Assembly (NCBI RefSeq): GCF_020623625.1
Contig: NC_060201.1
Location: 1-64,000 of the forward strand
Length of the DNA stretch: 64,000 bases
From: Saccharomycodes ludwigii
Lineage: Eukaryota > Ascomycota > Saccharomycetes > Saccharomycodales > Saccharomycodaceae
Reading direction: 5' to 3'
Below, piece by piece: positions 1 to 64,000 of the stretch (within the stretch, counting starts at the first letter, position 1; the number at the start of each line of letters is the position of its first letter). The notes under the pieces were generated by a model. That model was not told where the DNA came from. It saw nothing but the letters and a program-made list of their open reading frames with translations, and made no database searches. A program made the translations under genes and the position numbers.

Positions 1-830
1 TACTCACCAATTCGACTCCCCACCTTCACACAAATATTATAATCCGAATACTTCATCATCCGAGTCAAATATTTATCCGAATACTTCATAATCCGACCAA
101 TTTATTTATCCGAATATTATAATCCGAGTACTTTGTAATCCGAGTCAAATATTTATCCGAATATTATAATCCGAATACTTCACAATCCGACCAATTTATT
201 TATCCGAATATTATAACCCGAACACTTTGTAATCCGACTGAATTATTTATCCGAATATTATAATCCGAATACTTTGTAATCCGAGTCAATTATTTATCCG
301 AATATTATAACCCGAATACTTCATAATCCGACCAATTTATTTATCCGAATATTATAACCCGAATACTTTGTGATCCGACCAATTTATTTATCCGAACAAT
401 ATAACCCGAATACTTCACAATCCGACCAAAATATTTATCCGAATATTATAATCCGAATACTTCATAATCCGACCAATTTATTTATCCGAATATTATAATC
501 CGAATACTTTGTAATCCGACCAATTTATTTATCCGAATATTATAACCCGAATACTTTGTAATCCGACCAAAATATTTATCCGAATATTATAACCCGAATA
601 CTTCATAATCCGACCAAACTATTTATCCGAATATTATAACCCGAACACTTTGTAATCCGATCGATTTATTTATCCGAATATTATAACCCGAATACTTCAT
701 CATCCGACCAATTTATTTATCCGAGTGTATATAACCCGAGTATCGTGTAAGCCGACTCAATTATTTATCCGAATACATATAACCCGAGTAATGGCTAATC
801 CGACTATATTTATATTCACTATATCCTAAT
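1..830. repeat. 47-bp tandem satellite with ATCCGA sub-repeats
   Basis: About 17 copies of a 47-bp unit run from the window edge to about 830. Successive units start at 151, 198 and 245, exactly 47 bp apart. Each unit is made of three shorter blocks of about 14, 16 and 17 bp, each beginning ATCCGA, so the satellite itself grew from a shorter repeat. Copies differ at few positions (for example CTTCATAATCC against CTTTGTAATCC). The last two or three copies (about 715-800) are visibly decayed. The array is open at the left edge. No ORF crosses it. A subtelomeric or centromere-flanking satellite is possible; the sequence does not decide. Confidence 0.9.
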
Positions 831-2037
831 TATCCCAATATATTTCTACCACAAATGCTTTCTAATCTCATCAATATATATTTATACCCACACCCAATCT
901 CTTTTAACCCTGCCCATATATTTCTAATCCAAACTCATTATACTCTCACCAATATATTTATCCCACATCCATTATAATCAAAATATACAAATTATCCCCA
1001 ATATCTTCTAATTCCATCTCAATTATTCATCCAAATATACTCCCACTTATACCACCTTGCTAATCCCAATCATTTTCCACTTCTAATCTCATTAATCATC
1101 TTTATATTAAATATGTACTACATATATGAACTAACATATTAATAACTACAATAATATTATTATACTACATATATGAATTAATATATTTATAATCTCAACA
1201 TTATTATAATACCACATATATTCATAACTACAATAATATTATTATACTAAATATATTTATAATCTCAACATTATTATTATACTACATATATAACAATCAT
1301 CTTACTCTCATATTCATAATAATCATATTAATACCAATCTATATATAATAATAATATCTTTATAATAATCATCTTGTTCTAGTATTCATAATACCAACAT
1401 TATTCTTATACTACATATATTTATAAGCTCAACAGTATTCTAATATTAAGTATATAATAATCAGCTTACTCTCATATTCATAATAATCATCTTAATTCCA
1501 TATTCATAATCTCAATAATAATATTATACTAAAGATATAATAATCATCTTATCCTCATATTTATACTAATTATATCTTTATAATAATATTATTCCAATAT
1601 CCATAATCCCTCCAATATTCTTATAATATTAATAATACCATTATAATAATCATCTTACCCTCATATTCATAATAATAACAATATCTTTATAACTATAATC
1701 TTCTTTTAATATTCATACTACCAACAATATTCCAATAATGACAGTAATCCATATATAATTATCATCTTACTTTTGTATTTATAACCTCAATAATATTCCA
1801 ATAATGACAGTAATCCATATATAATTATCATCTTAATTCCATATTATCATTATAATTATAATAGCAATCCATATATAATAATAATCTTACCCTCATATTC
1901 ATAATTACCCCAATAACATTATTATAATAATATCCTTCTTCTAGTTATAATACCAACAATATCTTTATAATAATCTTACTCTCACATTCATAATAGCAAT
2001 CCATATACAATAATCATCTTACCCTCATATTCATAAT
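831..2037. repeat. G-depleted AT-rich tract, left part
   Basis: No gene. The + strand is almost entirely A, T and C; whole 60-base stretches such as 961-1020 and 1201-1320 contain no G. Loose repeats of words such as ATAATCATCTTAC, CATATTCATAAT and CAATAATATT recur without a fixed period. It continues directly from the satellite, whose ATCCGA words fade into ATCCCA and ATCTCA forms, so it may be decayed satellite. The same DNA resumes on the other side of the copia insertion at 7526. Confidence 0.8.
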
Positions 2038-2452
2038 TGTTGGACATTTGACATTGTCTGTCCAATAATTGAACCGTTTATTTCCCGATGGATTATCGGC
2101 AAAGAATATTATAAATGTTTAATATGGACTATCGAATAATTAGGGGTAATATTCCCGAAATTATATCGGTAATAATTTGATGACGTCATATTACACACTC
2201 AAGCCCCTATTTATGACGATATACCCGAACTGGTGTACCTTGATTGAAACAGGGAAATCAAGGTATATAAAGGACACAAAACTAAGAATTAAGAATATAT
2301 TAATTAAAATTATTCCTTTATATAATTATATAGTTAGGAATTATATAAAGAGGAGAGCGAACAATTATTATAAAAGAGTAACTATTAGATATTAAGATGT
2401 CTAGTAACTTGAATAATAAGGCGGGTTTAATCGGTGACCCCGATTTTTCCCA
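2038..2452 (+). repeat. 5' LTR of the copia element (family A)
   Basis: It starts TGTTGGACATTTG and ends TTTTTCCCA. It carries a TATA-like TATATAAAGG near 2271. The gag start codon lies inside it at 2397, so its last 56 bases are coding, as in Ty1. Confidence 0.95.
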
Positions 2453-5400
2453 ATATGGTGATTTTGCCCAGGATAGTAATGTTGTCAAAGATGACAAGAC
2501 TATCAAGAGATTATTATTAACTTCCTATTTCACAATTAATGAAAGAAATGTTCTGAGGAGCAATTTTAGAAGTTTCTGTAAAGTATTTTTAGATCTAGTT
2601 GCTAGCCGTGGCCTTGAATACATATTTGATGTTGGTCCAAACGGCGTTCGCCCTAGCAAAACTGTGATTAGATGTATAAATAACTTGTTTTACCAAAAGC
2701 AAGCTTATTTTCCCCGTGAATTTAAGGATTCGCAACCATATGATATGTTAGTTGAGTTGGCGAATGAGGATTCTGATGAAGATGATGAAGATAGCTATGA
2801 CAGTATTTGTCGTGAGTGGAAAAAGTTACACTACGATGGTTCACAAAATGCTAAGATCTTCAAGAAAAGTTTATTGAGATTAGTTGCTAAAACCAAAGCA
2901 TCCAGTGCACCAATGAGTGACTATGAAATAAAATACCGTCTCATTAAATCTTTGAAAGGAGCCTACGCTAACATTAGTGATTATATTGATTATCAGTATA
3001 ATGGATTAGAAAGTGTCAAATTAGAAGACATATTGGATATCATTGTCAAACGGTATGATCAGTACAAAAAGACCAAGTCAGTAAGGTCAAGAGTTGATAA
3101 TGAAGTTAAGGCTTATGGTCGTAGTCATAAACATGATGATTATGGATTCATGACCGAATCCAGTACCAAAGCAAAGGTAGTGTGTTACAGTTGTAACAAG
3201 GAGGGTCATTATAAAAATGAATGTCCTAGTCTTATTGTGAAAAAGGATAGTTCTAAATCTAATGCCTCGACACTTACCAAAGGTAAAGTTAAGCTGGTTA
3301 ACAATCAGGAGAATATGACTAAAGTTAGTCGTATTGATGTTAATAATCAGGATGGTGAGACTGAGGAAGGTCTCACTGAAATTAGTCTTAGGCCTATCTG
3401 CACTAAGAAGGTTTTGAGAGTTGAAATTAAGAAATTTCCGAATATCTTGTATGATACGGGAGCTGATTTCTCTATTGTGAATAAAAGTTTATTGCACAAT
3501 TTAAATAAAAACACACGTTTTTCGTTAACGGACTTCAATAAGAACATTATTGATGCTCCATATGTAGGCGACTTGTTCATGAATATCAATGGTAACGAGA
3601 TTAAGTTTAGAGCTGTCGGAGTAACTAATGAATCTATGGATCCAGTTATCAGTAGGGCAAGCTTAAAGGAGTGCAATCTGATTGTAAATGAACAAGAATT
3701 ATCCATAAAGAATGCTAAGGATAATAGTTTTGTTGGAAACTTGAAGGAAAGAGAACATTCAATTTACTTTCCTGGAAATTGGGTTGTTCCACCGAACAAC
3801 ATATCGGTGAGAACAGCAAAGTCTAAAGAAAAATTTAACCTGGATCACATACATGTTTTGTTAGGACACGTAAATGTTAAGGATCTACAAAGAAGCTTCA
3901 AGTCTGGTTGTTTGGTAGGTATTAACTACGATGATATTGACTGGTCGAATGTCAATAGTTTTGGTTGTGTGACGTGTATGCAAGGCAAATCCAGATATAA
4001 AAACCATATTATTGGTAGCAGAGCGATTGCCCAACAATATTATGAAGTCGGTGAGTACTTCCATTCAGATCTATTTGGATCTGTGAGTAATATTAAGAAA
4101 GGGTACTATCATTCGTTTATAAGCTTTACAGATGAAAAATCAAAGTTCAAGTTTGTTTATGGACTAAAGAGTAAATCTGCAGAAGCAATTTTAAAGGTGT
4201 TGAAGGTTTTCGTTCCGTATGTTGAAAAGCACCTTGGTAAATCAATCAAGTATATTCAAACAGATAACGGTTTGGAATACAAGAATAGATTGGTTATGGA
4301 ATATTTGAGAAAATTTGGTATTAAATTACTAAATAATACAGCTGGTGACTCAAGAGGTAATGGTGTGGCCGAACGCCTCAATTTGACATTATTAAATGAT
4401 GCTCGAACATTGATGGGGAATACCAATTTACCAAGACATTTGTGGTTTTATGCGGTATTATTTAGTTGTTATGTGAGAAATGGTATTATTGCAGCCAGCA
4501 ACGATACAGGATGTTCTCCAAGAGAACTAATGTCTATACCAAAATTAAATGTCGCAAAGATTTTGCCATTTGGTAGTCATGTAATTTTACATCATCCTAC
4601 TCATGACAAGATCGAGAAGAGAGGTTTAGATGCTTATGTTTTGGCACCATCTGAATCATCCTTTGGATATTTAGTATGGGTGCCATCCTTAATGAGAATA
4701 GTTGATAGTTCTAGTATTTCTCTATGTAAAAGTCCATTCAATAGTGGTGAATGTCAAGAAAATGTAATTGACGAATTTATTGATGAACTTATCTCCAAAG
4801 ACGATTCATTGGATTCTAATAGAGTAGAACCATTAAGTAGTCAAACAAATGAAAGTCACAATGAAAGTGCAGAAGTAATACCTGCCACTGATCAGGATTC
4901 ATCGGAACAAATTATTCCTATTATTACTGATTACTCACGTGAAGATTCACATGAGGAATATCAAGGGAATGAATATGATGGAGATACAGAAACTACTTCT
5001 GAAGAGGCACTTGATGTTGATGAGGCAAACACTGAGAGTAGTGTAAGAACAGATAGTGTTACTGACACTGAAGAATATGTACCAAGTGATGGTATTGATG
5101 TTGCAGTTGGTAGACCTCAGACTACCGTTAATAAGAATGAAAAAGAAGTCGATGATGTCGACATTAAATCCAATGAAGTCAATGAACATGCGAACACTGA
5201 ATCTGTTTCTGATTCTAATTCTAAATCTGATTCTGATTCTAAATCTAAATCCGATTCTGATTCTGATTCTGATTCAGCTTCTAACTCTGAGAATGAATCA
5301 TCAGATTCACCTCGTGTTATTGACAGTACCAATTGGGTTGTTCAGACTAACAACAAGAAAAGAAAAATGACCACCGAGGAAATATTTGCCTCCATTCAAG

Positions 5401-7091
5401 AGGATCCCTCAATGGTCACAGCCAGAAAAAGATTAAAGATTAGGTTAGCTAAGATTCTAGCAGTGATGGAATCAGCACGAAATAACTCTGCTGATGTCAA
5501 ACATATACGTAATGAGACGTTATATTTGCACGAGGTTTATCGTCTTAGCGATCCTAACATTAAGAATCAATATTTAATGGCAATGCAGAAAGAAATTGAA
5601 GTATTAGAAGGTTCTAACACTTGGGATAGTGGGGAACCCATTCCGGTAGATAGTGTTGATCAATCAAAGATTGTGCCACTATTAATATTATTCAATGTCA
5701 AGCGATCTGGAAAGTATAAATGTCGTATTTGTGCGCGCGGAGATGTCCAGGATGCAACCACATACGAAGATTCTCTGAGCTCATCAAACTTAGCTCAGGA
5801 TGGATTGATGTTTTTACTTAACATGGTTTTGACAAATAGTTGGCATTTGGGTCAATTGGATATTCAAGGCGCATACTTGAATGCTCCAATAAACACTGAA
5901 TTGTATGTTAAGGCACCTAAGGTCTATGGATATAAGAACATGTTGTTCAAATTAAGAAAGAGTCTATATGGCCTACGCCAAAGTGGATATCTCTGGAACC
6001 AAGAGATCAGTAGTTTTCTAATCCAGATAGGTTTTCAAGAAATTGAATTTTGGCCTTCATTGTATCAAAAGAATTACGATGGTGTTGAAGGTATCAAGCA
6101 CACCATTCTTTTGGGCCTATTTGTAGATGACATGGTGGTTGTCTCCTCCAAAGAATGTGATTTTAAAGAACTGGTTGCTATGTTGAATACGCGCTACACG
6201 GTTAAAACAGTCAATGATGGAGGTGAACCTATTTATGATATTCTTGGATTAGAAATAGAATATAAGGTTGGTAGTCATTTGTCAATGACTATGGGGAAGT
6301 CTTTGGAAGAAAAACTCCCAAAGTTAGGTTTCAATCTGAGTGATAAGGTTACAAGCTTACCCCTAGTTTACGACTTCAAGCTACCAGAGAAATTGAAAAT
6401 TGACTCAGTAGACTTAGCTGAGAAAATACAAAAATGTAGAAAAGCTGTAGGATTGCTTAATTATGTTGTTGGCAAATATAGACCTGATATAAACTTCGTC
6501 GTAAATGTACTAGCAAGTTATCAGCTATATCCAACAGAAGAAATTATGAAATTGTTACACAAAACAATTAATTATTTGTGGGGGACGAGAAACCACAAAT
6601 TAATTTGGAGATATGATGATATAATTAAAGGAAATTTTAAGATTATAGTAGATGCTTCACATGGTAATCGTGAAAAGTTTCAAAGTCAGTACGGCTACAT
6701 GGTATACATGAACAATCTTCTTGTAGGATACAAAACAGGTACTACAAGCATTGCATGTATGTCATCTACTGAAGCCGAGACATATGTAGTAAACGAGGCA
6801 TCCTTGAAGTTTGAATACTGGATCCCATTACTAGAAGAATATTATTCTGAGATAACTAAAGAATTGTATTGTGACAATCAATCAGCAATAAAATTGTGTA
6901 AAGCTGATACTTTTGTTAAATTTCGAGATAAATTTCATGGAATCAGAGCATATAGAGCTAGACAACAAATGAGAAATATTGGATTTGATTTAAAATTTGT
7001 TGAATCTAAGTCAAATCCGGCTGATGTGTTAACGAAATTTGCTCCACATAAGGATAATATTAAACTGTTTATGAAAAATTTTGAGTATTGA
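2397..7091 (+). CDS. Gag-Pol polyprotein, Ty1/copia type
   Basis: A single 1564-residue frame encodes gag and pol together, an arrangement known from Ty5 and many plant copia elements, whereas Ty1 uses a +1 shift. Visible in order are a gag region, a CCHC zinc knuckle CYSCNKEGHYKNEC (263-276), a protease motif YDTGAD (about 352-357), and an integrase HHCC finger (HVLLGHV and CVTC, from about 486). The integrase DDE core follows around SDLFGS, TDNGLEY and VAERLN (about 556, 622 and 658). A linker very rich in Ser and Asp lies near 936-970. RT has QLDIQGAYLNAP (about 1151) and FVDDM (about 1243), and RNase H has SSTEAETY (about 1455). The start at 2397 is the first in-frame ATG and is shared with the related copy at 16888. 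Confidence 0.95.
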   Translation: MSSNLNNKAGLIGDPDFSQYGDFAQDSNVVKDDKTIKRLLLTSYFTINERNVLRSNFRSFCKVFLDLVASRGLEYIFDVGPNGVRPSKTVIRCINNLFYQKQAYFPREFKDSQPYDMLVELANEDSDEDDEDSYDSICREWKKLHYDGSQNAKIFKKSLLRLVAKTKASSAPMSDYEIKYRLIKSLKGAYANISDYIDYQYNGLESVKLEDILDIIVKRYDQYKKTKSVRSRVDNEVKAYGRSHKHDDYGFMTESSTKAKVVCYSCNKEGHYKNECPSLIVKKDSSKSNASTLTKGKVKLVNNQENMTKVSRIDVNNQDGETEEGLTEISLRPICTKKVLRVEIKKFPNILYDTGADFSIVNKSLLHNLNKNTRFSLTDFNKNIIDAPYVGDLFMNINGNEIKFRAVGVTNESMDPVISRASLKECNLIVNEQELSIKNAKDNSFVGNLKEREHSIYFPGNWVVPPNNISVRTAKSKEKFNLDHIHVLLGHVNVKDLQRSFKSGCLVGINYDDIDWSNVNSFGCVTCMQGKSRYKNHIIGSRAIAQQYYEVGEYFHSDLFGSVSNIKKGYYHSFISFTDEKSKFKFVYGLKSKSAEAILKVLKVFVPYVEKHLGKSIKYIQTDNGLEYKNRLVMEYLRKFGIKLLNNTAGDSRGNGVAERLNLTLLNDARTLMGNTNLPRHLWFYAVLFSCYVRNGIIAASNDTGCSPRELMSIPKLNVAKILPFGSHVILHHPTHDKIEKRGLDAYVLAPSESSFGYLVWVPSLMRIVDSSSISLCKSPFNSGECQENVIDEFIDELISKDDSLDSNRVEPLSSQTNESHNESAEVIPATDQDSSEQIIPIITDYSREDSHEEYQGNEYDGDTETTSEEALDVDEANTESSVRTDSVTDTEEYVPSDGIDVAVGRPQTTVNKNEKEVDDVDIKSNEVNEHANTESVSDSNSKSDSDSKSKSDSDSDSDSASNSENESSDSPRVIDSTNWVVQTNNKKRKMTTEEIFASIQEDPSMVTARKRLKIRLAKILAVMESARNNSADVKHIRNETLYLHEVYRLSDPNIKNQYLMAMQKEIEVLEGSNTWDSGEPIPVDSVDQSKIVPLLILFNVKRSGKYKCRICARGDVQDATTYEDSLSSSNLAQDGLMFLLNMVLTNSWHLGQLDIQGAYLNAPINTELYVKAPKVYGYKNMLFKLRKSLYGLRQSGYLWNQEISSFLIQIGFQEIEFWPSLYQKNYDGVEGIKHTILLGLFVDDMVVVSSKECDFKELVAMLNTRYTVKTVNDGGEPIYDILGLEIEYKVGSHLSMTMGKSLEEKLPKLGFNLSDKVTSLPLVYDFKLPEKLKIDSVDLAEKIQKCRKAVGLLNYVVGKYRPDINFVVNVLASYQLYPTEEIMKLLHKTINYLWGTRNHKLIWRYDDIIKGNFKIIVDASHGNREKFQSQYGYMVYMNNLLVGYKTGTTSIACMSSTEAETYVVNEASLKFEYWIPLLEEYYSEITKELYCDNQSAIKLCKADTFVKFRDKFHGIRAYRARQQMRNIGFDLKFVESKSNPADVLTKFAPHKDNIKLFMKNFEY

Positions 7092-7110
7092 TTTTCATCA
7101 ATATGGGGGA

Positions 7111-7525
7111 TGTTGGACATTTGACATTGTCTGTCCAATAATTGAACCGTTTATTTCCCGATGGATTATCGGCAAAGAATATTATAAATGTTTAATATGG
7201 ACTATCGAATAATTAGGGGTAATATTCCCGAAATTATATCGGTAATAATTTGATGACGTCATATTACACACTCAAGCCCCTATTTATGACGATATACCCG
7301 AACTGGTGTACCTTGATTGAAACAGGGAAATCAAGGTATATAAAGGACACAAAACTAAGAATTAAGAATATATTAATTAAAATTATTCCTTTATATAATT
7401 ATATAGTTAGGAATTATATAAAGAGGAGAGCGAACAATTATTATAAAAGAGTAACTATTAGATATTAAGATGTCTAGTAACTTGAATAATAAGGCGGGTT
7501 TAATCGGTGACCCCGATTTTTCCCA
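7111..7525 (+). repeat. 3' LTR of the copia element (family A)
   Basis: The same 415 bp as the LTR at 2038-2452, by eye without a difference. It is preceded by the purine tract and followed by the target duplication ATAAT. Confidence 0.95.
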
Positions 7526-9834
7526 ATAATAATAATAATAATATTATCATAATAATACTAATTTCATATTCATTATACCAACAATATTATTATATTAATA
7601 CTAATCCATATATAATAATCATCTTACTCTCTTGTTCATAATAATAGTAATATCTTTATAATAATAATCTTAATTTCATATCTATACTATTAATAATATC
7701 ATTATACTAATAATCTTAATTCCATATTAATAATACCAACAATATTATTATAATCATCCTCCTCTTATATTTATACTCATAACTATATCCTTATAATAAT
7801 TCACATACTAATTCTAATCCATATATAATACTCATCTTATTCTTATACTTATAATCTCAATAATATTCTTATACTCATTATATAATAATTATTCATAATA
7901 TATTTATAATACTAATAATATTATTATAATAATACTATTTCATATTTATAATAATAATAATAATATCATTATAATTATAATCTTCTTCCAATATCCATAA
8001 TCACAATAATCCTAATCCATATCTAACCATCTTATTCTAATACTTGTAATCCCAATGATATTCTTATACTATATATATTCTTCCAATATCATTATAGTAA
8101 TAATATCCTATATATAATACTTATCAATCAACTGTTATTATCCATACATCATAATTATTAATTCATACTTATACTCTCAATAATATTTCCAATTTCAATA
8201 TTATAAATATCTTATTATACTTATAATATTAACAAGTTATTTATATTATATCTATAATAGTTATCCCTACTATATTTATAATTCATATATAATAATTATT
8301 CAATTATACTACTTATATATTTATAACTATCATATACTAATAATACATATATTATAATTATAATATACTTATACAACTCATATATTTATTATCTTACTAT
8401 ACTTTGATTATAATATTTCTATACTATATATATTTATAATTCATATATACTTACATTACTTGGTTATTTATAATATAAATACATAATTATAATATACCTA
8501 CTCTCATAATATAATAATTATTCCCACTATACTTATAATTCATATATACTTATACCACTCATCATATAATAATTATTCCTAATATATTCATATTCCACAT
8601 ATATTTATAATCTAAATCAACTAATAACTTATCAACATCCATCCATTCATAATAATTATCCCACTAATCTTATAATAATAATATGTTTGTTATATTCATA
8701 TCCTTATACTATATATATATATAAATTGATAATCTCAATCAAATAATCCTCCATTTATATTTATAATAATCATCCATTCATATTCATATTCATATCCTCC
8801 ATTAATATTTATAATAATGTCATAATAACTTTCCATCCATCTTTATAATCAAAATAAATTCTCATAACTATAATACTCTGAATGTCTCACTATAATTATC
8901 CTCCATATATATTTATTGTATCACTCCAATAATCATTCTACTAATCGTATCTCCAATTCATATTTATAATTATCATCCATTCATATTCATATTCATATCC
9001 TCCATTAATATTCATAATAATGTCATAATAACTATCCATTCATCTTTATAATCAAAATAAATTCTCATAACTGTAATACTCTAGATATCTCAATATAATT
9101 ATCCTCCATATATATTTATTGTCTCACTCCAATAATTATTCTACTATATTTATAATACCAATATCATACTCCCAATAACATCTACAATCATATCATAATA
9201 ACTATCCATCCATCTTTATAATCAAAATAAATCCTTATAACTATAATACTCTGAATGTCTCAGTATAATTATCCTCCATATATATTTATTGTCTCACTCT
9301 AATAATCATTCTACTAATCATATCCCCAATTTGTATTTATAATAATCATTCATATTCATATTCATATTCATATTCTCAATATCATTTATAATCATGTCTC
9401 ACCACTCTTATACTCTATACCCTAGTCGTCTCATTCTACATTTATAATCATATCCAATACTTATCCTCCAAATATCTTTATTGTCTAACTCCACTTCTAT
9501 TCCATATATATCAATAGTTATACCAATCTACTTGTCACCTTAATATACTAATTATTCAAATATATTCATAATCCCAATCTAATAATTATCTCATTAGAAT
9601 AACTATTCTAATATACTTATACTATCCGTATAATAATTATCCAAATATATCAATAATCATTGTATCATGGTCGATATGTTTTTATAATCTCAATATCCAA
9701 TAACTCCACACTATCTATAATCCAATTCCAATTATACTAATAATATATCAATAACTCAAACATACTTCTAATCATACTCCATCTAGAATCCCTCATCATA
9801 TTCAAGCCAAATATCTCCAATATATAATTGTTAT
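7526..9834. repeat. G-depleted AT-rich tract, middle part
   Basis: No gene. The same G-poor composition continues as before the copia element (7561-7620, 7921-7980 and 8521-8580 contain no G). Longer near-repeats occur here. A block of about 180 bp with CATTCATATTCATATTCATATCCTCCATTAATATT and a following ATCCTCCATATATATTTATTGT block recurs near 8750-8940, 8970-9140 and 9170-9370, so this part has a higher-order repeat of roughly 200-240 bp. Confidence 0.75.
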
Positions 9835-10357
9835 TGTTCAGATGAAACCTGATCTGAAGTATTATTATTGTTGGAATTGTAGGGATGGGACATTCTTTGT
9901 AGATTAATTGTGAAACTGTTATGTTGTAGTAAATGTATATACTTGATTATAGTATTATTACTGAGTGTTCTCTTCTATTATTTATAATTATACAAAATAT
10001 ATAAAAATGTGTTTTATTTGTTCTATTCTCGTTATTTTGTGTCCATTTATATATCTCGATTTTTCTGCTTCAACCAAACAATATCAGTTCCTGAATTGTC
10101 GCTAGATGATTTTAAGTAAACAACTTTCAGCGATACTTAATTACCGATGATTCCTTATCGAATTCTTATGTTGATAAGCTTTAAGTAAACAAGTTGTCGG
10201 GATTTAATTTCCTCAATATTTAAATTATAATTATAGCTTGTTGATTAGTATATTTCCCAATTTGGTATTTGATTCCAATAATATTTCCTTATCTGGAATC
10301 TGGTTCCAGCACAAATGTTTAGTAAATTTAATTCCCTATTGGAATTTGGTTCCAACA
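9835..10357 (-). mobile_element. Solo LTR, family B, with target duplication
   Basis: A 523-bp LTR on the minus strand starting TGTTGGAACCAAATTCC and ending TTTCATCTGAACA. It is flanked by perfect 5-bp duplications GTTAT (9830-9834 and 10358-10362). Like family A it contains a start codon near its 3' end (ATG at 9893 on the minus strand, reading MSHPYNSNNNNTSDQVSSE), presumably the gag start of its parent. No internal element sequence remains here. It is a young solo LTR of a Ty1-like element. Confidence 0.9.
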
Positions 10358-11080
10358 GTTATTTCATTCATAATCCTAACATACCCACATTTCCCAATAC
10401 ACAATATCAACTCACTTATCATCCAAGTACATTTCTAATCCAAATATATAAATCCTCACAACTCACTTGTAATATAAATACGATAGTAATCATAATATAA
10501 CTAATAATCTCACCCTATTTATAATTCAATAAATAAATAATCCCAATACTCTAGTAATTCCATCTCAATTCTGATCCTATTATACTAATTTCCTCGTCAT
10601 ATCTATAAATATACTAATACTCCCATCATAATTATAATCCTAACTCTAATCCCATCATACTTTTGATACTATTTATAATCCCATCATTCATAATAATTGC
10701 ATCTATTAAATATATCATCTATCAAAATATCTCATCACCTAACAAGATAACAAAATAAAAATAAATCCTACTTTCTCCACAACTCAACTCAATTATCCAC
10801 CACTATAACTCCAACCTGTTTGTCAAACACTCCACTTATCCTCTCAATATAACTACCACTAATAATATTATCATATCCTTGTCTCTTTGTTTGTTTTTTT
10901 TACCCAATGTGTTCTTGTATCTTGTATATTATCCAATTCATTCCTCATATCATATGCCTTTTAATTAAAGAATCAGCCATATCAATGATAATCACTAGCT
11001 CTAATATAAACCTGTAAATTTATATTCCAAGCATAATCCATACAACTCAACTCATCATTTCTTAACAACTATAATAACTT
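10358..11080. other. G-depleted AT-rich tract, right end
   Basis: No gene. The G-poor + strand continues to about 11050 and then gives way to homopolymer-rich DNA. No ordered repeat was seen. Confidence 0.6.
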
Positions 11081-13437
11081 ATCAACCAAAGAAAAAAAAA
11101 ATTATTTTTTTAACAAATCTTACACGTGCAAAAAAAAACACAACTTATTATCCGACAAAAAAAAAATATTTTTTTAACAAATCTGATCCGCGCAAAAAGC
11201 ACAACGTGATCAAACAAGAACACACACGAATTAAGCTACAACAGTCACATGATTATTTTCACAAATTATCAACTGAGAAAGGAAAAAAAAAAAAAAAAAA
11301 AGAAAGAAAAAAAGGAAAAAAGAAAAAAATTTTTTTTTAAGAAATCACACCCACACAGAAAACCATTAAACATAATCAACCAAATACAACCCAACTCAAA
11401 ACTCAAATATCCTAATAATTCCTACAAATAAAATAAAATCTAAAACAAAATATCTACTACAATCACTCACTTACTCACTTGCTCGAATAAATCCTGACTA
11501 AATTTAAAAAAAAAAAAAATAAAAAAAAAACGTGATCTTTCCTTCTTCTTTCAAACACTCTCCATAATGTAATCCACCTATCAACCCTGTCTTTTTTATT
11601 TTAAATTGTTGTAAACTCTAATAATCTTCTTGGTTCATGTTAATTTACTTGTTATTCTGTGTATTTTACTTGTTTCTTATTACATATACACTTTGTACAA
11701 TGAATGTAATCAAGTTGTGTAATGTGCTAATTGAAATACAACTTTTTCTTTATTTGCCACCCGCTTCTTTTACATCGTGAAAATATTTGGTGCCCAATCC
11801 AATCTCGTATAAATAACTCGCTTGTTTTTTTATTATTTTTTTTTTTATTTGGTAGTTGTACGCCTTCTCAATGCGTCGCTTTCTGTGAGTTCAATTAATA
11901 TTTTTTTTCGCGTTTATTACTGTGTCGTATATTTTCTTCTTGATTGTATTTGTTTGCTTGTTATACGTTCATTATGCAGCAGTAGCAATCTAATCCCATC
12001 GCGCGTATCTCCTAATAAATAATTTCAAAAAGTAAATATTAATTTTCAATGAAACAAAATATTTTTTTGTATAATCCACGTGATCCTATTTTCCCAATCT
12101 ATAAATTACTAAACGAGAAATAAAAACAAAAATATTATTTTTTTTTTAACAAATCCGATCAGCGCGGTAAACACAACTAACTAAGAAGAAGGAACACTGC
12201 TACAGCTCTAACACACAAATAACCCCCATTAATAATTTAATAAATCCTACTCGCCCAAAAAAAAAAAAAAAAGTTACATTCTTGAATAAAAATTAAATTA
12301 AATAAAAATAATCATACACTGTGTCCAACAATAACTCACTCACATAAATTTTAATTAAATAATTTATTTTTATTTTTTTACCAAATAGATTGTATTTAGT
12401 GCATATATGTGTAACAACTATCGTAATATAATTTTATTTATCTTTTTTTTTTTTTGTTCAATTTATTTATCCAATTTACAATCCAACCTCCTTGTACGAT
12501 TAAAATATTACTCACACTGATATAAAGCGCTCGCTTTTTTTTTTTTTTTTTTTTTTTTTGACATCAAATGTATCACGTGGTTAAAAAAGACGACTCGCTT
12601 TCATTTCTAGTTTATATTTTTTTTTTCCTTTTTTTTTTTTTTTTAAATCTTCGTCCGAGACAAAACACGCCTCGATTTCTTATCATGTGCGACTCGACGC
12701 GTTACATTCTGATATATTCGTCATCTCGTTTATTTCTATTTTCCTTTTTTTTTATCCTAAATTCTATACGCGCAAAAAAATAAAATAAAAAAAATATATA
12801 TCACAATTAAGTACAAATCTTATCTTTAGCAATCAACTATTTACATAATTGTTTTTTAATTTTTTTTTATTTTTTTATTTTTTTTATTTTTTTTATTTTT
12901 TTTATTTTTTTTATTTTTTTACTTAATTATTATGTATAAAATAGCAAATAAACACTATAAGACACAGAGTTATTCCCAATAATGCATAAACCATCAATTG
13001 GGATGTAAGTAACACTAGTACATGTTTTTTCTTGTAATTAATTTAAGGCATGTTTTATAATCACAACAATAATAATAATATTTACTACTAGTTATCATTC
13101 GGATAATCTCTTCGATTGACTATCCATAGAATATCGGCATGAAAAGCACTTTTTCCCTGATCGAGTATTTCTGCGCGTCCTTAAAACCGCGTCCAGCTTA
13201 TGCGTCCATTTCTTAGTCCGTTTAATATCATTACCGCTTTTTTGACTCACTACCCCGCATATTTTTTTTTCCTTCGCAAATCACGGAATTAAAAACAAAT
13301 ATTCAGTTCTTATCGTTATCGGCGATCTGATTCCATCCTATAAGCTATTTGGCACTAAATAATTTATTGAAATCCAAACTCGTTAATAATCATGATAACA
13401 ATTAAATTGAGCAAAATAGTAACGAAAAAAAAAAAAC
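11081..13437. other. Gene-free, homopolymer-rich stretch with a short dispersed motif
   Basis: No convincing gene. Long A and T runs dominate (for example 11283-11300, 12537-12559 and a (TTTTTTTTA)n-like run at 12850-12920). A motif of a poly-A/poly-T pair followed by AACAAATC, a GCG-containing word and CACAAC appears at about 11086-11145, 11152-11215 and 12120-12175. The word ACTCGCTT recurs near 11817 and 12593, with GCTCGCTT near 12528. From about 13090 the DNA is less AT-rich (ATAATCTCTTCG, GCGCGTCC, ACCGCG) and is probably the upstream region of the truncated aminotransferase gene. Confidence 0.5.
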
Positions 13438-13445
13438 TATAAATA
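13438..13445 (+). promoter_or_regulatory. TATA box of the truncated aminotransferase gene
   Basis: TATAAATA lies 180 bp before the ATG at 13618. This spacing is normal for yeast and argues against the in-frame ATG at 13447, which lies directly next to it. Confidence 0.5.
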
Positions 13446-13617
13446 AATGAACCCTTCTATATTTTTTTTTCCTTTTTTCTCCCTTAGTGCTATGTTATTT
13501 TTTGCTCAAATAATAAAAGTTAGCAATCCAAATATATATGTATATATAAAAAACAAGAAAAATATACACGCAGAAAAAGTTGAAAAATATAAAATACACC
13601 ACAAAATACTCATAATA

Positions 13618-14027
13618 ATGACTCCTACTGATAAAAAGTCCTACGTTTTTCAGTGCAAAATTAACGAAAAACCTGCCCAAGCTATAGCCGGTAAAGGCAC
13701 TCGTATCACCATTGAAAAAGATGGTAAAATATATAGTGATATTATTGATGCCGTTACTGGTGCTGCTGTTGGTGCTTTAGGGTGGGGTGATGAAGACATC
13801 GTCGATATTATTACTGAAGCCGCCAAGACCTCTACCTATTCTTTCCCATCTTTGATTGGTAACAAACAATCCGAAGAACTGGCTAAATTTTACATCGACA
13901 ATTCCCCAAAGGATGCATTTGCTTCTGCTTTATGGTGTTGCTCTGGTTCGGAAGCTAATGAAAGTTGTATGAAAATCATGTACCAGTACTGGTTAGAACG
14001 TGGCAAGACAAAAAAAACAAAATTTAT
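13618..14027 (+). pseudogene. Class-III aminotransferase, N-terminal fragment cut by an LTR
   Basis: The first 137 codons of a PLP-dependent fold-type-I class-III aminotransferase of unknown substrate. The fragment begins MTPTDKKSYVFQCKINEKP and shows IIDAVTGAAVGALGWGDEDI and the family signature CCSGSEANESCMKI, which lies in the region that holds the PLP phosphate. Family members are about 430-470 residues, so some two thirds, including the Schiff-base lysine, is missing. The frame breaks at 14028, where a minus-strand family-B LTR begins, and runs 9 codons into it. The rest of the gene is not found beyond the LTR mosaic, so it was lost or moved by rearrangement. I place the start at 13618, behind a TATA box, because residues encoded upstream (13447-13617) do not resemble the family. 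Confidence 0.8.
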
Positions 14028-14550
14028 TGTTCAGATGAAACCTGATCTGAAGTAATATTATTGTTGGAATTGTAGGGATGGGACATTCTTTGTAGATTAA
14101 TTGTGAAACTGTTGTGTTGTAGTAAATGTATATACTTGATTATAGTATTATTACTGGGTGTTCTCTTCTATTATTTATAATTATACAAAATATATAAAAA
14201 TGTGTTTTATTTGTTCTATTCTCGTTATTTTGTGCCCATTTATATATCTCGATTCTTCTGCTTCAACCAAACAATATCAGTTCCTGAATTGTCGCTAGAT
14301 GATTTTAAGTAAACAACTTTCAGCGATACTTAATTACCGATGATTCCTTATCGAATTCTTATGTTGATAAGCTTTAAGTAAACAAGTTGTCGGGATTTAA
14401 GTTCCTCAATATTTAAATTATAATTATAGCTTGTTGATTAGTATATTTCCCAATTTGGTATTTGATTCCAATAATATTTCCTTATCTGGAATCTGGTTCC
14501 AGCACAAATGTTTAGTAAATTTAATTCCCTATTGGAATTTGGTTCCAACA
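14028..14550 (-). mobile_element. LTR, family B, full length, no target duplication
   Basis: A 523-bp minus-strand LTR that is almost identical to the copy at 9835-10357; I count about five or six mismatches by eye. Its right end TTCCAACA runs directly into a piece of another family-B LTR in the opposite direction. The flanks TTTAT and ACTAT do not match, so this is a recombination product rather than a simple insertion. Confidence 0.85.
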
Positions 14551-14667
14551 ACTATAATCAAGTATATAACTTTACTAAACACACAGTTTCACAATTAATC
14601 TAAAAAGAATGTCCCATCCCTACAATTCCAATAATAATAACACTTCAAATCAGGTTTCATCTAAATA
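14551..14667 (+). mobile_element. LTR fragment, family B
   Basis: The plus-strand 3' part of a family-B LTR, with the conserved words AATCAAGTATATA, AATGTCCCATCCCTACAA and GGTTTCATCT. It joins head-on to the LTR at 14028-14550. Confidence 0.8.
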
Positions 14668-15126
14668 GTTCGCTACTTATTATATAATTCCTCCAATAGT
14701 TTCTTATATAAGAAGTACCATCTCCATACATATTTATTTTCAATATTGTTGTTTTTTATATACATCAAACTATATTTGTAATTCAATTAATTATTGGGGT
14801 GCAATTTTAGTTATTGGGGTGCAAGTCCAGATAGGATGGGCATCCTTCAAAAATTGGACGGCATTGTCAAATATCCAATAATAATAAATTTCAAGGCTAA
14901 TAATCTTGTAACATATTGCTGTTACTGTTACATTAATTCATTGTTGTATAATTCTCCAGTTATGTTTTCAGAAGGGTGTATTAATTCTTTTATATGTTGT
15001 ATGTTAGATATCTAGTAAATTTAATTCGTCATTGGGATTTGCTTCCAATAAATAAATTAGTAACAATTTGCTTATCAGACATTTCTAATAATATCTAATA
15101 CATCCAAATGAAGGGAAAATATTAAT
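14668..15126. other. LTR-mosaic filler with a terminal family-B piece
   Basis: No gene. Near 15012-15051 a decayed minus-strand end of a family-B LTR is visible (AGTAAATTTAATTC then TTTGCTTCCAATA). The rest, including the doubled phrase TATTGGGGTGCAA at about 14793 and 14814, is not recognised. Confidence 0.45.
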
Positions 15127-15350
15127 GATATAAAAAGGACACATAAATAAATATTGAGAATATAATAAATAAAATACATCTTATACATTTTGTATAATCA
15201 TAAGTAATAGAAGAGAACACTCAGTAATAATACTATAATCAAGTATATACATTTACTACAACATAACAGTTTCACAATTAATCTACAAAGAATGTCCCAT
15301 CCCTACAATTCCAACAATAATAATACTTCAGATCAGGTTTCATCTGAACA
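15127..15350 (+). mobile_element. LTR fragment, family B
   Basis: The plus-strand 3' part of a family-B LTR. It runs from ATATAAAAAGGACACA to the LTR end TTTCATCTGAACA and abuts a family-A LTR piece at 15351 with no spacer. Confidence 0.8.
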
Positions 15351-17247
15351 CCTTGATTTCCCTGTTTCAATCAAGGTACACCAGTCCGGGTATATCGTCA
15401 TAAATAGGGGCTTGAGTGTGTAATATGACGTCATCAAATTATTACCGATATAATTTCGGGAATATTACCCCTAATTATTCGATAGTCCATATTAAACATT
15501 TATAATATTCTTTGCCGATAATCCATCGGGAAATAAACGGTTCAATTATTGGACAGACAATGTCAAATTTCCAACACTAACTTTGGGAGTTTTTCTTCCA
15601 AAGACTTCCCCATAGTCATTGACAAATGACTACCAACCTTATATTCTATTTCTAATCCAAGAATATCATAAATAGGTTCACTTCCATCATTGACTGTTTT
15701 AACCGTGTAGCGCGTATTCAACATAGCAACCAGTTCTTTAAAATCACATTCTTTGGAGGAGACAACCACCATGTCATCTACAAATAGGCCCAAAAGAATG
15801 GTGTGCTTGATACCTTCAACACCATCGTAATTCTTTTGATACAATGAAGGCCAAAGTTCAATTTCTTGGAAACCTATCTTAATGCAGATAGGCCTAAGAC
15901 TAATTTCAGTAAGACCTTCCTCAGTCTCACCATCCTGATTATTAACATCAACACGACTAACTTTAGTCATATTCTCCTGATTGTTAACCAGCTTAACTTT
16001 ACCTTTGGTAAGTGTCGAGGCATTAGATTTAAAACTATCCTTTTTCACAATAAGACTAGGACATTCATTTTTATAATGACCCTCCTTGTTACAACTGTAA
16101 CACACTATCTTTGCTTTGGTACTGGATTCGGTCATGGATCCGTAATCATCATGTTTATGACTACGACCATAAGCTTTAACTTCATTATCAACTCTTGACC
16201 TTACTGACTTGGTCTTTTTGTATTGATCATACCGTTTGACAATGATATCCAATATGTCTTCTAATTTGACATTTTCTAATCCATTATACTGATAATCAAT
16301 ATAATCACTAATGTTAGCGTAGGCTCCTTTTAAAGATTTAATGAGACGGTATTTTATTTCATAGTCACTCATTGGTGCACTGGATGCTTTGGTTTTAGCA
16401 ACTAATCTCAATAAACTTTTCTTGAAGATCTTAGCATTTTGTGAACCATCGTAGTGTAACTTTTTCCACTCACGACAAATACTGTCATAGCTTTCTTCAT
16501 CATCTTCATCAGAATCCTCATTCGCCAACTCAACTAACATATCATATGGTTGCGAATCCTTAAATTCACGGGGAAAATAAGCTTGCTTTTGGTAAAACAA
16601 GTTATTTATACATCTAATCACAGTTTTGCTAGGGCGAACGCCGTTTGGACCAACATCAAATATGTATTCAAGGCCACAGCTAGCAACTAGATCTAAAAAT
16701 ACTTTACAGAAACTTCTAAAATTGCTCCTCGGAACATTTCTTTCATTAATTGTGAAATAAGAAGTTAATAATAATCTCTTGATAGTCTTGTCATCTTTGA
16801 CAACATTACTATCCTGGGCAAAATCACCATATTGGGAAAAATCGGGGTCACCGATTAAACCCGCTTTATTATTCAAGTTACTAGACATCTTAATATCTAA
16901 TAGTTACTCTCTTATAATAATTGTTCGCTTCCTCCTTTATATAATTCATAACTACATAATTATATAAAGGAATAATTTTAATTAATATATTCTTAATTCT
17001 TAGTTTTGTGTCCTTTATATACCTTGATTTCCCTGTTTCAATCAAGGTACACCAGTTCGGGTATATCGTCATAAATAGGGGCTTGAATGTGTAATATGAC
17101 GTCATCAAATTATTACCGATATAATTTCGGGAATATTACCCCTAATTATTCGATAGTCCATATTAAACATTTATAATATTCTTTGCCGATAATCCATCGG
17201 GAAATAAACGGTTCAATTATTGGACAGACAATGTCAAATGTCCAACA
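15351..17247 (-). mobile_element. Broken, internally shortened copia element (family A)
   Basis: A minus-strand relative of the element at 2038-7525. It has a full 415-bp 5' LTR (16833-17247) and a partial 3' LTR (15351-15576). Between them lies a 441-residue frame (15563-16888) that keeps gag through the zinc knuckle and a small RT piece but no complete protease, integrase or RNase H. It differs from the whole element by scattered substitutions, so it is a separate, somewhat older copy. It is broken, with roughly three breaks. It could only have moved using enzymes from another copy. Its left end is fused to a family-B LTR fragment. Confidence 0.9.
16833..17247 (-). repeat. 5' LTR of the broken copia copy (family A)
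   Basis: A full-length 415-bp LTR on the minus strand, close to the LTRs at 2038 and 7111 with a handful of mismatches. Its outer edge (17220-17247) contains, on the plus strand, in-frame ATGs that open into the neighbouring ORF. Confidence 0.9.
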
Positions 17248-18200
17248 TTATCGCATCTGTTAATGAGCATTATCCCGATTTTAAAAACATTATTTTGTAC
17301 CAAAACAGTGGTAAGTTAAATGTTGACTTCGAAAAAATCTATGAAGTTATCATAAATTTATATGAAGAAAAAGAATGGAAACCAATCAAGGCAAAATTGG
17401 TACCGGGTATTAAACAGTACAAAGAATTTAAGTTTGAATATGGGGGTACCAAGTACATGCTCGTCAATAAACGAACAATCAGTAATGAAGAAATCCAAAT
17501 GAACTCATTAACCGATTCGACTACGTTAAAACAACAAGTTTTGAAAAATGAAAATTTTAAAAATTTTGCTGTTGATGTTTTGAAGTTTGTCACAGTTTCT
17601 ACCTCCTCTAGAGTCAAAAATGAATTTGTTGAGACTTTTTCAAAAACTCTTGACAATATCCATCAGGTATCAAGATTTATTTATGAACATAAAGACAAGA
17701 AAACTGTTGCTGTTTCTTTTGAAGAATCCAAATTACGTCACTATCTTTCTGAATGGAAATTAGATTTATTAAGAAGCCATAAAAATAAGGATGGTTATGT
17801 TCAAATCGGCTATGATCAACTGATTGCTCTTTTGCGTGCTACAGTTAAGTCTGTTAATAAACAACGTCAACAGAAAGAAGAGGCCGCTCGTAAGTTAATG
17901 GAAGAAACTATTTCAGCTGCTGTTACAGAACATGAACAATTGGTTTCAGATCTTGCTCCTTTTCATACTATTCTACAATTGAATGGATCTTACCTCAAAC
18001 AATCTAGCGTCATTCAAGCTAAAGCGAAAGACGAATGGCTCAAGCAACCTAGAGATGCGAGAAAAGAAGGGTTTGATGCGTGGGCTCAGGCATGGTGGTG
18101 TGAAAATAAAGCAGATGCTATTATGATCGAGTTCGACAAATTAGCTAAAGATTCGACATTAGGTGCGTTTCTTGCAAAACAAAATGCGTTTCAAGAGTAA
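17238..18200 (+). CDS. Unrecognised protein, 5' end supplied by an LTR
   Basis: A 320-residue frame from the LTR ATG at 17238 (ATGTCCAACA is LTR sequence); a further in-frame ATG lies at 17220. From 17248 onward the sequence is unique. The protein is hydrophilic and mostly helical in look, with a charged stretch KQRQQKEEAARKLMEE near residues 215-230 and a Trp-rich segment FDAWAQAWWCENKAD near 275-290. No signal peptide or membrane segment was seen. I do not recognise the family. The frame is open throughout and its codons look normal, so it is probably the 3' part of a real gene whose own 5' end was lost at the LTR junction. Whether it is transcribed now is unknown. A decayed viral or plasmid-derived gene is an alternative I cannot exclude. 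Confidence 0.5.
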   Translation: MSNIIASVNEHYPDFKNIILYQNSGKLNVDFEKIYEVIINLYEEKEWKPIKAKLVPGIKQYKEFKFEYGGTKYMLVNKRTISNEEIQMNSLTDSTTLKQQVLKNENFKNFAVDVLKFVTVSTSSRVKNEFVETFSKTLDNIHQVSRFIYEHKDKKTVAVSFEESKLRHYLSEWKLDLLRSHKNKDGYVQIGYDQLIALLRATVKSVNKQRQQKEEAARKLMEETISAAVTEHEQLVSDLAPFHTILQLNGSYLKQSSVIQAKAKDEWLKQPRDARKEGFDAWAQAWWCENKADAIMIEFDKLAKDSTLGAFLAKQNAFQE

Positions 18201-18340
18201 CCATCTATTGTGGTTTTTTAAATATAAACCAGCAATTGCTTGTTATGGTTGTAGTTTCAATAAAGAAAAGAAAAAAAATATAAAAAAAAAAAAAATATAA
18301 AAAATTAAAAATAATACAAAAAAAAAATAAAACATACTCC

Positions 18341-18725
18341 TGTTGGAACTATATTCCAATAGGGAATTTAATTAAGCAACAAAGTTTTTCAAGCACGCTT
18401 CATGTTTTGAGGCGCATTTTTAGGAGGCACAGTCAAGTTTGGTAAAGCATTTCAGGATTTAAGATGGCAATAAAAAAAGAGCGAACAATAAATTGGAACA
18501 TATAATTTGTGATATGTAAATGAAAATTAGGAAAATGAAAAAAAAATATTTCTCATATAATTATGTAGCTATAAATAAGAGAAGAGATCACTCAGTAAAA
18601 ATACTACAATCAAGTATATAACTTTACTAAACACACAGTTTTATAGTTGATATACAAAGATTGTCCCATCCCTACAATTCCAATAATAATAATAATAACA
18701 CTTCAGATCCGGTTTCATCTGAATA
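18341..18725 (+). mobile_element. Solo LTR, family B, diverged
   Basis: It starts TGTTGGAACTATATTCC and ends GGTTTCATCTGAATA. The 3' part (CTCAGTAAAAATACTAC, AATCAAGTATATA, GTCCCATCCCTACAATTCC) matches the other family-B LTRs; the middle is diverged and shorter, about 385 bp in all. No target duplication was seen. It is older than the copies at 9835 and 14028. Confidence 0.75.
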
Positions 18726-21700
18726 CAAATATTTGTTATTTTTGACTTCAAGAGATGATTGGATTGTACGAATATAGAAAGCAAGATGTATCTAAAAACC
18801 ATCATATATAAAAACACTATTAAGTATCTATATAATAGTAAAAAAAAAATGAAAGGTTGACTTTTTATAAATTTTAAATCGTAATATGTTTATGTAAATA
18901 TGGTAGTTATTAGTTTTGTGCTGGTTTGATTTATACATGCATAATGTTAAAATCTTATAACTGAAAATAAATAAACAAATTTACTCATTTTATACGATTT
19001 GTTATTAAAAAAAGTGAAGCCCTAAAACGTAAAAGTCAAAAAAAACAGAGTCAAACAATTAGAGGTTAAGAAATAGGATCAAAAAAATAGTGTCCAGATG
19101 TTAGGGTCAAACATTTAAAGCCCTAAAAAAATAAAATCCAAAAAATAAAATTCAAAAAATAAAATCCAAAACATATAATCCAAAACATATAATCCAAAAC
19201 ATATAATCCAAAAAATAAAGCCCTAAAAAAAACATCAGAAAAAGTGAAATCATGCAGTCCGAAAATAACATATATCCCGATATGCCATCACTGCCATTCA
19301 AAGCTTAACCCGAGTTTCATCCTTATCTTATCTCAAAAAAAAATTTAAAAAAAAAAATCTAATCTTTCATTCAATCTTTTCCATCCCCACTTTCAACAAC
19401 AACAACAACAACAACCAAGATAAACTACAATAACTCTGCCAAACAACTTTTAACTTTTGTACAATCTTATATTCTGTATGTCTTGTCTATATAAATTACT
19501 ATTCCAATTTAATATTTAACCAGAATAACACAAATCTATATACACTTTGCCATGTCTATACAACCTTATCGATAAACAATTTACTCCTTTTTTTTTTATT
19601 TTTATCTAGAGCACGTGATTGACAACGTAACTACTTTTTTTTTATTTTTTTTTTTTGGTTGCATAAACGCATCTTCCATTTCGAGTTGCTACTACCACTA
19701 CTACTACAAAAAAAAGAAACAGTATCAATCATTTGAACAGAAAAAAAAACCCCCCCAAATCTTTACACAATTACTTTAATTCATACACACCTTTTTTATA
19801 TTAGAATAACCTATACAAAAAAAAATATACAAACTGCCTGTGCAACAAATTCCAAATTCTTTGATGGAGATTTATGGCGGCCTGCCAATTTTGTGAACAT
19901 ATAGTTGATCTGAGTATTCTGTATTTTGTGAGCGTATGCATATTAAATCCATTTCAATCCTCAATATCACACACCAAATTTACTTCCAGCATCAGAATGT
20001 AGAAATATAAATTGATAATACAAGCATTTAACCAATAGAAATTTTCACAGGTTTTTTAATGGAATTTACGTTTCTAGCTTGTGTTTAGATTAATACAGAT
20101 AAAATTATATTCCTCATGCTACAGGAGTAATACTATACTTGTATCTAGGTTTGTGTTATATATCCAAGTCTCTTTAGGGGGGGAAAAAGTTATTTGTTCA
20201 TGGCTTTGGCATAACAGTAATTGTACTCAAAATAATAAAATTAACTGCATTTGAACAGCATGAAAAGTGTTCTACCGAAATATCAAATAAACTGGGCTAT
20301 ATACTTAATTGCTGTGTATATTATTACAAAATATGTTGTTTTTTTAACGGAATATGGAGCTTTTTTTTAATACATTGTCTCAAAGTCTTTTATTAGCCCA
20401 CTGAACAATCATACAAATATTGCCATATTACTATATTGTTTTTGGATCACTAATATGCCCCAATCTCAATTATTTACTCTACAGGTTCGGATAGTTTTCA
20501 AGTTGGTAAAAATATTACCAAGCAAGATTTACATTTCACCCAAGAATTTGTTATCCAAGAGCGTAAAATGGATTGTACATTACACATTATTGGCCTACAC
20601 TTTGTTAGATCTTATTTCACCTAAAGTTTTATTTTTTACTTGTCTGTTCAAATCATCACAAAGGAGATTATTCTTATAGCATCAACAAATAAGTGGTAAT
20701 TTATGCCTCCTCGTATCAAAGCAGCTGTTCACAAACTATTCTATATAGCACATCTTTCTTTTGTTGTTTCCTTATTTCAGATGTTTTGATGTTATGATAA
20801 GTGATAAAATATTTTAAAGTTTGAGACACAGAAATGTGAATGTTGTGATTGGCCAAAAGCTATGGGAGTTGAATGATCTATTATTTCTGATTTATACTTG
20901 TAGTAATGACGATGTGTTTCGCAAAGAGATATGAAACCAAACTCTCTGTCTCTTTTCATCTGATAAGTTCTCAAAAACAATCTCTAAATCAGTATTGTTA
21001 TCTCCAGTAACAATTTAAAAGTTGTGACAATGATCCTGTCTAACTTATGAAGCATGTGTGTGTAAAAATTACAGGAAATACTAAAAAGATACGTCAAGGT
21101 TCCTGTTTTATCAACAAATATAAAATGTTACTACACTTGATCTGTTTACAAAAATCATCTACCTTGATCTCAGTTCAAAATGTCATTAAAAACTAGAATT
21201 ACATGGTGGTCAAGTGTTTTGCTGATTTGGATTGATTGCTGCTATTCCACAAAAATACATTTAGAATATTGATCAATAGCAATAATAATCGTGCTCCAAA
21301 TACAATCTTCTTTTATTTTCTTGTAAATATTATTCACAAAATAATGTACGTGGTGAAAAAAGAAAATGAAGGAAATTGGTATCACAAATACACATCCCAG
21401 TTTTGTATAAGTTTTTCAACAACTGCTATGTAACAAGATCACTACTGCATTTCCACAATTGGATGATCTCATTAATTTCAAATGATTGAATTGGTAACAT
21501 ATAAAACAAAATAGACTGTAATTATTAGTTAAGATTCAGTACTGTGAAGTGCCTAAAAGTGTAACAAAATATATGTTTCATTATATTATTTGCAATGCCC
21601 TTGATTTTAGTCAAAATAAATATCCTTCTCTTTCTAATAGTAAGTCATTTCTTATCAACTCATGTTAGTCACACAATAAATCACAACTAAACTAGTTACT

Positions 21701-22696
21701 TACTCACTTGTCCATGTAAACATATCTCCCAATATATTGATACAATATTCCATAATAATACTTGTGTTACTCCTGTAATTAGGGGGGGGGGAAAGTCCAT
21801 TTCAAACTAAATCAGAATTTCAAATTCCACACCAATCATATAATGTCATTTTGTAATAAACCTTTTTTTGATGAATATAATATCTAAATTGACATGCACA
21901 TTTAGATTTTATGTATGCAACAGCTGGTCTTCATAAATATCACTGAATCTTTGAATATTTCTAGGTACAGTAATGTTTGGTATACACTCAGTAGATATAA
22001 ACCGAGTATGTGTGTTGTCAGTTCTAGATCTAGTAGGATATTAGAATAAAAAGAAAAGCCTTATTACTAACCCACTTTTTTAAAATAATAATTAGAAACG
22101 ATGTTATAAGTGGTAATACCAATGCTTTACAGATCCGCAGTATTAGAATGAAAAATTAAATATAATAAAAGTACTCAGGTATCAGATCGCACAGTATAAC
22201 CTTATTTGTTATTTGATTGATTTGTGAATTGATACTTTAATAAATAGGCACTTTTTGTGTTTTCAGTGTATCTTTTGTTTTTAAACTTTTATCATGCTTA
22301 ATCAGTTATACACCACTTATACTTTAAATGACATGTAAATATTGATGTGTGCTTATTAGTAACAATATGGTCCTTCACTCCAGTACAGTCATTATGATTC
22401 CAACAAACACGCAATGGTTATCCACTATAATAACAAAATAATAATAAACAGCCTCTTTATAGTGTTGTTTTTCTTCACTCCAATCAGTATATATCCAGTT
22501 GAAGCATTCTTTGAAAGTGTAGATATGATTTCGTATTTTGATAGGTTTTTTAAATACTACCTGAATATTTGTTTTTTGATCAAAAACTTTTCTAATTTCT
22601 TGTAAGTTGTTGTAAATTGTGTAAAATACTTGTTTTGTTTTGTTTTGTTATTTCTGATAATCAACAAACTGTTTTTTTTTTTAACTTTGTTGATAA
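18726..22696. other. Gene-free stretch of about 4 kb
   Basis: No supported gene. Contents seen are a short tandem array of a 14-bp unit (19126-19220), A/T runs near 19560-19680, a G run at 21782-21791, and otherwise unordered sequence with short frames only. GC is slightly higher than in the flanking satellite DNA. It may hold decayed element sequence, but nothing is clear enough to name. Confidence 0.5.
19126..19220. repeat. 14-bp tandem array
   Basis: Six to seven units of 14 bp. The first three read AAAAAATAAAATCC-like and the next three AAAACATATAATCC. A shared GCCCTAAAA word stands on each side (about 19119 and 19219). Confidence 0.7.
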
Positions 22697-23393
22697 TGTT
22701 GGGGCATACGCCCACCGTATAAAATGCGAACTCGCTGCAAGACAATTGCTAGCGATGCGCATATTAATAATATCGAATTATTCCAACAAAATATAAATAA
22801 CATCTATATAAATATATATGAAACACCAAGCACAACCCATAGAAAGGACATATAAAGAATGTCTATCGCAAGAAGTAAAGTAGTAAATGAGTCAACTACA
22901 AGAAGTGCTACACTCATACAAAACGGATCATGAGGACGCTGCTAATATGAAACAATAACGAACAAGTTATAGTAATAGAAATGCAGAAATTGACTTCACA
23001 ACCAGAAGGGTTAATAACCTCGAAGGTAATTTATAAAATAATATATCAATGATAATAATAGATTAAGTTCGATCATTGATATAACCAGAAAGGTATATAA
23101 AGGATTAGTTTCCAACCTTTCACAACAAGACATTAGTTTGTCAGGTAATTCGTTATCCCTATATAACTATTAGTTTAGCTTATATAGAAAGGGGAAGAAG
23201 AACCACATAGACAGAGAGATATAGATATAATAAATATACGATCATATATACATATGATCAAGGGCCCAATAATACAAAACTAGAAAGTAAAACATCTTAT
23301 AATAATGAGTGAAGAATCTAATATGGAAGTTCCTGCGGAACAGAGAAATAATCCAACTTCGGGTAATAACCCGAACGACGAATTATTCCAACA
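22697..23393 (+). mobile_element. Solo LTR, family C, with target duplication
   Basis: A 697-bp LTR starting TGTTGGGGCATACGCCC and ending TTATTCCAACA, flanked by perfect 5-bp duplications GATAA (22692-22696 and 23394-23398). TATATAAAGG is at about 23092. A start codon at 23305 opens a frame MSEESNMEVPAEQRNN that runs to the LTR end, again the Ty1-like placement of the gag start inside the LTR. No internal element remains. Related fragments are at 51954-52467 and 54337-54626. Confidence 0.9.
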
Positions 23394-24529
23394 GATAATT
23401 CACGGCTTAAAAATATTTAGCATTTTTTACGAAAAAAATCTTTTTTTTTTTTTTTTTTGCAGCCAAAGAAATAATTTTTTTTTTTCGTTCGCTCAAAAAT
23501 ATCATCTAAATTCACAATGTTATTTTATCAATAAAACTTTAATCAATGTTATCTAATATGAAATATAGAAAGAGAAATTGCATTTGAACACCAGTTATTT
23601 CAAGAGTTATGGAGAGTTAGAAATGCACCAAGTTTTCACCTACCATATTTTATAAATTCACCAGAGAAACTATGCCATTGTAACTATCAAGACCATAAAT
23701 AATTCCAAGCATTCAGATAACATATGAAGCAAAGAGAACTAAAAACTAAGTAGTTTAATATTACATATTGCAACAAGGATAATAGATGTGATAAAACCTA
23801 GTGAATAAATTTTAGACTAGTTTCCAATAACAAGTTTGTTTTGTTTTATGGATTATGTTACAATTCATTATATGTGAAGAATGAAGTTTATTTTTGTTAA
23901 TTAACACTAAATAGCAGCAAACTTAAAATGAATGAATCACAACATCTCAATTAGACATACACAATGAATCAAATACTATTCAATATTGTTTCCAAATTTC
24001 TATCTATATTACAAGATCTCGATTTGTATGTTTTTTCCTTTAATATACGCTAAAGTTGATGAAATATGACAAGTACTCCGTTGACAAGGAATGCACTTCG
24101 CAGGATATACACACTTGTCTTTCAATATAAGCTTATAATTATACATTGTGATAAAGCAAGCACTTATATGAACTAATTATTAACAAACACTTGAATTATG
24201 GAATAATAAAAAACATAGAGCCTGTTAACTAAAGAATAATATATATATGAAGGGAAATTTTATCACCAATCATGTTACAAATAAACATCGATTTTATAGA
24301 ATCTAAGCAGACTCATAAGTTTGTAATTATTGGTTCAAAAAACACAACATAAATTATCTCATTGATCGAGTATTTATTTCCAAAAGAATAGATCTATCTT
24401 ATTCTTCATAGTTTAAGACACTTCTTTTTACCGTTATTATTGAACTTTTAAACCCAACAGTGGAAGAAAAATTAAAACAAAAAATTAGTATGAGAAACAA
24501 GAAAGAAAATAATATTCCAATGTTATCAA
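23394..24529. other. Gene-free stretch
   Basis: No gene, RNA gene or ordered repeat recognised. Two T runs near 23440-23490 follow the LTR. Confidence 0.5.
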
Positions 24530-24752
24530 TAAATAATCAGAGAAAAAAGATTTATTAGAAATAAAAACAACTTACAGTATGAAAAACTAAGTTGCTTCGA
24601 TATTATAAAAAGAACGAACTATAAAATAAAATAAAAACACAAAATACGAAATCTGAACAAAATAAATACAAAAAAAACTGACGAACTTAAAAAAAAAAAT
24701 AAACTAAATATATCAGATACTATTCGAAAAATAAATTTTCACAAGAGTAATC

Positions 24753-26796
24753 TTAAAATAAATTGAAAAACAAAACAAATAAAGTAAAGAACATCTTGAA
24801 GGTAGATATTCTGTTTGAAACAGCACCAGCTTGGTAAATAGAAATTAATCCACTAGATGCTGGTTGAGATTGAATACTTTGAACCTCAATAGCAGCTGTG
24901 CTAGAAACAGTTTCTGATTGAACAGTGGTGGTAATAACTTTGCCACCAGATGTAGTCTTGGTAACAACATTGTTGGAATTACCAGAGTTACCATTGGCAC
25001 TCTTGGTAACAGTGGTGTGAACAGAACCGGATGAAATAGTCTCAACATATTCACTAGCATTGCCTGGAGAACCTGATCCGTTTTCATTATTATTGTTTGG
25101 AACAATAGTAGATTCAATAACAGATGTGATGGTACTACCTGATGTAGTGTACACACTAGTCTTAGTAACAGTAACTGGTGTATTAGCAGTTTCGGAATTG
25201 CCAGATCCACCGTTGTTGTTGTTGTTGTTGTTGTTTGGAACAATAGTAGAGGTGATAGTAGCAGTAATGGTGCTACCAGATGTGGTAAACACACTAGTCT
25301 TAGTAACAGTAACTGGTGTATTGGAAGTCTCAGAACTAACAGAATAAACTTCGGGACCCGAATTGTTAGAACCACCATTATTGTTGTTGTTATTGTTTGG
25401 AACAGTGGTGGTAGTAGCATCGCATGTGACAATAGTCGAGGTTATAGTTCTGCCAGATGTAACAATCACAGTAGTTCTTGTAACACTAGAAGGCAATCCA
25501 GGTGTCTCAGTAGTTGAATTAACTGGAGAAACAGTTTCAGAAGTAGAGGTAGTACCTGGAGCTGGCTTAGTAAAGGTTTTTGAAGTGAAGGTACCTTTCC
25601 TTGGGTTTGTAAATGGCGCAGTGTTAGTGGTACCTGGAATAGAACTCAATGGTGATGATTTGGAGCTGGTAGTGTTGAAATAACCAAATCCTGCAGTCTC
25701 AATTGTGTAGATGGTAGATGTAGTTGGAATACCATCAGTACCAGTAGTGTTAATTACAGTGGTTACAATAATAGAGATGGAGGTACCGGTTCATGATGTA
25801 TAAGTAGTAGTAGTACCTTCGACCTCTGGTGTCTCAACATAAACAACAGTTGATTTAATGATCTCACTATTTGAATCGGTACTTGTCAATACAGAAGTGG
25901 TGTAAGTAGATGTAAATGTACCTGTCCAAGGAACTGTTTTTGTCGAATAGGCTGGACAATACGATTCTTCTTCATCAAATGTATAAACATAATTTTCAAA
26001 ATCACTAAGAACAGTTCCACTTGGTAAAGTTGCTGTAAAATTCAAGCTTGCTTTTGTTAGTGCATTAGTAAAAACAATTCTCAAAGGATAGTAAGAACCA
26101 GCAATCAGATTCATACTCTTTGATATAGAAGCTTCTTGTCCTGAAAATAAACCCTTAATAGCGTTTATAAAGAAATCTGTTGTAGTACTGGTAATATTGT
26201 TTTGTTCGCAACAACCAAAAGCATTTTGACCAAACAATAAACCAGACGAATCATCAACATTTCCTAGGGTAAAAGTATAATTACCAGTTTCTGGAGCTAA
26301 AAAATAACCGCTAATTTCCATTGTGAAATTAGTAAAAGTTGTGTTATAATCATAAACCACTGGTAAACTATAAGCATTTACCCCTTGATTATAACAAGTA
26401 TATGAATTGTATGGCGCTTCTGCAGATGGACAATACCAGTTGTTGTTAGCAGCACCACTACGCTCACTATAACAGAGGAAGTACACAGATGGGTCTGTTT
26501 GGCTGTACTTACAAGGAAAACCTGATTGAAAGGAAACAGTGGTAATACCATCTGATATATGGTATGGTGCAGATTTTTGATAATAACCATAAGCCATATA
26601 TTCTAAGCTTGAAAATGACTTTGTATCATCAAGAGTGTAGTTAAACCACCTCACTTTAAAACCTTCAGTTGGATCTGAAATTGGACTACAAGCATCCATT
26701 GTATCATCAGATGCTGTAGCATTTATTAATCTTGATCCTTGTAATAGACAAAGGCTTAATAGTAAAAATCCCCGATTATGCAAATAGGGTTAACAT
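24753..26796 (-). pseudogene. Short Flo1-type flocculin paralogue, one repeat unit, two lesions
   Basis: A copy of the flocculin at 37365 with the same N-terminal lectin domain, Asp-Asp motif, C-terminal Thr/Asn-rich repeats and GPI tail, but only one 135-bp unit where the other gene has 52. Two lesions are visible. The ancestral ATG (26794-26796) is followed by one extra base, giving a stop after six codons. A TGA at 25791-25793 replaces the Trp codon of the first repeat. After each lesion the frame continues cleanly for hundreds of codons. The lectin part (26783-25791) and the rest (25790-24753) are in the same frame. The high similarity of the lectin domains implies recent duplication or gene conversion. 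It could still donate sequence to the intact gene by recombination. Confidence 0.85.
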
Positions 26797-28470
26797 GCTA
26801 ATTTGTTATGAATAACTTAGTTTTTTTTTTATTTTTAGTATATGATATAAATTCAAATATTAAAGGAGAAAAAAATCTTAAAGATTACAAAATATAATAA
26901 CTAAAAGGGGCTTATATTAATATAATTATTTTTTTTTTACTAAGCATTTTGTAGTTGTGCGTAAGTTTTCATAACAATTTTAACTTTGTTTTAAAAATTT
27001 TTATTAATATTGTCAAACAATTGATTTTTTTTTTTTTTTCTTTCAATTTTCTAAAGATCGTAAATCCTTTTTTCATAACTGACAAAATAATTATTTTCCT
27101 TGTAGATCGTAAATTCTATATTAATAGATTAAAAAAATAACAATAGCTTTATTAATGATTATAATTCATGTGTTATGTGATGTTACACTGTGTGCTATAA
27201 AAAAAAAAAATTATAACATGTTATCTTGGTTGTACAATATGTAATTTTTTTTGGGAGTAAGAAAACAATAGCCTTATTAATTATTATAATTTATGTGTTA
27301 TGTAATGTTACATTGTATTTTTTTAAAAAAAAAAAATAATCTTGGTTGTATAACATGTAATTTTAATTTCGCATAACAAAGCCTTGTTGAATTTTTCAGA
27401 GATACTGAAAATATATTGCTAAATATTAAAACAATAGAATTATTCTTGTGTTATTTCGTATTTTACGAACCAAAATAAATAATACAATAAACTATTAGTA
27501 TAATAATTTAAAAAATTTTCCGGTAGCATCCACTATTTTTTTCTTTTGTCACAGTATTGTTTTTTATGTTTCTTTTTTTTATTTCTTTTTTTATTTCTTT
27601 TTTTTATTTCTTTTTTTTATTTCTTTTTTTATTTCTTTTTTTATTTCTTTTTTTTATTTCTTTTCCCTTTATTGCTTTTTTTCATTTCTTTTTTTTTTCT
27701 TTTTTTTTTGTGTATATAAAATTCCTTAAAAACCCCCATACAACAAATGTTAAACATGAAATAGATAGCAGCCGAGTAAAAAAATAATACATTCGTCTTG
27801 TTTTGATTATAAATAGTATGTGTTTCACATTCAGTGTTGCTGTATTTTTTTATTATAATTCAAAAACTAATATACGAGTATATTAACTTTAAAACAATTT
27901 TTTTTTTGTTTTTTTTTTATAGAGGTAATAATACTAATGTAAATAACAGTAGAATAGGGATATATTACTATATAAGTACAATGAACCTCTATTTCCTTGA
28001 TGCTTTTTCTATTACATCAATTATAAAGGTGTGAGCAAATACAAGGCTATGCATAACAATAGACGTAAATATTATGTATAATACTGTTGACAGTAGCGAT
28101 TTACGAACTTTGTAATTACGAAAAAACTCTATTTTTTTCACGCTACATTTTTTTTTATCATATTAATCATAAAAGTGTGAGCAAATACAAAATTCTATAT
28201 AACAATAGATATAAATATTTTGTATGACACTATTTACAGTAGCAATTTACGAATTTCGTAATTACGAAATAAAATATAAGTTGTTTACTTTTAGTATAAC
28301 AATTGCAGCAGCATGGCAGATCATTATATAGTCTCGAATTAACGAGTACTCTGAATTATCAGATACATTTAAGTTTTTGCCCAAAATTTAATACGTTGAT
28401 TGTAATAACATCGGGTTTAACTCTTTACTATGAATTCCAAGTCTATTTTCAGCAATAGCCTTATACATCA
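26797..28470. other. Upstream region of the short flocculin copy
   Basis: No gene. Homologous to the upstream region of the intact flocculin. It holds two copies of a roughly 140-bp unit carrying the palindrome TTTCGTAATTACGAAA (28254-28269; a variant at 28108) and a TTTCTTTTTTTATTTC microsatellite at about 27565-27715. Confidence 0.7.
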
Positions 28471-29913
28471 AAAAGTAGAACTAAAATAAAGAAATAATTT
28501 TTTTTTGTTTATAGATTAAGGATAAATTTTTAATGATTATAATTAAACTTTCCTTTTTATGTTGCATGAATAAAGTGTAATTCACTATACTTCTAAATTT
28601 ATTTATTTTAAGTTTATTAAAATTAATTTAAAAAGAAACCTTTCGATCTTACAAATTATGAAAAATTGATATCTATTTGTAAACAAAAAAGTTTTTCACG
28701 GAAATCCCACATTATTGCATTTAATTTTTTTTTTTTTAAATTCTGCTCCTAAAATAGAAAATTTTAATTGGAAATTGCAAATATTTTTATAAAAAAGTAT
28801 AAAAGCTATTTTACTTTAATTTTTATTAAAAAAAATATAAAATATTTTTTTCATTTTTTTCAATTCAATGAGTGGTATAGTCTTTGGTTGTAAGATACCA
28901 CTATGATTGATAGGTTTACCAAAAAAAAAAAAAATCCAAATTTCTAAATAATATTGCTTTGTTATTAATTTGAAATAGCATAAGGAAAATTTTTTAAATG
29001 ACATTCAAAATTTAAAATTTTGACTTTACCAAGAGAGCGAACAAACAAAAACTAGTGTGCGTCACTTTCATTCTCTTTAAAATAACTAGCAGTTATTTTA
29101 ATTGTATCTACTCCTAGGTAACATAGATATTTTTAATTACAAAAAAATTTTTTAATGAATGTTTCTTTAATCATTTCGCCAGAATCTTTATTCAATTATT
29201 CACTTGTTATAATTTGGTATTTTCTAAGGTTTTCATAATAAAAAAAATTCTGGGGCGTAGTACTGGAAATAGCTGGGAAAATATTATTTTGGGTAAGTTA
29301 TTCTACTGGATATACTTCACCTGTGCTCTAGGAAAATAATTTGGCTTTTTGGTATATAACAATTATCTCAGCATACTTGTTTTATACAAGTTAAAGTTCC
29401 TTTTATAAGTCAAAAAAAAAAAAAAAAAAAATGAGAACGGAATATAAATTAATGACCGCTCCCGCCTCGTTCTTTCTTTCCTGGCAGCCAATAAAGTTAT
29501 ATCATACGCCTTTTTTTCTTTATAAAAAAATATAATTTTCGACACAAAAATAAATAACCACTAAAAAATTCTAAGTAAAAAAATTGACAAATTTCGTTTA
29601 AAGTGATATTACTTTGTTGAAAAAGAAAAAAAGAAAAAAAAATTGTTTCATAATAAATATGATAAAAAACCAAATTACGAAACAGCCCTAGAAAAATACG
29701 TACAAAACATGGTGAAAAATAAACGCGTTAATTTTTCAAGTTTTTTGTACATTGAGTTCTTTGGTAGTATCTTGAGCCTTTTTGCGCCCTATTAAAAAAC
29801 TAATAATATTTTCTTTTTCTTTACTTATTTTGTAACACAATAATATTATCAATATATTTATTTATAATAAAGGAGCAACTGATATATCCAACAAATAAAA
29901 TATCAAACCTTAA
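28471..29913. other. Gene-free spacer between the inverted arms, left of the hAT relic
   Basis: Very AT-rich with many homopolymer runs. No gene or ordered repeat seen. Confidence 0.5.
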
Positions 29914-31752
29914 CACTTTACCACAGAAGCTCCATGTTATCCCTATAAAACTTACGGCAAATCAGCACATGAATATAAAGGTTCCCAGCTAAAATTAGTT
30001 GCATGTGACAATTTTATATTCCATAAATCTAACGAAACAGGTATTAAAAGGTCAAAGCTGGAGTCAACCATTTACAAACATGTCTATAAAACTCTCAACT
30101 TATCCACTGCTACCTCTGGAAATGAGAATCAAGATGATTCAATTTTTTGTATGCATTGTGTTAATATGTTTCCAGCACAAGCCACTAAACGTAAATATAG
30201 TCCTTATGCAAGTAGCAATCTTAAGGCACATATGACTACCATTCATGGTATTAAAAGAGAAGATCTAGATCACCCCAATTTCAACTATTTATTACCAAAG
30301 TTAAAAAATTCTGAGTCAAATTATAAACGCTCATTTGTTAGAGATTATATATTTAATGAAATAGTGTGTCATAATTGCCCTGTTTACAAATTAACATCCA
30401 ACACTGTGAATAATGATAATATAAACAGATATTTCCAGAATGTAGAGCATGGTCGTCAGGAAAAGAAGATTTTAAAAATACAATTGGCTTGTCCAATTAT
30501 AAGTTTATTTGGTCAACATTGAATGAGGTTAATAATATGTATATTGATTTATTTCAAAAAAATTGTGGTGGGAACTTTTGTGGTATTCGTATAGAACAAG
30601 TTCGTTGTTTTCCACATACTTCAGGTGCTATATTTGATACAATCCGCAAAAATATAACAATTGACAAGGAAGATACTGATATTTGAAATCAATTGGTTCA
30701 CGTAAATGATATTTGTGCCCAACAGGTGATTGGAAAGGATAGTATCAGTGAAGATTATATTCGAACAAGATTAACAGAATACAGTGCAACGGCATCACAC
30801 ACATCTCAAGATGCAGTTATTGACAACGGCGAAGATAATTATACAAAATCTAAAGAAATATCTGATTATTTGGTTTCGTGTTTGATTGAAAATACGATAG
30901 AATCGTCAGTAACTGATGAGGGCTTAGCAAATTCAGTGTTTGATTTTAAAGGTTTGAGACGGGCAATTAAAAAAGTTTATTCATTAAACAACTCATTTGC
31001 CCATAATAGGAATACAATCACAGAATTTTCGAAAAAAATTTTTGAATAAGGAGTTAACCGTAAAATTTGCATGTAAAACTCGATGGGGAAGTTATTATGA
31101 GCAACTAAAAAGATTTATTGAATTAAAACCCGTATTTCAATCAGATTTGTTCACAAGTGAATATGGTTTAAAAGATTTTATTTTGACGGAGAAACAATTT
31201 GATTTGATTTTATTGAGATGTTTGCTGATCACATGAGAGTTATAGATTTTTTGACAACATATTTTAGTGGTAATGATGCTTTTCATGGGAACATTCTTTA
31301 TTCTTTGTATACTCTCAAATTATTTATTTTCAACTGTTTTTCTCATGATGATGAACTTTGCAAAGAATTGACCAACTCGATCCCAATTTTTTAATAAATA
31401 CTTTTCATATTATATTGAGAGCAAACTTTGTTTATTAGGCACTTGTTTAAGTCCTCATTACTTGGTCAATACAAACTCTCATAAAGATGGAATTCATTCA
31501 GAACAAATTATAGATTTGGTGTTGGCTGTCATTGTAGAAAAGTTTCTTCCTGATAACTTTAAAGGTTTTCACCAAACTTCCAATAATTTTTATAAAAGTG
31601 TTCATATAATTTCTAATTCTATTACTTTTTTTAATAATAAATATGCTCTCACTTCTATCAATCATAATGCATCTAATGCTTCTGGTGATGTTACTGCTAA
31701 TAATGATATCTCTACGAACATGTTTATGAATTATCTTGTATTTCTCAGATAA
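29914..31752 (+). mobile_element. Decayed hAT DNA transposon (transposase relic)
   Basis: Several plus-strand frame pieces together cover a hAT transposase. An N-terminal BED-type zinc finger is at about 30139-30243 (CMHC and, 25 residues on, HMTTIH). A middle part follows, then the conserved hAT segment KFACKTRWGSYYEQLKRF near 31061-31113, and C-terminal remains to 31752 including LVLAVIVEKFLPDNF. The coding path changes frame or stops near 30522, 30684, 31048, 31236 and 31395, so at least five lesions are present and the transposase cannot be made. A clear C-terminal dimerisation motif, terminal inverted repeats and an 8-bp target duplication were not found. Resemblance to Kluyveromyces-type hAT elements is an inference from family features. 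Confidence 0.75.
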
Positions 31753-34707
31753 AAATCTTTCAATGAAATAAAAAAAAAATAAACCTGGATCGAATTAAAG
31801 GATATTCTAAATTTCAAACTAGTCATTTGTTTTATAACTAAGTTTCAATAGGTGTACTTTATATGGTAAATTAGGTACGGACTTATATCGAAATAATAAA
31901 TTGATCCAATGATAATCGAAATGCTGATTATAAAATATCATGAATAGTAATAGTAGCAGTATGAAAAGAAAAAGAGGGGAATTTTTTTTTTGATTTTGAA
32001 ACATGTATAAATAAAACCATTCCAGCTTAAATAATATTAAAATTTGTTATTTTTGACTTTTGAATGGTGGTAAATTTTATAATTCCGTGTGAAGACATGA
32101 GAAAGATATGGAAGAATAGTCCAACAAATGAAAGAAAAATTGGCACTTAATCATATATCACATTATGATAACAAAATTCCACACTTCTTTCCATTTGAAT
32201 AGAATATAAAAAATATAAAAGCCTTCCAAAAGATTAAAAACTTTTCTTATTCTTTTTTTTTTGTATAAATTTGTGTGCAATACTTTTTAAAATAGTAATT
32301 AGCCATCAAATAATATCATACGTGAATTTTTTTTTTTTAGCTGGTTGTGATCAAAAGTTTAAAAATAGGGGAAGAAAGGAAAAATTATCAATGATTGATA
32401 CTAAAATTTACATGTAATTTCATATTCTTTTTAGCTCAGTAGAATGATAACTATCTTATTTTTTGCGTTTCAATTGTTTTATTCTAAGCAAAATAAATCT
32501 GGGACAATTGCTATTAACTATAAATTAAGAAAAAAAAGTTGGTTGGAAGATAAAAAATTGTGATGTTGTGATGTACATTAAAAAAAATTTTTTTTTTTTT
32601 TTTTTTTTTTTTGCGATCAACTCTCACTTATGCGTAATCCAGTCCGCTAATATTTTTGACCGCTAGTCCGTGGCTAATCCGATTTACTATGGAATTTCCT
32701 TCTAGAAGACACCCTTTAATTCATCTGGCGGTTCTACGAGTCCTCTTAACCATGCCTATCCCGTCCCGTAAAATTCTCTGGTTATAAAATATTATTTCCG
32801 CGCCAATTAATGGTCTTTAAATCCTCTTCATAACTTTAATTAAATAAAAATAACAATTTACTAATAGCATACAAGTCGGTATTAAATAACAAATTATACA
32901 TTAACAATTATTCACATAAAGATTAGTGACAATATACATATCCCAAAATAATATGGTAATGATTAATAATTTAAAAAATCAAATGAGCAGAATGAGGATA
33001 TATATAGATTAAATAAAGTGGCATTTTTGCAACTAATGATATTAACTTGTCAAATCACTTAGAAGTACTCATTTATAATAGTTTAAATTACAATAATTTC
33101 ATTTTATTTAATTGTATTAAGTTAAAAAATGCTCAAGGTTTTAAAAATGTTATATTAAATGTGATCTACTCCATTCAAGCAATGCTATATATTAAGTTGA
33201 ACAGATAGTTATATTTTTTTAAAATCAATATCAGAAGAAAAATTTGAGTTTCTTTATTGCTAATATATTAAGAGTATTACAAGTATTATCAGAAATGAAA
33301 ACATTTTATCCATAATATTATTTGTTACCATAAAAACGATGAATATTTTTTTCTGTCTCAGTTTAAGATATTTAAACGTTAAAATTTAATTTATAGGTTA
33401 ATATTTACATATTATTTTTTATTTTTAAAGTAATTTTTTAAAGTAATTTTTTAAGTTATATTTGGAAATAAAAAAAAACTGAGAAATAAGAATTCATCAA
33501 TTTTAATACTATGCATGATAAAGTTTTTTTTTTGATATTAAGAGATGTGACAAATATCTGTGAATATATATTCAAATATATAAACAGATCATCACTTCGT
33601 TTTATAAATTTAATAAAATATTTAAATTTTTGGAGATACTGCTTTGCTAAAAATGAAAAACCCAAAACTACCGAAGAAATAAATAATAAGCTTAATATTA
33701 TAATTTATCGTAACAACCATTTACTGAAAAGTAAGTAGTATCAATATTGTTCATATTTTAACTTAAATAATCTAATATATTATAGATTCAACTGAACAAG
33801 TCGGTGAATTGTCGCAATTATAATAACTAGATATATTTAAAAAAAAAAACTATCCAACATTTATTTTTTTCACTATTAGCCAAAATTTAGCTTAAAAATA
33901 TGATTTTTCTCCTTTAACCAGTAATTATTTACTAGAAATCAAAATAAAGCGTTTAACACTGAATTTGTAGTAGGCTTTTAATTTTTTTTAAAAAAAAGAC
34001 TATCTGAAAATCAGTGATTTTCATGAATCATAAAATAATCATGATATTTTACTCAGTTTTCAGTATACTAAAATTTACAGATTTAGCTCCAAGTTGAACT
34101 TTAATTCTCCTTTTTATAAGGCAACTACTACACGTTGCGCTATTATATATAATTAATATTTCACTTTTACTTATTAATTTCCCATAACTTATAGAATAAT
34201 TATCTTTTTTTTTCCCCATTTAAATTTTATTACTGCATAAACCACTTTCTTTAGTTGCACTTCCCAATATTAATAATTTATTGGTTTCACTAATAATTCA
34301 AACAACGATAAAGTTTTTATTTACAATAATAATGCCAATATTTGCACTAACATTGATAGATAATTATTTTATAAAGTTAAATTTCAATATCACTTTTTAG
34401 TGAGAATACAATATAATCATAAAAAAAAAATGTTTAACTTGATAAATTTCACTATTTAATAATTATTTATTAGTAAGGAATATAAAACTTTTTTTTTGCT
34501 TTCATTTTTTTTCATTTGGGCTTCTTTCTTAAAAGACGCTACTTTTTTTTTTTTTTGTTTGTCAAAGTCTTTGTACACTCAATATTTTTTTACAAATGAA
34601 TATAATTAATATTATAGGCCTAGATTTTTTTACTGTTAATTTTTTAGAACTTTTATACAAAAACCAAAAAAAAAGATGACCTCAAAAAAAAAAAAAAAAA
34701 AAAAACC
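31753..34707. other. Gene-free spacer with one GC-richer island
   Basis: No gene. Mostly AT-rich with a 26-base T run near 32588-32613. At 32614-32812 a distinctly GC-richer patch (GTAATCCAGTCCGC, CCGCTAGTCCGTGGC, CCTATCCCGTCCCG) stands out. It has no ORF or tRNA-like fold that I can see. Confidence 0.5.
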
Positions 34708-34906
34708 AATGCATGAGACTATTGCTGAAAATAGACTTGGAATTCATAACAAAAAGTTAAACCCGATGCTATTACAATCAATGTATTAAATTTTGGGCAA
34801 GACTTAGCTATATCTGATAATTTAAAGTACTATTTAATTACAAGCTATAAAATGATCTACCATGCTGCCGCAATTATTATATTAAAAGTAAACAAACTGA
34901 AATTTA

Positions 34907-36166
34907 TTTCGTAATTACGAAATATCGTAAATTACTACTGTCAACAGTATTATACAAAAATACTTATATCTATTATTATGCATTTTTTTTTTATTTAATC
35001 ATGTTTTTATTATTTTTTTAATAAGACTAAACAAACCAAAATTTATTTAATAATTACGAAATATCGTAAATTGCTACTGTCAACAGAAATGTAAAAAAAA
35101 TTTATGTCTATTGTTATGTATAGGCTTGTATTTGTTCACACTTTTATGATTACTGTGGTAAAACCAAACAAATTATATTTTATTTCGTAATTACGAAATT
35201 CGTAAATTGCTACTGTCAACAGAAATGTAAAAAAAATTTATGTCTATTGTTATGTATAGGCTTGTATTTGTTCACACTTTTATGATTACTGTGGTAAAAC
35301 CAAACAAATTATATTTTATTTCGTAATTACGAAATATCGTAAATTGCTACTGTCAACAGTATTATACAAAAATACTTATATCTATTATTATGCATTTTTT
35401 TTTATTTAATCATGTTTTTATTATTTTTTTAATAAGACTAAACAAACCAAAATTTATTTAATAATTACGAAATATCGTAAATTGCTACTGTCAACAGAAA
35501 TGTAAAAAAAATTTATGTCTATTGTTATGTATAGGCTTGTATTTGTTCGCACTTTTATGATTACTGTGGTAAAACCAAACAAATTATATTTTATTTCGTA
35601 ATCACGAAATTCGTAAATTGCTACTGTAAACAGTGTCCTACAAAATATTTATATCTATTGTTATGTAGAATTTTGTATTTGTTCATACTTTTATGATTAC
35701 TGTGGTAAAACCAAACAAATTATATTTTATTTCGTAATTACGAAATATCGTAAATTGCTACTGTCAACAGTATTATACAAAAATACTTATATCTATTATT
35801 ATGCATTTTTTTTTTATTTAATCATGTTTTTATTATTTTTTTAATAAGACTAAACAAACCAAAATTTATTTAATAATTACGAAATATCGTAAATTGCTAC
35901 TGTCAACAGAAATGTAAAAAAAATTTATGTCTATTGTTATGTATAGGCTTGTATTTGTTCACACTTTTATGATTACTGTGGTAAAACCAAACAAATTATA
36001 TTTTATTTTGTAATTACGAAATTCGTAAATTGCTACTGTCAACAGAAATGTAAAAAAAAATTATGTCTATTGTTATTTATAGGCTTGTATTTGTTCGCAC
36101 TTTTATGATTAATGTGATAAAGAAAAATGTGGCGTGAAAAAATAAAGTTTTTTCGTAATTACAAAG
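34907..36166. repeat. Ten-copy upstream array with palindrome TTTCGTAATTACGAAA
   Basis: Ten units of 128-146 bp lie upstream of the flocculin. Palindrome starts are at 34907, 35046, 35183, 35329, 35457, 35594, 35730, 35869, 36006 and 36151. Three type-B units (ending AATAATTACGAAA, at 35046, 35457 and 35869) recur every 411-412 bp, each followed by two type-A units, so the array has a three-unit higher-order repeat. A second conserved element, AAATTGCTACTGTCAACAG, follows the palindrome in most units. The left arm has only two units. Binding sites for a dimeric regulator are a possible role; the sequence shows only the symmetry and its conservation. Confidence 0.85.
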
Positions 36167-37364
36167 TTCGTAAATCGCTACTGTCAAGAGTATTATGCCA
36201 AAATTTTTGTCTATTGTTATGCATATCCTTGCGGGTATTGAAACTTTTATAATTGGTGTAATAAAACCCCATCTAGGAAATAGAACTTCATTTTGTTTAC
36301 ATAGTAATATATCCCTACTATGCCGTTATTAGCGTTGGTCCTATTATTCCGATGAAAAAAATTGAAAAAAAATTGTTTTAAAGTTAATATACTCGTATAT
36401 TAGTTTTGAATTATAATAAAAAAATACAGCAACACTGAATATGAAACACATACTATTTATAATCAAAACAAGAAAAAGGTATTATTTTTTTTTACTCGGC
36501 TGCCTCTATTTCATGTTTAATATTTGTTGTATGGGGTTTTTTGAGGAATTTTATATAAACAAAAAAAAACTTTTTTCCTTGTAAAAGTTAAAAAAATAAT
36601 AAAAAGAAAATATAAAAAAAAAGAAAAGATAAAAAAAAAAGAAAAGATAAAAAAAAAGATAAAAAAAGATAAAAAAACAATAAAAAAACAATAAAAAAAA
36701 CAAGAGGAACAAGTGGATGCTACGAAAAAAAAAGTTTCTAGATTATGATAGTAATAGTCTAGTATACAATTTATTTTAATTCATAAACTATAAAGTGACA
36801 TACTACTAATTTCCATTATTTTACCGTTTGTTAATGTATCTTCAACATTTCGCTGAAAAATTCAACTCAGTTTTTCATGTTAAATACAAGTTCTATGTTG
36901 TACAAGCGGTATAACAAGCTACATATATTATTTTTTTTAAAATTTTTTTATGATTGGATTAAATTTTCTCTAAAAACCTTTGCTGTAATAAAATAATAAT
37001 CCTGAGTTTAGGATAAATTCTCATCTATATATTATATTATATAGATAAATATAATGCCTGATGTAGCATAGCATAAAATATGATTCATATTCGCTAATAA
37101 AGCTATTATTTTTTTAACCTAATAATATTTAATTTACGAACTACAAATAAAGTAATTTTTTTGCCAATTATAAAGGAAGAAATTTAAAATCTTTGGAGAA
37201 TTAAAAAATAAAAAAATTATATAAATATGAGCCCCTTTTAGTTATTATATTTTATATGCTATACAACTATTTTGTATTCTTTAAGATTTTTTTCTCCTTT
37301 AATATTTGAATTTATATCATATACTAAAAATAAAACAAAACCAAGTTATTCATAACAAATTAGC

Positions 37365-40300
37365 ATGTTAACCCTATTAAATAGTCGGGGATTTTTACTA
37401 TTGATCCTTTGTCTATTACAAGGATCAAAATTAATAAATGCTACAGCATCTGATGATACAATGGATGCTTGTAGTCCAATTTCAGATCCAACTGAAGGCT
37501 TTAAAGTGAGATGGTTTAACTACACTCTTGATGATACAAAGTCATTTTCAAGCTTAGAATATATGGCTTATGGTTATTATCAAAACTCTGCACCATACCA
37601 TATATCAGATGGTATTACCACTGTTTCCTTTCAATCAGGTTTTCCTTGTAAGTACAGCCAAACAGACCCATCTGTGTACTTTCTCTGTTATGGTGAACGT
37701 AGTAGTGCTGCTAACAACAATTGGTATTGTCCATCTGCAGAAGCGCCATACAATTCATATACTTGTTATAATCAAGGGGTAAATGCTTATAGTTTACCAG
37801 TGGTTTATGATTATAACACAACTTTTACTAATTTCACAATGGAAATTAGCGGTTATTTTTTAGCTCCAGAAACTGGTAATTATACTTTTACCCTAGGGAA
37901 TGTTGATGATTCATCTGGTTTATTGTTTGGTCAAAATGCTTTTGGCTGTTGCGAACAAAACAATATTACCAGTACTACAACAGATTTCTTCATAAACGCT
38001 ATTAAGGGTTTATTTTCAGGACAAGAAGCTTCTACATCAAAGAGTATGAATCTAATTGCTGGTTCTTACTATCCTTTGAGAATTGTTTTTACTAATGCAC
38101 TAACAAAAGCAAGCTTGAATTTTACAGCAACTTTACCAAGTGGAACTGTTCTCACTGATTTTGAAAATTATGTTTATACATTTGATGAAGAAGAATCGTA
38201 TTGTCCAGCCTATTCAACAAAAACAGTTCCTTGGACAGGCACATTTACATCTACTTACACCACTTCTGTATTGACAAGTACCGATTCAAATAGTAACATC
38301 ATTAAATCGACTGTCGTTTATGTTGAGACGCCAGAATTCGAAGGTACTACTACTACCTATACATCGTGGACCGGTACATACACTTCTACCATTGGTACTA
38401 GTGTAACTACCAGTGTTGGATCGGATGGTATTACAACAACCTCTACTATTTACACTGTTGAAACTCCAGAAGCTAAACATACTACTACTACTTACAAACC
38501 ATGGACCGGTACATTCACATCTACCATTGGTACTAGTGTTACCACCAGCATTGGCTCAGACGGTATTCCAACTACCTCTACTATTTACACTGTTGAAACT
38601 CCAGAAGCTGAAGGTGTTACTACTACTTACACACCATGGACCGGTACATACACTTCTACCATTGGTACTAGTGTTACCACCAGCATTGGCTCAAACGGTA
38701 TTCCAACTACCTCTACTATTTACACTGTTGAAACTCCAGAAGCTGAAGGTGTTACTACCACTTACACACCATGGACCGGTACATACACTTCTACCATTGG
38801 TACTAGTGTTACCACCAGCATTGGTTCCGATGGTATTCCAACTACCTCTACTATTTACACTGTTGAAACTCCAGAAGCTGAAGGTGTTACTACCACTTAC
38901 ACTCCATGGACTGGTACATTCACATCTACCATTGGTACTAGTGTTACCACCAGCATTGGTTCCGATGGTATTCCAACTACCTCTACTATTTACACTGTTG
39001 AAACTCCAGAAGCTGAAGGTGTTACTACCACTTACACTCCATGGACTGGTACATTCACATCTACCATTGGTACTAGTGTTACCACCAGCATTGGCTCAAA
39101 CGGTATTCCAACTACCTCCACTATTTACACAGTCGAAACTCCAGAAGCTGATGCTGTTACTACCACTTACACACCATGGACCGGTACATACACTTCTACC
39201 ATTGGTACTAGTGTTACTACCAGCATTGGCTCAGACGGTATTCCAACTACCTCTACTATTTACACTGTTGAAACTCCAGAAGCTGAAGGTGTTACTACTA
39301 CTTACACACCATGGACCGGTACATACACTTCTACCATTGGTACTAGTGTTACCACCAGCATTGGCTCAAACGGTATTCCAACTACCTCTACTATTTACAC
39401 TGTTGAAACTCCAGAAGCTGAAGGTGTTACTACCACTTACACACCATGGACCGGTACATACACTTCTACCATTGGTACTAGTGTTACCACCAGCATTGGT
39501 TCCGATGGTATTCCAACTACCTCTACTATTTACACTGTTGAAACTCCAGAAGCTGAAGGTGTTACTACCACTTACACTCCATGGACTGGTACATTCACAT
39601 CTACCATTGGTACTAGTGTTACCACCAGCATTGGTTCCGATGGTATTCCAACTACCTCTACTATTTACACTGTTGAAACTCCAGAAGCTGAAGGTGTTAC
39701 TACCACTTACACTCCATGGACTGGTACATTCACATCTACCATTGGTACTAGTGTTACCACCAGCATTGGCTCAAACGGTATTCCAACTACTTCCACTATT
39801 TACACTGTTGAAACTCCAGAAGTTGAAGGTGTTACTACTACTTACACACCATGGACCGGTACATACACTTCTACCATTGGTACTAGTGTTACTACCAGCA
39901 TTGGCTCAGACGGTATTCCAACTACCTCTACTATTTACACTGTTGAAACTCCAGAAGCTGAAGGTGTTACTACTACTTACACACCATGGACCGGTACATA
40001 CACTTCTACCATTGGTACTAGTGTTACCACCAGCATTGGCTCAAACGGTATTCCAACTACCTCTACTATTTACACTGTTGAAACTCCAGAAGCTGAAGGT
40101 GTTACTACCACTTACACTCCATGGACTGGTACATTCACATCTACCATTGGTACTAGTGTTACCACCAGCATTGGTTCCGATGGTATTCCAACTACCTCTA
40201 CTATTTACACTGTTGAAACTCCAGAAGCTGAAGGTGTTACTACCACTTACACACCATGGACCGGTACATACACTTCTACCATTGGTACTAGTGTTACCAC

Positions 40301-43300
40301 CAGCATTGGTTCCGATGGTATTCCAACTACCTCTACTATTTACACTGTTGAAACTCCAGAAGTTAAAGGTGTTACTACTACTTACACACCATGGACCGGT
40401 ACATACACTTCTACCATTGGTACTAGTGTTACCACCAGCATTGGCTCAAACGGTATTCCAACTACCTCTACTATTTACACTGTTGAAACTCCAGAAGCTG
40501 AAGGTGTTACTACCACTTACACTCCATGGACTGGTACATTCACATCTACCATTGGTACTAGTGTTACTACCAGTAATGGCTCAGATGGTATTCCAACTAC
40601 CTCTACTATTTACACTGTTGAAACTCCAGAAGTTAAAGGTGTTACTACTACTTACACACCATGGACCGGTACATACACTTCTACCATTGGTACTAGTGTT
40701 ACCACCAGCATTGGCTCAAACGGTATTCCAACTACCTCTACTATTTACACTGTTGAAACTCCAGAAGCTGAAGGTGTTACTACTACTTACACACCATGGA
40801 CCGGTACATACACTTCTACCATTGGTACTAGTGTTACCACCAGCATTGGCTCAAACGGTATTCCAACTACCTCCACTATTTACACAGTCGAAACTCCAGA
40901 AGCTGATGCTGTTACTACCACTTACACACCATGGACCGGTACATACACTTCTACCATTGGTACTAGTGTTACCACCAGCATTGGTTCCGATGGTATTCCA
41001 ACTACCTCTACTATTTACACTGTTGAAACTCCAGAAGCTGAAGGTGTTACTACCACTTACACTCCATGGACTGGTACATTCACATCTACCATTGGTACTA
41101 GTGTTACCACCAGCATTGGTTCCGATGGTATTCCAACTACCTCTACTATTTACACTGTTGAAACTCCAGAAGCTGAAGGTGTTACTACTACTTACACACC
41201 ATGGACCGGTACATACACTTCTACCATTGGTACTAGTGTTACCACCAGCATTGGCTCAAACGGTATTCCAACTACCTCTACTATTTACACTGTTGAAACT
41301 CCAGAAGCTGAAGGTGTTACTACCACTTACACTCCATGGACTGGTACATTCACATCTACCATTGGTACTAGTGTTACTACCAGTAATGGCTCAGATGGTA
41401 TTCCAACTACCTCTACTATTTACACTGTTGAAACTCCAGAAGTTAAAGGTGTTACTACTACTTACACACCATGGACCGGTACATACACTTCTACCATTGG
41501 TACTAGTGTTATCACCAGCATTGGTTCCGATGGTATTCCAACTACCTCTACTATTTACACTGTTGAAACTCCAGAAGCTGAAGGTGTTACTACCACTTAC
41601 ACTCCATGGACTGGTACATTCACATCTACCATTGGTACTAGTGTTACTACCAGTAATGGCTCAGATGGTATTCCAACTACTTCCACTATTTACACTGTTG
41701 AAACTCCAGAAGCTGAAGGTGTTACTACTACTTACACACCATGGACCGGTACATACACTTCTACCATTGGTACTAGTGTTACTACCAGCATTGGCTCAGA
41801 CGGTATTCCAACTACCTCTACTATTTACACTGTTGAAACTCCAGAAGCTGAAGGTGTTACTACTACTTACACACCATGGACCGGTACATACACTTCTACC
41901 ATTGGTACTAGTGTTACCACCAGCATTGGCTCAAACGGTATTCCAACTACCTCTACTATTTACACTGTTGAAACTCCAGAAGCTGAAGGTGTTACTACCA
42001 CTTACACTCCATGGACTGGTACATTCACATCTACCATTGGTACTAGTGTTACCACCAGCATTGGTTCCGATGGTATTCCAACTACCTCTACTATTTACAC
42101 TGTTGAAACTCCAGAAGTTAAAGGTGTTACTACTACTTACACACCATGGACCGGTACATACACTTCTACCATTGGTACTAGTGTTACCACCAGCATTGGT
42201 TCCGATGGTATTCCAACTACTTCCACTATTTACACAGTCGAAACTCCAGAAGCTGAAGGTGTTACTACTACTTACACACCATGGACCGGTACATACACTT
42301 CTACCATTGGTACTAGTGTTACTACCAGTATTGGCTCAGATGGTATTCCAACTACCTCCACTATTTACACAGTCGAAACTCCAGAAGCTGATGCTGTTAC
42401 TACCACTTACACACCATGGACCGGTACATACACTTCTACCATTGGTACTAGTGTTACCACCAGCATTGGTTCCGATGGTATTCCAACTACCTCTACTATT
42501 TACACTGTTGAAACTCCAGAAGATGAAGGTGTTACTACTACTTACACACCATGGACCGGTACATACACTTCTACCATTGGTACTAGTGTTACCACCAGCA
42601 TTGGCTCAGACGGTATTCCAACTACCTCTACTATTTACACTGTTGAAACTCCAGAAGCTGAAGGTGTTACTACCACTTACACACCATGGACAGGTACATA
42701 CACTTCTACCATTGGTACTAGTGTTACCACCAGCATTGGTTCCGATGATATTCCAACTACTTCCACTATTTACACTGTTGAAACTCCAACCAACAACGGT
42801 GTTACTACTACTTACACACCATGGACTGGATCTGTTACATCTACTATTGGTACTAGTGTAGTTACTACTACTGGTACTGATGGTATCCCTACCACTTCCA
42901 CCACTTACATTGTTGAAACTCCAACCAACAACGGTGTTACTACTACTTACACACCATGGACTGGATCTGTTACATCTACTATTGGTACTAGTGTAGTTAC
43001 TACTACTGGTACTGATGGTATCCCAACCACCTCCACTACTTACACTGTTGAAACTCCAACCAACAACGGTGTTACTACTACTTACACACCATGGACTGGA
43101 TCTGTTACATCTACTATTGGTACTAGTGTAGTTACTACTACTGGTACTGATGGTATTCCAACTACATCTACCATTTACACGGTAGAGACTCCAATGATTC
43201 CTGCTGGAAGTACTACATATGAAGCTTGGACTGGATCTGTTACTACTACTGTTGGTACTTCAATTTTCACTACTACTGGTACTGATGGTATTCCAACCAC

Positions 43301-46300
43301 TTCCACCATTTACACCGTTGAAACACCAACCAACAACGGTGTTACCATCACATACACACCATGGACTGGATCTTTTACATCTACTATTGGTACTAGTGTA
43401 GTTACTACTACTGGTACTGATGGTATCCCAACCACCTCCACTACTTACACTGTTGAAACTCCAACCAACAACGGTGTTACTACTACTTACACACCATGGA
43501 CTGGATCTGTTACATCTACTATTGGTACTAGTGTAGTTACTACTACTGGTACTGATGGTATCCCTACCACTTCCACCACTTACATTGTTGAAACTCCAAC
43601 CAACAACGGTGTTACTACTACTTACACACCATGGACTGGATCTGTTACATCTACTATTGGTACTAGTGTAGTTACTACTACTGGTACTGATGGTATCCCT
43701 ACCACTTCCACCACTTACATTGTTGAAACTCCAACCAACAACGGTGTTACTACTACTTACACACCATGGACTGGATCTGTTACATCCACTATTGGTACTA
43801 GCGTTATAACTACTACTGGTTCCGATGGTATTCCAACTACATCTACCATTTACACGGTAGAGACTCCAATGATTCCTGCTGGAAGTACTACATATGAAGC
43901 TTGGACTGGATCTGTTACTACTACTGTTGGTACTTCAATTTTCACTACTACTGGTACTGATGGTATTCCAACCACTTCCACCATTTACACTGTTGAAACT
44001 CCAACCAACAACGGTGTTACTACTACTTACACACCATGGACTGGATCTGTTACATCTACTATTGGTACTAGTGTAGTTACTACTACTGGTACTGATGGTA
44101 TCCCTACCACTTCCACCACTTACATTGTTGAAACTCCAACCAACAACGGTGTTACTACTACTTACACACCATGGACTGGATCTGTTACATCTACTATTGG
44201 TACTAGTGTAGTTACTACTACTGGTACTGATGGTATCCCTACCACTTCCACCACTTACATTGTTGAAACTCCAACCAACAACGGTGTTACTACTACTTAC
44301 ACACCATGGACTGGATCTGTTACATCTACTATTGGTACTAGTGTAGTTACTACTACTGGTACTGATGGTATCCCAACCACCTCCACTACTTACACTGTTG
44401 AAACTCCAACCAACAACGGTGTTACTACTACTTACACACCATGGACTGGATCTGTTACATCTACTATTGGTACTAGTGTAGTTACTACTACTGGTACTGA
44501 TGGTATCCCTACCACTTCCACCACTTACACTGTTGAAACTCCAACCAACAACGGTGTTACTACTACTTACACACCATGGACTGGATCTGTTACATCTACT
44601 ATTGGTACTAGTGTAGTTACTACTACTGGTACTGATGGTATCCCTACCACTTCCACCACTTACACTGTTGAAACTCCAACCAACAACGGTGTTACTACTA
44701 CTTACACACCATGGACTGGATCTGTTACATCTACTATTGGTACTAGTGTAGTTACTACTACTGGTACTGATGGTATCCCTACCACTTCCACCACTTACAT
44801 TGTTGAAACTCCAACCAACAACGGTGTTACTACTACTTACACACCATGGACTGGATCTGTTACATCCACTATTGGTACTAGCGTTATAACTACTACTGGT
44901 TCCGATGGTATTCCAACTACATCTACCATTTACACGGTAGAGACTCCAATGATTCCTGCTGGAAGTACTACATATGAAGCTTGGACTGGATCTGTTACTA
45001 CTACTGTTGGTACTTCGATTTTCACTACTACTGGTACTGATGGTATTCCAACCACATCTACCATTTACACAGTTGAAACACCAACCAACAATGGTGTTAC
45101 CACCACATACACACCATGGACTGGATCTTTTACATCTACTATTGGTACTAGTGTAGTTACTACTACTGGTACTGATGGTATCCCAACCACCTCCACCATT
45201 TACACTGTTGAAACTCCAACCAACAACGGTGTTACTACTACTTACACACCATGGACTGGATCTGTTACATCTACTATTGGTACTAGTGTAGTTACTACTA
45301 CTGGTACTGATGGTATCCCTACCACTTCCACCACTTACACTGTTGAAACTCCAGCCAACCCTGAGATTAGCACTACATTCACCTCTTGGGGTGGTGCTTA
45401 CACTTCAACTTATTCCACTAACATTTTCACTGTTACTGGCTCTAATGGATTGTCTACCACTTCCACTATTCTTTACGTTGAAACACCAGGATTTGGTTAT
45501 TTCAACACTACTAGCTCTATATCATCTCCATTGACTACTATTCCAGGTACTACCTTTACCTCTGAAACTGTTTCTCCAGTTAATCCAACTACTGAAACAC
45601 CTGGATTGCCTTCTAGTGTTACAAGAACTACTGTGATTGTCACATCTGGCAGAACTATAACCTCGACTATTGTCACATGCGATGCTACTACCACCACTGT
45701 TCCAAACAACAACAATAATAATGGTGGTTCTAACAATTCGGGTTCCGAAGTTTATTCTGTTAGTTCTGAGACTTCCAATACACCAGTTACTGTTACTAAG
45801 ACTAGTGTATTCACCACATCTGGTAGTACCATTACTGCTACTATCACCTCTACCATTGTTCCAAACAACAACAACAACAACAACAACGGTGGATCTGGTA
45901 ATTCCGAAACTTCTAATACACCAGTTACTGTTACCAAGACTAGTGTATTCACTACTTCGGGTAGTACCATTACTGCTACTATCACATCCACTATCGTTCC
46001 AAACAACAACAATAACAATGGTGAATCTGGTAGTTCTGAGACTCCTAATACACCAGTTACTGTTACCAAGACTAGTGTATTCACTACTTCAGGTAGTACC
46101 ATTACTGCCACTATCACCTCCACTATTGTTCCAAACAACAACAACAACAACAACGGTGGATCTGGTAATTCTGAAACTGCTAATACACCAGTTACTGTTA
46201 CTAAGACTAGTGTGTACACTACATCAGGTAGTACCATCACATCTGTTATTACATCTACTATTGTTCCAAACAATAATAATGAAAACGGATCAGGTTCTCC

Positions 46301-46613
46301 AGGCAATGCCAGTGAATATGTTGAGACTATTTCTTCTGGTTCTGTTTACACCACTGTTACCAAGAGTGGCAGTGGTAGCTCTGGTAATTCCGACAATGTT
46401 GTTACCAAGACCACATCTGGTGGCAAAGTTATTACCACCACTGTTCAATCAGAAACTGTTTCTAGCACAGCTGGTATTGAAGTTCAAAGTATTCAATCTC
46501 AACCAGCATCTAGTGGATTAATTTCTATTTACCAAGCTGGTGCTGTTTCAAACAGAATATCTTCTTTCAAGATGTTCTTCACCTTATTTGTTTTGTTTTT
46601 CAATTTATTTTAA
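37365..46613 (+). CDS. Giant Flo1-type flocculin (GPI-anchored cell-wall lectin)
   Basis: A 3082-residue cell-surface adhesin that should bind mannose-type glycans on neighbouring cells and cause flocculation. Residues 1-27 are a signal peptide. A Flo1/Flo5-type PA14 lectin domain follows (about 45-290), with the calcium-binding Asp-Asp pair at 181-182 (GNVDDSSGLLFG) and the adjacent AFGCCEQ. From about residue 327 come 52 Thr/Ser-rich 45-residue repeats of the flocculin type (core TYTPWTGTYTSTIGTSV), then one degenerate unit. After these come four units of TPVTVTKTSVFTTSGSTIT separated by Asn runs, and a hydrophobic GPI-attachment tail (KMFFTLFVLFFNLF). The start at 37365 is the only ATG before the signal peptide. 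S. cerevisiae Flo1 is about 1537 residues, so this protein is twice that. Expression is probably controlled by the long upstream region with its palindrome array. No lesion seen. Confidence 0.93.
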   Translation: MLTLLNSRGFLLLILCLLQGSKLINATASDDTMDACSPISDPTEGFKVRWFNYTLDDTKSFSSLEYMAYGYYQNSAPYHISDGITTVSFQSGFPCKYSQTDPSVYFLCYGERSSAANNNWYCPSAEAPYNSYTCYNQGVNAYSLPVVYDYNTTFTNFTMEISGYFLAPETGNYTFTLGNVDDSSGLLFGQNAFGCCEQNNITSTTTDFFINAIKGLFSGQEASTSKSMNLIAGSYYPLRIVFTNALTKASLNFTATLPSGTVLTDFENYVYTFDEEESYCPAYSTKTVPWTGTFTSTYTTSVLTSTDSNSNIIKSTVVYVETPEFEGTTTTYTSWTGTYTSTIGTSVTTSVGSDGITTTSTIYTVETPEAKHTTTTYKPWTGTFTSTIGTSVTTSIGSDGIPTTSTIYTVETPEAEGVTTTYTPWTGTYTSTIGTSVTTSIGSNGIPTTSTIYTVETPEAEGVTTTYTPWTGTYTSTIGTSVTTSIGSDGIPTTSTIYTVETPEAEGVTTTYTPWTGTFTSTIGTSVTTSIGSDGIPTTSTIYTVETPEAEGVTTTYTPWTGTFTSTIGTSVTTSIGSNGIPTTSTIYTVETPEADAVTTTYTPWTGTYTSTIGTSVTTSIGSDGIPTTSTIYTVETPEAEGVTTTYTPWTGTYTSTIGTSVTTSIGSNGIPTTSTIYTVETPEAEGVTTTYTPWTGTYTSTIGTSVTTSIGSDGIPTTSTIYTVETPEAEGVTTTYTPWTGTFTSTIGTSVTTSIGSDGIPTTSTIYTVETPEAEGVTTTYTPWTGTFTSTIGTSVTTSIGSNGIPTTSTIYTVETPEVEGVTTTYTPWTGTYTSTIGTSVTTSIGSDGIPTTSTIYTVETPEAEGVTTTYTPWTGTYTSTIGTSVTTSIGSNGIPTTSTIYTVETPEAEGVTTTYTPWTGTFTSTIGTSVTTSIGSDGIPTTSTIYTVETPEAEGVTTTYTPWTGTYTSTIGTSVTTSIGSDGIPTTSTIYTVETPEVKGVTTTYTPWTGTYTSTIGTSVTTSIGSNGIPTTSTIYTVETPEAEGVTTTYTPWTGTFTSTIGTSVTTSNGSDGIPTTSTIYTVETPEVKGVTTTYTPWTGTYTSTIGTSVTTSIGSNGIPTTSTIYTVETPEAEGVTTTYTPWTGTYTSTIGTSVTTSIGSNGIPTTSTIYTVETPEADAVTTTYTPWTGTYTSTIGTSVTTSIGSDGIPTTSTIYTVETPEAEGVTTTYTPWTGTFTSTIGTSVTTSIGSDGIPTTSTIYTVETPEAEGVTTTYTPWTGTYTSTIGTSVTTSIGSNGIPTTSTIYTVETPEAEGVTTTYTPWTGTFTSTIGTSVTTSNGSDGIPTTSTIYTVETPEVKGVTTTYTPWTGTYTSTIGTSVITSIGSDGIPTTSTIYTVETPEAEGVTTTYTPWTGTFTSTIGTSVTTSNGSDGIPTTSTIYTVETPEAEGVTTTYTPWTGTYTSTIGTSVTTSIGSDGIPTTSTIYTVETPEAEGVTTTYTPWTGTYTSTIGTSVTTSIGSNGIPTTSTIYTVETPEAEGVTTTYTPWTGTFTSTIGTSVTTSIGSDGIPTTSTIYTVETPEVKGVTTTYTPWTGTYTSTIGTSVTTSIGSDGIPTTSTIYTVETPEAEGVTTTYTPWTGTYTSTIGTSVTTSIGSDGIPTTSTIYTVETPEADAVTTTYTPWTGTYTSTIGTSVTTSIGSDGIPTTSTIYTVETPEDEGVTTTYTPWTGTYTSTIGTSVTTSIGSDGIPTTSTIYTVETPEAEGVTTTYTPWTGTYTSTIGTSVTTSIGSDDIPTTSTIYTVETPTNNGVTTTYTPWTGSVTSTIGTSVVTTTGTDGIPTTSTTYIVETPTNNGVTTTYTPWTGSVTSTIGTSVVTTTGTDGIPTTSTTYTVETPTNNGVTTTYTPWTGSVTSTIGTSVVTTTGTDGIPTTSTIYTVETPMIPAGSTTYEAWTGSVTTTVGTSIFTTTGTDGIPTTSTIYTVETPTNNGVTITYTPWTGSFTSTIGTSVVTTTGTDGIPTTSTTYTVETPTNNGVTTTYTPWTGSVTSTIGTSVVTTTGTDGIPTTSTTYIVETPTNNGVTTTYTPWTGSVTSTIGTSVVTTTGTDGIPTTSTTYIVETPTNNGVTTTYTPWTGSVTSTIGTSVITTTGSDGIPTTSTIYTVETPMIPAGSTTYEAWTGSVTTTVGTSIFTTTGTDGIPTTSTIYTVETPTNNGVTTTYTPWTGSVTSTIGTSVVTTTGTDGIPTTSTTYIVETPTNNGVTTTYTPWTGSVTSTIGTSVVTTTGTDGIPTTSTTYIVETPTNNGVTTTYTPWTGSVTSTIGTSVVTTTGTDGIPTTSTTYTVETPTNNGVTTTYTPWTGSVTSTIGTSVVTTTGTDGIPTTSTTYTVETPTNNGVTTTYTPWTGSVTSTIGTSVVTTTGTDGIPTTSTTYTVETPTNNGVTTTYTPWTGSVTSTIGTSVVTTTGTDGIPTTSTTYIVETPTNNGVTTTYTPWTGSVTSTIGTSVITTTGSDGIPTTSTIYTVETPMIPAGSTTYEAWTGSVTTTVGTSIFTTTGTDGIPTTSTIYTVETPTNNGVTTTYTPWTGSFTSTIGTSVVTTTGTDGIPTTSTIYTVETPTNNGVTTTYTPWTGSVTSTIGTSVVTTTGTDGIPTTSTTYTVETPANPEISTTFTSWGGAYTSTYSTNIFTVTGSNGLSTTSTILYVETPGFGYFNTTSSISSPLTTIPGTTFTSETVSPVNPTTETPGLPSSVTRTTVIVTSGRTITSTIVTCDATTTTVPNNNNNNGGSNNSGSEVYSVSSETSNTPVTVTKTSVFTTSGSTITATITSTIVPNNNNNNNNGGSGNSETSNTPVTVTKTSVFTTSGSTITATITSTIVPNNNNNNGESGSSETPNTPVTVTKTSVFTTSGSTITATITSTIVPNNNNNNNGGSGNSETANTPVTVTKTSVYTTSGSTITSVITSTIVPNNNNENGSGSPGNASEYVETISSGSVYTTVTKSGSGSSGNSDNVVTKTTSGGKVITTTVQSETVSSTAGIEVQSIQSQPASSGLISIYQAGAVSNRISSFKMFFTLFVLFFNLF
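38346..45365 (+). repeat. 52 x 135-bp coding minisatellite of the flocculin
   Basis: 33 type-1 units (38346-42800; SVTTSIGSDGIPTTSTIYTVETPEAEGV) are followed by 19 type-2 units (42801-45365; SVVTTTGTDGIPTTSTTYTVETPTNNGV). All are 135 bp long with no indel. Three variant units starting MIPAGSTTYEAW occur within type 2, at 43194, 43869 and 44949, spaced by exactly 5 and 8 units. Degenerate cap units stand before (about 38211) and after (45366-45500). Many type-1 units are identical at DNA level, which indicates recent amplification. Confidence 0.95.
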
Positions 46614-46830
46614 GATCACTTTTGTAACCGAATATTTGTTTCCAATAATATCTAATATGTTTATTTTATTTTATTTTTTTTAAGTTCGTCATTTTTTTTG
46701 TCTTTATTCCATCCAAATTTGATATTTTTTATCTTCCTATTTTAAAGTTCGTATTTTATATTTTTAAAATAACTAAGTTTTTGTAAACTAAGTTGTTTTT
46801 GTTTTTAATAAAAAGTTTTTTTTATTTTAT

Positions 46831-48678
46831 TTTATGGTTTCTTTTTTTAATTTTGAATTGATTCTTTTTTCTTTGTAGGCTCAAAAATAACTTTTTTCTT
46901 TCACACAAACATCGTTCTAATTATAATCTTAACCTTCAATTAACAAATGAAAGAAACATTTAAAACTATGAAAAACAATATAAGTCCATTCACTTAAGGA
47001 GGAGACAAGTTTGTGGTATATAACTCCTGTGTATGCTTTAAACCAAAAAGTACAAACTGTAAAGTATGCTTATACTAGACAAAAGTATTTTTATTTTATA
47101 ACAAGAACCACTAATTAATTCTCATATCCGTTTTTGTTTTTTGTTTAATCGACATATTTTATCTTTTATTGTTACAAGTATTGATTGGTTGTTGATATTG
47201 GCATGTGTAGAGTTGCTAATTCCTTATTGTTCCCTTTTTCTATTTTTACAGCAGAATACAAATTATGATATCTTGTAACATCGTTTCTTTAATAAAGTGG
47301 TTATCACATTTAACAAATTGTTGAGTATACTAAAAGGGAGAATGCAGTTCTTAAACGTCTAAGGATAGAGATGCGTTTAAAAATAACATTGGAAACCACT
47401 AATTATTGTTTTCAATACTTTATCCACTTTACAATTTTAAATGAGGTAACACAATTCAGTATTTTTAGTTTATTTGTCGCTCGATGCTAAATAAAATAAA
47501 TTTTAAATTATCATTAGTATTAATAAAAATCTGATCTAAGCCTAATTTAACATATCCACTTGATTTTACAACATCTACTATTGTGCTAGTTGGAATAAAA
47601 AAAAAAGTAAAGCATAGTATTAAAACTAATTATTACTTTTTCCATTAAAATCTGTTATTTGTTCCTGGTTTATTTCTGTTAGGTGATTTATTAGAAGTAA
47701 GTGCGCTACCCGTTGTTACAAGGGTATGGTTTTTCTAATATATGTTTTTTGATCAAATTATATGGTAGCCTGGTGCAGTTATAAGTTCCCACAAGTGTTG
47801 TCATTGCAGATGTTTCAACCCATTTTTATCCTTGTTTTGTCCTTGGCATATGCATTACATGTTGGTTATACTGTTCTGTTAAATAATAACGTTGAAATGT
47901 TGTTGTTGATGCAGCAATCCAATAAAAAAGACAAACTGAAAAAAAAAAAAAAGTTTTTGCAGCCACTTCAAAAAAAAAAAAAAATTGTTTTCGTAGAAAA
48001 TGCAAAAAAAAAAAAAAGTTATAAATTATTACTTCATTTTCAAAGCAAACATCAAAGAGTACTTTATTATATAACCATTAAGAGAAATTCAAAAGATAAA
48101 ATAGTCTTTGGCTAAATTGAAAAAATTTTATAACATATATCATATCTAAACGCTGATTTAAAAATGAGTACCAAATCATGAAAATTATAACACCAACTTA
48201 ACAAAAATTAAACATTTACAGATCACATGTTGGTAGTTGAACAGACTGGAGGAGGGGGAAATTAGATACAAATGAATGGAGTATTTTTTTAGTGGTACAA
48301 CATTATCAACAAAGTTACTGAAAAGAATAAATTTTTAAAAGTGTTTTGTGTTGTTGTTTTTCCAGTTTACTAACCAAGGTGGAATAGTAAAGATATTAAC
48401 TTTCCCCTTTCTGCTTAGTAAACAATATGTTTAATTAACTGCAGATATCACCAAGTGAATTACTATTTTCAATATATTAGACTCAAAAATGCTAACTAGA
48501 ATTTGATTGTTGCTAGTTTGAATTAAAAATATAGTCAAATAATCTAATGACAACATCTACGTACATTTTGTTTTTTCATAAAATATTAAAATCAATTCAT
48601 TACACACACACACACACACAAAAAAAAAAGAAGATATAAATATAAACGTAAATCTGAAACACAGATCACAAAGCACTT
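46831..48678. other. Gene-free stretch
   Basis: No supported gene. A 117-codon open frame at 47762-48115 is mostly lysine runs from poly-A and is not believed. An (AC)n microsatellite lies at about 48603-48620. 3' ends of both flanking genes face this interval, so transcription terminators are expected here, but no specific signal was chosen. Confidence 0.5.
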
Positions 48679-49536
48679 TTACTTTCTAGCCAAAATATAA
48701 AAAGTCCCCCATTCAACTCTTAACTTAGTATCATCAGTCCAACCAAATTCTTCTTTCAACTCGCCAACAAACATATCAGCAATATTTTTCCCTTCTCCTC
48801 CATATTTTTGTTGCCAATTGTGGTAGGCACTCCAACTATACAAATATTTTCTAAAATCAGCCATGGTATAGTCATCTCTAGCAATTTGGAAAGCAGTCTT
48901 TTTGTTACTTTTCATTGGAACATAGTCAATTTTAATCACGTCTGAGAAAAGATCAGTTGGTAACTTAATATCCCTGCAAAAATTCCTCAAATATGATTTA
49001 CCAGGCTGTTGCCAGCATGGGCCCATGTATCTATCATCGTCAAAAACAAATTTCTCATAAATTTCGTTTGCCTTTGGATAATCAAGAAACCTTGGTTCGA
49101 CATAAGCCCAAATAGCCAACGTGCCATTAGTTTTCAAAACTTTATAAGCTTCCTTAAAGAACTTGTCTGTATCAAACCAATGAATGGCTTCTGCACAAGT
49201 GATTAAATCAACTGAATCTAGTGGAAGAACAGAGCTCAGGTTTTCAGCTTTACAACACAAAAATTTTATAGTTTTGTCAGTGTTTTTTTGTTCAAATTCT
49301 TTTTTTAGTTCGTTAGCTGGTTCTAACATCTTACTTGAAGGATCAGTACCAATAACATGATGGAAGTATTTCAATAAAGGGAAAGTTCCAATACCAGTAC
49401 CACAACCAACGTCAACTGCAGTTTCTCTTTCACCCTTATGATATGAAAGAATGGCGTTATATAAAGATTCAGGGTATGTTGGTCTGTTATCCTTGTAATG
49501 TTTTGAATCAAACTTTTGGTCTGCAAATGTAGACAT
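48679..49536 (-). CDS. SAM-dependent methyltransferase, trans-aconitate methyltransferase-like
   Basis: A 285-residue class-I methyltransferase resembling S. cerevisiae Tmt1 (299 residues) along its whole length. Tmt1 transfers methyl from S-adenosylmethionine to trans-aconitate and 3-isopropylmalate in the cytosol. Visible are the shared N-terminus MSTF...HYKDNRPTYPESLY, SAM-binding motif I VDVGCGTGIG (41-50), VIGTDPSSKML (61-71), the EAIHWFD block (about 115-121), the GPCWQQPGKSYLRN segment, and the C-terminal WSAYHNWQQKYGGE. All are counterparts of Tmt1 segments. The yeast relative Crg1 is the alternative. The product is predicted cytosolic. A TATA-like TATATAAA on the minus strand at 49682-49689 lies about 150 bp before the start. 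Confidence 0.85.
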   Translation of the reverse strand: MSTFADQKFDSKHYKDNRPTYPESLYNAILSYHKGERETAVDVGCGTGIGTFPLLKYFHHVIGTDPSSKMLEPANELKKEFEQKNTDKTIKFLCCKAENLSSVLPLDSVDLITCAEAIHWFDTDKFFKEAYKVLKTNGTLAIWAYVEPRFLDYPKANEIYEKFVFDDDRYMGPCWQQPGKSYLRNFCRDIKLPTDLFSDVIKIDYVPMKSNKKTAFQIARDDYTMADFRKYLYSWSAYHNWQQKYGGEGKNIADMFVGELKEEFGWTDDTKLRVEWGTFYILARK

Positions 49537-50385
49537 TTTCTTTTTTTATTTTTTTTTTTGAGGTTTTGTTAATATAGTGACAACTATATAGTTTTTTTCT
49601 TAACAAAAGTGTAGGGTTTCAAAGCAAGGGATACATTTCATCAACAATAATCCACAGTAGATATCTTTTGGTCTTACTCCTTTTATATAATTAAATTACG
49701 AAGAATGGTCTTAAGATATAAAACAAATCTTAAAGTTTAGGAGCGATTATTTTTTTATTTTTAAGGGGTAAGATCAGATTTTCCTTGCCAGTTTTCGTCG
49801 GTAATGGCAGAACAAAAAGGTTCCGTTTGTTTACATAGATATATACCGTTTTATTATCTCAGTAATTCACAATTGTTGGTGTAGTTTATATGATTTGTTG
49901 CCGCGCCACCATGTGATTTGTACTAGATTTACACTCTAAACAAATAAGCTTGTACCTCTCCCTTTTTTAATGTTCATGGTACGTCGTTTATTTTAGAATA
50001 AACACACAAAACGAGTACCCCTATATCGGTTGCTATCCGAACAACGCATATCCGTACATTTCGTACTTTTGCTTTTAATAGTATGTTAAAAAAAGATATG
50101 ATTCTTTCACGTTACTCACATTTTAATACTATTATTTTTTTCATAACAAACGAGGTCATATAAAAAAAAGAGGTAATAAATCTAATCTAATCATAAAAAA
50201 CAAAAGACTAACAAATTTCTTCTTTTTTTTAATATTTTTTTTAGATAAGTGATTTGAAGTGCAAAAAAGAATACACTAGAAATCATTTCATCGCATTAAA
50301 AATCTTGCACAATACTTATTAAGAATGGCAGTTCATTAACACACACGTACATAATATTATATATACCAGTATATAAATCCATATT
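49537..50385. promoter_or_regulatory. Intergenic: methyltransferase promoter and THI5 3' end
   Basis: Both neighbouring genes are on the minus strand, so this holds the upstream region of the methyltransferase and the 3' end of THI5. It includes TATATAAA (minus, 49682-49689), CGTTTGTTTACAT at about 49827 and 49 bp of clustered CCG/CGTAC words near 50035-50070. A 35-bp phrase at 50174-50208 recurs at 61389-61423. Confidence 0.45.
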
Positions 50386-51414
50386 TCAATGTTTCAATGG
50401 AACAACTAATCTCTTGAAAGACCCCTCGTCTCTGCATTTTTCTTGATGAATACCCATCAATCTTTGGGCTTCTAATGGATCCTCCACTTCGTTGGGTTCT
50501 GGCCACGACAAATATTCATTGGTGTAATTGGACTTGTAATCCAATGGCAAAATCTCCAATCTCTTACCGTACCCAGTAACTTTTTTCCAATCACGATGCA
50601 CATTGTACAAAGAACTGGAAAAGTAAGCAAAACATCTTTGGTATTGTTTGTAAGCCAAATCAGTATTCAATTGTGGTTTCAAATCTGTATATGTAGCCCA
50701 AGATTGTTCTGGGTGGTTCAAAACGTCATCAGTGGCCTTTTTAATAGCAATCAAAAACTTTCTAACTTTGTCTCCATTCTTGGCCAAAAATTCATCATTA
50801 CAAATGTACAAAATAGTACAGAAACAGCAACAACCCAAACAAGCCAACTTGTCAATTCTCAACATTTGAACATCAGTAACTGGTCTGCCATGCTTTTTGC
50901 AGTATTCTTCCAATTCCACTTGTTGAATACATTCAATACCAATACCAGCATGAATCTTGCCCTCGATGATGTATTTGGCAACATTCATACCACATCTAAC
51001 AGCAGTGTAGTCGTTTGGTGTCATACCATAATGCTTGGTCAATTCGTCCAATTGGATCTTACCAAATTCACCAACATAACCAATCTTTTTACCCTTCAAA
51101 GATTGGAAATCTTCAGTGATACCGCTGCCTTTCAAATACAATAACCCAGTGAATGGTTCGTCTAACAAAGAGGCAACAGAAGTAACAGGGAACCCTCTAG
51201 CTTTAGCGGCCAAAGTGTGAATCATAGCTTTCAAACCCATGTCGACTTTACCAGACCCAATTAATTCAGTTACATCGGATGGATTGCTTGGTTCCAAAAT
51301 AGCAATATCTAAGCCTTGCTCTTTGAAGTATCCCTTGGTTTGAGCCAAATAAATTGGAATGTGGTATGCAGCAGCTTGCCAGTTAAGTAAAAAGGTGATT
51401 TTATCAGTGGACAT
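50386..51414 (-). CDS. THI5: HMP-P synthase of thiamine synthesis (THI5/NMT1 family)
   Basis: A 342-residue protein collinear with S. cerevisiae Thi5 (340 residues). The family builds hydroxymethylpyrimidine phosphate, the pyrimidine half of thiamine, from pyridoxal phosphate and an active-site histidine of the enzyme itself. That histidine is used up, making it a single-turnover enzyme. Key residues are present at the family positions: Lys62 (PLP lysine) and His66 (donor) in [13 protein letters not shown], and the cysteine-rich iron-linked motif CCCFC at 195-199. The start [13 protein letters not shown] is the family start. One local change is [10 protein letters not shown] where S. cerevisiae has NWQPTPYHIP. 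A TATA box TATATAAA (minus, 51502-51509) lies about 90 bp upstream, typical of the strongly thiamine-repressed THI genes. Cytosolic. Nothing suggests that it is broken. Confidence 0.95.
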
Positions 51415-51501
51415 TTTGTTCTTTTTTGTTCTTGCTTGTTGATCTTTGTGTTTTTAGAAAGGAAAGGAAAGCAAATATCTTGATGATAATTATCCATGGC
51501 C

Positions 51502-51509
51502 TTTATATA
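51502..51509 (-). promoter_or_regulatory. TATA box of THI5
   Basis: TATATAAA on the minus strand followed by GG, about 90 bp before the THI5 start, a normal yeast distance. Confidence 0.6.
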
Positions 51510-51953
51510 CGTTTCATTTTACATTTTTATTTGTTCATTTCCTCCCCTGTTGAGTAGAAGTATTCAAAAAAAATAAAAGAACGTGGATTATAAATCTTTG
51601 TATTTTGAATTCATAAGCTATGCCTTATTATTGGATTTTATTTTTTTGTTAGCATGTTTGTAAAGATGTCTAGTTTATTATTCAAATGTTTAAGGTAATT
51701 TTTTTTCTTATGTTTTTTTTTTTTATTAGGCGCAGAAAAAAAAAAATATAAAATTGTGTTGCATAATATTTTGATGTTGTAGTAAAAACCTAAATATAAA
51801 AAGGAGAATGAATATTTTTTCTTCAAAGTATTTGAAAAAAGTTAATAACAATGCATAAGAGACTATACATGATATACTTTAATATATTGACAAAGTTAGT
51901 TGTTTTTTAGTCACTTTTTATACGTAATGATATACTTGTTTGAATATTATTAT

Positions 51954-52467
51954 TGTTGGAATAACTCGTTGTCTAGGTTGTTACCCGGTGTCGAACTATT
52001 ATTTTCTTCTACCGGCATTTCTGTATTAGGTTCTTCACTCATTGTCATAAGAGTATACTTTCTTGTTCTGTATTATGAGGCCGTTGATCATATATTTATT
52101 ATTGTTGCTTGACTTTAATGCATATTAGTCTATTTGTTATTGGATTTCTTGTTCTGTAATATCACTTCCATAGTACTTGTAGTTCACATCATTGTTCGGG
52201 GATTATTACTCATTTACTGGTTGCTCACGTAAAACTTGTTTTATTGCAACATATTCGTGGTTGATAACATAGCTATATTGCTATTATTAGGATACCTAAT
52301 CATTACACTTTGCTGTGTTTGACAACCCCTATATTGTTCTCATCATGAAATGCGCCTCGTGTTATGTAATTATGTTCTTGCTACCATTAACACGCATTTT
52401 ATTATGTCGCTGGCAGAAAGGCCTTACAGTGAGTTTACATTTTATACGATAGGAATATGCCCTAACA
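51954..52467 (-). mobile_element. LTR, family C, diverged
   Basis: A 514-bp minus-strand LTR starting TGTTAGGGCATATTCC and ending TTATTCCAACA. It keeps the family-C gag-start segment (MSEEPNTEMPVEENN and a match to NELFQ) and the 5' block around GTATAAAATG. It is shorter than the copy at 22697 and no target duplication was seen, so it is an older remnant. It lies in the space between THI5 and the dehydrogenase gene. Confidence 0.8.
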
Positions 52468-52526
52468 CTTTTTGTAAGTTTGAAGATTTATATTTTATAA
52501 TAGTTGTTAATGCAGTTTCTATTTAT

Positions 52527-52559
<33 letters not shown>

Positions 52560-52981
52560 TTTTTTAGCGTTTTGTAGAAAATAATATTTTAGTAATGTTA
52601 ATATTATAAAACAATCGAGAGGATTAATCATCCCCAAACACCTTAACAAGAACTATATAAATATATATATATGTGACCGTAGACATGCTGCAGAACAAGT
52701 TGGAAAAAATTTTATCCTGTGTAGGCGGTTTTTTTTTTCGTTGGAAACTTTGGATACAAGGCTTACGTATTCCAAAAAACAAATACTAAAAAAATTTTCT
52801 ACAAAACCCTAAAAAACAAAAAAAAGTAACAAATAAAAACTGAATTAGCAGTTATTATAAAATATAAATTGTCAAATTTAAAGAAAAGAAAATAAAAAAT
52901 AAAAAAATAAAATAATATAAAGTTAAGCCTTCAACGCATATTATTTAAATATGTCTCCTTGATTATCTAACCACCTATATG
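52468..52981. other. Intergenic stretch downstream of the dehydrogenase gene
   Basis: No gene. It contains a T run of about 30 at 52529-52558 and an A-rich 3' flank of the dehydrogenase. A GC-richer patch at about 52672-52735 (GTGACCGTAGACATGCTGCAG, then GTGTAGGCGG and T9) is not explained. Confidence 0.45.
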
Positions 52982-54004
52982 TTAAAAATATTGTTTAATT
53001 TGTTCTTCGACATATTCCCAAATTTTTAAGCCAGCCCCATTACTTAACCCTAATTTAATATCTTCTCTTGGTTCATGTACTTCTCCAAAAGGTACAACGT
53101 ATTCGCCTTGTTTGGATAGATCCGGTGACAAAGCAGCATATAACTCAGAATAAGCACCATACTTAGAATCCCAAAAAAGTCTTTTAGCAATATTCTTTAC
53201 GACAAAAGAATAGTCTCTAGTTAACTCAGTTTTCAAAATACCAGGGAAACAAGAAGTAGAAATGATGCCATATTTGTCTGCATGGTTTAGATCTGCCCAT
53301 ATTTTAGCTTGATAAATATTAATAGCTTTTGATTGACCATATAAAACCGAGGAACTTGGTCTACTACTAACATCTTTATATGTTGGATCATCCCAATTCA
53401 CCCCATAATTAGAGGGAGAACTAAAATGAGCCAAAGAACTAACCCAAACAATTCTTTTTAAACTAGAATCCTTTTTCAAAAAAAGAGGATCCAAGAAATG
53501 TTGTAACAATTGAGGACCCATAACATTGGTGGCAAACATAGCTTCAATCCCGTCCTCATTGCTCAAATCATTACGAGAGGACATTAATCCAGCGTTATGT
53601 ATAATAAGATTTATTGTTTTACCCTCTAGCTTATTCTGTAAGCTTAAACCTGTTTGCTTAACAGTTTCAAATTTAGTAAAATCACAACCAGCAATAATTT
53701 GCAATTTTTCCTTAGATACTTGCGTTTCTTTAATTAAATTTTCAGCTGCCAAGTCACCTCTTGATTGGGTTCTCACGACACCAATAACCGTACAATTCTT
53801 GGCAAGCAAAAGTTTACACACTTCATAACCAATACCTGTATTCATACCAGTTACAATAGCTAATTTATCACTTAAATCGGGGTAATCCTTTTCAGTGAAT
53901 TTGGGTAAATTTGGTCTAATTGCATAATAGTATTCTTTAATTGAGTAGAGCATACTACACCTTGGAACAGGTGGTAATGTTGATTGATCGACAGTGGTAC
54001 TCAT
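52982..54004 (-). CDS. Short-chain dehydrogenase/reductase, Env9-like
   Basis: A 340-residue classical-type SDR with a Rossmann fold. Visible are the cofactor-binding TGMNTGIG (52-59), an arginine after the second strand (VVRTQSR, about 77-82) that suggests NADP(H), and NAG (137-139). The catalytic Ser lies around 189-190 (WVSS), with Tyr222 and Lys226 in YGQSK. After the catalytic lysine a PG motif (CFPGILKTEL) is typical. It most resembles fungal retinol-dehydrogenase-like proteins such as yeast Env9, a lipid-droplet oxidoreductase, in length and the N-terminal segment before the fold; the substrate cannot be read from sequence. No clear membrane helix was seen. It stands alone between two family-C LTR remnants, divergent from THI20. 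The start at 54004 gives the usual N-terminal spacing. Confidence 0.8.
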   Translation of the reverse strand: MSTTVDQSTLPPVPRCSMLYSIKEYYYAIRPNLPKFTEKDYPDLSDKLAIVTGMNTGIGYEVCKLLLAKNCTVIGVVRTQSRGDLAAENLIKETQVSKEKLQIIAGCDFTKFETVKQTGLSLQNKLEGKTINLIIHNAGLMSSRNDLSNEDGIEAMFATNVMGPQLLQHFLDPLFLKKDSSLKRIVWVSSLAHFSSPSNYGVNWDDPTYKDVSSRPSSSVLYGQSKAINIYQAKIWADLNHADKYGIISTSCFPGILKTELTRDYSFVVKNIAKRLFWDSKYGAYSELYAALSPDLSKQGEYVVPFGEVHEPREDIKLGLSNGAGLKIWEYVEEQIKQYF

Positions 54005-54336
54005 TGTATTTATTTTGTTATATTTTGTCCTGAGTATCCTTTTATTTTGTATTCATTAGTCTTAAAAATTAAATTAGTTTCAGAGAAATGTATCGGCAAG
54101 ATGAAAAGACTTTTTTTTTTGCCACCCCCTAAAAGAAAATATAATCGAGTCACTTTTTAAAACATGAAGAAATGTAAAGACCGAAGAATTTTACACGAGT
54201 GTGTTTTCTTGTATGTTCAATGATAACCCGGCTAGAAACACACATATTAAAACAAGTAATTTCTTTGAGTGTGTTTTCCATCGTTTTTTTTTTTTTTTTT
54301 ATTTTATTTTTATTTTATTTATTTTTATTTTTATTA
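54005..54336. other. Upstream region of the dehydrogenase gene
   Basis: No gene. A TATA-like AATAAAAGG on the minus strand lies near 54038-54046. A T/TA-rich run at 54281-54334 borders the LTR fragment. Confidence 0.4.
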
Positions 54337-54626
54337 GAATAGTTCGTTGTCCGGGTTGTTCACCTAAAGCTTATTTTATTGCAACATTTCTTATGGTTGG
54401 TAATATACTTGTATTACTAGCATTGGGATTCCTGTCTATTACATGTTGTTGTAATTTACAATCTCTATATGTTCTTACTATGGATTGCGCCTCGTGTTAC
54501 ACATGTAATTATGTATAGATGTTATCTATATTGTGTTCTTATTCTCGACATTATTAATATGCGTATCGCTAGCAAAATTGTCTTGCAGCGAGTTTGCATT
54601 TTATACGGTAGGCGTATGTCCTAACA
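54337..54626 (-). mobile_element. LTR fragment, family C
   Basis: A minus-strand family-C LTR piece of about 290 bp. Its outer end reads TGTTAGGACATACGCC, followed by the GTATAAAATGCAAACTCGCTGCAAGACAATT block shared with 22697. Its other end keeps a short match to the CGAACTATT end region. It is an old remnant. Confidence 0.75.
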
Positions 54627-56149
54627 AAAAAAAATACTAGATTCAAAAGCGAATTTTTTTTTTTCTTTGGACGGATATGCTACATAGATTCGGATTAACT
54701 AGAAGGAATATTAGTGAACTGCATCCCTTTAGGCTAGAGACCGTGGTAAAAAAAAAAAAAAAAAAAGCTTGCTATTATAATTTAAAATTAACACTCAATA
54801 CCTTAGATTCAGTAGTTTATTCAACATCAACAGCAAATAAGGAACCAACACAGTCGATAATCAATATCAAAATGGATTAGTGGGATGCTAAAATTGTATA
54901 AGCCTTTCGTAATAACAATGCAGATATATTCATAACTATTTTTCTTTATTATTAAAATCAAAAGCTTATATACAAATTTAAACTAAGTTTCAATTACTAA
55001 GGATTATTGTTGGTGTGTGATAAACGATAGCGATTAAACTTTGAGCTAGAACTAGTTACACGTTTACTTAGTCCATAACTGTGGGATAAAGAATGGAGCT
55101 GAATTACTAATAAAGCTTTTATATATATATTATTATTAAACGGAAAATGAGTTTTATTTCTTGTCCGATGTACAGCTGATATTGTCTAACAATTTTTTCC
55201 CCCCTGTATATTCATAAGTGTGTAAGATAGTTGTGTATTAGACATTCAGTTTTTTTTTTCTTTTTTCAGATAAAAAATGGGTCTTTCTATGGTTGTTCCA
55301 TCTTTCGATGGTGATTTATTGTGATTATTTTTTAATGATAAAATTTACCTAGTAATTATAATTATATTTATACATATAAAATAGTAACAATCAACTCCAA
55401 TTTAACATCGTGTTTTTAGATATTTCTAATCCATTACATATAATCAATAAGTTTTTTCAAAGATGTCCAAGTTTCTTATAGATTAGTTAGCGGTAGAAAT
55501 GAAAAGACCAACTTGTGCCAGTAAACACCTACATTAGTCTTATGCAAAGTTACTGAAAATAAAAACCATTTTCCATATCTTTTATTTTAACACTTAAAAT
55601 TGTCTTTATATTATTATTATTATTATTTTACTAGTGCAATAAAGTACCCATATTTCTTTTTTTTTTTTTTACGTTGTATCTTGATTTTAATTTAAGATAG
55701 CTATAAAAGAAAAAAATATTATTTAATGGATATCTTTTAAATATTCAAAAATTTAAATGTCACCGAAAATATATTTTTTTTTTTTAAAGCGCGTTCAAAA
55801 AATATTCAAATTAGTTTGTGAATATTGTCATTTTGTTTGATATATGCACATATCTACATTTTTCCAGATATATAGTACTAATAGTACGAAATAATATATA
55901 TGTCGTTATTAAAATTTTTATGAGGAATATAACTAGTGACTTATTCAAGGGGGAAAAAAAATCAGGTTTTCTTACAAAGATATATAAATACTAATGCTTG
56001 TGTCTTCCAAAAACTCGCTGTTTTTCTTTCTTCGATCCATGTATCAGATCTTTTTATCACAAGATCTATAAATTTTTAATAAAAATAATAAATATTATTG
56101 TTAATCTGGTTGCTAAAAAAAAAAAAAAGGAAAGTCAACTACTTGCAGA
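54627..56149. promoter_or_regulatory. Long upstream region of THI20
   Basis: No supported gene. It includes a candidate short LTR (55008-55191), A/T runs, and the THI20 core promoter with TATATAAATA at 55981-55990, about 165 bp before the ATG. An A run lies directly upstream of the start (56115-56128). Confidence 0.45.
55008..55191 (-). mobile_element. Candidate short solo LTR, unassigned family
   Basis: 184 bp on the minus strand that begins TGTTAGACAATATC, contains a TATATATATAAAAG box, and ends CACACACCAACA. The flanks ATTAT and ATTTT match at 4 of 5 bases, like an eroded target duplication. No second copy is in the window, so the call rests on the ends alone. Confidence 0.35.
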
Positions 56150-57991
56150 ATGACTAAAAACATAAACACTATAAAAATACAATCACCACCACCATATTTA
56201 TCGATTATCCACAAAAATAGTCCAAACAAAGATGCTAATACCACCATTACCTCAAAACATGCACCTACAGTTCTAACAATTGCTGGATCAGATAGTTCCG
56301 GTGGTGCAGGTATCGAAGCGGATTTAAAAACAATAACCTGCAACAAATGTTACGGATGTACCTGTATTACAACACTTACAGCACAAAATCCCCACGGTGT
56401 GATCGATCACCTTGCAATTCCACAAAAAATTGTAGCAAATTGTTTGAAAGCTAATTTTAAAGATTTACAAATCGATTGTGTTAAAACTGGGATGCTAACT
56501 TTCGAAGCCATCAATGCGATATACGAAGAGTTGCTCAATAATGATAAATGTAATGACCTCAATTTTGTTGTTGATCCCGTTTTCGTTGCCACTTCTGGTT
56601 TCCAATTGACATTTGATAACCCTAAGAACGAATTAATTAAACAGTTGTGTGAGAAAATATTTCCACATGCCTTATTGATAACCCCTAATTTGGAAGAATC
56701 TATTGATATTTTGGAATATTTTAAAGAAGTTGCTGGCAACAACAATACTTTTGGTATCGAGGATATTGGCTCTGTTGATGATTTGATTTCTATTGCCATT
56801 GAGTTACATAAAAAAGTTAAAACCCCTAACGTACTGGTTAAAGGAGGCCATTGTCCATGGACCACCAGCAATAGCAAAAATATTACAGATGTTTTATATC
56901 TATCAAAGGAAAATAAAATTATCGTATATGAATCTCAATATATCAACACTAAAAGCACCCATGGAACTGGATGTACTTTAAGTAGTTGCATTGCCTCAAA
57001 TTTAGCTCAGGGGTATGATTTGGTCAATAGTTGTTTTGGTGCTATTGAATATGTTTCCAATTGTATATTTATGGGCCAAGCAAACTACACACCTTGCAAA
57101 AAAGTCGATATTAATGGGATTGACAATGGGCCAATTAACCATTGCTGGAATATTAGTAAATCCCCTATACAAAGAATGTTTGATGACACATTGTACTCAA
57201 ACCCACCCACGGTTGGCACTAATATTAGCAACACTCACAAACTTTACGACACCGAAAAATCATTTTATGAATATTTGATTACTCATCCTGAAATTGCACC
57301 ACACTGGGAAAGTTACACAAAACATCCATTTGTTGATAAACTGAGTAGAAATGAATTGCCTTTGCATCAATTTGAATTTTATATCGCTCAGGATTATTAT
57401 TATTTGGTTGGTTACGCCAAGATAAGTTCTTTGTTGGCCGCCAAAATCCCTGGATATGATGGATTATTACAGCAGTTGGAGATCATCGGCAATGTTAATG
57501 CTGGACTTAATAGACATATTAAGAGGATAGGTGCTATAGAGAATTGCAGTGATGCTTTGGAAACTATTGCTTACTTGGAAGAAGCCCCTCGTAGATTTGC
57601 TTTAAAAAATTATCATAGAATATTCAAAGATATTGCTGATAATAATGGTACCCACCTTGAGTTAATTATTGCTGTTGCTCCTTGTTTGCACGGCTATGGT
57701 GTAGCTTCCTCGAATTTTATTAAAAATTTGGATTCAAATGGTGATAATAGTAGTTTAAAAAGTAAAATGTATCGTGAATGGATGACTGATTATTCTAATG
57801 ATCATTATCAAAAGGCGAAGAAAGATGGCGTTGAACTATTAAATAAAATCGGCGAGTATATCAATTACACCGGGGATTCCAGTAGATTGGAAAACTTGAT
57901 TCAAATCTTTAAAGAAGTTGTTATTTTGGAAACCAAATTTTGGGATGAAGCCTTGAAGGCTGATGAGGAATGGTACTATAAGCAGACATAA
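56150..57991 (+). CDS. THI20: Fused HMP/HMP-P kinase and TenA thiaminase (THI20 family)
   Basis: A 613-residue two-domain protein of the S. cerevisiae Thi20/Thi21 type (551 residues). The N-terminal ThiD domain (about 38-310) phosphorylates hydroxymethylpyrimidine and its phosphate. It shows LTIAGSDSSGGAGIEADLKT (about 42-61), VKTGML, DPVFVATSG and the catalytic-loop STHGTGCTLSS with Cys275. The C-terminal TenA domain (about 368-613) salvages pyrimidines from thiamine breakdown. It has Asp415 in AQDYYYL, Cys512 in APCLHGYG and Glu594 in LETKFW, matching the TenA catalytic set. The N-terminal TIKIQSPPPYLSII mirrors Thi20's SINTPPPYLTL, supporting this start. The extra length is spread over loops and the 38-residue lead. 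THI22 lacks thiamine activity in yeast, so the paralogue identity is open. The protein would use the product of THI5 encoded 4.7 kb away. Confidence 0.93.
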   Translation: MTKNINTIKIQSPPPYLSIIHKNSPNKDANTTITSKHAPTVLTIAGSDSSGGAGIEADLKTITCNKCYGCTCITTLTAQNPHGVIDHLAIPQKIVANCLKANFKDLQIDCVKTGMLTFEAINAIYEELLNNDKCNDLNFVVDPVFVATSGFQLTFDNPKNELIKQLCEKIFPHALLITPNLEESIDILEYFKEVAGNNNTFGIEDIGSVDDLISIAIELHKKVKTPNVLVKGGHCPWTTSNSKNITDVLYLSKENKIIVYESQYINTKSTHGTGCTLSSCIASNLAQGYDLVNSCFGAIEYVSNCIFMGQANYTPCKKVDINGIDNGPINHCWNISKSPIQRMFDDTLYSNPPTVGTNISNTHKLYDTEKSFYEYLITHPEIAPHWESYTKHPFVDKLSRNELPLHQFEFYIAQDYYYLVGYAKISSLLAAKIPGYDGLLQQLEIIGNVNAGLNRHIKRIGAIENCSDALETIAYLEEAPRRFALKNYHRIFKDIADNNGTHLELIIAVAPCLHGYGVASSNFIKNLDSNGDNSSLKSKMYREWMTDYSNDHYQKAKKDGVELLNKIGEYINYTGDSSRLENLIQIFKEVVILETKFWDEALKADEEWYYKQT

Positions 57992-58120
57992 GTAATAATA
58001 ATGATAATTGACTGTTTATGTAAATTTTTTTTTAAATTTTGTTGTGTATATTTTGTCCAAAGTCGGAAGTATTCGGATATTCGGACAACATGAGTATAAA
58101 ACATATATCATCTACGTCAT

Positions 58121-58161
<41 letters not shown>

Positions 58162-58348
58162 CAATCAAAAATATATCTTAAAAGGAAGAACATACAAATG
58201 TGTAAAAAATTTCAATTTTATTTTAGTACTTTTGTTTTAGAATATTCGGTAATAAATTTTAATTATTTTATTAAAATTAATATAAAATATAAGTTTATAC
58301 AATTAAAACGAAACAATAATTCAATTTAATATTAACAAAAGCAAGTCT
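57992..58348. other. Intergenic stretch between THI20 and the hAT relic
   Basis: No gene. It holds the 3' flank of THI20 and a T run of about 30 at 58127-58157. Confidence 0.5.
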
Positions 58349-61021
58349 TATTTTGAATTTGCGTTAATGTAATCTTCTAAAGAGTTAAATGCTTTCAATT
58401 TTAGCAAATCACTGACATTTGAATCTTTCCAATTAACTTTATTTTCAGTAAAAACATACCTGGCCGGTCTAAATGTTCTTTCAGTAGCTATAGCGGTAAC
58501 CGTACACGCGACAGCCCCCTCTATTAAAAAAATTAAATATAGGATTCTTATGTTTAAATTTCTTTGATAATTTCAAATCAGTTTGCAACTCAAGTTCAAA
58601 AAATAAATTATAAATTTATAAATTTCTTTTCCATTCTTATTGGAAAATTTACTCTTTTTAGACATTTATCCCTCTTATCTAATTTTTTTTTATTACGATA
58701 CAATTACGATATTGATTAATCGCTATTTTTTTAAGATACCAAAGTTGAACTAATAATTTTTTTTTTAATCTAACAGAAAGAAAAAAACAGCTTTATTTGA
58801 AATACTAGTATTATCATAGCTAATGGCAGATTTGTTGTTAGTATTAGTGGAAATGGGCAGATTGTTATTATTAGAAGAAGAGTAATTCAAAGCAAAATTG
58901 GAAGTTGCATTAGAAGTTACATTAAGGGTGAATCCAGAATTAGTTTCACAAATAGAATTGAAGGTGTTAGTGCATAAAGATACAGGGTTTGAAGTTATAG
59001 GAATATAATAATTACTCGTTTCATAAAAAAAAAAAAACTTTTATAGATTGTTTCAAAATTTGAATTTATTTCACCCATTTCAGCAATCTTAAAAAAATCA
59101 TTTAGTAATTTTACAATTATTTCCGATTCATTATCAGAATTACCAAATTCCAGATCAATAAATTTATAACTCGTCGATCCAAGTAAGGAAGTGGCAACTC
59201 TTAGCAAGTCATTGTTATTATACTTACTAGAATATTTCCCAAACTGCGCTTTGAAATCTTTTTCTCAATTACTATGTAAAACTTGAATCTTTATTAATCT
59301 ATCAGTGATAGGTTGTAAAAACTTTAGCGAATTCATGAGCGAAACCATAACCAGAGGATAATGAGGTTCATTTTGAGAATAAAATAAAACTAAGTTTTGC
59401 AATATACTGGTTATTTTAAGCAATTCTTTCATAATTTGAAAATCTTTTTCTGTAAAAGCATCAGCCTTAATATCAATCGCTTTATATTCTGGGAGTACCA
59501 AAAACTCCTTTAATCCAAGGGCTCCATTTAAGGCATCATGCAATGAATTCCATCAAACATGGATATCCACTCTTTAGGTAATATCTCCCTCTTTAATTTT
59601 TGTAGAACAATATTTCTAAACATGCGAGTATGTTTAGGTGATCTTTTAAAACAAGTGTGGTGTATATTTGTTTGGTTTAAAACATCTAAAATATCATCTT
59701 TATCACATTCTTCATCATCAAAAGTACATTCCACTTCACCATTTGCTAATATTTCATGATCAACGCTCTCATATTCTTCCCTTTCATCACCTCCAATATT
59801 ATCTTGATAATATTTGTTTTCTGGCCTTTTTTTCTCTCTCTTTAAAGTTAAACCAAAAAATGATTTTGCAAAATAAAGAAGTACAATATAAAAAACATCC
59901 ATTATAGTTAGTTTTGATATCTACAAAGGCATCATCTAAATGAGTGCAAATAAATTTACTTGATTTTATCGCAACCGCAGCATTATCAGATGTAAAATAA
60001 AGAGAATTCTTGGATAAAAAGCTATATTTCTTGACTATCTGTTTCCAACATTCAAAAGCCTCTTGATGATCAAATTTTTTCTGTGGTCAAAACCCTACTA
60101 AAAATACCTTCATTTCATTAGCCTTGTTTAAAAAATGTGCATTAAATGCAATATAATGATTACCAGCCTTTGAGATCCAAAAATCATGACATATTCCAAT
60201 AAAATTATCTTCCACGGTGTTCCTAATAAATTGTTGAATAAATCTATCAACATTAAAGTCAATGTTCCCATAGTTAAGATTAATATTAAATTCCTTATTT
60301 ATGGGCTTGAATGATTTTAAAACCATTTTTTCATACTTTTCATTCACTTGTGCTACTAGAGTATGAAAAGATGTAGATTTACCCACGTGCAAAACAGATA
60401 GATCGTTACAACCATTAGCAATTTCTTCCAATGCTAATTTGCCTATTAATCCACTATTTTCAAAGATAGTAACTGGTAAATTTGTCTTAACTAGTAACGT
60501 TGTTAATTTTTGTGATATAGGTTTGTCAAATTCCTCATTTCTTTTCCTAGCCAGATAAGATGCTAGGTATTCTTTATTATTAACTAAATGCACAAATTTA
60601 AGATGGTTTGTTAAGGCGGAATTTGATGGTCCTTTTCTTTTTAATGAACGTTTAGTATTAAACCCAGGATGTTTACAAGTGAAATAAAACAGATCCTCAT
60701 TACCAATTAACAATTCAGTTGCCAATTCTTTTTTTAATGTTGGCTTGAAATCCTGATATGTCCATGTTTCCCATTTACTGTTTAGTGCCGAATGTTTTGG
60801 ATAACATCTCAAAGCTAGTACTTGTGATTCAGTTAACCCAGTATATTCAAATTCAGTGGTATTTTTTTTTCCCTCTTGTTACTGCTAACCAAGGCAGTAC
60901 TAGTGATGGCAGTGGTGTGAATAGTATCAGTGTTGTTAACAGAATTATCAACAATGGTTTCTTTTAAATGAGTCAAAAAAATAGTATTAACACTTACAAC
61001 AATGTTTGTTGCTTTAAACAA
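58349..61021 (-). mobile_element. Decayed hAT DNA transposon, second copy type
   Basis: Minus-strand remains of one hAT transposase about 2.7 kb long. The N-terminus is at 61021-60833 (MFKATNIVVSVNTIF), continued in another frame after an A run (TEFEYTGLTESQVLALRCYP). A BED-like finger part follows (FTCKHPGFNT with HLKFVH), then the RNase-H-like core phrase GICHDFWISKAGNHYIAFNAHF near 60200-60130. Middle fragments follow at 59902-59528 and 59543-59265, then a piece rich in Asn and Ser. The C-terminal hAT dimerisation motif IATERTFRPARYVFTENKVNW lies near 58500-58430, with the final stop at 58349-58351. Several frame breaks and stops show that it is dead. The finger region differs clearly from the relic at 29914, so it is another subfamily. 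Terminal repeats were not identified. Confidence 0.75.
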
Positions 61022-63154
61022 AATATCATTTGTGGTATTAGTATTCTAAATTATTTCATAGTTTCTCTTGGTCTGTAAAATGTTGTTTTACGACATTTTT
61101 ATTTACTTTTTTGTTTTTTTTTTCCCCTCAAACACGGTCTGCTTTATGTTCAAGAAGTCAGTAAAGAGAAAAAAAATTTAACATTGAGATAATAGTTTGG
61201 TAAAAGCAAAAACAAAACAAATAAAAAAAAGTTATTAATAATGCACAGGAATTTGTATGGAGAACGTGAGGAAATACGAGATTATCATAGTTTGTCCGAA
61301 AAGGAACCATAAAAAAACACGGAACAAATAATTAATGTCCATATTTTTTTTAATTTTTTTCACAACAGAGTTTACAATATTAATGACATAATAAATCTAA
61401 GATAATCATAAAAAACAAAAGACCAATTCTTTGTCATTTTTTTCTTTTCTCTCTTCCCCAATTTTTTTTTTTTTTATTTATAAAAAGAACAGTGAGACGC
61501 AGTGAAGTCAAGAATCGTATTTAATGTAAACCTTTGTTGGCATTAAATTACGTAAAATAAAAGAAAATCTTTTTTGTGATTTAATCTTATTTTTAACTAA
61601 TCTTTTATAAAACGGTTGGAAAATATACGAGAATGTTTGTAGTATATCCATGCTTTCCCCCTTTTTGTTTTAAAGAAAATAGCGTCAAAAGTCAAAGTAG
61701 AGAATAACGAAGAATAAAAAAGCTACTCATAATAATACACATTCTCTTAATCTTAAAAACAATCATTTCTTTCTTTTCCCTTTTTCTTCTACTTAAAAAG
61801 CTTCTTTACAAAGTTACGTGAAAAGTGATTAGGAAAAAAGAATAATTGTAAATCAATATTCAACAAGTCCGAATACCGAAAAGAGAATTTTTATTTTTGA
61901 AAAAATGAAATCTGTAAAAAAAAAAAAAAAAAAAAAAAAAACCCTGAACAATTTTTTTTTTTACTGCCATGGCCGCAGCGACATTCTGTTTATTGTTCTG
62001 TTTACGAAGTTTGTTCATGGTTAAATTTGCTCAAAGAATATATATTTTTTTTTATTGATGTAGAGAAGTACAAAATTTACGATGTGATTTGCTAATACTG
62101 AAAAAGAAAAAGTTACACAAAATAATACACATTCTCCTGGGAAATAAATCGAAATACCGCATTTTTGTTTTTTTAGGTTCTATTTTATGGATTTAAGAAA
62201 AATTAAAAAAAGAACCAATAAAAATAACACTGCAAATCTCAAAAATAACAAGTTAAAAAAATAAAAATTAAAAAGAAAAAGAAAAAGAAAAAACAAATGT
62301 AAACATAAGAACTATAACACTTTTCTCTCGTCTAGACCTTTAACAATAACATTCTATCAAATTATTTTATGTGCTTTTCTTCCTTAGAATGTTAATGAGT
62401 AAAATAAGACCAAAAATAGAAATAAAAAAGGGCAATAACAAGAGTTATAACACTGCTAAACAATTTAGACATACTCATATTTTTTTTAGAAAAAAATGTT
62501 GACCAGGTAATTATTTATTAAAGAATTTGTATTATAACAACAAGAATATCATGATGGGGTCATTAATTTTATATTCCAGAGCAATGGCGTAGTATAATCA
62601 TAGATTATATTGCTTGCTTGTATTTCTTTGAATCCCTTCAATTTTTTTAAAACGCTTAAGCTTTTCCCATCAAACCATTTTGTATATTACAAGTAATTTC
62701 TAAATGAACGAATTGTTCTACAGTTGTTTCTTCGAGTAACAATTAAACTAGACTGCTAGTAGTACTGTATTTTGTAAGCAGGTTGTATACACCAACAAAT
62801 CTCGTTCAAATGATCCATTTGCTTGGGTATCGTTCAGAGCAGAATTATTTTTAATCCTATGAGGAATTAGTTGTGTTGGTGATTTTTTTATTTTTATTTT
62901 TTTTTATTTGTAGTTTTACATACAATATACATCATAAATGTCTTTGAAAAGCTTTTACCTTGCATTGTATTTTTATTTTCAACACCAGACATTCTAAATT
63001 CTATAAAAAAAACCAATTAATAGAAAAGAATTATTTATTCTATATTTTTTTTTTTTTGTGATATTATTACAGTTACAAGCAGTTGATATTTGCTCTATAC
63101 AATAAAAAAATTGAGCATTTATGTTTCTGTTAGCAACACATTTTTCATTTACAC

Positions 63155-63189
<35 letters not shown>

Positions 63190-63616
63190 CTCTAAACCCT
63201 AAAAAAGGGCTTGATGTACATGCCAATCAAAACGTGATTAACGATAAACCATTAAAAAAGATGAAAGAAAACGAGTTTTTAACTTATAAAAATAAGCCAA
63301 GTATTAAATTAGACTAATTAAAAATAAAAGATTACACTAAAAATATTGCTCACATAAAAATAAGTGTATGAATTTGAGAAAGAAAAAATAAAAAAATAAA
63401 AAAACTTAGTTATAATGTACAGGATAGGATGTGCCAAAAGAAATAATAATATAACCATAAAAAATTAAAAATTCACCCAAAAAAAAAAAAAAAAAAATAA
63501 AATAAAATAATTATGATAGCAGCAGTCTTGTAAACTTAAACGAATCATAAAAGTAACATAAGCAACTATGTAAACCAAACCTTTTAAAAGTAGAACAAAG
63601 CTATTGGCTAGTTGGT
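61022..63616. other. Gene-free stretch of about 2.6 kb
   Basis: No supported gene. It is rich in A and T runs, with a 36-base A run at 63151-63186. It holds the second copy of a 35-bp phrase (61389-61423) and the 3' flank of the wall-protein gene to the right. A 75-codon frame at 63090-63317 is built around an A run and is not believed. Confidence 0.5.
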
Positions 63617-64000
63617 TTAAAAAAATGAAATAAAAATCACAAAGAAAACACTTAATGATATAGATGGTGTGTTTTTGCGAACACCAGCTGTATAAATGGA
63701 AAATGAATAAGCACTACTGTTAATAGTTGCACTACTGGATGATGTCGTAACTGGTTGCGTAGAAATAATTGGTGTGATAGTAGTGGCACCGGTATTAGCA
63801 GTAGTTAAAATTGTAACAATGTTATTAGTACCAGATGTTTTGGATGTGTGTTGGGTTTCACTAATATTGTTGTTATTATCGGTAGTAATAGTAGCGGTAT
63901 ATTCTCCGGTACTTGAAGTAGTGCTCAAAGTACCTGTAGTCGTTTCGATAGTAGCAGGCGTAGTCTTAGTGGTAAAGTCCATGCTATTTGTTTCGGTTGT
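63617..64000 (-). CDS. GPI-anchored cell-wall protein, C-terminal part (cut by window edge)
   Basis: The last 127 codons of a gene that enters from beyond the right edge; the frame is open through 64000 (TTETNS precedes MDFTTK), so the ATG at 63982 is internal. The sequence is very rich in Thr and Ser, with an Asn run, ending SYSFSIYTAGVRKNTPSISLSVFFVIFISFF. The hydrophobic last 13 or so residues after a short polar spacer are a GPI-attachment signal. This is the usual tail of yeast adhesins and mannoproteins, and SIYTAG resembles the SIYQAG tail of the flocculin at 37365. The N-terminal domain and identity cannot be seen. Confidence 0.75.
   Translation of the reverse strand, partial: TTETNSMDFTTKTTPATIETTTGTLSTTSSTGEYTATITTDNNNNISETQHTSKTSGTNNIVTILTTANTGATTITPIISTQPVTTSSSSATINSSAYSFSIYTAGVRKNTPSISLSVFFVIFISFF

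What the first reader, a model, noticed from the sequence alone, without database searches (positions are those of the whole stretch)
831..11050. About 4 kb of DNA with almost no G on one strand
Outside the two inserted elements the + strand of 831-2037, 7526-9834 and 10358-11050 is nearly free of G, with many 60-base lines having none, while C stays common. Such extreme strand skew is unlike ordinary AT-rich spacer. It continues from the satellite, whose CCGA words seem to lose G. C-rich 5' strands are typical of left chromosome ends, so decayed telomere-like or satellite DNA, or strong strand-specific mutation, are candidate causes.
Basis: partly seen in the sequence, partly recalled or inferred. 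Interest (0 to 1): 0.75.

Follow-up and report, generated by a model that had tools for sequence, protein, structure and literature searches.

The report
G-free satellite capping every yeast chromosome
At every assembled chromosome end of a budding yeast (very probably Saccharomycodes ludwigii) lie a few kilobases of worn repeat DNA with almost no G on the 5'-ending strand, a bias that recent mutations are eroding and that is therefore likely inherited from an old G-free repeat rather than produced today.

Summary
In the tract, 20 of 20 200-bp windows have GC skew of -0.65 or lower; in 40 kb of sampled chromosome interior the extremes are -0.47 and 0.49. The window is a left chromosome end of a 12.5-Mb yeast, identified as Saccharomycodes ludwigii NBRC 1722 by its assembly N50. 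A homologous tract, in the same orientation to the telomere, lies at 14 of 14 chromosome ends, the 14th on a small contig taken as the missing end of C7. The 15 copies total 63 kb (C 19.5%, G 2.3%, A about equal to T). The tract is a worn tandem array with a 17-bp periodicity.

Strand-specific mutation is not the present cause. Cleanly aligned changes private to one end create G and C about equally (24 vs 28). Gs arise 26 times for 2 lost, so the bias is eroding. Gs are mostly unshared between diverged copies, so the ancestor was poorer in G. I infer a G-free founder repeat that spread to all ends and is decaying. A compound founder is needed, and how its units diversified without gaining G is unexplained. 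Past damage to the exposed 3' strand, or weak selection, remain possible. The whole genome could not be scanned.

The parts
1..35 (+). Conserved junction between terminal telomere repeats and satellite (CACCAATTCGACTCCCCACCTTCACAC); telomere repeats themselves are missing from this contig end
   Evidence: The same words follow irregular C1-3A telomere repeats at other ends, e.g. 3L, 4L, 6L, 3R, 4R, 5R, 6R
36..813 (+). 47-bp satellite, three CCGA words per unit, about 15.6 copies; nearly G-free outside CCGA
   Evidence: Tandem Repeats Finder, period 47, 77-813; G contexts for 31-790; a query holding it (1-1000) matches at all 14 ends
831..2037 (+). Tract part A: G 1.7%, C 19.8%, worn tandem array
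2038..7525 (+). Recent copia-type LTR retrotransposon (LTRs 2038-2452 and 7111-7525 identical; one 1564-aa frame 2397-7091; repeats ATAAT at 2033-2037 and 7526-7530)
   Evidence: RVT_2 E 6.7e-31 and zinc knuckle above the curated cut-off; integrase core E 3e-5, below it
7526..9834 (+). Tract part B: G 1.9%, C 17.9%; 17-bp signal strong; nested 203- and 373-bp repeats
9835..10357 (+). Solo LTR of a second family, repeats GTTAT at 9830-9834 and 10358-10362
10358..11100 (+). Tract part C: G 3.9%, C 23.7% (10358-11050); weak 17-bp signal (z 3.0); 94-97% alike at 12 other ends, 83.5% at the 14th (1R)
11101..13000 (+). Inner flank (part D) of the shared module, skew fading to about -0.3, no 17-bp signal

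Best explanation
The tract is a worn tandem repeat shared by all 14 chromosome ends, and its lack of G is likely inherited from a founder repeat that had no G on the 5'-ending strand. Shown: one homologous module at 14 of 14 ends, in one orientation; a 17-bp periodicity; recent point changes that are close to strand-symmetric and raise the G content; Gs that are mostly not shared between diverged copies. Inferred: a short G-free unit, or a small group of such units, was amplified next to the telomere. Duplication, slippage and exchange between ends copied G-free DNA from G-free DNA and spread it to every end. Ordinary mutation has since put back the present 2% G, which by the recent rate needs about 11% substitution per lineage. 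No function of the bias itself is needed.
For: 14 of 14 ends carry it. 17-bp signal: lag z about 13 in two tracts and 7 in a third. The 17-state model trained on end 6L beats a 3rd-order Markov model on the diverged 1R copy (-0.964 vs -1.017 per base), and periods 16 and 18 do worse. The signal holds when C and G are treated as one letter (z 7.7, 11.3, 11.1) and is absent in part D and in four stretches of other DNA. Private, cleanly flanked changes: G gains 24 vs C gains 28 at A/T sites; G losses 2 of 608 sites vs C losses 38 of 6,630 (the setting with most events; the four others gave 10:10, 11:10, 15:13, 21:24). All G gains to losses 26:2, p 3e-6. Their rates give an equilibrium GC of 23% (my arithmetic); the published mutation-accumulation value for the species is 23.3%, so they look like real mutation. 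Share of Gs common to both copies falls .84.56.28.15.11 over identity bands 95-99 to 75-79%, while for C it falls .96 to .62 (looser flank filter). A simulated four-unit G-free founder with symmetric mutation and slippage gives 2.2% G and C and G frequencies at A positions close to those observed.
Against: A single 17-bp founder does not reproduce the tract: too little C (12-14%) and too few C at A positions. A compound founder is needed; even that one gives C .151 against .183-.191 and too much A at T positions (.109 against .014-.019), and why its units diversified without gaining G is not explained. Unfiltered private changes in part A look asymmetric (A/T to G 9, to C 38). Variants shared by 2-3 ends are nearly even in the loose setting (15.5 vs 18.8) but 4.7 vs 10.0 in the strictest. 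Among poorly matching copies few mismatches involve G (about .11-.17 at 75-79% identity), where neutral simulation keeps about .30. With the stricter flank filter the share of common Gs does not keep falling.84.63.38.25, then .48 and .67 in the two lowest bands (5,015 and 907 columns). I read the low-identity results as repeat turnover and misalignment, which is not proven. In part D the 1R outer copy has C where at least 90% of the others have G at 8 sites and the reverse at none.
Confidence: 0.48

Rival explanations
1. Past or episodic strand-specific damage: when an end was resected, the exposed 3' (G-rich) strand lost its Cs, mainly by C-to-G change at abasic sites during refilling, and the altered end was then copied to the others.
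For: In yeast, exposed subtelomeric strands collect strand-biased clusters over kilobases (PMC2577886 passages). With an introduced cytosine deaminase in UNG1 cells 46.9% of changes were C to G and 41.7% C to T on the overhang strand (PMC3521656 passages). The tract has the GC content of the low tail of sampled interior DNA but with G:C pairs turned one way and no AT skew, as pure G-to-C change on this strand predicts (AT skew 0.00; G-to-A only predicts +0.22). 8:0 direction of C/G differences in the 1R outer copy.
Against: No such change is seen in recent substitutions (G>C 0 of 608 sites). A half-and-half spectrum would leave AT skew +0.07; observed -0.02. An LTR about 9% diverged between the two 1R tracts keeps ordinary G content (.167 against .172 in the recent 2L LTR), and an LTR fragment inside the 8L tract has the same composition as six copies outside tracts (G .094 against .084-.102). 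Polarity of the 8 differences is unknown.
Confidence: 0.2
2. Purifying selection against G on the 5'-ending strand, for example to keep the exposed 3' strand or a telomere-directed transcript free of stable hairpins.
For: The 3' strand of the tract folds less stably than the same DNA with its G:C pairs randomly turned (-5.6 vs -9.8 kcal/mol per 150 nt) and than AT-rich interior DNA (-8.9). Share of G-involving mismatches drops at low identity. In the strictest setting older variants show fewer G than C gains (4.7 vs 10.0 against 10 vs 10 for private ones). The diverged 1R outer copy is still G-poor.
Against: No excess of G loss (2 of 608 private; 5.5 of 608 weighted for older ones). In the loose setting older and private changes have the same G:C gain ratio (15.5 vs 18.8; 24 vs 28). 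In the cleanly alignable part C the G share is equal within and between groups (17 of 54 vs 7 of 24). With gap-free flanks the drop vanishes down to 85% identity.
Confidence: 0.18
3. Ongoing mutational asymmetry from one-way replication or transcription towards the telomere.
For: Orientation is the same at all 14 ends; the skew fades inward over about 2 kb.
Against: Recent changes are close to strand-symmetric. Had the fall in shared Gs (to .56 at 6% divergence) come from loss, about 17 G losses were expected and 2 were seen. Orientation of one homologous family is one event, not 14.
Confidence: 0.05
4. The tract is the 47-bp CCGA satellite after loss of its Gs.
For: Both are built of 14-17-bp subunits and both are nearly G-free outside CCGA.
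Against: Profile search E about 2; 17-bp model on the satellite z 1.7, reversed control as good. Symmetric decay of CCGA would leave many Gs behind (inference).
Confidence: 0.08

Closest known systems
Telomere-associated (subtelomeric) satellite repeats of yeasts (recalled as a class)
   Same: Tandem repeats next to the telomere, shared by all ends, variable in copy structure between ends
   Different: Nearly all G:C pairs point the same way over 4-5 kb
Kluyveromyces lactis distal subtelomeric element with purine/pyrimidine strand bias (Nickles and McEachern 2004; recalled, paper not held)
   Same: Subtelomeric element with strong strand bias
   Different: Here the bias is G against C only; pyrimidines on the C strand are just 59% because A equals T. 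Homology not tested
S. ludwigii NBRC 1722 assembly (PMC8567612; passages seen)
   Different: The words skew, asymmetr-, satellite and strand bias do not occur in the held main text; supplement not read
GC-skewed human subtelomeres prone to RNA:DNA hybrids (PMC5286223; listing and start of abstract seen)
   Same: GC skew next to the telomere
   Different: Human DNA with evidence of hybrids; here AT-rich yeast DNA, transcription unknown

Membership tests
Subtelomeric satellite / telomere-associated repeat | Tandem repetition | tested here: met
   17-bp periodicity and nested longer repeats
Subtelomeric satellite / telomere-associated repeat | Present next to telomeres at most ends and not inside chromosomes | tested here: met
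   14 of 14 ends; best non-terminal match among the 100 listed is 87.8 bits over 101 bp. Limit: homology search, which scores only its best candidates
Subtelomeric satellite / telomere-associated repeat | Copies homogenised between ends | tested here: met
   Part C 94-97% alike at 12 other ends (83.5% at 1R); part B 73-89% for the main match at most ends, with pieces at 93-98% at 3L, 4L and 8L
K. lactis-type purine/pyrimidine-biased element | One strand strongly purine- or pyrimidine-rich | tested here: not met
   C+T 59% on the C strand
Telomere repeat DNA (C1-3A) | Irregular C1-3A / TG1-3 pattern | tested here: not met
   Tract is 78% A+T; terminal repeats of this genome are C1-3A, seen at 9 of 14 ends
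Replication- or transcription-driven mutational skew | Strand-asymmetric recent substitutions | tested here: not met
   G gains 24, C gains 28; losses 2 of 608 and 38 of 6,630; unfiltered counts in part A differ, 9 vs 38
S. cerevisiae Y' element | Long helicase reading frame (recalled) | tested here: not met
   Longest ATG frame in the tract 40 aa
R-loop / TERRA-forming GC-skew tract | Transcription towards the telomere and RNA:DNA hybrids | not testable with these tools
   No RNA data

The most novel reading that the evidence does not exclude
Chromosome ends keep a fossil record of single-strand exposure: whenever an end is resected, the 3' strand loses its Cs by C-to-G repair synthesis, the rewritten end is copied to all others, and between such resets Gs tick back in like a clock.
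Probability: 0.15. Interest if true: 0.8.

Novelty: new member of a known kind. Interest (0 to 1): 0.42.

Why it matters
It shows that a near-total strand bias over kilobases need not mean a strand-biased process acting now: here the recent mutations run against it. The tract may also serve as a clock, since on the founder reading every G is a later arrival in DNA that started without G. Fifteen homologous copies in one genome would let the age of the module and exchange between ends be measured, in a yeast reported to have almost no meiotic crossing over (PMC8567612). If the exposed-strand version is right, subtelomeres would record past telomere failure.

Tried and rejected
Ongoing mutational asymmetry: rejected by the recent spectrum. 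The unfiltered column counts (A/T to G 9, to C 38) had suggested it; they include regions with repeat-length differences and an excess of transversions.

Purge of G seen as a fall in G-involving mismatches: weakened, since with gap-free flanks it is flat (.31.30.31) from 95-99 down to 85-89% identity and falls only below that. With another windowing it falls earlier (.33.39.25.17.12). A polymorphism-divergence comparison gave no difference.

Neutral simulation: the runs labelled .01.03 and .05 all ran at about .03 because of step rounding; the .08-.15 runs are close to their labels.

LTR copies as mutation reporters: of 9 copies compared, 7 in or beside tracts; G losses 2 and G gains 3 among those 7; too few to weigh alone.

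Satellite-to-tract descent: inconclusive. Deep alignment of 1R outer against other copies: only 70-74 usable columns, not used. Rfam: no match in the window. Papers: the listings show no description of this tract; they cover only the held open library, and the K. lactis paper is recalled. PMC6778800 and PMC3486848, opened for that paper, cite a different one by the same author; PMC6527239 passages were not used further.
Full report
What genome this is. The window is contig C2:1-64000 of a 12,500,424-base assembly in 8 contigs. Contig C3 is 1,848,403 bases long, exactly the N50 printed for the Saccharomycodes ludwigii NBRC 1722 assembly, which is 12.5 Mb in 7 chromosomes (PMC8567612, passages). 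Irregular C1-3A telomere repeats stand at 9 of the 14 ends that carry the module, and the paper reports telomere repeats in 9 cases. The identification is firm but indirect. The paper says that all scaffold ends share subtelomere-related repeats; its held main text does not contain skew, asymmetr-, satellite or strand bias.

The observation. Each of the three tract pieces is as described: 4,209 bp with 1.7-3.9% G and 18-24% C. All 20 windows of 200 bp have skew of -0.65 or lower; in 200 interior windows the extremes are -0.47 and 0.49. A and T are balanced, so the bias concerns only which way round the G:C pairs stand. GC content (about 22% over all tracts) lies at the low end of sampled interior DNA (5% quantile .214).

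It is at every end. Skew profiles show the tract at 13 contig ends plus the end of the 26-kb contig C8; only the right end of C7 lacks it. C7 stops in repeats whose translation reads like the window's flocculin gene (by eye), and the inner 2 kb of C8 matches part of the last 8 kb of C7 at 98.8% over 2,012 bp in the facing orientation, so C8 is taken as the missing right end. That makes 14 of 14. All face the telomere the same way, but they are one homologous family, so this counts as one orientation, not fourteen. Chromosome end 1R holds two copies of the module. The 15 tracts total 63,429 bp after LTRs are left out: A .385, C .195, G .023, T .397. The nearest non-terminal match among the 100 listed has 87.8 bits over 101 bp.

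What it is built of. Tandem Repeats Finder reports many arrays of period about 17 and 46-48, and larger nested units. Self-match lags of 17, 34, 20, 23 and 26 stand out against 3rd-order Markov shuffles, as does 6. A circular 17-state model trained on end 6L predicts the diverged 1R copy better than a 3rd-order Markov model, and better than periods 16 and 18; some larger periods do as well or better (26, 34, 46). With C and G merged into one letter the signal remains in parts A and B and in the 1R copy (z 7.7 to 11.3), is weak in part C (3.0) and in the 1R outer copy (3.8), and is absent in part D and in four stretches of other DNA. The tract is thus a worn tandem array. It has no ATG reading frame above 40 codons.

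Is the bias being made now? For each end I took bases that differ from all aligned other ends, with clean flanks. In parts A and B, A/T sites gained G 24 times and C 28 times; G was lost at 2 of 608 sites and C at 38 of 6,630 (the setting with most events; the four other settings gave 10:10, 11:10, 15:13 and 21:24, and one search gave 6:7). Net, G is gained 26 times for 2 losses (p 3e-6). Variants shared by 2-3 ends give 15.5 vs 18.8 (weighted) in that setting and 4.7 vs 10.0 in the strictest. From the private counts GC loss is about 3.3 times GC gain per site and the equilibrium GC is about 23% (my arithmetic); the mutation-accumulation study reports 3.6-fold and 23.3%. So these changes look like ordinary mutation, close to strand-symmetric, and they erode the bias.

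Where the Gs come from. Between copies, the share of Gs common to both falls from .84 at 95-99% identity to .28 at 85-89% and .11 at 75-79%, while C falls from .96 to .62. With a stricter flank filter it falls to .25 at 80-84% and then rises again in two small bands (.48.67), which I distrust but report. If loss caused the fall, about 17 losses were expected in the private set; 2 were seen. The Gs are therefore mostly recent gains and the ancestor was poorer in G. At the recent rate, 2.3% G takes about 11% substitution per lineage (my arithmetic).

Results that do not fit neatly. Unfiltered counts in part A show few G gains (9 against 38 for C). The share of mismatches involving G is about .30 in close copies but .11-.17 at 75-79% identity, whereas simulation with symmetric mutation stays near .30 (.23 in its closest band). 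With gap-free flanks it is flat to 85%. My reading is that deep differences come largely from repeat slippage and exchange, which reshuffle G-free words. A single 17-bp founder fails to reproduce the C content, while a four-unit founder comes nearer (G .022, C .151 against .183-.191 observed) but has too much A at T positions. So the founder must already have been a compound G-free repeat, and I cannot show how it arose. In part D, the 1R outer copy has C for G at 8 sites and never the reverse, which fits past C-to-G change on the exposed strand.

Rivals. Exposed-strand damage is known to act over kilobases at yeast ends (PMC2577886, passages) and can yield C-to-G as often as C-to-T (PMC3521656, passages). 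The balanced A and T demand almost pure C-to-G, and no trace is seen in recent changes. Selection for an unstructured 3' strand has a physical basis but little support in the substitution data. LTR DNA in or between the tracts keeps the composition of copies elsewhere.

Verdict. A real and extreme feature, best explained as an inherited and now decaying composition of a shared subtelomeric satellite. The founder step is inferred; slippage as the main early force is inferred; spread between ends is shown by similarity only.

Noticed in passing
window 2038-7525: Copia-type LTR retrotransposon with identical LTRs, inserted in the tract. In this genome 19 of 19 reported LTR matches lie within 31.4 kb of a chromosome end, as if it targets subtelomeres.
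   Followed up: partly
window 9835-10357 and 14028-14550: A second LTR family; 72 of 73 reported matches lie within 27 kb of a chromosome end, the exception at C2:1247741.
   Followed up: partly
window 37365-46613: 3,082-aa frame whose first 712 aa match GLEYA, PA14 and flocculin repeats; a partial copy of its N-terminal domain lies on the minus strand at 25791-26699 (by eye).
   Followed up: partly
contigs C7 right end and C8: C8 (26 kb) overlaps the right end of C7 at 98.8% over 2 kb and is probably its missing end.
   Followed up: yes
window 50386-51414 and 56150-57991: Thiamine genes near the end: a THI5-like frame and one with phosphomethylpyrimidine kinase and TENA/THI-4 domains.
   Followed up: no
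window 36-813: 47-bp satellite with three CCGA words per unit; CG is 3.3 times over-represented (50 against 15 expected), suggesting a protein-binding word.
   Followed up: no
chromosome end 1R (contig C1 right end): Two copies of the subtelomeric module in tandem, the outer one much diverged but still G-poor.
   Followed up: partly
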